DNA of 36,038 nt, taken from Carboxylicivirga marina. GTDB lineage: Bacteria; Bacteroidota; Bacteroidia; Bacteroidales; Marinilabiliaceae. The notes under the pieces are model-generated. The model made no database searches. It was not told the origin of the DNA and saw nothing but the letters and a program-made list of their open reading frames with translations. Within the stretch, counting starts at the first letter, position 1. Every line of letters starts with the position of its first letter. The stretch spans positions 1 to 36,038 of the forward strand of contig NZ_JAENRR010000049.1 in the NCBI RefSeq assembly GCF_016612505.1, given 5' to 3'. Shown here one piece after another: positions 1-36,038 of this stretch. The translations under genes and the position numbers were made by a program.

Positions 1-72
1 TAGGTGTAATTTTATTCACACTCTCGTGAAAAAATTATGATTTTGAAAAAGCGCTTTGGAGAACCTGAGTTG

Positions 73-237
73 TCACTTAATTTCTACTTCATAATTACCA
101 TAGTTGCCCTCAACTTCGGCAAACCAGGTTCCATCGCTACTTTGATTGAGCTGCAAAATATTTCCACCATTGAAGTAATTTTTCCCTCGTTGCAATATTT
201 TAAAGGGGATAATATTTATTAACTCTTGTATCGTCAT
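73..237 (-). pseudogene. Truncated SWIM-type protein N-terminus, 54 aa
   Basis: The ORF starts at an ATG (235-237) and ends at TGA (73-75). The product has the pattern IIPFKILQRGKNYF, then a Gly-Asn turn, then GTWFAEVEG and YEVEIK. This resembles the segment just before the CxCx(n)CxH zinc motif in bacterial SWIM zinc-finger proteins, where an RGxxYxxxG stretch leads into a W-x-A-x-VxG-x-x-Y-x-V-x-I beta pair. The reading frame stops exactly where the SWIM cysteines would follow, and no Cys-rich continuation is visible in the remaining 72 bases. It lies 30 bp downstream of the AlbA-type gene on the same strand. The family resemblance is from memory. It could be a decayed gene or a genuinely short protein. 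Confidence 0.45.
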
Positions 238-267
238 ATTATGCCACAGTTTTGCCTTCTCCGGTTT

Positions 268-1839
268 TTATTTGTTAACCAGCATATAAAATGCTAATCC
301 TTTCTTTGTCATCTTGTACTTCTGGTTCGGACTTTTGGGGGTTTCCGGAATAGTCCATTCTATTAAAGAATCTTCTCTTAATTTATTTATTACTGAATAT
401 AGTTGACCTGAAATAGATTTTTGTCCTAATGAGGTTGATACTTCTTGTGTTGATAATGCTCCAGATAGAAGTATATCTAATATTTTACTATAAAGAGACT
501 CTTGCTGTGACTCCTGCTGTAACTCCTGCTGTAACTCCTGCTGCAACTCCTGCTGTTCTTTCTCAAGACCTTGATGTATATAGTCTTTCAACTCCTGCTG
601 TAACTCCTGCTGCCAATCCTCTAACTCTTGCTGTGGCTTCTTTTGTTTAAGTTCTTCTGCCTCCATTTGAAAACCTACAACAACAGAATCAAACTCTATC
701 TGGTAATCAGGTATGGTTGAATTATAAGCTTTCCAGTTCTCATCAATTTTATCGAAACCAAATCCCGCATTCTCAGCCAGTTTCACCATGCGGAACAGTT
801 TCGCTAATATCGGATTTCGAGGTAAAGAAATATCTTTGCTTTTCAGTTCCTCAAAGGGTTTGGGTAATCCTCCGGGATTATAAAACTCAATATGATTGGT
901 GAATATACGCACACGTGGACATGCCGGAGAAAAATAATCAGTATGCATGAGCATATTCACCAGGGCTTCACGAATACTTTCAAGTCCGGGAGAAAGTTCC
1001 TGGCCAAAACCTTCGGCAGTTAATGTAAATTGAACATCTACCTTTTGTTTTAACCGGGAAAAGCATTCAAAGTAATACTCCCAAAGGTTTTCCTGTTCCT
1101 CGATACGGAATGTGTAGCGTTGTTTAGCATCGGAATATGATTTGCCGGGCACTTCTAGTAAATCTACTCGAAAATCGGCAAAGTGCTTTTCAACAACATC
1201 CCGTTTTCCAAACATGAGTAATCCGGCATAGGTACATTTACCATTTTCCATAATGCGGAGCTTCTCTAAAAACTCAGCTTCATCAAAACGGTTGTAGCTT
1301 GCGTTTGGATTAAATCGAGCCATATAATCCCGGTAACGGTTTATTGAGGTATTGCTTAAACTATCACGACTGGTTCCGGGAGCTAACACGGCTGTTTTTG
1401 TGCCAAATGCCCGGTCACGCAACATGCTGTCAATTTCTTCCTGTGTGGCACGTTGGTCGGAACTTCCTCTGCGGATGAATGTATTGCTCTGGTTATTATA
1501 GTAAACGGGTTTGTTCTTATGCACCGGAACATAAAATGCCAAAACGGTTTTATCTTCAAACTGATACATTTCTTGCTTTGTGCCCACAAAAACATTGAAT
1601 TTAGTTCCTCTGAGGGTATTCAGAAAGTCTTGCTCCAGCTTTTCGGCATTACCTACACCGGTAATTTCAAAGTCTTTACCTTTTTCTGTTACGCCCAAAA
1701 CGATCCAACCTCCACTGGTATTTGAGAAAGCCGAAACGGTTTCCCAAACCGACTTAGGCAATTCGCTTTTGGCGGCTTTTACTTCAAAATCTTCCCATTC
1801 GAGGCTACTAAGCTTATGTATCAATTCTACTCTAGTCAT
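268..1839 (-). CDS. AlbA_2/Schlafen-type ATP-binding transcriptional regulator-like protein with Gln/Glu-rich linker
   Basis: The 523-aa product starts with an AlbA_2-type putative nucleic-acid binding domain. The pattern FEVKAAKSELP at residues 18-28 is followed by ETVSAFSNTSGGWIVLGV at 33-50, the classic signature of this family. The middle has the ATPase-like C-terminal module of the same family (REALVNMLMHTDY, NPGGLP, and a final AENAGFGFDKI). Residues about 395-455 are a low-complexity Gln/Glu-rich stretch of QQEL repeats, probably helical. The last 70 residues look like a winged helix (ILDILLSGALSTQEVSTSLG, then INKLREDSLIEW). Proteins of this type are annotated as ATP-dependent DNA helicase-like or transcriptional regulators, and their function is poorly known. 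There is no signal peptide, so it should be cytoplasmic. The gene stands apart from the glycan locus downstream. Confidence 0.85.
   Translation of the reverse strand: MTRVELIHKLSSLEWEDFEVKAAKSELPKSVWETVSAFSNTSGGWIVLGVTEKGKDFEITGVGNAEKLEQDFLNTLRGTKFNVFVGTKQEMYQFEDKTVLAFYVPVHKNKPVYYNNQSNTFIRRGSSDQRATQEEIDSMLRDRAFGTKTAVLAPGTSRDSLSNTSINRYRDYMARFNPNASYNRFDEAEFLEKLRIMENGKCTYAGLLMFGKRDVVEKHFADFRVDLLEVPGKSYSDAKQRYTFRIEEQENLWEYYFECFSRLKQKVDVQFTLTAEGFGQELSPGLESIREALVNMLMHTDYFSPACPRVRIFTNHIEFYNPGGLPKPFEELKSKDISLPRNPILAKLFRMVKLAENAGFGFDKIDENWKAYNSTIPDYQIEFDSVVVGFQMEAEELKQKKPQQELEDWQQELQQELKDYIHQGLEKEQQELQQELQQELQQESQQESLYSKILDILLSGALSTQEVSTSLGQKSISGQLYSVINKLREDSLIEWTIPETPKSPNQKYKMTKKGLAFYMLVNK
498..635. 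repeat. 12-bp minisatellite inside the AlbA-type gene
   Basis: A 12-base unit (ACTCCTGCTGTA on the plus strand) occurs five times head to tail at 498-557. The two internal copies at 510-521 and 522-533 are identical and the others differ by one or two bases. The unit returns at 591-602 and 603-614, and a diverged copy lies near 624-635. On the coding (minus) strand each unit encodes QQEL or QQES. Because the unit is a multiple of three, gain or loss of copies would change linker length without breaking the frame. Confidence 0.9.
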
Positions 1840-1887
1840 TAAATCTAATGTTGTAACTTTGGAATAAAAGTAAAATATTTATGCGAG

Positions 1888-1980
1888 ATGATTACAGTTG
1901 AACTAAGAGAAATAATAGATGCTGATATATTTAAATCTTCAGGTTCTAAAGGAGCAGAGGCTTTTTATGCTTTAAGGTAA
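1888..1980 (+). other. Small ORF, 30 aa, possible gene remnant
   Basis: An ATG-started ORF encodes MITVELREIIDADIF followed by a Ser/Gly-rich turn and GAEAFYALR, then TAA. The composition (balanced charge, Gly, Ala) is more protein-like than the surrounding AT-rich sequence. That suggests the first 30 codons of a gene cut short. I do not recognise the family. Confidence 0.25.
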
Positions 1981-2263
1981 TTGCATAATGATTGCGTAAT
2001 TGCGTAATCAATTTTTGTTATTCAATAGAAGTTGTAAAAAATGCACATAGAAAATATCACCGAAGATTACATTTTTACTACAGAAATTATTGGGTTTGCG
2101 AACAAATATAGTATGTTTATGATATACTTAAAGTATTGTATATCAGTAATATAAATCACTTCCCGATACAGAATTTTCTAAAATCTGATAATCATTACAT
2201 TACAGTGTTTGAGTTGTAAATATTAAGTAAAGAAAACCAGGAGTCTTAAGTATTTCTATGAAG

Positions 2264-2377
2264 CTATACATCGGTGTTAACTTCACCGGTTATTTCACCC
2301 ATATCTACAAAAGTAAGTAAATAATCATCAGAAATCTCATCTTTCAAAAACGCACATATAATCCTAGTTATTTGACA
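2264..2377 (-). pseudogene. Possible C-terminal gene fragment, 37 codons
   Basis: The minus-strand frame, open from a TAA just upstream to a TAG at 2264-2266, reads RIICAFLKDEISDDYLL, then TFVDMGEITGEVNTDV. The residue mix is typical of a soluble protein C-terminus and unlike random AT-rich translation. It has no start codon. The family is unknown. It may be the tail of a lost gene. Confidence 0.25.
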
Positions 2378-2428
2378 TTATACTATCTTAGAATATCCTA
2401 AAACTATTGAAGTTCTCTCTTAAAATAA

Positions 2429-2566
2429 GATGAATTAGATGAAGACTCAACTTGTGCAAAAATTGCTCATGTTCAAGAAAAAGGTGGTCGCGTTTTAAGC
2501 CAAGTTACAATGAATTATTATATTAGTAAGCTATCACGATTGAATTTCAAAGTTAATCAGTGTTAG
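2429..2566 (+). pseudogene. RhuM-like gene fragment
   Basis: A 45-codon open stretch lies directly behind an in-frame TAA (2426-2428) and has no start codon at its head. It reads DELDEDSTCAKIAHVQ, EKGGRVLSQVT, MNYYISKLSRLNFKVNQ, stop. From memory this matches the central signature of the RhuM family (Fic/RhuM-type virulence or cell-filamentation proteins). There, a G/E-E-L-x-E-x-S/T segment is followed by a Q-x-E-G-x-R-x-V strand and a YYNLDxIIxxGYRVN strand. Here the last strand is degenerate (YYISKLSRLNFKVN). Most likely this is a remnant of a mobile or accessory gene. Confidence 0.4.
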
Positions 2567-2585
2567 AAAGTATTAAGTGACATAA

Positions 2586-2613
2586 AGAGGTTAACCTATT
2601 AAGATTAACCTCT
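2586..2613 (-). terminator. Terminator hairpin of the glycan locus
   Basis: A perfect 9-bp stem (AGAGGTTAA at 2586-2594 paired with TTAACCTCT at 2605-2613) encloses a 10-base loop. It lies 55-83 bases beyond the stop of the 1524-aa gene. The tail on the transcribed strand is TTTATG, a short U tract. This fits the 3' end of the long minus-strand operon. Confidence 0.6.
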
Positions 2614-2668
2614 CATTCTTCTCTATGTAATGTTGTGTGTTTATGATCTCATTATATGGTCACAGCTA

Positions 2669-5600
2669 TTATTCTACCATAAATCGTTTGCTAATTACTT
2701 CCTCTCCGACAAGTATTGAAGCTATATAAACTCCTTGCTTTAGACCTAAGAGTGAATGAGACTTATTACTCGAATGCCCGACAACCTGACCTGCCATATT
2801 AACGATTGAAATTCCCTTTACCTCTTTCTGTGCTTGGACTAATAACTCATGATTTGAGATAACAACCTTCACCTCTGAATCATCCGCTTCTTCAATACTA
2901 CTTGGAATACTCTGGAAAGAAACATCAGATAAAAGACCTGGTGCCTTTGTACCATCCCCTTCCTCCTTACTATTGAACATTAAATCTACATCTTCATCCC
3001 CTTGCAGAAACCTTATTTTAAATGTGATTTTATCGGATGGATTGTTTTGAACAAACTCTGTTACATTAAAATAATGATACATACCTTCAGGTGATAAATC
3101 GCTAATACCAATAGTATCGATAGCCTCGAATGATACATTAGCTGGTTTGGCATTCCAAGTAATGGTGTTTTCATCCCATGATTCATCGCCACCGAAGACT
3201 TCAATGACTGCATTTGTTCCAATTGAGTTGGTCAACCATAAGCCTAATTGATAAACATTACCGGATAAATTAGCATCGGTGACATCAAATTCCACAAACA
3301 CCTCTCGCTGACTGCTCTCACGCCCTTTAATTCTTAAATTTGGCTCTGTCCCATAGCGATTATCAGCACCAAGCAAATACACATAGGCATCCTGAGAGGC
3401 TGAAATACTGTAGTCTAGCAAGTATTCATTAGCAACCGACACTTTGGCTTTATCTGATTCCACCATTGCCATATCGCCATCGGCATCTACAGCTGAAAGT
3501 AAGGTAAATGTGGTTGTTTGCTCTGGTGCTAACATTTCGGTATACGTTTGTGTTTGTACCGTTTTTTCAATGATTGTTTCACCATCGGAATAGGTCAAAT
3601 CCCAAGGGGGCTTTCCATCAGTCTGATAAGTCACCGTTACATCAACTCCTTTTAATACGGATGTCCAACCGCTGACTGAAGCAGCAACCGTATATGGGTT
3701 ACGTGTAAAAATCACTTCCTCAGGCGTGCCTCCGTCTGATGTAACCTCAATACGTACTGTATTGACGCTGCGTGGCACCCATTCTCCATATTCGTAAGGA
3801 TAAGTTGATTGTAACACATTATCCTGCTGCACACCATCAAACCACACTCTAAAACGTACGTTTGAATAAGTATCTTTGGTTGCATCCGAATAGGCATATA
3901 CTCTGGTGTAATCGTTTGAAAACCCGACCATCATCGCCCTGGCATCAACTGTAGTCAAGTCCTTATATGACAATTGCCAATCGTTTTTGCCTGACTGGAA
4001 ATACATTTTATCCTGAAACTTAGCCTCTACGGCTACATCGTTAATGGCAACGGCCGTAATACCATTGGCCGACACACTAATATTAAAGGCATTACCTGAT
4101 ACTGAAAGTGTTCCACTTGCTGTATTATCTTCCCAAACCTGTGCAGTATTACCTGCAACAGTCAACTGTTGGCTGTTAATATTGATTTGCGCATTCACAT
4201 CTTCACCACTTTGATTAACGAAAGCCAGGTAAAGCTTATTATTACCACGTGCTACAATGTAATTCAACTCCTGATTATCGCAGGTCACCAAACCAACAGG
4301 CATCCATGGTGTCACATTTTCATCACCATAAAATATACCAGGCTTGAAATACAAATTATTGTAAAGGTTCGCTGTATTTTCTGTAAACTCTGTTGGAAAA
4401 TCAATGGCTCCATCCGATTTGGCAAAAACATCACTAACAAGATAGTCAAATGTTAGAGCTACCATTGGCCACACATGACTGTAATGCATCGATGTGGTGG
4501 TCAATAGTTCAGAGATGCTCCGATGAGCAAAATCTACTTTCTCATACACTGTAGTTCTGTCTGTATTAATGTGGTACCCTGGGAAGCTTCTCCATCGCCC
4601 AATGATTGCCGCCTTGGCTACATCCATCAAAAACTGGTCATTGGTCAAGGCTCCTATACGCATAAAAAACGGTGCATGATTGGCCATAAAAACAGCTCTG
4701 TGCTTTCCTGTACTTGTACCACCGGCTTCGCACGACAAACCAACGCTTGATAAGCGCCAGGCTGGTGCATCTTCCTCAGGAATAGAAATAGCTGTACCAC
4801 TACGATATAATGGTGCTTTGTTACCAATGTTGCAGGATATCATTTCGTCAGGTACCGCCGGTGACATCCATAAATGATAAGCATAGCTTCTTGCTGCTTT
4901 TTGAGCTGCATCCAAATAGCGCTGGTAGCCGGTTAACTCATAGGTTTCATATAACTCCCAGAATTTAGGGGCCAGACTAGACCAGAAACTACTCTTTGAA
5001 TGATTGATATAATCAAAACCTGTTTGCTTGGTATTGATTCGCTCATTGATGTACTTATCAGCCCCGCTAATCACTTTATTTAGGTAAGTTAATTCGCCTG
5101 TAGCCTTATACATGGCCATGTTCTCACGCCATTCTTTTTTAAATGCATTGTTTGAGTAGTTGATGGCATTATCAACAGCCAATTCCCAGAAGGCATGTGA
5201 ATAATTATTCCCAGTGATATAATAACCCATCATCTCAGTGATGTTCATACAAGGATCACCCAAATCATTCGGTGCTGTCTGTCCGGTACCAGAGGTACCA
5301 TCCTTGGAATAATTAAAACTTTCGCGCGACAACATGTATTCAGTAATAGGCAGAGCTCTTTCCTTAAACATCACCGAGTCATTCACCACAAAGGCCATGC
5401 TGTGAATTGGCAGCGCTGAAGTATTTTTCACTGAATTAGGTATATCCGTTTCATAAGAATAGCCCTTCATGTCTTCGAGATACCTGCCATATGGTCCCAT
5501 GGCAAATTCAAGCAGATTTTCGAAAGCTGTATTGAGTGAACCTAAATCGTTATGTCGGTAATCAGAAAAACCATATAAGCGACGAGCAATATCTTCATAG

Positions 5601-7243
5601 GCACTTGACATGTTTCGTTCCGACACATACAAGCGATAATTAAAATCGTATTGGGTTCCGCTGGTTATTTGTGAATCTGCATTACCCATGATTAAAGCCC
5701 AAACCATCGGACGTACTTGTCCAGCATTATCACGAATGGCAACACCAAATGGGCTGCGTGACACACCAACAGGCAGTGGATTGAAGGGAAACTCTGAACG
5801 ATCGGCTATAACACCATAAGTTGTTCCGTTAACAGTAGCTAATGTTGCCGGTAAGGTCGCTTTATATGCTGGAGTTAGGTAAGATGACTCCGGAAATCGC
5901 TTCTCGGTAAACGGTAAGGGCTGAAAGATTTCCTCTACTTCATTGATAGAATAAGCAGGGGCCCCACAATAACCAATTGAGAAATAAGCAGTGGAAGTTG
6001 GTGTTAAAGAAGCTCTAAACTGAGGCTCGCCATCACCACTTAGTGGTAATACCAGGGTAGCCGAGAATGCAAAGTCAGCATTAGCTACATAAGTAAAAAA
6101 TAATTTGCTCCCATCTGCCCTGACCTCACTCGGTGTCATTATACTAAAGTCCCCTGTGCGTGAAGAAAAATAATCAGTATTACCTTCAACACTTACTGTT
6201 TTGTAATTAAAGTCTTCTGATATGGATGATTCTGAAACAGAGGGGCGACTTTCATTACGAGCCACATAAAATACAGGAGCAAATTCAAGAACTGATCCTG
6301 ATGCTTTTTCTGTTATCTCAAGGTTGTTACTTATCTTATTATGCGCCACCTCGTATTGAGCATTCTCAACCGTGGTATATAATTCTTCCTGAGTATAAAC
6401 AGTTATCGTGGCTGTTCCAGAAACTGACCCTGTTCCATTAACATCACTCACAGAAACCAGCTCATAGGTGGTTGTAACATCAGGCGACACATTAAATTCG
6501 GTGTAGTAATCGTTCACCGTCAGGTTGTGTTGATTTGTTCCGTCACTATAAAATACATCGAAAGGAGGTGTTCCAATCAATTCAATGGTTAAAGGAGTTG
6601 ATTGACCTGATACAATACCGGCATCGCCCGATAAGGTAGCCACAGCATCTGATATACCTTCGGGCTTGTACAATTCAATCTCACTCAACATGGTGTATGG
6701 AAAACTACCGCCATGATTGCTTTTAATATCCAAACCAATCCATCTTGTATTGGCTGGCAATCCCGGCATATCTTTGTATTCTCCGGTATAGGAAGCTGTA
6801 CCGCTCGCTTCAGTTAAATTATCAGCCCTTAGCAAAGTCCACTCTTCGTTGCTAAACCCTGAATTGGACAAATCATTTACAGATGTAGAATAGTATATGT
6901 CAAAGCTGTTGACTCCTCTGTTAGTATAACCTACCCAGTTTCCATTCCAAATGTGCATACCCAGAACCTGCGTAGGAGCTGCCATCTTATGAATGAGAGT
7001 GTGATTGGCTGCACTGCCATCCTGGGTTGCCCACATGGTGCTTGCGCTATTACTGTGGCTACCATCTGCATTTAAACCCGATTCATTGATGACATTATCG
7101 ACTACCCTTCCGGTACCTGTATATTCGGAAGATGCAAAGGCCGTGAGACCTGTAACTTTCTCATAGGCAACTGATGGTTGTGACTTAACCATAGCTGTGA
7201 GAAACATCATAGAAATGACTATAAGTATATGCTTTGCTTTCAT
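2669..7243 (-). CDS. T9SS-exported multidomain glycan-active protein, paralogue of the 929-aa lipoprotein
   Basis: The 1524-aa product begins with a signal peptide (residues 1-21). A discoidin/F5-8C-like binding domain follows (about 27-195; WATQDGS, NSFDIYYST, RWIGLDIKS, SEIELYKP), then an Ig-like module (200-285; GTPPFDVFYSDG). The 290-1190 core matches the whole 929-aa protein of this locus. A second Ig-like module carries KPPWDLTYSDG. Next comes a DNRLRE/CBM96-like jelly roll (DAYVYLLGADNRYGTEPNL). A type A T9SS sorting tail ends the protein. The core has an N-terminal beta-rich part and an apparently all-helical part (about 560-960), the layout of (alpha/alpha)-toroid lyases and hydrolases. 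Residues shared with the paralogue include R830, H849, R850, Y890, H891, R896, H920, Y921 and H923. The family is not named; PL26-like, PL40-like or a new family are all possible. It is the last gene of the operon, 24 bp behind GH95. Confidence 0.75.
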   Translation of the reverse strand: MKAKHILIVISMMFLTAMVKSQPSVAYEKVTGLTAFASSEYTGTGRVVDNVINESGLNADGSHSNSASTMWATQDGSAANHTLIHKMAAPTQVLGMHIWNGNWVGYTNRGVNSFDIYYSTSVNDLSNSGFSNEEWTLLRADNLTEASGTASYTGEYKDMPGLPANTRWIGLDIKSNHGGSFPYTMLSEIELYKPEGISDAVATLSGDAGIVSGQSTPLTIELIGTPPFDVFYSDGTNQHNLTVNDYYTEFNVSPDVTTTYELVSVSDVNGTGSVSGTATITVYTQEELYTTVENAQYEVAHNKISNNLEITEKASGSVLEFAPVFYVARNESRPSVSESSISEDFNYKTVSVEGNTDYFSSRTGDFSIMTPSEVRADGSKLFFTYVANADFAFSATLVLPLSGDGEPQFRASLTPTSTAYFSIGYCGAPAYSINEVEEIFQPLPFTEKRFPESSYLTPAYKATLPATLATVNGTTYGVIADRSEFPFNPLPVGVSRSPFGVAIRDNAGQVRPMVWALIMGNADSQITSGTQYDFNYRLYVSERNMSSAYEDIARRLYGFSDYRHNDLGSLNTAFENLLEFAMGPYGRYLEDMKGYSYETDIPNSVKNTSALPIHSMAFVVNDSVMFKERALPITEYMLSRESFNYSKDGTSGTGQTAPNDLGDPCMNITEMMGYYITGNNYSHAFWELAVDNAINYSNNAFKKEWRENMAMYKATGELTYLNKVISGADKYINERINTKQTGFDYINHSKSSFWSSLAPKFWELYETYELTGYQRYLDAAQKAARSYAYHLWMSPAVPDEMISCNIGNKAPLYRSGTAISIPEEDAPAWRLSSVGLSCEAGGTSTGKHRAVFMANHAPFFMRIGALTNDQFLMDVAKAAIIGRWRSFPGYHINTDRTTVYEKVDFAHRSISELLTTTSMHYSHVWPMVALTFDYLVSDVFAKSDGAIDFPTEFTENTANLYNNLYFKPGIFYGDENVTPWMPVGLVTCDNQELNYIVARGNNKLYLAFVNQSGEDVNAQININSQQLTVAGNTAQVWEDNTASGTLSVSGNAFNISVSANGITAVAINDVAVEAKFQDKMYFQSGKNDWQLSYKDLTTVDARAMMVGFSNDYTRVYAYSDATKDTYSNVRFRVWFDGVQQDNVLQSTYPYEYGEWVPRSVNTVRIEVTSDGGTPEEVIFTRNPYTVAASVSGWTSVLKGVDVTVTYQTDGKPPWDLTYSDGETIIEKTVQTQTYTEMLAPEQTTTFTLLSAVDADGDMAMVESDKAKVSVANEYLLDYSISASQDAYVYLLGADNRYGTEPNLRIKGRESSQREVFVEFDVTDANLSGNVYQLGLWLTNSIGTNAVIEVFGGDESWDENTITWNAKPANVSFEAIDTIGISDLSPEGMYHYFNVTEFVQNNPSDKITFKIRFLQGDEDVDLMFNSKEEGDGTKAPGLLSDVSFQSIPSSIEEADDSEVKVVISNHELLVQAQKEVKGISIVNMAGQVVGHSSNKSHSLLGLKQGVYIASILVGEEVISKRFMVE

Positions 7244-7267
7244 AAAACGATATTTAATTGCTTATTA

Positions 7268-9739
7268 TTATTTTACAACATCCAATTCCCCATCAAAAGC
7301 ATATGACTCTCCAGCCTCAGTCTCAAACTCAATGATTTTATCACCATACTTTAGCTTACATATTCCACCACGATCAGAATGTATGCTTGCGCTTTTTAAT
7401 ATGCCTTTATCCCAAAACACATCAACCTCAAAGGCCCCTCTGGCACGAAGGCCTGTTATATGGCCCTTTTTCCAGTTATTGGGTTTGGCAGGTAATAAGT
7501 TGATACACCCTTCATGGCTTTGCATGATCATTTCAGCAATTCCGGCCGTAGCACCCATATTTCCTTCAATTTGAAAACATGTGGTATTTCCTCCTTGCCG
7601 TGGATGGGTATCGAATAGATTATAAAGTGTGGTCTGTTCAAAAAGTAACTCCAGCTGTTCACGAGCCAATTCACCATCCTGAAGGTGAGCGGCCAGACAA
7701 ATAATCCATGCTCTACTCCAGCCAGTCCAGCCACCATTGTTATCTAATCGTCGGTCTATAGACTTTCGGGCAGCCTCAAAGATTTCAGGACTGTTTTCCT
7801 GTGTAATTTCATTTCCGGGATACAATCCATATAGGTGAGATAGATGGCGATGACCCGGATGCGGCTCATCATAATCCATAAGCCATTCTTGTAACTGACC
7901 ATGTTTGCCAATTTTATATGGTGACAATTTGTCCCTTGTTTGAATAAATTCTTTACGCAAATCTTCATCAACATCCAGTATTTTCGATGCTTTTATGGCA
8001 TTATCAAGCACTTCCCAGGCAATAGCCCTCGACATGGTCGTTCCCATACTGATGTGCCCTTTTTTCTTTTCCTCACCATCGCTGTAGTAAAAATGATTTT
8101 CGGGTGAGTATTCGGGACCAATCACCAGGTATCCACTATCCGGATATTCAATAGCATAGTCCACATGAAAAAGAGCCACTTCTTTAATCCAGGGGTAAGC
8201 CTTTGTTTTCAGATATTCCTTATCCAACGTATAAGAATAATGTTCCCAAAAGTGCTGAGCCAACCAACCCGCAAAGCCGTTCCAATCTTGGTAACCTCTT
8301 CTGGGCCCCCATGGCGACATACTATTAAATACCATTCCTCGGGTACCATACTCTATTTCAGCAGCACGCTTACACTTATCCAAATGCGGAAACACAAAAT
8401 CAAGCAGAACATCATGGCTCTCTGAGAGATTGCACACCTCTGCCGGCCAATAGTTCATTTCAATATTTATATCGGTTGTATAATGACCAAACCACGGTGG
8501 CAACAAACTATTGTTCCAAATACCTTGCAAAGCTGGTGGCATAGTCCCTTTGCGCGAACTGGCAATCATTAAGTACCTGCTGTATTGAAAATATAAGGCA
8601 TATAAATTATTGTCGCGCGAAGTACCTGGCGTCACACGTGGGTCTTTTATGCCCATCTGATGTGCCATCACACGCCTGTCTGTTGACATTTTTGAGTTAC
8701 GTGTCTTCTCCATCTGAATATCCACACGATCATACAAAGTCTTGTAATCAGTTACATGTCGATGAAATAACTCATCATAAGAATAAGATGATGCTTTCTT
8801 CATTTGCTTGCGAGCTATTTTATCCGGATCATCGTAATTAAAGTCAGTGGCAGCGGTAATAAATATTGTTACAGCATCGGCATTCTCTACTTTAAACCCG
8901 TTTTCAATGGGCACTCTTTTTCCTCCTTCATTGATCAGTTTAAAATGTGCCACATAACTGACTCCATCGGGATCTGCCTTACCGCTAAAACTGAAATGGT
9001 CATTATCAAGCACTTTAATTATCGGCGCAGGAGGTGTTTTAATGCTTTCCACTTTTGCACCCAGCTCAGCATCATAGCGGTACATATCGTCTTTTACATC
9101 CACACGACGTGTCATTTTACTTGACACAGAAATTTGTCCGGGTTTACTGGCAGTTAATCTTACAACAATGGCTTTATCCGGGTAACTGGCAATCACTTCC
9201 CGTTTAAAGGTAACATCATCCACTTTATAGGTCACCCTAGCAACAGCTTCTTCAATATCCAGCTCACGCTTATAATCGTAAGGAAGGGACGAAGTTGAAC
9301 CAAAATGCAAATACAAGTCAGCTAAAGGTTTATAAATTGAGCGTCCTGTTACAAAACCTACCGGTTTTTCTTTAATGACTTCAAAATTGTCAGGAATATC
9401 CAGCTTATTCCATTTCAACTTTTTAGCCTCCTCATATTTACCCTCCAGAATCAGCTTACGTTGTTCTTCTATTAGAATCTGTTTCCTCGAATTCAGCTCA
9501 ACTTGTTGAAAAGGAAAACTCCAAATAGTCTCTTCATTTAAAGCAATGTGTTCACGATCGATTCCTCCATACACCATACCTCCCATATGTCCATTACCAA
9601 CTGGCAATGCTTCTTCCCATTCACGGGCAGGGAAGCGGTACCATAGTTTCCAATCGTCGGACTTCTCATTTTCCTCGCTTGTCTGACCAAATAACGGAAA
9701 GGCGAACAACAGATAAAAAAATATAATTCGATGTTTCAT
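7268..9739 (-). CDS. GH95 alpha-L-fucosidase / alpha-L-galactosidase family protein
   Basis: The 823-aa product has a signal peptide (MKHRIIFFYLLFAFPLFGQ) and the full GH95 layout. The N-terminal WYRFPAREWEEALPVGNGHMGG is followed by LNEETIWSF. In the catalytic (alpha/alpha)6 region are INIEMNYWPAE, then GPEYSPENH, HPGHRHLSHLYGLYPG and DTHPRQGGN. The C-terminal signature is LLPAKPNNWKKGHITGLRARG. The length is normal for the family. GH95 enzymes invert at alpha-1,2-L-fucose or alpha-L-galactose ends. The usual FQIDGNFG motif reads FQIEGNMG here (E at about residue 725), so the Asp of the family pattern is Glu. The protein should be periplasmic or exported: it has no lipobox and no T9SS tail. 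It is in the operon, 76 bp behind the beta-helix gene. Family call secure; substrate open. Confidence 0.93.
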   Translation of the reverse strand: MKHRIIFFYLLFAFPLFGQTSEENEKSDDWKLWYRFPAREWEEALPVGNGHMGGMVYGGIDREHIALNEETIWSFPFQQVELNSRKQILIEEQRKLILEGKYEEAKKLKWNKLDIPDNFEVIKEKPVGFVTGRSIYKPLADLYLHFGSTSSLPYDYKRELDIEEAVARVTYKVDDVTFKREVIASYPDKAIVVRLTASKPGQISVSSKMTRRVDVKDDMYRYDAELGAKVESIKTPPAPIIKVLDNDHFSFSGKADPDGVSYVAHFKLINEGGKRVPIENGFKVENADAVTIFITAATDFNYDDPDKIARKQMKKASSYSYDELFHRHVTDYKTLYDRVDIQMEKTRNSKMSTDRRVMAHQMGIKDPRVTPGTSRDNNLYALYFQYSRYLMIASSRKGTMPPALQGIWNNSLLPPWFGHYTTDINIEMNYWPAEVCNLSESHDVLLDFVFPHLDKCKRAAEIEYGTRGMVFNSMSPWGPRRGYQDWNGFAGWLAQHFWEHYSYTLDKEYLKTKAYPWIKEVALFHVDYAIEYPDSGYLVIGPEYSPENHFYYSDGEEKKKGHISMGTTMSRAIAWEVLDNAIKASKILDVDEDLRKEFIQTRDKLSPYKIGKHGQLQEWLMDYDEPHPGHRHLSHLYGLYPGNEITQENSPEIFEAARKSIDRRLDNNGGWTGWSRAWIICLAAHLQDGELAREQLELLFEQTTLYNLFDTHPRQGGNTTCFQIEGNMGATAGIAEMIMQSHEGCINLLPAKPNNWKKGHITGLRARGAFEVDVFWDKGILKSASIHSDRGGICKLKYGDKIIEFETEAGESYAFDGELDVVK

Positions 9740-9815
9740 TGTAATTCGATTTAAACAGACAGATTTACTTCTCTCAATTCTGTAACATTAATCCATTAAA
9801 CATTCATCAATATCC

Positions 9816-11513
9816 TTAATCCTTAACAATAATCCTTGTTGTACTAGTCTCTTCAATAAGTACCATATTGTCTATATTGATGTATTTATTTTGACGTATC
9901 ACTACTTCGCTTGCATTCTTAATATGAATGGCCGACGGTTTTTCAGGTCCGGTAATGTCTTTAAATGTATTATTCTCAATATGTATATTCTGATGGTAGG
10001 GTTCTTTATCGAAAAACGGTGATTTATGGAATGTGGTTATGGAACCTCGATAATTCTTGTATTTATCTATCCATGTGGAGCCTTCAAACAAGTTGTTTCG
10101 GATTAAAATGTTTTCGCAAAATGCACCTACATTTTTACTGGTAGGTCCTAATCCTATATCAGCATAGGAATTGTTTCGAAAGATAGACTTCTCAACCAGC
10201 AGGTTATCACACTCGTAAACTAAACCTGTACCATAATTACTTTCTACAAGACAACCTCGGATTATAGCCTCATCCCAATACCAAGCTTCAGGAGAGAAAT
10301 AGGTTCCTTGTAACACTGCAGGAGCCAATTTATCAGCTAATGTGATTTTGCCATCAAGAACCTGAACCACCTTATTTTTTATCGGTTTATCGCCAACCCA
10401 AAACTTTAGATAATCTCCCGGTTGAATCGCTTCCAGCGCCAACTTTTGCTTATCTGATTGACCATCCAACAATATAGACTGATCGTCAATACGCTCTGTA
10501 ATACTGACAAAACCCAGATAACTGACCAGCGGATCCCAACGCACGCCTTTAACTACAACATCTTCCATAAGCAAACGCCCTGTATTACGCGCTAAATGAA
10601 TGCCATCACGAGGTCCTACAGCTAAGGAACTACCTTCGGGTTTGATATGAACTTTACGGAAAGTCATATTCGTATTACTACCTCCTCCCAGTATCATGCC
10701 TATGGCATTATGAACAAATATATTTTCAAGCTCTACATTGATGTTATTGTACACATCCATTGTCCGAGCCTCGCCTGCGATCACATTGAAATGAAATGAC
10801 AATCCCTCTCCCGGCTTTAGAAGAGAGGCAAAACGCTTACTCTGAATTTCATAACGTCGTTTGTAGCCTTCTGCTTTTGTAAAAACATGCTTCTCTCCTA
10901 ATGTCATTGCAATGGTAATCGGAGGCCCCTTAATCAATTGCCCCGTTTCCAAATCCCAGTTATTGGCTGAATGGGTTTGCATACCATCAAAATGAGGCAT
11001 GCCTTCAAAAACTTCTATTATCACCTTATCGTTATCAGAAATATCCAGCACTTTGGCAGCTGTTGCAAAACGTGGGTTTTGATCCAATATGAAGTTCGTC
11101 ACCTTTATATTCTCATTGTCCCTAATATCAAGATGACTGGCTCCAGTTATCTGGTTACCTAAACGCAAATTCATCTCAAGTGTAGTAGCTGGATTTCCCT
11201 GCTCATCAATAGCTCCCTTAAGCATCCAATTTTTTTGCCCCCAAACAAAAAGCATGGCCTTGTAGTTTTCTCTAAAGAGAACTGCATCTTCATTTAGGTT
11301 GTAAACTCCCGATTCAAAAGAAATAATAATATTCTCTTTGCCCTCTGCGGAACAAATGGCTTGCCTGATAGCTGCAGCATCGCATTTTCCATCATCAGGA
11401 ATAGCACCAAAATCAGCTACAGCAATATGCAATTCAGATGCTGCTTTTAATGCACTAAAGGGTATTTGCAGAAGCAAACAAAGAAGAAGTATGTACCAAG
11501 TATTACTTTTCAT
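9816..11513 (-). CDS. Right-handed beta-helix glycan-active protein, GH110-like
   Basis: The 565-aa product has a signal peptide (about residues 1-25) and then VADFGAIPDDGKCDAAAIRQA, the usual start of pectate-lyase-fold proteins. The remainder is parallel beta-helix repeats (RNNLFEG, HIENNTFKDI, KSIFRNNSY). The layout follows bacterial GH110 alpha-1,3-galactosidases: a first helix, a beta-barrel insertion (about 205-250), a central PRDGIHLARNTGRLLMED segment, a second insertion (340-400), and YGTGLVYECDNLLVEKSIF. As I recall for GH110, a first catalytic Asp is followed 23-24 residues later by an Asp-Asp pair. Here D303 is followed by W326-D327, so the first Asp of the pair is Trp. This may mark a different specificity or a non-GH110 relative. 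Other options are GH28-like or an unassigned pectate-lyase-superfamily enzyme. Confidence 0.65.
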   Translation of the reverse strand: MKSNTWYILLLCLLLQIPFSALKAASELHIAVADFGAIPDDGKCDAAAIRQAICSAEGKENIIISFESGVYNLNEDAVLFRENYKAMLFVWGQKNWMLKGAIDEQGNPATTLEMNLRLGNQITGASHLDIRDNENIKVTNFILDQNPRFATAAKVLDISDNDKVIIEVFEGMPHFDGMQTHSANNWDLETGQLIKGPPITIAMTLGEKHVFTKAEGYKRRYEIQSKRFASLLKPGEGLSFHFNVIAGEARTMDVYNNINVELENIFVHNAIGMILGGGSNTNMTFRKVHIKPEGSSLAVGPRDGIHLARNTGRLLMEDVVVKGVRWDPLVSYLGFVSITERIDDQSILLDGQSDKQKLALEAIQPGDYLKFWVGDKPIKNKVVQVLDGKITLADKLAPAVLQGTYFSPEAWYWDEAIIRGCLVESNYGTGLVYECDNLLVEKSIFRNNSYADIGLGPTSKNVGAFCENILIRNNLFEGSTWIDKYKNYRGSITTFHKSPFFDKEPYHQNIHIENNTFKDITGPEKPSAIHIKNASEVVIRQNKYINIDNMVLIEETSTTRIIVKD

Positions 11514-11587
11514 TCATTCTCTTGTTAATTCCTGAATAGATATAGGAACATCATAAAAGCGGTAATTTTTTTCAAATTGAATTACTG

Positions 11588-14500
11588 TCAGCGAACAATC
11601 ACTTTTTTAAACATCCCACCCAATGCAATAACATAAAAACCAGGCTTCAAACTACTTACCTTTTCAGTTTGAAAGGCCTCGATATTGCTTTGTCTTGGTA
11701 GTCGCCCACTTGAATCATAAATTGCATAACCATCCTTCTTATCAAGGGGGTTTTCGATGTAGAATGTTCCGTTTGAAGGATTAGGATATACCTTCAATCC
11801 AGGCTCATCCGTTGTTGAAAATTTTATATCTGTTGGAAGATTATCTGGTTGATTAGCAAAAAGCAATTTAGGCTTATTGCCAGTACTTTCCATGGCATTG
11901 TAATACAAGACATGACTGGCACTGGAACCATCCAAACAAAGAATCATATTCACTTGCTCCTCATTAATACATTGATTCAGATAATCACTCACATCAAAAG
12001 ATAAATAAGTACCCAAGAAGCTTTCATCAACATTAATAAGCGCACCTGTTTCAATGAGACTCATGGTTTGTAGATCGTCCCAGACTGTTACGCCACAGGT
12101 GAAATCATCTTCATGCACACCATAAACCATAACCTGATTATTGAATATTGAGGATGAACTTTTATTTAAAAACACCTGAAAGGAAGCACCAGCCAGCTCT
12201 TCATTAAAACCACTGATATCAAAGCTAAAAAGACCTTTACGTCCCCAGGATGAAGCATTTTTTTGCTCAATCAGCGCTGATGTGTAGTACCCGTCGGCCT
12301 GGGTTTGTCTAACCATACCGTCACAAACTACCCCAATCTCATCTTCAAAAAGGTAAATTCCTAACTGATCACCAGCAGTTCCTCTTCCAATAGCATCGGC
12401 TACATGCGTTATGGCTATCACTGTATTTTCATCAATAACTTCCTGAAAAGTATAGGGTGAAGTGGAAATATCATTTAAGTTTACGACATTATCATTTACC
12501 GTATAGCTGAGTTGCCAGGGAGCTGTTCCTTTTAACTCAATGAAAACATCAACCGTTTCGCCTTGCTGCACCACTGATGGTCCAGAGATAAGGGCTTCAC
12601 ACTCAATTATATCATTCACCCATTTACGCAAGGTTGCTCGTTGAGGGATATTCTGTAATACCCATCGTAAATCATGATTGCGATAAGGGATGGATAAATA
12701 AGAAAAGTCACCTTCAACACCCGTATTACTAAGGTATGTTTTGGTGGCCGTTGGCCCAGCTCCTTCCTGTATTATTAGTTGTGGTTTTCCATCTAAACGC
12801 TGTAACCGTGTCAAGGCCGAGGCGGCATCGGCATTCGGATAACTCCAATGTGTTAGCACTCCATCATAGTGACTATTGGCAATAAAACCACTCCATAACG
12901 ATGCAATCTCATCATTATGCAAACCAATGTAATTACAGGCAATTGCACCACGTGAGAAACCAGCGACAAAAACCAGCGAAGAATTACCTCCATAGTTATC
13001 ACAAATATGGTTAACCGTATTAATAGTGTACTGAACAGAGGCTTCAATATCACCCCACCAATATAGTTGATTCTCCTGCCCGTTTTCACTCACAAAGGGC
13101 ATACTAATCCAAATAAAATCTTCACCCCCACTAATACCATAACCCATATAGGTATCGTCAGGTTTACCCGTGCACACATCACCATATTTGTTATAATAAG
13201 GGCCATTACCGGCATATTCGACAATCACAGGATATTGCTTTCCTGCTTCCCAGTTCGTTGGCAGATAAAGTGTGTGATACACATTAGTTCCTTCGTAAGC
13301 TGCCAATGTTTGTTTCACACGCTTACCTGCAGCAGGAGCTTCCTGAGTTAACTCTGGCATGATTAAATCAAAAGCCTCATTTCTGATATCAGGCATGGAA
13401 CTCCAACTTGTAATGTTGGTCGTGTAAGTAAAATCTGTCCAGTCATCTGTTTTAAATGGTGAAGCCGGCAAACCTTCAGTATTAAAAAAGTTTGGCACAG
13501 CAGTATTATGCCAGGCAAAGCGCACTGCCATCGGTTCGTCTACATATGGTGAACTCACGACAATATCATTGCCATCAACAAAAGCGTTACCCTGGTAGAA
13601 TTTTTTATCGCTTCCGGCTATGGTAAACCAATTTAGCTCTGCATAGTTATCGGCTATGCCATTCTCAACAAAGTTAAAAGTTAAACGAATGGTATTACCT
13701 TCAATGGCATAGGTTTTATAATCGGGTCCTGAATAATTCTTTTCTGAATAGTTATAGGTTTGATTCAATACTGTATTGGCCAGTCGAGCACCCACTTCTT
13801 TTTTATTCGTTGGGTGTAAATCATTGACATCGCCCTGATCCATGGTCACGATTAAACCGGTGTTAGCAATGTTTTTTGAAGCCATTCGCTGTGCTTCGCG
13901 GACGGTAGATGCACTGTATGGGTTGCCTGATTCTTGTTGTGAAGTGGTATAATCATACGGTGGTATTTGCACCAGGTAAAAAGGTAGGTTAGCGTTATTA
14001 AATTCATTTCGCCATGACTGAATCATGGTTTCCAGAGCTTCGTAGTAGTGGCTCGCCCGCACGCAATTGGACTCACCTTGATACCAGGCCACTCCTTTAA
14101 GACTGTAATCCAGTAATGGATGAATCATGGCATTAAAAACGGCCGTTGGCACTTTTGATTCAACGGTGGTTTCGTAAGTATTATAATGATCGGCCAGGTA
14201 GGTTTTAGATAAAAGTGCCTCTTTGCTCATAAAAGCTTCAATGGAGGAACTGCCAAAAGAAGCATTAATTAACCCAACAGGTGTGTTTGTCAGGTTGTTG
14301 ATTAGGCCTTTACCAAAATAATAAGCTACAGCTGAGAAGTTTTCTAAAGATGTAGATGAACATTGTTCCCAGGTAACATTGGCGATATTATTCTGTGGCT
14401 CCGAAGCCGTTGCGGATGGCACATTGAAAAGTCGTAAAGGTGTATTGCCTGCATTGGCTATTTCAGCATCGCCATTGTCTTCGTACAGCATTCTAAAAGC

Positions 14501-14896
14501 CATATTTGATTGTCCGGCACACAACCAGACTTCACCGATGAGTACATCAGATAGAATCACTTCATCATCATTAGTGAATATGCGAATGCTTTGAGCATCA
14601 AATGAAGCTGCCGGTGTATTGAATGAGATAAACCAATTTCCATTAACATCTGCAGTAGTGGATAGTTGCGAAGTCCATGTAGGTTCTATTATCACCTCTT
14701 GGTTAGCTAAGGACGTTCCCCATATTTTCACTTCATCATTTTGCTGAAGTACCATGTTAGAACTGAAGACATTAGAGACCAATAATCCTCCTGAAATGTT
14801 GTTATTTTCTATAGCAACTGCGTGTTGTTTGCCACTAATTATTTGTACAACAAAACATACAAATACAAGCATTGCAACATGGAGCATTCTCTTCAT
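11588..14896 (-). CDS. T9SS-exported dual esterase: SASA-type O-acetylesterase plus alpha/beta-hydrolase
   Basis: The 1102-aa product joins two esterases. Residues about 36-490 are a sialate-O-acetylesterase-type (SASA) SGNH domain. Its nucleophile motif is GQSNM (S130), with WYQGESN (271-277) and the Asp-His pair at D359/H361 (NDLHPTNK). Residues about 525-765 are an alpha/beta-hydrolase with the nucleophile elbow GFSRG (S648) and a candidate catalytic His at 741 (NHDLRW). Its acid is not clear; it is closest in appearance to feruloyl/acetyl-xylan esterase or PHB-depolymerase-like enzymes. An Ig-like module (APWQLSYTV), a DNRLRE/CBM96-like jelly roll (about 860-1010) and a type A T9SS tail (VYPNPSNGTFYIENP) follow. 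Both triads look intact, so it should remove acyl groups, presumably acetyl, from the target glycan at the cell surface or outside. A terminator hairpin lies just upstream. Confidence 0.85.
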   Translation of the reverse strand: MKRMLHVAMLVFVCFVVQIISGKQHAVAIENNNISGGLLVSNVFSSNMVLQQNDEVKIWGTSLANQEVIIEPTWTSQLSTTADVNGNWFISFNTPAASFDAQSIRIFTNDDEVILSDVLIGEVWLCAGQSNMAFRMLYEDNGDAEIANAGNTPLRLFNVPSATASEPQNNIANVTWEQCSSTSLENFSAVAYYFGKGLINNLTNTPVGLINASFGSSSIEAFMSKEALLSKTYLADHYNTYETTVESKVPTAVFNAMIHPLLDYSLKGVAWYQGESNCVRASHYYEALETMIQSWRNEFNNANLPFYLVQIPPYDYTTSQQESGNPYSASTVREAQRMASKNIANTGLIVTMDQGDVNDLHPTNKKEVGARLANTVLNQTYNYSEKNYSGPDYKTYAIEGNTIRLTFNFVENGIADNYAELNWFTIAGSDKKFYQGNAFVDGNDIVVSSPYVDEPMAVRFAWHNTAVPNFFNTEGLPASPFKTDDWTDFTYTTNITSWSSMPDIRNEAFDLIMPELTQEAPAAGKRVKQTLAAYEGTNVYHTLYLPTNWEAGKQYPVIVEYAGNGPYYNKYGDVCTGKPDDTYMGYGISGGEDFIWISMPFVSENGQENQLYWWGDIEASVQYTINTVNHICDNYGGNSSLVFVAGFSRGAIACNYIGLHNDEIASLWSGFIANSHYDGVLTHWSYPNADAASALTRLQRLDGKPQLIIQEGAGPTATKTYLSNTGVEGDFSYLSIPYRNHDLRWVLQNIPQRATLRKWVNDIIECEALISGPSVVQQGETVDVFIELKGTAPWQLSYTVNDNVVNLNDISTSPYTFQEVIDENTVIAITHVADAIGRGTAGDQLGIYLFEDEIGVVCDGMVRQTQADGYYTSALIEQKNASSWGRKGLFSFDISGFNEELAGASFQVFLNKSSSSIFNNQVMVYGVHEDDFTCGVTVWDDLQTMSLIETGALINVDESFLGTYLSFDVSDYLNQCINEEQVNMILCLDGSSASHVLYYNAMESTGNKPKLLFANQPDNLPTDIKFSTTDEPGLKVYPNPSNGTFYIENPLDKKDGYAIYDSSGRLPRQSNIEAFQTEKVSSLKPGFYVIALGGMFKKVIVR

Positions 14897-14951
14897 GATG
14901 ATTTTTTAGTGAATTAAACAATAGTTGAGTGAGGAAGTGGAAGATAAAGAA

Positions 14952-14980
14952 AAGGCAACTCCACTTTCCGGAGTTGCCTT
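14952..14980 (-). terminator. Intra-operon terminator hairpin
   Basis: A perfect 11-bp stem (AAGGCAACTCC at 14952-14962 with GGAGTTGCCTT at 14970-14980) closes a 7-base loop. On the minus strand it is followed by TTTTCTTTATCTT, a good U-rich tail. It begins 12 bases past the stop of the 654-aa gene and lies 55 bases before the dual-esterase start. It should end most transcripts after symporter-to-binding-protein and lower the expression of the distal enzymes. Confidence 0.8.
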
Positions 14981-14992
14981 AATATGACTAAT

Positions 14993-16957
14993 TTACTTCT
15001 TAATAATAATCTTGCTTACCTTCTGCTTGTCGTTAATTAAGCTAACGATGTATTGACCTTTAGGTAAATTGGCCATGCTAATACGGTCATTGTTAACAGG
15101 AGTTGAAATTACTACCTGCCCTAGCATGTTATACACTTGTGCACTTGTAAATTGCTCGTCACTGTTAATGAATAAATCAGTAGTTACAGGGTTTGGAGCC
15201 AAATTAACTTCCACCTCTTTGGTATCATCACCAATGGCTGTTGGTACATCAAATGAAATTGAAGGACGTACATCAACATTGGCATTAGTTAAATCCCTAA
15301 ACTTAGCCAAAATACTATAAGCATCATTTGGAGTAGATAAAATAACCGTAAACTGGTTTTTCGTACCTAAAATATCATTCACAAAAATATCATTAATGTC
15401 CCACTCTACGATTGAGTTGATCATACTTTCAGTAACCGTAACGGCAGCAGCTAGTGGTGTGCGATCGACCATTGCAGTGCGGGTTGACCAAATCATATCA
15501 TCACCATATAAACCATCGGCATAATCACAATTGATGTTGATCGAAGGATTATCAGTAGGTTGCTTAGGATTACCTGCAAGTGAATACATGTATAATTTCA
15601 ATTTATAGTTAGTCGCATTTTGAGGAATCCCAGCTCCTGTTAGGTCAAATGCTAAATGAATCTCTTTGGTATAATAAGGTGCTCCAGCTACATCATTGTT
15701 TTGATCCCCCCATGTATCGTACTTAACTTCCAAACGAGCAATATCCAATAGTCGATCCCCAGCTTCTTCGAGATACATATCTTTTTCCGGAGCTACATAA
15801 TTACCAACAATGTCCACCCAAATAGCATCGTCATTTGTACCACCTGTACAACCGTTACCATCAGTAACAGCTACATGAACCTCATTCGTACCAAAAGTAA
15901 ACGCATCATTCATACTTGAAACAGTTAATGTACTGTTAGTCTCGCCGCTAATGGCAACGCTATTATTGTACCACTGGTAGGCATTAAAACTACTTCCTGC
16001 ATTTAATGTTGCAGATTCACCTTCACGAATAGTGAAATCATCGCCTAAAAATGGAGCTGCTGGCAACGGATTAACTGTAATAGTTGTATTGATGGTTTGA
16101 GTAGCCGAAGCATCATCTGATGTAATAACATCAGTATGCGGGCCTGCCGTGTCGTAGTTTTTAAAAGTATTAGGCCCCACTTGCACCTCATAAGAATCAC
16201 CATCACAAATTGCCACATTGTTGTTTACTGTCCCATCAGCAATAAATAACACGTGGTATGTATCAATCTTTTCAGCACCACAAGCAGTTGTTGAAACTTC
16301 TTCATAGGTACCGGAAGTTGTTACTGTTTCTCCATCAATCACAATTGACGTTCCTTCTACTAATGTTTTTTCGATGGTATTGTATTCAGGGAGACAATTA
16401 GACAACACTGAAATATATGGTTTATTACCTGTGCCTGTACCTAAACTATAGAACTTAATCAATGCTGCATTCTCGTCACGGGAACTCATACGAATTGTTA
16501 ATGCACTTTCTCCTGCAGTCAGGGCCGCATTGTATGCTGTGGTGATGTCCACTTCAACCCAGCCATAAGCTGTATTGTTAGTCTGAACGGTTGCCGCATC
16601 TGCAAAACTAGCATCAGGTTCTTGATTATCAAAATTTAAAGTCACATTCCCATCTCCATCTACAGGCAGACCTCCAGCCATCGTTTTAAAGTCTACTGGC
16701 CAGTCTCCGGCTGTATTTGAGTTATAGTAATACACATGAAGCTTAACCTGCGTGATATCAACACCACTAACAGGTACTTCTACATATGACACTCTGGAAT
16801 AGGTAATTGTCTTTGCTTTAACTTCCAGAACAGTTTCTGTGAAAGAGGTGCTTCCTTTCTTAACAAATCCACTTTTCGTGGCTTCAACAATTTGTTGTGC
16901 ATTTATTTGCATCATTGCAAATACGGCACATAACAAGAGTAAAAATCTTTTTTTCAT
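14993..16957 (-). CDS. T9SS-exported non-catalytic protein with two jelly-roll (DNRLRE-like) modules
   Basis: The 654-aa product has a signal peptide (MKKRFLLLLCAVFAMMQINA). An N-terminal jelly-roll-like module follows (about 25-190; VKLHVYYYNS, WVEVDITTAYNAAL, NKPYISVLS). A middle part (about 190-385) has Ig-like features (INTTITVNPLPAAP, ATLNAGSSFNAYQWYNN). A second jelly-roll-like module covers about 390-570 (KDMYLEEAGDR, EIHLAFDLTG, WDINDIFVNDIL). The type A T9SS tail carries VNLAPNPVTTDLFIN. No hydrolase, lyase or esterase motif is visible. It sits directly after susD, where Sus-type loci usually encode surface glycan-binding proteins (SusE/SusF or SGBP). I infer a binding role with T9SS export in place of a lipid anchor. 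Confidence is high for architecture and lower for function. Confidence 0.75.
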   Translation of the reverse strand: MKKRFLLLLCAVFAMMQINAQQIVEATKSGFVKKGSTSFTETVLEVKAKTITYSRVSYVEVPVSGVDITQVKLHVYYYNSNTAGDWPVDFKTMAGGLPVDGDGNVTLNFDNQEPDASFADAATVQTNNTAYGWVEVDITTAYNAALTAGESALTIRMSSRDENAALIKFYSLGTGTGNKPYISVLSNCLPEYNTIEKTLVEGTSIVIDGETVTTSGTYEEVSTTACGAEKIDTYHVLFIADGTVNNNVAICDGDSYEVQVGPNTFKNYDTAGPHTDVITSDDASATQTINTTITVNPLPAAPFLGDDFTIREGESATLNAGSSFNAYQWYNNSVAISGETNSTLTVSSMNDAFTFGTNEVHVAVTDGNGCTGGTNDDAIWVDIVGNYVAPEKDMYLEEAGDRLLDIARLEVKYDTWGDQNNDVAGAPYYTKEIHLAFDLTGAGIPQNATNYKLKLYMYSLAGNPKQPTDNPSININCDYADGLYGDDMIWSTRTAMVDRTPLAAAVTVTESMINSIVEWDINDIFVNDILGTKNQFTVILSTPNDAYSILAKFRDLTNANVDVRPSISFDVPTAIGDDTKEVEVNLAPNPVTTDLFINSDEQFTSAQVYNMLGQVVISTPVNNDRISMANLPKGQYIVSLINDKQKVSKIIIKK

Positions 16958-16997
16958 AATACTGTTTTTTAGTTAGTTAATTATTCTCTTTTGGGGG

Positions 16998-18791
16998 CTA
17001 GTAGCCCGGGTTATTGTTATTTATCAAGTTATTTGTTTGTATTTCAGTGTAAGGTATTGGCCACAAGTAACCTTTTACCGCATCAAAAGAACGTTCGCGG
17101 AAACTATAAACTTCATACTTTGGCTGCACATACTCTACTATAAGATCACCATAATCAGCAACTTGTTCTGGTGTAAACACATTATCCATTTGCTCTCTAA
17201 AAGCTTCTTCAGACCTAAATATTTTGTTTAAAAAGTAGCTTTCTCGTGAAAGATAACGCATCATACGTGAAGGAATAATCGCATCATTCTCCATTTCAAC
17301 AATAACATCATCTGTTACCACCCAGTAGAAAAGTAAGTTAGGATCATAGCCCTGGGCATTTGAATAAGCTTCTGTTCCAATATTCCATCGCTTGATATCC
17401 AAAATACGAGTACCTTCAATAGCAAACTCTACACGTCGTTCGTGTTTAATAATATTCATCAACTGTTCATGACTTAAACCTGAACCTTCCACGTCTTCCA
17501 CTTTTGGCATCATCACACTTTGGCGCTGACGCACCTCATTAACCAGTGATTGAATCTCTGCTTCTGCACCTGCACCATCAGTCATACATAAAGCTTCGGC
17601 TTTCATCAGAAGCACATCTGCATATCGAAATAAGATAGTATTGGTTCCTGTAGCCTTCTTTCCGCGCAAACCATGTTCAACATCATAGTTGACGTACTTG
17701 TTAATTCTTAAACTTGAAAAGTTGTAGGCCTTTTTATTATAAGGAATGTAATATAAAACATCTCCGTTGTTATCATAGCCATTAAAAGAATAGGGTACAG
17801 CCAATGTAGCATACAACCTTGGATCTCTGTCTTCAAAAGGCTTTTGTATATTGAAATTAGGATTTGTTTCATCGGCAGGTAATCCTTCTTTCGTGTAATA
17901 GGCATTTGCCAGGCTATAATCTGCCATAAATGAACTCCAGGCATAGAAATAAGTTGTCCATGGCTCGGTCAGTTTTTCATCTGTTTTATCAGCCATGTAC
18001 TGAATATCGAAAATCACTTCACTGTTGTTTTCATTCTCAGGTTTAAATAATCCGGCATAGTCATGGAACAAGAAATAATCACCATCTGTAATGATGGCAT
18101 CACACATTTCTTTGGTAATCGTATAATCGTAATTATTTAAAGCCACCCATGCTTTCAATGCTTGTGCAGCTCCTTTGGTTGCTCTACCGGTTTCTGTATC
18201 CAAACGCCTTGGCAACACAGAAATGGCACTATCCAATTCTGTATAGATAAAATCTATGACATCCTGCTTCGCTGTTCTCTCTCTGTCAGCTCCCTCTATT
18301 CCTTCAGGCTCCAATCGCATGGGAGCATCTCCATAGAAATGCACCAAATCGGCATAGAAATAGGCACGTAGGAAACGAGCTTCTGCATCGTATCGGACCC
18401 TGTCATCATCGGTCATCGTCACATCTCCTATATAAGTTAAAACAGTATTTGCTCTAAGAATTCCCATATAATTACGGGCCCACTTTCTCTCAGCAAACTG
18501 TGAAAACTGGTTATGGCGTTGATCCCAGTATTCAACCACACCCATCCATGATTTATCCATAAAACCATTATCGGTGATAAAGTCAGTGATAATTGGCTCC
18601 ACATTCTGATAATCCAGTCCAGCCAGCCCCATACCTGTCAATGCTTTATAAGTGCCATTAAGAGCATAAACAATATCATTCTCTGTTTCGAAGACTTCCG
18701 GTGACAGAAAGTCTTTAGGGTATCTATTCAGTTCATCCTCACAAGAGCAAAAAAGAACGGCGAATAAAAATGTGTATATAATTGCTTTCAT
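16998..18791 (-). CDS. SusD-like starch-binding outer-membrane lipoprotein
   Basis: The 597-aa protein has a lipoprotein signal ending in LFAVLFCSC (Cys17) and the RagB/SusD pattern. The N-terminal TPR part has SPEVFETENDIVYALNGTYKAL, then YWDQRHNQFSQF and ARFLRAYFYADLVHFYGD. The C-terminal half has RYADVLLMKAEAL, EIQSLVNEVRQRQ and IKHERRVEFAIEGTRILDIKRWN. SusD proteins cap the SusC channel and bind the oligosaccharide outside the cell. It lies 23 bp behind susC, so the two are co-transcribed. A small GC-rich hairpin (16995-17007) overlaps the stop codon. The specificity of the bound glycan cannot be read from the sequence. Confidence 0.95.
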   Translation of the reverse strand: MKAIIYTFLFAVLFCSCEDELNRYPKDFLSPEVFETENDIVYALNGTYKALTGMGLAGLDYQNVEPIITDFITDNGFMDKSWMGVVEYWDQRHNQFSQFAERKWARNYMGILRANTVLTYIGDVTMTDDDRVRYDAEARFLRAYFYADLVHFYGDAPMRLEPEGIEGADRERTAKQDVIDFIYTELDSAISVLPRRLDTETGRATKGAAQALKAWVALNNYDYTITKEMCDAIITDGDYFLFHDYAGLFKPENENNSEVIFDIQYMADKTDEKLTEPWTTYFYAWSSFMADYSLANAYYTKEGLPADETNPNFNIQKPFEDRDPRLYATLAVPYSFNGYDNNGDVLYYIPYNKKAYNFSSLRINKYVNYDVEHGLRGKKATGTNTILFRYADVLLMKAEALCMTDGAGAEAEIQSLVNEVRQRQSVMMPKVEDVEGSGLSHEQLMNIIKHERRVEFAIEGTRILDIKRWNIGTEAYSNAQGYDPNLLFYWVVTDDVIVEMENDAIIPSRMMRYLSRESYFLNKIFRSEEAFREQMDNVFTPEQVADYGDLIVEYVQPKYEVYSFRERSFDAVKGYLWPIPYTEIQTNNLINNNNPGY

Positions 18792-18814
18792 TTTAATGCT
18801 TATTTATCTGGTGA

Positions 18815-21800
18815 TTAAAACTTAAGGTTTAATCCAAGTGAATATATTCTGACCTGCGGATGAAAATCAGGGGTAATCTTATTGAATGATTTTTCGGGAT
18901 CGAAGCCGTCCATTTTACTGAATAAAAAAGCATTTTCGACACTCGCACTAATCTTCAATTCATCCACCCCTATGGCATCAAGATTTGTCAAACGATACGC
19001 CAGTTCAATATTTTTTATTCTGAAATAGGAAGCATCTTGAAGGTAATAAGATGAAACGATGTTGGCTCTTTGTGAGTCGTCATAAACTCTTTGGTACTCT
19101 TCTGATGGATTATCAAATGACCAATGGTTATTCACCATATCCTTTGAAATATTTCCTCGTCCTCCCCAGAAAGGAGTTACTAAAGCGCCCATAATGTATG
19201 CATTAGCTCCTTGCACACCTTGCCCCAGTACATTCAACGAAAACTTCTTATACTCTGCATAAAGGTTAAATGAATAAATAAAATCAGGCTGTGAACTTCC
19301 CATAAAGGTGATGTCATCCTCTGTAATTTTACCATCTGGCATACCTTCTTCTCCACTAACATCTTTATATTTAATATCGCCAGGCATTGGACGCCCAAGA
19401 ATAGCAGATGCATCATCCATTCCTTCTTTCAATACATACAAACGGTCGTAATGTCCAATTGTAGGATCACTGTCGTTTTGCCAAGTAAAATCGTTCACCT
19501 GATAGATGCCATCGGCTAACAAACCATAATAGGAACCAAAAGGCATACCCACCTGCGAACGAATAATATCGGCCGGCGGTTGATAGCCAGATACCACATC
19601 GTTGTGTGCAACATATTCCAGACCTCCTAAATCAAGTACTTCATTTGTCAAATAGGTCAGGTTAGCACCTGCACTAAGACTCCAATTATTCCAATTTTCA
19701 TTATACTGAAGCGATACTTCTAAACCCTGATTGGACATAGAGCCCACATTCTGATATGGTTTAGCACTTGTTGCATTTCCTAACCCCAGGGAATAAGGAA
19801 CATCAATACGACCTAAGATGCCTGTTGTCTTTTTATCAAAGACGTTGGCCGAAACTGCCCATGCATTCATTATAACAGCATCAAAACCAATGTTAGTCTG
19901 CTCAGAAACTTCCCAAACAAGGTTATCATTACCTAATAAAGTTGTTCCCGTACCCTGCACCACAGTATTTCCAAAACTGTAATACTCACCGGCATCCATC
20001 ACATTAAAAGACGGATAATATTCCTTCATTCGTTCATTACCCAATTTTCCCCAAGAGGCTCTGATTTTTAACTCAACTGGAACATCTTCCATGAATGACT
20101 CCTGAGATATGCGCCAACCAGCTGAAAAGGAAGGAAACACTCCCCACCTGTTCTCTTCTGAAAATCGCGAACTTCCATCTCGACGAATATTGGCCTCCAA
20201 TAAATATTTATCTTTATAATCATAGGCTAATCGACCAAAATATGACATGGTTGCCCTTTCATTAATTTGGCCATCGGCTGTTAATGTTTCGGGATCTCCA
20301 AATGGGAAATGGGGCTGATTTGCCAATAAGAATTTTATGGAGAACTGGTCTAAATCGTAATCGTAAGTCAGGTATTCATATCCTAATAAAGCACTTACCT
20401 TGTGACCATTGAATTTCGTACTATAATTAAGAGTTGTAGTTAATGTTGTAGATACAGTACTACTATTGGTCAATTCATACTTCGAATCAGTTAAGGTAGA
20501 AGGTGTATCTTCATCAGGATTACCAGCCAATGCAACTGATGCTAATAACCTTTCTTTATCGTATCGATAAATGGTTTGACCGTATAATACTTTTGCTTTT
20601 AATCCCTTAATAGGTTCTAGTTCTGCACTAAATTGATAATTAAAATTGGTACGTTTAATATCTGTTCCACCTCCGGCTTCATTAATAGCATAGTACCTTG
20701 CTTTTCCTCCATATAAGCCTGGCTCCCCTGTTTCCGGATCGGTCGCTCGAAGAAATCCAATTGGCGAACTATTAGCATTATAAGCCATCACTGACGCAGT
20801 GTTACTTGACAGCTCCTCTTCCTTCTTATTGTAGCCTCCAAAAGAAGCACCTACTCTTAGTTTATTCTTCCAAAACTTACTATTGAGTTTAGCACGATAC
20901 GTCAGTTTGTCCGCACTAGTACCATACAAAACCCCATCCTGATCAAGATAACCTGCTGTAAATGAAAAGTTATAATTCTTTTGACCACCACTAACCGAGG
21001 CATAGTAGTTGTGCATCCAGGCTGGTGAAAAATAAAAATCATATAAATCTACATTCTGTAAACTGGGGTTTGTTCCATTTTTGATTTCCTCCAATTTGTC
21101 ATCATCATAAGGCACATTGGGAAAACCAGAATTTAAGCGTGCTTCATTTAAGAGCGTAGCATATTCATAAGCATTTGCTACTTCCGGGAAGGTTGTCACC
21201 TGTTGAAGTGAACTGGTTACCCTGGCATTTACCTTTAAGCCTGAACTTCCCGTTTTCGTAGTGATAATAATAACACCAGCAGCAGCACGGTTACCATAGA
21301 TTGCTGCTGATGAGGCATCTTTAAGTACTGACATACTTTCAATATCATTGGGATGAACATCGGACAATTGCCCTTCAATACCATCGATAATCACCAGTGG
21401 ATCATTACTATTTTCAATAGAAGAGACTCCCCTGATACGTATCTCTGTTTCATCCTGCCCTGGTTGACCAGAATTCTGCGTTACAATAACACCTGATACT
21501 TTACCCTGTAGGGCCTGCCCAGCATTAGTAATGGTACGCGTGGCAATATCATCGGTATTAACGCTTTCAACAGCTCCTGTAAGATTAACTTTTTTACGAG
21601 AACCATAACCAACGGCAACCACTTCATCCAGTTTCATGATATCGGATACCATATTCACTTCGATGGCTTGACCGGTGACCTTGATTGTTTGTGACTGGTA
21701 GCCAATAAATGAAAAGCTTAACGATTTTCCATTCTCAGCTATAATCGTGAATTGTCCGTTTATATCTGTAATCGTACCGGTATTGGTACCTGTGACCATA

Positions 21801-21919
21801 ACAGTAACACCAGGCATCGTTTCTCCATGCTCATCATATACCACACCAGATACATTTTGAGCTAACAACAAGGTGTTGCACGAAAGTATTAATGCGAGTA
21901 TAAATAGGATTTTTTTCAT
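18815..21919 (-). CDS. SusC-like TonB-dependent outer-membrane transporter
   Basis: The 1034-aa product has a signal peptide, then a carboxypeptidase-D-like repeat (VSGVVYDEHGETMPGVTVMVTGT, residues 23-45). The SusC/RagA plug signature follows (LDEVVAVGYGSRKKVNLTGAV; GQALQGKVSGVIVTQNSGQPG; IRIRGVSSIENSNDPLVIIDGIEG; LKDASSAAIYGNRAAAGVIIITTK). The barrel ends with SLGLNLKF, the typical aromatic C-terminus. There is no N-terminal STN domain, so signalling to an anti-sigma factor is unlikely, consistent with LacI control. It imports oligosaccharides with SusD, driven by TonB. The gene starts 4 bp behind the 929-aa lipoprotein gene, which indicates translational coupling. Confidence 0.97.
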   Translation of the reverse strand: MKKILFILALILSCNTLLLAQNVSGVVYDEHGETMPGVTVMVTGTNTGTITDINGQFTIIAENGKSLSFSFIGYQSQTIKVTGQAIEVNMVSDIMKLDEVVAVGYGSRKKVNLTGAVESVNTDDIATRTITNAGQALQGKVSGVIVTQNSGQPGQDETEIRIRGVSSIENSNDPLVIIDGIEGQLSDVHPNDIESMSVLKDASSAAIYGNRAAAGVIIITTKTGSSGLKVNARVTSSLQQVTTFPEVANAYEYATLLNEARLNSGFPNVPYDDDKLEEIKNGTNPSLQNVDLYDFYFSPAWMHNYYASVSGGQKNYNFSFTAGYLDQDGVLYGTSADKLTYRAKLNSKFWKNKLRVGASFGGYNKKEEELSSNTASVMAYNANSSPIGFLRATDPETGEPGLYGGKARYYAINEAGGGTDIKRTNFNYQFSAELEPIKGLKAKVLYGQTIYRYDKERLLASVALAGNPDEDTPSTLTDSKYELTNSSTVSTTLTTTLNYSTKFNGHKVSALLGYEYLTYDYDLDQFSIKFLLANQPHFPFGDPETLTADGQINERATMSYFGRLAYDYKDKYLLEANIRRDGSSRFSEENRWGVFPSFSAGWRISQESFMEDVPVELKIRASWGKLGNERMKEYYPSFNVMDAGEYYSFGNTVVQGTGTTLLGNDNLVWEVSEQTNIGFDAVIMNAWAVSANVFDKKTTGILGRIDVPYSLGLGNATSAKPYQNVGSMSNQGLEVSLQYNENWNNWSLSAGANLTYLTNEVLDLGGLEYVAHNDVVSGYQPPADIIRSQVGMPFGSYYGLLADGIYQVNDFTWQNDSDPTIGHYDRLYVLKEGMDDASAILGRPMPGDIKYKDVSGEEGMPDGKITEDDITFMGSSQPDFIYSFNLYAEYKKFSLNVLGQGVQGANAYIMGALVTPFWGGRGNISKDMVNNHWSFDNPSEEYQRVYDDSQRANIVSSYYLQDASYFRIKNIELAYRLTNLDAIGVDELKISASVENAFLFSKMDGFDPEKSFNKITPDFHPQVRIYSLGLNLKF

Positions 21920-21923
21920 AGTC

Positions 21924-24713
21924 TTATTTATTTAGCTTTTTCCAATTACTTGTTTGAACTTCTCCATTTACACCTGTTGCCTTAAGCTGAAACTCAACTT
22001 CATTTGCCGAAACAGGTACGGTAAATTCGTAAGGATAAGCATCATCCTTAAAAGTTTTAAATTCATCTTCTTCTTTGATGATTAATTGTACACTTTTAAC
22101 AAGATCATCATCATCTTCCAGGTACAGATAAAGATTTTGAGTTAATTCACCACAATTCATAATCATGGCTTTGGCTTGTCCCACCTCTGTTTCAACAAAG
22201 TCATCTGTCCAGGCATTAGCTGCAGAGAGCATCTGCTCCTGAACTTTCGTGTGAATAATTACACCATCAAAAGAGAGGGATACTTGCCCGTAAGCCGGGA
22301 CTTCAACAGCAATGCGACCATCTTCCAAAGTCAATACATCGCCATTGGTTAGTTTAATTTCTGCTCCATCTTGAATTGAAACAAGTTCAGGATTGACCTT
22401 TACCCAAGTTATTATCGTTTCTCCTGACTGATTTGATAATGCCACATATAGTTTATTATCATTTCTGGCCGAGACATTGTTCAATTCAACAGAACCTGTT
22501 TCAATTAATTTTGGCGGCATCCACAACCAAGCTTCTTCGCCATACCAGCTACCCGGTTTGTGACCATAGAACTTATTTTGCAGATACGCATAGCCTTCAA
22601 TAAACTCAGAAGGGAAGTTGACTTGACCATCCGATTTCACAAAAGCATCTGTTACTAAATAATCGAGCAGCATTGATGCCATCGGCATAATATGGTTATA
22701 GTGGAATGAATTCACACTTAAATCCTTGTGAGGACGCAATGGGTAATCTGCCTTTTCGTAAATTGTTGTACGTGCGGTATTGATATGATAGCCCGGGAAG
22801 TTTTTATAACGACCAATAATAGTCGACTTAGCTACCTCTTTTAAAAAACTATCCTCAGCATAATAGCCTAAACGCAGCATCCAGGGTGCGTAGTTAGCCA
22901 TAAATATGGCACGATGACCAGTACTTGTCCCTGATGACTCAGGTGTTAGTCCTATTTCAGATAAGCGCCAGGCCGGTGCCATTTCCTCATCTGCATACAT
23001 CTGTTTATGTCCCTTCTTATTTAAGTACCAATACATTGGTGCCTTGCCGCCTTCGTTCACCAAAATATCTTCATCTGGAACTTTAGGACTCATCCAGCAA
23101 AACATGGTGTAATAACGTGCTCCTTCCTGCGCAGCATTGAGGAATCGTACTTCATTGCTTAGTTCATAAAGTTCCAATAAGTATATCCAGCGAGGTGCAA
23201 AACCAGTCCAAAAGAAAAAGCCACCTGCCATAGGATCACTAAAATCAGTCTGTGGGGTCATAACGCGAGCTTCAATATAAGCATCAGCGTCTGCAATGGC
23301 TTTTTGTAAATAAGCATCGTCACCGGTAGCCTTGTACATAAACATACTGTTCATCCATGAGTCACCAGCTTCTTCTACATCCAGGTTACGAATTTTACTC
23401 GTTTTATATGACTCTTCAGCCAAACCAACCAGAAAAGGCATGTTTTGTCCGAAAATATTATACAATGAAGTTAACTCGCTAACTGGTGCGATTGGTCCAT
23501 TTAACTTACGTGACGGATGTTGAATCTTTTGTTCTCTATCCAAAGCAAATAGGAACTTCTCACGCGAAATCTGGTATTCCATGGTTGGATAGGCACGCTT
23601 TTCATACATCTCCAAATCATCAGTAACCAATGCAATTTCCAATGGGTTTAGCGAAGAAACGTTCTTCACAGCCCCAGGAACATCCGTGGAATAGGCACAT
23701 CCTTTCAAGCTGTCTATAAACCAGGCATAGTCAGACATGGCGTATTCATTTAAATTCTCAAATGTTTCATTTAAGGTTCCAATGTCATTCTGACGATAAT
23801 CATGAAAATTAAAGAATTCACGCGCAATGGTTTCGTAATTATCGGTGCAATTACCTTTGCCAGCATATAAAATACTAGTGAAAGTATAAGACTCATTAGT
23901 ATCCATCTTTGAATCAGCACCACCTAATACAGGTGCAAACAACATGGCCTGAGCTTCTCCATCAGGATTGTGTACTGCAATTCCAAAGCGACTATTATCT
24001 AACAATGGTAAGGGCTGGAAAGGAAATTCATCAGGATGAGCAATCACACCGTAAGTTGTACCTTCGATGGTAGTCAGTGCAGATGGTATAGGACATCTGT
24101 AAGCTAATGTCATATAGGGACGTTCCGGGAAACGTTTTTCCTGCCAAATCATCGGCTGCCAAATTTCATCAACCTTATCAACTGTTTGCGAAGGTGCATT
24201 CATGAAGGCCAAAGAGAAATATCCTTTTTTCAAAGGTTGCATTTCTACCTTAAAGCAGACTTGCCCATCGTCTTCAAATACTTTGGCAATAATTTGGGCA
24301 TATTCAGTGGCTTTGTAATGTATGAATGCTGTATCGCCCGATTCGCTAATGTCTTCCGGTTCTAATTTTACATTTATACCTGCCTGAAATAGATTAGCCG
24401 TGCGCTTCTCATTACTACTTGACAGGATACTATCATCGAAACCATCTCCATGCTGTGCGTCATCTCGCTTTACCTGTGCCAACAAATCTTCCCCCGACAA
24501 GGCATTCCAGCTGGCAATGTTATATTTTACATTTTCAATTCCTGAAGGGCGCATTTTTAATTTCGGCGCTTCACTGGCAAAAAGCAATGTGAGCTCACTT
24601 CCAAATTTGAGATTTCCCTTTACAATCTCAAAATCCTCGTTTACCTGAACTTTATTGCTGCAGCTTGCAAGCAGTACAATTGCAACAATATATAATAGAG
24701 TTTTCTTCATCAA
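21924..24713 (-). CDS. Lipoprotein glycan-active enzyme of unassigned (alpha/alpha)-toroid-like family
   Basis: The 929-aa product carries a clear lipobox (LLASC, Cys18). Residues 30-300 look beta-rich. From DYRQNDIGTLNETFENL (305-321) to about 700 it is helical. The C-terminal 230 residues are again beta-rich. It matches the 290-1190 core of the 1524-aa protein over nearly its whole length. The most conserved blocks are APAWRLS (579-585), GTSTGHRAIFMAN (595-607), FPGYHIN plus RTT-YEK (639-654), and HYNHIMPMA (671-679). His, Tyr and Arg residues in these blocks are candidate catalytic residues. I do not recognise a named CAZy family with certainty; PL26 or PL40 relatives are candidates. It is encoded just before susC, and its lipid anchor suggests it acts at the outer membrane or in the periplasm. 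The 115 bp before it may hold a secondary promoter. Confidence 0.75.
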   Translation of the reverse strand: MMKKTLLYIVAIVLLASCSNKVQVNEDFEIVKGNLKFGSELTLLFASEAPKLKMRPSGIENVKYNIASWNALSGEDLLAQVKRDDAQHGDGFDDSILSSSNEKRTANLFQAGINVKLEPEDISESGDTAFIHYKATEYAQIIAKVFEDDGQVCFKVEMQPLKKGYFSLAFMNAPSQTVDKVDEIWQPMIWQEKRFPERPYMTLAYRCPIPSALTTIEGTTYGVIAHPDEFPFQPLPLLDNSRFGIAVHNPDGEAQAMLFAPVLGGADSKMDTNESYTFTSILYAGKGNCTDNYETIAREFFNFHDYRQNDIGTLNETFENLNEYAMSDYAWFIDSLKGCAYSTDVPGAVKNVSSLNPLEIALVTDDLEMYEKRAYPTMEYQISREKFLFALDREQKIQHPSRKLNGPIAPVSELTSLYNIFGQNMPFLVGLAEESYKTSKIRNLDVEEAGDSWMNSMFMYKATGDDAYLQKAIADADAYIEARVMTPQTDFSDPMAGGFFFWTGFAPRWIYLLELYELSNEVRFLNAAQEGARYYTMFCWMSPKVPDEDILVNEGGKAPMYWYLNKKGHKQMYADEEMAPAWRLSEIGLTPESSGTSTGHRAIFMANYAPWMLRLGYYAEDSFLKEVAKSTIIGRYKNFPGYHINTARTTIYEKADYPLRPHKDLSVNSFHYNHIMPMASMLLDYLVTDAFVKSDGQVNFPSEFIEGYAYLQNKFYGHKPGSWYGEEAWLWMPPKLIETGSVELNNVSARNDNKLYVALSNQSGETIITWVKVNPELVSIQDGAEIKLTNGDVLTLEDGRIAVEVPAYGQVSLSFDGVIIHTKVQEQMLSAANAWTDDFVETEVGQAKAMIMNCGELTQNLYLYLEDDDDLVKSVQLIIKEEDEFKTFKDDAYPYEFTVPVSANEVEFQLKATGVNGEVQTSNWKKLNK

Positions 24714-24828
24714 TTTAAAATTTCTTTTGCTAACAACATTTAAAGCACTAATTCACTATGACATAAAAACAAAAATCATTACTACAAAAACACTTATTGC
24801 TTTCACATTACGTTTTTCTATAACATAA

Positions 24829-26658
24829 CTACTCTTCATTTTCCGACACATCAAATGCAAACACGTGTGCCTTTTGATCGCCCCACGTCCTAATTACTTT
24901 TAACTTACAAGCTCTAACCTCTTTTTTAACAGTAAAAAGTTCAATAAAACGCTTTGCATTATCTCTAACTTCAAAAACCTTAGTCCAAACACCACTTTCA
25001 TCAACAATTTCGATATCAAAGTCACGAAGAAGCATAGCCGGCATTTGCTTAGGTTGACGTCCTTTGGGATATTTACAGAGCATACGCTTATCCATAAACA
25101 AATCACTATCAAGCACCAAGCGAAACTTTTTTATCGTCTGTGGCTCCTCCCAGGTGTATGCCACCCAGTCGCCGACATCCCCCCACCAGCCGTGATCTAT
25201 TTTTTTTACACCGTTATTGCGTTTTCTACCTTCCTCGCTATCCGGATCTAAATCCAAAAAACCATATCTTTTATTCGTCGTATCCCTTTCTGTACCATCG
25301 TGTAATATAGATGCATCATCACAAGAAGCGGTCAACTCTGCTTTAAGACTTAATTCAGGTATCTTTCTTGTGTGCCAAGGCAAATAACAGTCTTTTTCCA
25401 TCAACAATTGCTGCAACTGGGGAATTGCATTCTCATAAACTCCACGTGGACTTAGGTTCTGTTTGATAGCAATACTTGCTGCATGTCCAATCGCATGTCC
25501 CATAAGCGAACAGGTTGCCATCACACGGGTAGAACTCATTGCCATATGGCTGGCCGATATATTTCGTCCTGCAAAAAACAGATTATCTATATTGCATGAA
25601 TATAATGATCGATATGGTATACCATAAGGTGAAGGAGAATGGTTAAAATCTGTTGGGTCACCCTCAAATTTTACACCTTGGGGGTGATGGTTATCCATTG
25701 GCCAACCTCCGTATGCGACCATATCATCAAATTTTCCTTCTGCCATCACTTCGCTTTCTATCAAAGTATGGTCACCAACATAACGTATATTTTCCCGTTT
25801 ACCTGGTAAAGAGCCAATCCAATCAATTTCCCAGTTCTTGGCTCTGCCATCAGGGTGATTTTTGATGTATTCCCATACACCGTAGGCCGTTTTAAGAAGC
25901 TCATCCCGTATTTCGTCAGCTTCGGCTATCGTATCCTTTGTACCACCAAATTCCAACCACCAAAAATTATGACCATTTTGCGGATTTAATGCCCGTTTGG
26001 GTGCAGTTTCATCCGTATAAGAATGAGCCCAGCTTGGCGCAATAAATGGAACGTGAAGATCTGTCTCTCTAAGCTGGATAAGAATAGAACTCCCCATTGT
26101 CTTATCATCAGCTACTTCCTGAGCAAATTTTTCACCATACTCTTCCTTGCTTTCTCTCCCCCAGCGATACTTTGCTCCTGATATTTTTAAAACAGAATCG
26201 CCTGAACAGTCAGCAAAAAAAGCTGCAGTAATATCATAGTAACATTGCTGTGTCATATGCCATGCCTTTACAGACTGAATCTTGTTAATTTTAGTGGCAA
26301 CATCCATAACGCTGCAGTTAAGCATTACAGTCAAATTTTCCTGTTCCATGCATGTTCCGTACAAAACGTGATCCCATTGTGCATATTCCAACATGGGGTT
26401 TTCATGAAAATTTTTGAGCATCAACTCTTCCAGGATACCCGTTTCTTTATTATCAGGGCCATCAGCACCACACACCCACATACGCACCTCTGATGAAGCA
26501 TTGCCTCCTAAAACCGGACGATCTTGCACCAAAACGGTTTTTATACCATTTCGTGCTGCCGACAGCGCAGCACATACTCCTGCCATCCCTCCTCCAACTA
26601 CACAAAATTCAGCCTGTATAGAATGAGTCTTAAATTCTTTTATTGATTCTTTTCTCAT
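24829..26658 (-). CDS. Cytoplasmic FAD-dependent oxidoreductase (FAD_oxidored family) of the glycan locus
   Basis: The 609-aa product has a Rossmann dinucleotide fold at the N-terminus (AEFCVVGGGMAGVCAALSAA, residues 16-35), followed by LVQDRPVLGGNASSEVRMWVCGADG, which is typical of the FAD_oxidored (PF12831) family. Further family marks are FFADCSGDSVL and NLFFAGRNISASHMAMSSTRVMA, the second FAD contact. The C-terminal part (about 450-605; WWGDVGDWVAYTW, IKKFRLVLDSDLFM, VRACKLKVIRTWG) looks like a beta-sandwich of the galactose-binding type. There is no signal peptide, so it acts in the cytoplasm. Such genes are frequent in Bacteroidota glycan loci, but their substrate is mostly unknown. It lies 11 bp behind the symporter gene, which suggests it acts on the imported monosaccharide or uronate. 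Confidence 0.85.
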   Translation of the reverse strand: MRKESIKEFKTHSIQAEFCVVGGGMAGVCAALSAARNGIKTVLVQDRPVLGGNASSEVRMWVCGADGPDNKETGILEELMLKNFHENPMLEYAQWDHVLYGTCMEQENLTVMLNCSVMDVATKINKIQSVKAWHMTQQCYYDITAAFFADCSGDSVLKISGAKYRWGRESKEEYGEKFAQEVADDKTMGSSILIQLRETDLHVPFIAPSWAHSYTDETAPKRALNPQNGHNFWWLEFGGTKDTIAEADEIRDELLKTAYGVWEYIKNHPDGRAKNWEIDWIGSLPGKRENIRYVGDHTLIESEVMAEGKFDDMVAYGGWPMDNHHPQGVKFEGDPTDFNHSPSPYGIPYRSLYSCNIDNLFFAGRNISASHMAMSSTRVMATCSLMGHAIGHAASIAIKQNLSPRGVYENAIPQLQQLLMEKDCYLPWHTRKIPELSLKAELTASCDDASILHDGTERDTTNKRYGFLDLDPDSEEGRKRNNGVKKIDHGWWGDVGDWVAYTWEEPQTIKKFRLVLDSDLFMDKRMLCKYPKGRQPKQMPAMLLRDFDIEIVDESGVWTKVFEVRDNAKRFIELFTVKKEVRACKLKVIRTWGDQKAHVFAFDVSENEE

Positions 26659-26669
26659 TATTAAGCGAA

Positions 26670-28313
26670 TTATTGATTTTTTTTATTTCTGAAATACATA
26701 AAGATTCCAAGAGCCAATATGACTCCTCCAACACTTATTATCAATAAACTTGAACTATCAGCAATAATGCCTAAAACACTTAATAATACACCTACTGCTA
26801 TAATACCCCAAGACATAACTTTAATACCATGTACATTAGCAGCAGCCGCTTCCGAACTAACTTCCTCCTCTTTGGTCACATGTGGAGTATCCTCTACATA
26901 TTCTACACCTTTGGCTTTATAGATTGACTCAAACACCACTAATAATGCAATTGGTAAGGCCACGCCCAAAATCATTTCATTAGCGCGTGACAAGGTGATA
27001 TCAAATAAATGTGGTGCCAGAAATTTCATAAATAAGTTAACAACAAGACTTGCAATGGTCGTGAACAATACTGAAAAGCCAGTTTGTCGCTTCGAGAACA
27101 GTGTCCATAAAGGAGGAAGAAACATGGCTGCTCCTGTCAATGATGCGATGGTAAGAATTACATTAACAATACCGCCCATATATGGCACCAACAAAGCAAT
27201 TCCGATTGTTAAAGCACCAAAACCCAAAGTTGCCAGTTTTCCTATTTTCACAAGGTTCAGATCACTTGTATGAGGAAACAATCTTTTATAAATATCATTT
27301 GTAATAACACCAGCTGAGATATTCAATGTGGTATTGATTGAACTGGAAGTTGCAAATACCATTCCTCCTACAATCAATCCAAGCATACCAACAGGCAAAA
27401 CTGTTTTACACATCAACATATAAGCTTCTTCGCTTTGCAAACCAGTTAAACTTGGGTCAATCACGCGGTAAAGCATTGGAGGTAGCATCCACAACAATGG
27501 ACTGATGGTATATAAAGCACCAAACATCCAGCCTACCTTTTTAGCTTCCTTTGGTGAAGATACGGTTGTGTAACGTTGTACAAAGGCCCAGTTACTAGCA
27601 ATAAAAAACAGATTATATAACCCGAACGCCATAAGGAAACCCCATGAGTAGTCTCCACCTGTAAAGTTCAAAAAACCTTCTGGCACTTTGTCAAAGAAGG
27701 TACCCATTCCTCCAACGTGATCAATTGAAAGAGGTACCACAATAATAACGGCGGCCAATAGTACAATAAACTGCAATACGCCTGTCACAACTACTGCCCA
27801 TAAACCACCTACAGCAGTATAAATAGCCATAACAGCACCAATAACGATAATACTATAGGCAGCCGGAATTCCTGACCACACTTCTACAATCTTCGCGACC
27901 GGATATAAAAAACCTCCGGCCGTAAAGATTGACACTCCAAGAAAAAGCAATGTATACGTTTTCTGAATCTCTAAACCTAGTCGTTTGGTTATGTATTCAG
28001 CTACGGTTAATATTTTTGTTTTTTGCCATTTTGGTGCAATCCAGATTCCAATTATAATTCCCGCAATACACATTGTCCATTGAATGGATACTGACACCAA
28101 ACCATCAGCATAAGCTATGGCTCCCCAGACAACGAAAGTTCCCGCTGAAAAGAAACTCATAAATAAGGAAAGGCCATTCATCCACCAAGGCACAGCACCG
28201 TCTGCCGCAAAGAAGGATTTCATGTTGTTCCCAGATGCTTTCGAGAAAGCTATCCCCGTCAAAAACACGATTAGCATAAAAAGTACGATGGCAAGTATAT
28301 CTATTGCACTCAT
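26670..28313 (-). CDS. Sodium/solute symporter (SSS family)
   Basis: The 547-aa product is an integral membrane protein with about 13-14 predicted helices. SSS-family motifs include FAADGAVPWWMNGLSLFMS near the N-terminus and WIAPKWQKTKILTVAEYI, followed by VAKIVEVWSGIPAAYSI and AVGGLWAVVVTGVLQ. A long hydrophilic loop (about 478-497, Glu-rich) precedes the last helices. SSS members bring sugars, uronates, sialic acid or amino acids across the inner membrane with sodium. It is the first gene of the operon, facing lacI, and is followed at once by the FAD oxidoreductase. It is probably the inner-membrane importer for the released sugar. The exact sugar cannot be read from the sequence. Confidence 0.92.
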   Translation of the reverse strand: MSAIDILAIVLFMLIVFLTGIAFSKASGNNMKSFFAADGAVPWWMNGLSLFMSFFSAGTFVVWGAIAYADGLVSVSIQWTMCIAGIIIGIWIAPKWQKTKILTVAEYITKRLGLEIQKTYTLLFLGVSIFTAGGFLYPVAKIVEVWSGIPAAYSIIVIGAVMAIYTAVGGLWAVVVTGVLQFIVLLAAVIIVVPLSIDHVGGMGTFFDKVPEGFLNFTGGDYSWGFLMAFGLYNLFFIASNWAFVQRYTTVSSPKEAKKVGWMFGALYTISPLLWMLPPMLYRVIDPSLTGLQSEEAYMLMCKTVLPVGMLGLIVGGMVFATSSSINTTLNISAGVITNDIYKRLFPHTSDLNLVKIGKLATLGFGALTIGIALLVPYMGGIVNVILTIASLTGAAMFLPPLWTLFSKRQTGFSVLFTTIASLVVNLFMKFLAPHLFDITLSRANEMILGVALPIALLVVFESIYKAKGVEYVEDTPHVTKEEEVSSEAAAANVHGIKVMSWGIIAVGVLLSVLGIIADSSSLLIISVGGVILALGIFMYFRNKKNQ

Positions 28314-28410
28314 TCGATTGTATAATTTTCTTAATTAGTATTTATTTTCGTTACAAAAGAAGCTGATTAAATAGAAGTCCCCAAGAAATTTTTGAAAATA
28401 TTAATCGAAA

Positions 28411-28434
28411 ATTACCGAGAACGTTTCCGAAAAT
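28411..28434. promoter_or_regulatory. Candidate LacI-family operator, imperfect dyad
   Basis: The dyad is centred between 28422 and 28423 on AACGTT, a classic LacI-family operator core with a central CpG. Outer pairs CG/CG and ATT/AAT also match, with mismatches between them. Its right arm, TTTCCGAAAAT, is the same half-site found in the perfect repeat near lacI. It lies about 75 bp upstream of the weak symporter promoter. Confidence 0.4.
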
Positions 28435-28543
28435 GATTTTTAAATTTACCATCTAACAGCAGAGTTCCGTAACATTTATTTATTACTCACTAATAGACTC
28501 ATACAGCCAATTCCGTAATGTACTTTCAGTTTTCAACCTGTCG

Positions 28544-28576
28544 ATTTTCGGAAATACCATTTGCATTTCCGAAAAT
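28544..28576. promoter_or_regulatory. Perfect 12-bp inverted repeat, candidate operator overlapping the lacI promoter
   Basis: ATTTTCGGAAAT (28544-28555) and ATTTCCGAAAAT (28565-28576) are exact reverse complements with a 9-base spacer. The TTTG -33 box proposed for lacI lies in the spacer (28560-28563), so a protein bound here would block lacI transcription. This fits autorepression. No poly-T follows, so it is not a terminator. Confidence 0.6.
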
Positions 28577-28590
28577 TTCATCCATATTTG
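28560..28590 (+). promoter_or_regulatory. Putative Bacteroidota-type promoter of lacI
   Basis: TTTG (28560-28563) and CATATTTG (28583-28590) are separated by 19 bases. This is close to the Bacteroidota -33 TTTG / -7 TAnnTTTG consensus with one mismatch. The expected transcript start is about 28597, which leaves a leader of about 15 bases before the ATG at 28611. Confidence 0.45.
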
Positions 28591-28610
28591 CATATGTATT
28601 ACAAGTAATT

Positions 28611-29621
28611 ATGAAGCATATTACCATAAAAGATTTGGCCAAAGAGCTTGGAGTTTCAATATCAACAGTTTCGAGAGCACTAAACGACAAATACGATATT
28701 AATCCTGCTACGCGTGAGAAAATAATAAGTAAAGCGCAGGAGCTTGGCTATTCACCTAATCCTATAGCACAAAAATTACAGCAGAAGAAAAGCAATAATA
28801 TAGGCGTTGTAGTACCGGAGTTTCGAAATGCCTTCTTTCCTGATGTCATTACTGGCATACAGGACATTATGCTTCCATTGGGCTACCAGGTACTTATTAT
28901 GCAATCGAATGAAAATGCAGAAACAGAACTCTCCAATGTCAAAACACTTTATAACAATATGGTGGATGGACTTATCATCTCCTTTAGCTCTGAAACCCAT
29001 AAAACAAGCTATTATAAAAGCATCATCGATGATGGATTCCCAATTGTGCAGTTCAATCGGGTAATTGCCAAGCTCAACACCTCCAAAGTCTTATTTGATG
29101 ATTATGCCTGGGCTTTTATGGCTACTGAGCACCTGATTCTTCAAGGGTATAAAAACATCATTCACCTCAAAGGTCCTAGACACCTTACTTTTTCTATTTC
29201 GAGAGCTAAAGGATTTGAAGATGCCATGAAGAAACATAAGTTACACACTGGAGATAACCAATTTTATGACTCCGGTGTCACAATTGAAGACGGTAAACGA
29301 GTGATGAGTGAGCTTATCGAATGTAATAAACTTCCAGATGCAATTTTTGGTGTAACAGATCCTGTTGCCCTTGGTGCAATGATTGTAATGAAAGAGCATG
29401 GTATTCAAATCCCTAAACAAGTTGGTGTTGTTGGATTTTCCGAATCGCGTTTATCAGAGGTAATTCAACCAACCTTGACAACCATCAAGCAACCTACATA
29501 TGAAATGGGACAGGCAGCTGCTAAACTCTTAATTCAAGAAATAGAAACGAAAATCTCTATTCCGCAGAATATTAAGTTGAGCGGTAGCTTTAAAATTAAG
29601 CAATCGTCGGTGAGGATATAA
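28611..29621 (+). CDS. LacI-family transcriptional regulator of the glycan locus
   Basis: I place the start at the ATG at 28611, giving 336 aa, because the HTH follows at once (ITIKDLAKELGVSISTVSRALN, residues 3-24). The longer frame from 28518 would run through the promoter and the operator. The hinge-like NPIAQKLQQKKSNNIGVVVP leads into a periplasmic-binding-protein-like sensor domain (FFPDVITGIQDIM; ILQGYKNIIHLKGP; PDAIFGVTDPVALGAMIVMKEHGIQIP; TTIKQPTYEMGQAAAKLLI). Length and layout are normal for LacI/GalR regulators. It is divergent from the glycan operon and is probably its sugar-responsive regulator. The inducer is not evident. It may repress its own gene through the repeat at 28544-28576. 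Confidence 0.93.
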   Translation: MKHITIKDLAKELGVSISTVSRALNDKYDINPATREKIISKAQELGYSPNPIAQKLQQKKSNNIGVVVPEFRNAFFPDVITGIQDIMLPLGYQVLIMQSNENAETELSNVKTLYNNMVDGLIISFSSETHKTSYYKSIIDDGFPIVQFNRVIAKLNTSKVLFDDYAWAFMATEHLILQGYKNIIHLKGPRHLTFSISRAKGFEDAMKKHKLHTGDNQFYDSGVTIEDGKRVMSELIECNKLPDAIFGVTDPVALGAMIVMKEHGIQIPKQVGVVGFSESRLSEVIQPTLTTIKQPTYEMGQAAAKLLIQEIETKISIPQNIKLSGSFKIKQSSVRI

Positions 29622-29734
29622 AATATTAGCGCGAATTTTATCATCAAACTCACAATACACTGCACACCTGACACTTAATATATACACCAAAACCCAAGAG
29701 CACCTCTTAATCATTGATATTCAATTGTTTATGC

Positions 29735-31153
29735 TCATTTTCCGATACAGAAATTCTTAAAAATATTACCCAAAACCTCATCGGTATTAATGTGCCCCGT
29801 TATCTCTCCTAAGAAATGTAGTACTTCTCGGATATCCTGCGCTAAAAAATCTCCACTAATGCCATTGCTTAATCCTTCTGAAACTCTGAGGATGGCTTCG
29901 TAAGACTTTTGGAGTGCCTCATAATGCCTAACATTTGTTACAATCACCTCATCGTTATCAATAGCCGATAGGTTAACTGTCTTTAATAAGGCATTTGTTA
30001 ACACATCAATATTCAACTGCTGCTTAGCTGAAATAGGTACGATTGTGTCTGTGCTTGATAATTCATGAAAACTATCAATGGCAAATCTCTGTTTGATAAT
30101 TGAAGCATCAGCTAAATCAGTTTTATTAATAACTACGATAAGTTGCTGATAATCATTTAATCGTTTCTTTATATCACTAATGGCTTCATGAATCTTTTTA
30201 TCAGGATCGTTAACATCCAACATTAAAAGAACAATGGTGGCTTTGCTTATTTTATCATAGGTTCGTTCAATACCTAGGGTCTCTATCTCGTCTTTTGTAG
30301 CACGTATGCCTGCCGTATCAATAAATCGAAAACTAATACCTTCAATATTAATAGTATCTTCAATTACATCGCGTGTTGTACCATGTATGTCTGATACAAT
30401 GGCCTTATCTTCTTGCAACAAGGTATTTAACAGGGTTGATTTACCTGCATTAGTGTGCCCTACAATAGCAACCGGGATTCCATTTTTTATGGCATTCCCC
30501 AGTGAAAAAGAATTCGTTAATTTCTTTAAGAGTGCCTGAATCTCATCAACCAGCTTGGTTAACTCATCACGATTAGCAAATTCAACATCTTCTTCACTGA
30601 AGTCGAGCTCTAGTTCAATTAAGGATATGAAATTTAGAAGTTGTGTTCGTAGATTTATCAGCTCATTGGAAAACCCACCTCGCATTTGCTGCAAAGCTAC
30701 ACGTCGGGCAGCTTCACTTCGCGAAGCTATTAAGTCAGCAACAGCTTCGGCTTGTGATAAATCCATTTTACCATTTAAAAAAGCACGTTGTGTAAATTCT
30801 CCTGCTGCGGCCAATCGAGCCCCATGCTTAGTCAGTAATTGAAGTATTTGTTGTTGGATATAAGGCGCACCATGACAAGCTATTTCAACAACTTCCTCCC
30901 CAGTAAACGAATGCGGTGCTTTGAAAATACTTATCAAAACCTCATCAATATCTTTATCACCATCTGAAATAGAGCCAAAGTGAATTGTATTGGCCTTTTC
31001 ATTTGCTAATTGCTTTCCTTCTTTTGCAGGAACAAAGAGCTTCTCGCTTATCGCGATTGATTCCTGCCCTGACAAGCGAATGACCGCAATAGCACCCATC
31101 CCCTGGGCTGTTGATATCGCACAAATCGTATCTTTTTGACTCTGCATCGTCAT
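29735..31153 (-). CDS. mnmE: tRNA uridine-5-carboxymethylaminomethyl(34) synthesis GTPase MnmE
   Basis: The 472-aa product starts with the tetrahydrofolate-binding domain (DTICAISTAQGMGAIAVIRLSG). Helical segments follow, with QAEAVADLIASRSEAARRVALQQMRG. The GTPase domain shows the P-loop GHTNAGKSTLLN, a G2 region with GTTRD, G3 DTAG and G4 NKTD. The C-terminus is FCIGK, whose Cys is essential in the family. MnmE works with MnmG to modify U34 of certain tRNAs. Housekeeping gene; it lies convergent to lacI. The ATG at 31153 gives MTMQSQ; the ATG at 31147 is also possible. A TATATTTG -7 box lies 44-51 bp upstream. Confidence 0.97.
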   Translation of the reverse strand: MTMQSQKDTICAISTAQGMGAIAVIRLSGQESIAISEKLFVPAKEGKQLANEKANTIHFGSISDGDKDIDEVLISIFKAPHSFTGEEVVEIACHGAPYIQQQILQLLTKHGARLAAAGEFTQRAFLNGKMDLSQAEAVADLIASRSEAARRVALQQMRGGFSNELINLRTQLLNFISLIELELDFSEEDVEFANRDELTKLVDEIQALLKKLTNSFSLGNAIKNGIPVAIVGHTNAGKSTLLNTLLQEDKAIVSDIHGTTRDVIEDTINIEGISFRFIDTAGIRATKDEIETLGIERTYDKISKATIVLLMLDVNDPDKKIHEAISDIKKRLNDYQQLIVVINKTDLADASIIKQRFAIDSFHELSSTDTIVPISAKQQLNIDVLTNALLKTVNLSAIDNDEVIVTNVRHYEALQKSYEAILRVSEGLSNGISGDFLAQDIREVLHFLGEITGHINTDEVLGNIFKNFCIGK

Positions 31154-31196
31154 CTTGATTATTTTATTAAGGTATTATTTCCTTAGAAAATTGCTG

Positions 31197-31204
31197 CAAA
31201 TATA
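31197..31204 (-). promoter_or_regulatory. Putative -7 box of the mnmE promoter
   Basis: On the minus strand this reads TATATTTG, an exact match to TAnnTTTG, about 44 bases before the mnmE start and within the 108-bp gap after gshF. No good TTTG is found at the expected -33 spacing. This suggests that mnmE has its own promoter and is not just read through from gshF. Confidence 0.35.
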
Positions 31205-31261
31205 GTTAATTGATTGCATGCATACTTAATGTAAACCTTTTACCTTCGTCTATTGCAATAA

Positions 31262-33583
31262 CTAAAAACCTAAAGCATCGAGCATCTTGACATTTAACTG
31301 TCTGTTTCTGCCTACAAAAGGGTGACAATGGATATGAATAGCTGGGTTAAAATTCATCTCGATAATGGAATAATTATCCTTTGATGCAGGCTGCGTAATA
31401 TCGTTAATCATCATATCTAATCCGGTTACTTTAACATCGAGTGCCTTAGCCGCATTAACAGCTAATTGTTTGTATGATGAATGTACATCATCGGTATAAT
31501 CAATGCTATCCCCCCCAGTGCTGATATTTGAATTTTCGCGTAAATAAATGGTTTCACCATTAGCTGGAATAGAATCAAAACGAAGTTTTTGCGTTTCTAA
31601 AAACATGGACTCAGCCTCTCCTTTTGAAATCTTCTCTAATGGAGTTTTATAACCCTTACCTCGCATTGGATTTTTATTCTTTTCATCAATTAGTTGAGCA
31701 ATAGATGACTGCCCATCACCCTTCACATTGGCTGGCACACGATGAAGAATCCCAACCAACTCATCGTTGATGATAAACATTCGATACTCCTTTCCACTAA
31801 TAAATTTCTCTACCAAAATAGTATTATCATGCTCAAACGCCATGGCTATAGCCCGATGATACATTTCCTTATCTGCATTATTTTTTAGAATACTAATACC
31901 TAATCCGAAATTGGTAGACTTTGGTTTGATAACAACAGCCTGATTACAATAAAAATCAAAACTTTTTCGAGCGATTTCATCATTTGAAAACTCCTGTCCT
32001 TGCGGTGTGTTTATCTCAGCTGATTGGAGTACTTTCTTGGTCATTACTTTGTTTTCCATCAGTAATACACTGGCATAATTATCAAGTGATGTTCGGGTAG
32101 CCTGCATTACATACTCAGTCTTTCCTTCGGATGATAGCCGGATGAAATTCTCACTTCTATCCATTATATTCACATTAATACCTCGCAATACGGCGTTACG
32201 CATTAAAAGTTGAGTGGAAAGTTCCATATCTTCTAAACCAAAAAAATTGTATGTCTTCTGCCCACTTAAGTTCAAATATTCTTTAGCCTTACTTAAGTTC
32301 CAATTGATAAAATCCTGATGCTTTAACTCATTCAACATTCTTCTGGCTGGCCTTCGTTCAGGTTTATCAATCAGATTGCAAAGTTCTCTAAAACTACCTT
32401 TGTAAGCCTCATTGAGTATATCATTTGTTGCCAGCTCCATTTCTGCACACAGTTGACTGATTGCCAATTGCATCGACACTTCATTTCCTTCATCTGCAAT
32501 GATTGTTGCATTTTCATCTAAAATAAAAGATGCAGCACGCTCATGATTGGCAAAAGCACGACGTTGAGCTCGAATATCAAAGGCATTACTTTCTTGTTTT
32601 AGGAGACAAAACACCAAAAATTGATGAATAATTCGCGAATGATGAATATCAACACCGGTTTTAACAAAAGGATTTAAGTCCAATAAACGTACTTCTAAAT
32701 GAGAGATGGCTTTATCTCCATCTATGGATTTTATCCGGATGCTGGCATAATTCTCTTTAGCTTGCGAAATAAGACCTTCTTTTATAGCCTTATCAATACT
32801 TTGATGATATCCATTTAAGGAATCGTAATTCAAGCAAAGGTTTTCCTTGTTGCGATACCCGCACATACTGTTTCGCATTGAACCTGCATTCATCAAATGA
32901 AACGTATCATCTTTTAGCTTAGGCAACAAATCAACACATTCCTTCACATAGCTTTTGTGCACCACCGGACTGTTGCCCAATAAGGCAATTAAAAACCAAC
33001 GATAACGTTTAAAATTACGCAGTGTTTTTAAGTACACCTGTTCACGAAATTGTATGTATGTAAATTCAAGGTTATTTTCAGAATTGAACATGCGTTTCAA
33101 AACCTGCTCATCAAATGAAACGTTAAAATGAACACCTGATAATAACTGCTTTTTTCGACCATAATTTTCAGCCAGGTAACTTCGGTATTCCTCCATGTCG
33201 GCTCCTTTCTCGTCAAACTTTGCAATTGGAATATCATCATCCGAATCGGGTAAAATTGGCGGTGTACTTTGCGGCCATAGAAATTCATCCTTTAGATGCA
33301 AACTGACCTCATCGTGCAAAGTCTCAAGAAAACCCAGAGCCTCATCTACTGAATGACGAACTGGCGTTATTATTTCAATCTGACTTTCGGAAAAATCGGT
33401 AGTGATATACGGGTGTTTACGTTTATTTCCAAAAACAGCCGGATGAGGCGTTTGTGCTAACTCGCCCTTTGGGTTAACCCTCACATTTTCTTTTTCGAAT
33501 CCAAAACCACCTTCAAACAATCGTTCATTTCGGTGTTTCGCTAATATCTTATCAATGTTAATTATATCTTCATTCATAGTCAT
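31262..33583 (-). CDS. gshF: Bifunctional glutamate-cysteine ligase / glutathione synthetase (GshF/GshAB)
   Basis: The N-terminal half is a glutamate-cysteine ligase domain (GGFGFEKENVRVNPKGELA; TTDFSESQIEIITP; SGVHFNVSF; GYRNKENLCLNYDSL). The C-terminal 270 residues are an ATP-grasp domain (VVIKPKSTNFGLGISI; VEKFISGKEYRMFII; GLDMMINDI; MNFNPAIHIHCHPFVG). Together they make glutathione from Glu, Cys and Gly. I choose the ATG at 33583, which overlaps the stop of the MATE gene as TAATG and gives 773 aa; another ATG is at 33577. A longer frame would need TTG at 33598. Coupling to the MATE gene suggests co-expression. Confidence 0.93.
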   Translation of the reverse strand: MTMNEDIINIDKILAKHRNERLFEGGFGFEKENVRVNPKGELAQTPHPAVFGNKRKHPYITTDFSESQIEIITPVRHSVDEALGFLETLHDEVSLHLKDEFLWPQSTPPILPDSDDDIPIAKFDEKGADMEEYRSYLAENYGRKKQLLSGVHFNVSFDEQVLKRMFNSENNLEFTYIQFREQVYLKTLRNFKRYRWFLIALLGNSPVVHKSYVKECVDLLPKLKDDTFHLMNAGSMRNSMCGYRNKENLCLNYDSLNGYHQSIDKAIKEGLISQAKENYASIRIKSIDGDKAISHLEVRLLDLNPFVKTGVDIHHSRIIHQFLVFCLLKQESNAFDIRAQRRAFANHERAASFILDENATIIADEGNEVSMQLAISQLCAEMELATNDILNEAYKGSFRELCNLIDKPERRPARRMLNELKHQDFINWNLSKAKEYLNLSGQKTYNFFGLEDMELSTQLLMRNAVLRGINVNIMDRSENFIRLSSEGKTEYVMQATRTSLDNYASVLLMENKVMTKKVLQSAEINTPQGQEFSNDEIARKSFDFYCNQAVVIKPKSTNFGLGISILKNNADKEMYHRAIAMAFEHDNTILVEKFISGKEYRMFIINDELVGILHRVPANVKGDGQSSIAQLIDEKNKNPMRGKGYKTPLEKISKGEAESMFLETQKLRFDSIPANGETIYLRENSNISTGGDSIDYTDDVHSSYKQLAVNAAKALDVKVTGLDMMINDITQPASKDNYSIIEMNFNPAIHIHCHPFVGRNRQLNVKMLDALGF

Positions 33584-34917
33584 TATCGTTTTAACCAAGT
33601 GTTGTTAAGGTAGTAATATGTTGAAGTTACTAATATCCCTCGTAAAAATGTACTGATAAAGATGGCATACCAAATTCCATCAACACCCAATCGATGTGAT
33701 TGAGATAACCATATTGCCACAGGGACTCGAACCACTGTCATAACAATATTAATGGTTGCCGGATAGCGCGTTTTACCAATACCATTGATAACGCCTGAGC
33801 CAATCATTTCGACACACATAAATACTTGCGACCATCCGACAATACGCAAATACGAAGCACCGATGCGCACCGTAGCATCATCCTGTACAAACCATCGCAC
33901 CATTTCTTCGGCAAACAGTTGAAACAAAGCAGTCATTATAAGTCCAAAGCCAATGGCTATTAACAGGCCGGATTTATATCCACTATTAACCCGTTTATAA
34001 TCTCTGGCTCCATAATTCTGTCCGGTAAAAGACATGATTGCACCGTTTAAACCGCCTATGGTCATAAAGGTCATTGCCTCTATTTGTAGTCCTATTTTTT
34101 GAGCAGCAATGGCATCACTTCCAAATCCAGCTACAATTTTAGCCATCACAATGGCTATTACAGAGAATATCATGTATTGTACTGATGGTGGCAATCCCAG
34201 TTTAGCCAAATTGAGCATCTGATAAAATGAAAGATCCCATTTTTTTCGTGCCCCCAAAAATATATAGGATCTCTGCATCAGAAATAGGACGGCCGAAAAC
34301 AACTGCGCTACAAGCGTTGCAATTGCGGCTCCCAGAACACCAAAATCCAATACAAAAATCAATATTGGATCTAAAACAATATTGATGATGACACCAATAA
34401 GTGTAATCTGAAAAGGCTTTTTTGAATCGCCTCTGGCATTACTAATACCAGTAAACAAACGCGTCGTAAAAATAAAGAACAGACCCAATGATGCCATTCT
34501 TAAATAGTTGTGAGCCATTGTTTCTGTTTCGGTATTATTAAGTTCAAAAAAGTCGATAAAGTGTACATGACCAATCTGAATTAGCCCAACATAAAGCATG
34601 GTGAGCAGTAGCACACCAAGCAGTGCATTAATCGCTGTATTTTGAGCTTTATTTTCTTGCTTGCTACCAATAGCTTGCGATACGGCAATATTGTTACCCA
34701 CCAGAATAATGGAGGCAAATGCCCATCCCAAATGGAGAAAGAAGCCAGAAGTACCTACTGCAGCAACAGCATTGGAACCCAGCTTACCAACCCACAACAT
34801 ATCAGTAAAATTGTAAGCAAACTGCATAAATGAGGAGCCAATAATTGGAATGGCTAATTTTATGATGCTTGATAAGACAGGGCCTTTCGTTAAATCTTTT
34901 TGCATTGATGATTTCAA
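33583..34917 (-). CDS. MATE-family multidrug/toxin efflux transporter
   Basis: The 444-aa product has twelve hydrophobic segments in two halves, a MATE hallmark. Marks include LAIPIIGSSFMQFAYNFTDMLWVGKLG (TM1) with AVAAVGTSGF, LFTGISNARGDSKKPFQIT, and in the second half AIAAQKIGLQIEAMTFMTIGGLNGAIMSFTGQNYGA. The C-terminal half has GSGVINGIGKTRYPATINI. The length fits the family. It exports cationic drugs or other toxins in exchange for Na+ or H+. It sits between the ArsD-like gene (43 bp) and gshF (overlapping). Confidence 0.93.
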   Translation of the reverse strand: MKSSMQKDLTKGPVLSSIIKLAIPIIGSSFMQFAYNFTDMLWVGKLGSNAVAAVGTSGFFLHLGWAFASIILVGNNIAVSQAIGSKQENKAQNTAINALLGVLLLTMLYVGLIQIGHVHFIDFFELNNTETETMAHNYLRMASLGLFFIFTTRLFTGISNARGDSKKPFQITLIGVIINIVLDPILIFVLDFGVLGAAIATLVAQLFSAVLFLMQRSYIFLGARKKWDLSFYQMLNLAKLGLPPSVQYMIFSVIAIVMAKIVAGFGSDAIAAQKIGLQIEAMTFMTIGGLNGAIMSFTGQNYGARDYKRVNSGYKSGLLIAIGFGLIMTALFQLFAEEMVRWFVQDDATVRIGASYLRIVGWSQVFMCVEMIGSGVINGIGKTRYPATINIVMTVVRVPVAIWLSQSHRLGVDGIWYAIFISTFLRGILVTSTYYYLNNTWLKR

Positions 34918-34960
34918 TTACTGCTATGTATAACAACACGGATAGAAAACAGTTGAGTGT

Positions 34961-35356
34961 TTAGCAACATCCGCTTTTCTTTTCAAGCTTCTTCCCTAGT
35001 GAAATCACTTCCAACCATTGTTCACACTCTGGTATATCATTAATTGATAGAATTTTATTATCCACAACCATCATGGGTAATATCTTAGGCCACACAAATA
35101 CTTGATTATTTGAAGCAACAGTTAATCGCTCACCATTTACTTTTAATAATTGATTGATTGTCTCCAAAAATCCTTCGTCATTTGCACCATTCCATAGTTT
35201 CAAATTAAATGTAGCGATACCAACATGGACTTTGGTAAAATCCGCAATTAAATCAGTAATAAGGATAGTATCACCTACACCACTACAATCACAAGTGCAG
35301 CCACATTCATTTTGCGACAAATCATTCTTTAATGCGAAAATTTCCACCTTTTTCAT
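34961..35356 (-). CDS. ArsD-like Cys-rich small protein
   Basis: The 131-aa product opens MKKVEIFALKNDLSQNECGCTCDC, with four cysteines at 18, 20, 22 and 24. It ends SGCC (Cys130, Cys131), with a further Cys at 111. Between these is a thioredoxin-like layout (KVHVGIATFNL; WPKILPMMVVDNKILSINDIPE). ArsD metallochaperones have the same plan: N-terminal vicinal Cys, then an LP-x-x-x-V-x-G/N-x-x strand near the C-terminus and C-terminal Cys pairs. The N-terminal CxCxCxC spacing here differs from ArsD's CC. A role in metal or metalloid thiol binding is inferred. It lies 18 bp behind the [4Fe-4S] gene and 43 bp before the MATE gene. Confidence 0.6.
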   Translation of the reverse strand: MKKVEIFALKNDLSQNECGCTCDCSGVGDTILITDLIADFTKVHVGIATFNLKLWNGANDEGFLETINQLLKVNGERLTVASNNQVFVWPKILPMMVVDNKILSINDIPECEQWLEVISLGKKLEKKSGCC

Positions 35357-35374
35357 TTTTTATAAAAATCTTAA

Positions 35375-35935
35375 TTAAACAGGACATATATGACGGCAAT
35401 TACCACAGGCACACTTGCTCAGGTTACCAGATTCATTTGCAATTTCGCGAATGGGACATACTCGTAAACACTTGTTACATTTAACACAAATTCCTTCTAT
35501 TGTTTCATCAGGTTCTATTGATGCATTCGTAACAATTGCACCCAAAGTTGCTGTCAAACCCAAACCTTTCACAACTAACGAGTCAACAGGACTTATCTCG
35601 CCTATTCCAGCCTCAATGCCCATTCGAACCAATGACAAGTCATCATAATTACCATCCACCACAAAGGCTTTAAAACCCATATTATGCAAATAATCGAGCA
35701 CTTCACTTTGTGCGGATATACTTCCAAGGTAATCAGCAAATCCATTCATATCACTGGTCGAATCCTTTTGCCCCTCCGCATACACAATCACAGATTTAAA
35801 ATCAGACATATACTTAGCTGGATGATTAGAAGCGTTAACTGTATCAAACCGATGGGCATGCGCAATGCCAATACGTTCAAATCCTGCTAAGGTATTTTGT
35901 ATCGTTTCCTTAATATTATTTGTATCTGCATACAT
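35375..35935 (-). CDS. Short double [4Fe-4S] protein, QueG-like
   Basis: The 186-aa product has an N-terminal part (about 1-145) of the epoxyqueuosine-reductase type (GIAHAHRFDTVNA; VIVYAEGQKD; DYLHNMGFKAFVVDGNYDD; GIEAGIGEISPVDSLVVKGLG). The C-terminal 40 residues hold two clusters: Cys150-153-156-160 (CxxCxxCxxxCP) and Cys175-177-180-184 (CxCxxCxxxCP). QueG proteins are about 310-380 aa and carry a corrinoid domain and, often, HEAT repeats, so this is a short relative. It could be a reductase subunit or an electron-transfer partner. The exact reaction is not known. First gene of the group with the ArsD-like, MATE and gshF genes. Confidence 0.7.
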   Translation of the reverse strand: MYADTNNIKETIQNTLAGFERIGIAHAHRFDTVNASNHPAKYMSDFKSVIVYAEGQKDSTSDMNGFADYLGSISAQSEVLDYLHNMGFKAFVVDGNYDDLSLVRMGIEAGIGEISPVDSLVVKGLGLTATLGAIVTNASIEPDETIEGICVKCNKCLRVCPIREIANESGNLSKCACGNCRHICPV

Positions 35936-35982
35936 AGTGAATTCAATCTTTATTCACCCTCTAACCTGAATAATTCATGAAC

Positions 35983-35990
35983 CAAATTTA
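35983..35990 (-). promoter_or_regulatory. Putative -7 box upstream of the [4Fe-4S] gene
   Basis: The minus strand reads TAAATTTG, an exact TAnnTTTG, about 48 bases before the ATG at 35935. A clear TTTG at the usual -33 spacing is not seen. It may start the transcript of the [4Fe-4S]-ArsD-like-MATE-gshF group. Confidence 0.3.
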
Positions 35991-36038
35991 AGAAGAAATG
36001 GACTCAATATTTAATTTAAGGAGTCATCTTCAACTGCC

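Follow-up and report, generated by a model that had tools for sequence, protein, structure and literature searches.

A stretch of 36,038 nucleotides of Carboxylicivirga marina (assembly GCF_016612505.1, contig NZ_JAENRR010000049.1, positions 1 to 36,038), hereafter the window, encodes two large proteins with a common core, P1 and P2. This raised the question of which protein family the core belongs to and what it would do to which glycan. The coordinates of the two proteins are as follows.

21927 to 24710, minus strand: P1, 928-aa lipoprotein of an unclassified family (ATG start at 24710, codons checked; PF08139)
2669 to 7243, minus strand: P2, 1524-aa T9SS-exported paralogue (BLASTP to P1, Pfam, NCBIfam)
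3728 to 6391, minus strand: core of P2 common to P1, residues ~285-1172 (BLASTP; profile match)
2954 to 3406, minus strand: CBM96/DNRLRE module of P2, residues 1280-1430 (domain search)
2675 to 2833, minus strand: T9SS type A sorting tail of P2, residues 1471-1523 (TIGR04183)

By BLASTP, P1 and P2 were identical at 311/818 positions (38%, 554 bits) in a single collinear alignment of P1 residues 117-914, numbered here from the TTG, with P2 residues 369-1171. This similarity is far above chance, and the two proteins are homologous. The identical blocks listed in the first-pass annotation (APAWRLS, GTSTG-HRA-FMAN, FPGYHIN-RTT-YEK and HYNH/HYSH) were indeed found in the same order in both. Its reading frame for P1 was retained, on the minus strand, but the length was corrected from 929 to 928 residues, as an ATG follows the TTG at 24713 that the ORF lister had taken one codon upstream; P1 residues are otherwise numbered with this ATG as 1. 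The shared core in P2 was likewise retained, with its limits moved from residues 290-1190 to ~285-1172. P1 had been described as lipid-anchored and adjoining susC, which was borne out by a lipoprotein signal (PF08139, E 4.8e-4, 20.9 bits against a cut-off of 20) and a distance of 4 bp to the susC-like ORF. For P2, export by T9SS with a binding module was confirmed by the sorting tail (TIGR04183 of NCBIfam, 24.5 bits, cut-off 23) and the CBM96 match at residues 1280-1430 (E 7.7e-20); with Pfam's own model the tail stayed under the cut-off (14.9 against 27). Separately, residues 7-187 of a SASA-esterase relative in another locus (L008:12794-16618) were 45% identical to P2 residues 8-192; the N-terminal module is therefore common to enzymes of the locus.

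The other genes of the window locus are listed below.

7268 to 9739, minus strand: GH95 enzyme (PF22124, E 5.1e-143)
9816 to 11513, minus strand: right-handed beta-helix protein (PF13229, score exactly at the cut-off)
11588 to 14896, minus strand: SASA-type carbohydrate esterase with CBM96 and T9SS tail (Pfam)
14993 to 16957, minus strand: secreted CBM96 protein with T9SS tail (Pfam)
16998 to 18791, minus strand: SusD-like protein (recognised by sequence alone)
18815 to 21919, minus strand: SusC-like transporter (recognised by sequence alone)
24829 to 26658, minus strand: FAD-dependent oxidoreductase PF12831, no evident signal peptide (Pfam; sole full-length copy in the genome)
26670 to 28313, minus strand: SSF sodium:solute symporter (Pfam)
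28518 to 29621, plus strand: LacI-type regulator (recognised by sequence alone)

Residues 622-661 of the SASA protein (11588-14896) weakly matched an esterase/depolymerase (E 0.005), and this protein may be a double esterase. Outside the locus, ORF 268-1839 ends in a run of Q/E repeats and, judged by eye alone, looks like an AlbA-type ATP-binding regulator.

Relatives of P1 and P2 were encoded in 19/22 pattern-matched stretches of genome contigs (loci, L), 12 of them from Bacteroidota, 5 from Verrucomicrobiota, 1 from a Hydrogenedentota MAG and 1 from another bacterium. At least 6/393 genomes (G) of the order of the window, its own counted, matched P1, one of the six solely through 61 residues of a frame interrupted by stops, and 34/395 genomes of the phylum gave matches with E up to 0.001; mostly two candidates were scored per genome in both searches, so that members can have been missed. 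That all phylum hits were relatives was ruled out, because 30 of the 34 matched just a helical hairpin (~70-130 profile positions), and long matches were obtained in G000, G643, G639 and G582 only. Among 14 genomes of the genus, long matches were confined to the window's genome, and one other matched through the hairpin only. Searches of plasmid records with P1 and with a protein of branch C (see below) found no relatives. The distribution of the family is patchy, covering Bacteroidota, Verrucomicrobiota and one Hydrogenedentota.

The members formed about five branches, with branch-to-branch identity of about 20-27%. P1 belongs to branch A and P2 to branch A'; the proteins of B are ~1100 aa long and those of C ~850 aa, and D is represented by a single long-branch protein. 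Branches A and C were aligned by hhalign with 100% probability (E 2.4e-44, 651 columns), a positive control for the comparisons with PL26 and GH95 described below, both of which failed. The tree was a quick one of 41 rows with long branches, and well-supported tips only were used; it omitted L014 as well as the incomplete branch C copies in L007, L017 and L019, and the additional members seen only in the search of nine further genomes are in neither the alignment nor the tree. A recent local duplication as the origin of P1 and P2 was rejected, because the P2-type proteins of three genomes grouped in a separate clade (SH-aLRT 100). Loci with two to four members were frequent: A with A' in the window, G096 and G223; A, B and C together in L005, L006, L007, L017, L019 and G643; B and C in G320; and two A-type proteins in G008. 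Four members lay within 31 kb in G796 (the genome of L003) and three within 14 kb in G803.

The first-pass annotation had been unable to assign the core to a named family, and this did not change. Pfam and NCBIfam, searched with E up to 0.1, named no family on the shared core of P1 or P2. Nothing up to E 1 was returned by phmmer of P1 against PDB sequences; P2 returned its own CBM96 and one weak match to a CRISPR protein (E 0.18), and no more. A 38-row profile of family proteins, for which the fusion to GH97, incomplete copies and repeats from one genome had been set aside, matched GH76-, GH88-, GH127-type and other helical toroids among the PDB sequences (best E 1.4e-5), running through short helical hairpin stretches only. 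Six members from other branches or lineages matched no NCBIfam family, and in a Pfam scan of eight members one core (L003:2753-5236) passed a cut-off, that of PF07944, by 0.3 bits. PF07470 (GH88/GH105) scored 20.3-23.7 bits in branch C members against a cut-off of 26.6, and gave no match over the cut-off in P1 or P2. A literature search on general terms, by which a paper could be missed, yielded none tied to the family (including the available parts of PMC8377490, PMC6168547 and PMC11848413).

The AlphaFold model of P1 (pLDDT 90, pTM 0.92) consisted of three domains in this order.

23811 to 24662, minus strand: N-terminal beta-sandwich, residues 17-300 (AlphaFold model)
22635 to 23774, minus strand: (alpha/alpha)6 toroid, residues 313-692 (AlphaFold model; toroid-alone fold search)
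21927 to 22613, minus strand: C-terminal beta domain, residues 700-928 (AlphaFold model)

The toroid has six inner and six outer helices by our own reading of the helix list. The layout of beta, helical toroid and beta parts, previously a guess, was thus found in the model, and the toroid was also compared alone. The best Foldseek E-values of the whole model were to GH95 (7.9e-8) and GH94 phosphorylases. The toroid alone gave a top Z of 15.7 for both cellobiose 2-epimerase and Lin0763, tied with GH76 at 15.6; no one family was singled out, and families absent from that list may still fit. P1 and P2 are members of a real, patchy and unnamed toroid protein family. Judging from Pfam, NCBIfam and PDB sequences, it probably constitutes a CAZyme family that is new but has a known fold, and its members are very probably enzymes.

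PL26 and PL40 had been suggested as families to compare. PL26 (PcRGLX) also has an (alpha/alpha) toroid and beta domains. It was ruled out on sequence profiles, which do not match: no Pfam PcRGLX match was found at E 0.1, and hhalign gave 0.8% against four PF21346-matching proteins, compared with 100% in the A-versus-C control. The ulvan lyases of PL40 share an (alpha/alpha) toroid and beta domains with P1, but according to the available part of PMC12915356 their toroid is N-terminal and their beta domain C-terminal, an order opposite to the P1 model, and PL40 was rejected on this ground. GH95 and GH139 (alpha-L-fucosidase and 2-O-methyl-fucosidase) have the domain order of the P1 model, N-beta, (alpha/alpha)6 and C-beta, as given in the available part of PMC12282258. 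GH95 also gave the best Foldseek E-value and has an enzyme in the window locus. The TM of 0.14-0.16 nevertheless sets P1 apart from GH95/GH139; GH95 as the family was ruled out, since hhalign gave 0.2% against three GH95 proteins and PF22124 did not match P1 or P2. No match named GH139 appeared among the PDB sequences with the 38-row profile, in a library whose GH139 content is unconfirmed. GH76, GH88/GH105 and AGE epimerases showed no sequence match to the family beyond the helical hairpin.

The GH95/GH139-like domain order (PMC12282258, available part) favours a hydrolase. Our leading reading, tentative and held with slightly less than even confidence, is that P1 and P2 are exo- or side-chain-acting, inverting glycoside hydrolases of GH95/GH94/GH139-like build. 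The first-pass annotation had considered a backbone-cutting role, for which nothing in the analysis speaks. A lyase has an appreciable chance of being the right answer instead, namely a PL27-like polysaccharide lyase acting by beta-elimination next to a uronic acid. PL27, the L-rhamnose-alpha-1,4-D-glucuronate lyase (BACCELL_00875, 5no8), gave a partial fold match, which speaks for the lyase, with an N-terminal beta-sandwich followed by an (alpha/alpha)6 toroid as in the P1 model. It differs by an identity to P1 of 8-9% in structural alignments and by the C-terminal beta domain that P1 adds, and the GH95-like domain order argues against elimination. The PL27 chains 5no8, 5nok and 5noa were absent from the matches up to E 10 of two family profiles to a library described as all PDB entries.

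Inspection of the alignment showed that P209, A526, G587, L588, E591, A627, G633, R634, H673 and D683 were invariant in 38/38 rows, and that Y641 and R613 were kept in 37/38. In the model, four of these positions are found on long loops or close to where the last inner helix begins.

22938 to 22940, minus strand: codon of E591 (invariant, 38/38 rows)
22809 to 22811, minus strand: codon of R634 (invariant, 38/38 rows)
22788 to 22790, minus strand: codon of Y641 (37/38 rows)
22692 to 22694, minus strand: codon of H673, near the N-terminus of the last inner helix (invariant, 38/38 rows)

The long-loop face of toroid enzymes is the usual place of the active site. D683 lies ten residues deeper in the last inner helix than H673. 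Independently, hhalign paired E591, R634, H673, D683 and R613 across branches A, B and C; Y641 was paired in B and stood opposite a gap in C. That this invariant polar cluster at the active face is kept across branches with ~20-27% identity argues against P1 and P2 being binding or scaffold proteins on an enzyme fold. So does a 1523-aa Niastella protein (L007:8138-12706), in which a GH97 enzyme is fused ahead of a core like that of P1. A non-catalytic role, which would agree with the binding module of P2 and with a family without known activity, is therefore considered very unlikely. The presence of Tyr, His and Arg among the conserved residues, with no second clear acid in the site, speaks for a lyase, in which H673 and Y641 would act as base and acid and R634 and E591 would handle the carboxylate. 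The argument from one carboxylate is weakened, because GH95 is proposed to use a Glu and an activated Asn (PMC12282258, available part).

The neighbours of family members, sampled with no exhaustive count, were largely glycosidases and esterases; like the GH97 fusion, this speaks for the hydrolase reading. GH95 was found in the window (Pfam), in L008 and L013 (BLASTP) and as a cut gene in L012; GH29 in L016 and L018; GH106 in L003, L011 and L069; GH2 in L007, L070 and L071; GH97 in L007 and L017; GH31 in L003 and L068; GH3 in L067; and GDSL proteins in L004, L005 and L067. Three sulfatases occur in L003, and PL8, heparinase-like, GH88/GH105 and GH78 genes occur in L075 and L076. These sampled neighbours suggest as substrate a glycan that is acetylated and rich in fucose or rhamnose, and that sometimes carries sulfate or uronate. 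Three loci fitted more poorly: the scanned neighbours were acyl-CoA dehydrogenase and CoA-transferase genes in L010, and DUF1501/PSD1-type genes and a GDSL protein with cytochrome c in L015, and in L009 a T9SS-tailed protein only was identified.

In 1/17 genomes, a member and a PF07470 (GH88/GH105) gene over the cut-off were on the same contig and no more than 15 kb apart; this rarity favours hydrolysis, argues against the lyase and is a further difference from PL27. Such a gene was present anywhere in 13/17 genomes, the exceptions being G320, G800, G801 and G803. The one case was G798 (Chitinophaga barathri, the genome of L005), where the gene is ~150 bp from member C11:415504-418257; the statement that no GH88/GH105 gene is close to any member was thereby ruled out. 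This stretch (L075:7499-19845, L076:50-11932) is a second locus with two family members and also carries PL8, heparinase II/III-like, GH78, SSF symporter and PF12831 genes. Its glycan likely contains uronate, because PL8, heparinase-like and GH88/GH105 genes are there. The locus speaks for the lyase and shifted our confidence slightly from hydrolysis towards elimination, although the GH88/GH105 gene in G798 can be explained by the PL8 and heparinase-like enzymes.

A strong linkage was observed to the PF12831 flavoprotein. A full-length PF12831 gene (over 230 bits) was located within 8 kb of a family member in 12/17 genomes, against 0.6 expected. The first eight genomes hold 22 such genes, 1-4 each, and 7/8 (not G008) had one within 8 kb, with 0.18 expected within 15 kb (P about 2e-11, genome sizes rounded). 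In the nine further genomes, which were added by way of loci L001, L003-L005, L012, L013, L015, L016 and L018, it was 5/9 (G796, G797, G798, G802 and G803, not G795, G799, G800 or G801), with 0.42 expected (P about 1e-5). By BLASTP, a PF12831 relative was present in 8/19 genome-contig loci, several of the loci being truncated at the end of a contig. The second PF12831 protein of the G582 locus (L071:4231-6030) differs from the other copies in that a signal peptide is recognisable by eye.

This strong linkage, the toroid-alone match to cellobiose 2-epimerase and Lin0763, and the weak GH88/GH127 matches of some branch C members would agree with another reaction, such as epimerisation, GH88-like hydration or a cleavage tied to oxidation by PF12831. 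We consider this unlikely, as the large secreted three-domain build and the binding modules of P2 fit polymer-acting enzymes, and nine of ten PF12831 relatives with starts inspected by eye had no signal peptide, which points to a different compartment.

For the hydrolase reading, the following route may be proposed. P2, exported by T9SS with its carbohydrate-binding module, would act on the polymer outside, and P1, lipid-anchored and encoded with susCD, would act at the cell envelope on the same or the next linkage. E591 would be the general acid on the long-loop face, beside R634, Y641 and H673, in an inverting reaction. The substrate would be an acetylated heteroglycan with fucose or rhamnose, and uronic acid in some loci. 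The SSF symporter might take up the freed sugars, which the PF12831 flavoprotein would then process inside the cell. A bolder view, which we regard as improbable, is that this new CAZy family comprises old paralogues A, A', B, C and D, retained together in one locus, which attack one bond after another in a single deoxy-sugar-rich glycan through a chemistry so far unseen in toroid enzymes, import-coupled to a cytosolic PF12831 flavoprotein that is required for processing an unusual released sugar.

Enzyme discovery could readily start from this family, which lies outside Pfam, NCBIfam and solved structures and occurs in glycan loci of Bacteroidota and Verrucomicrobiota. The linkage to one flavoprotein and one symporter outlines a pathway that can be tested, and in the window an exported copy and a lipid-anchored copy occur together in a compact locus.
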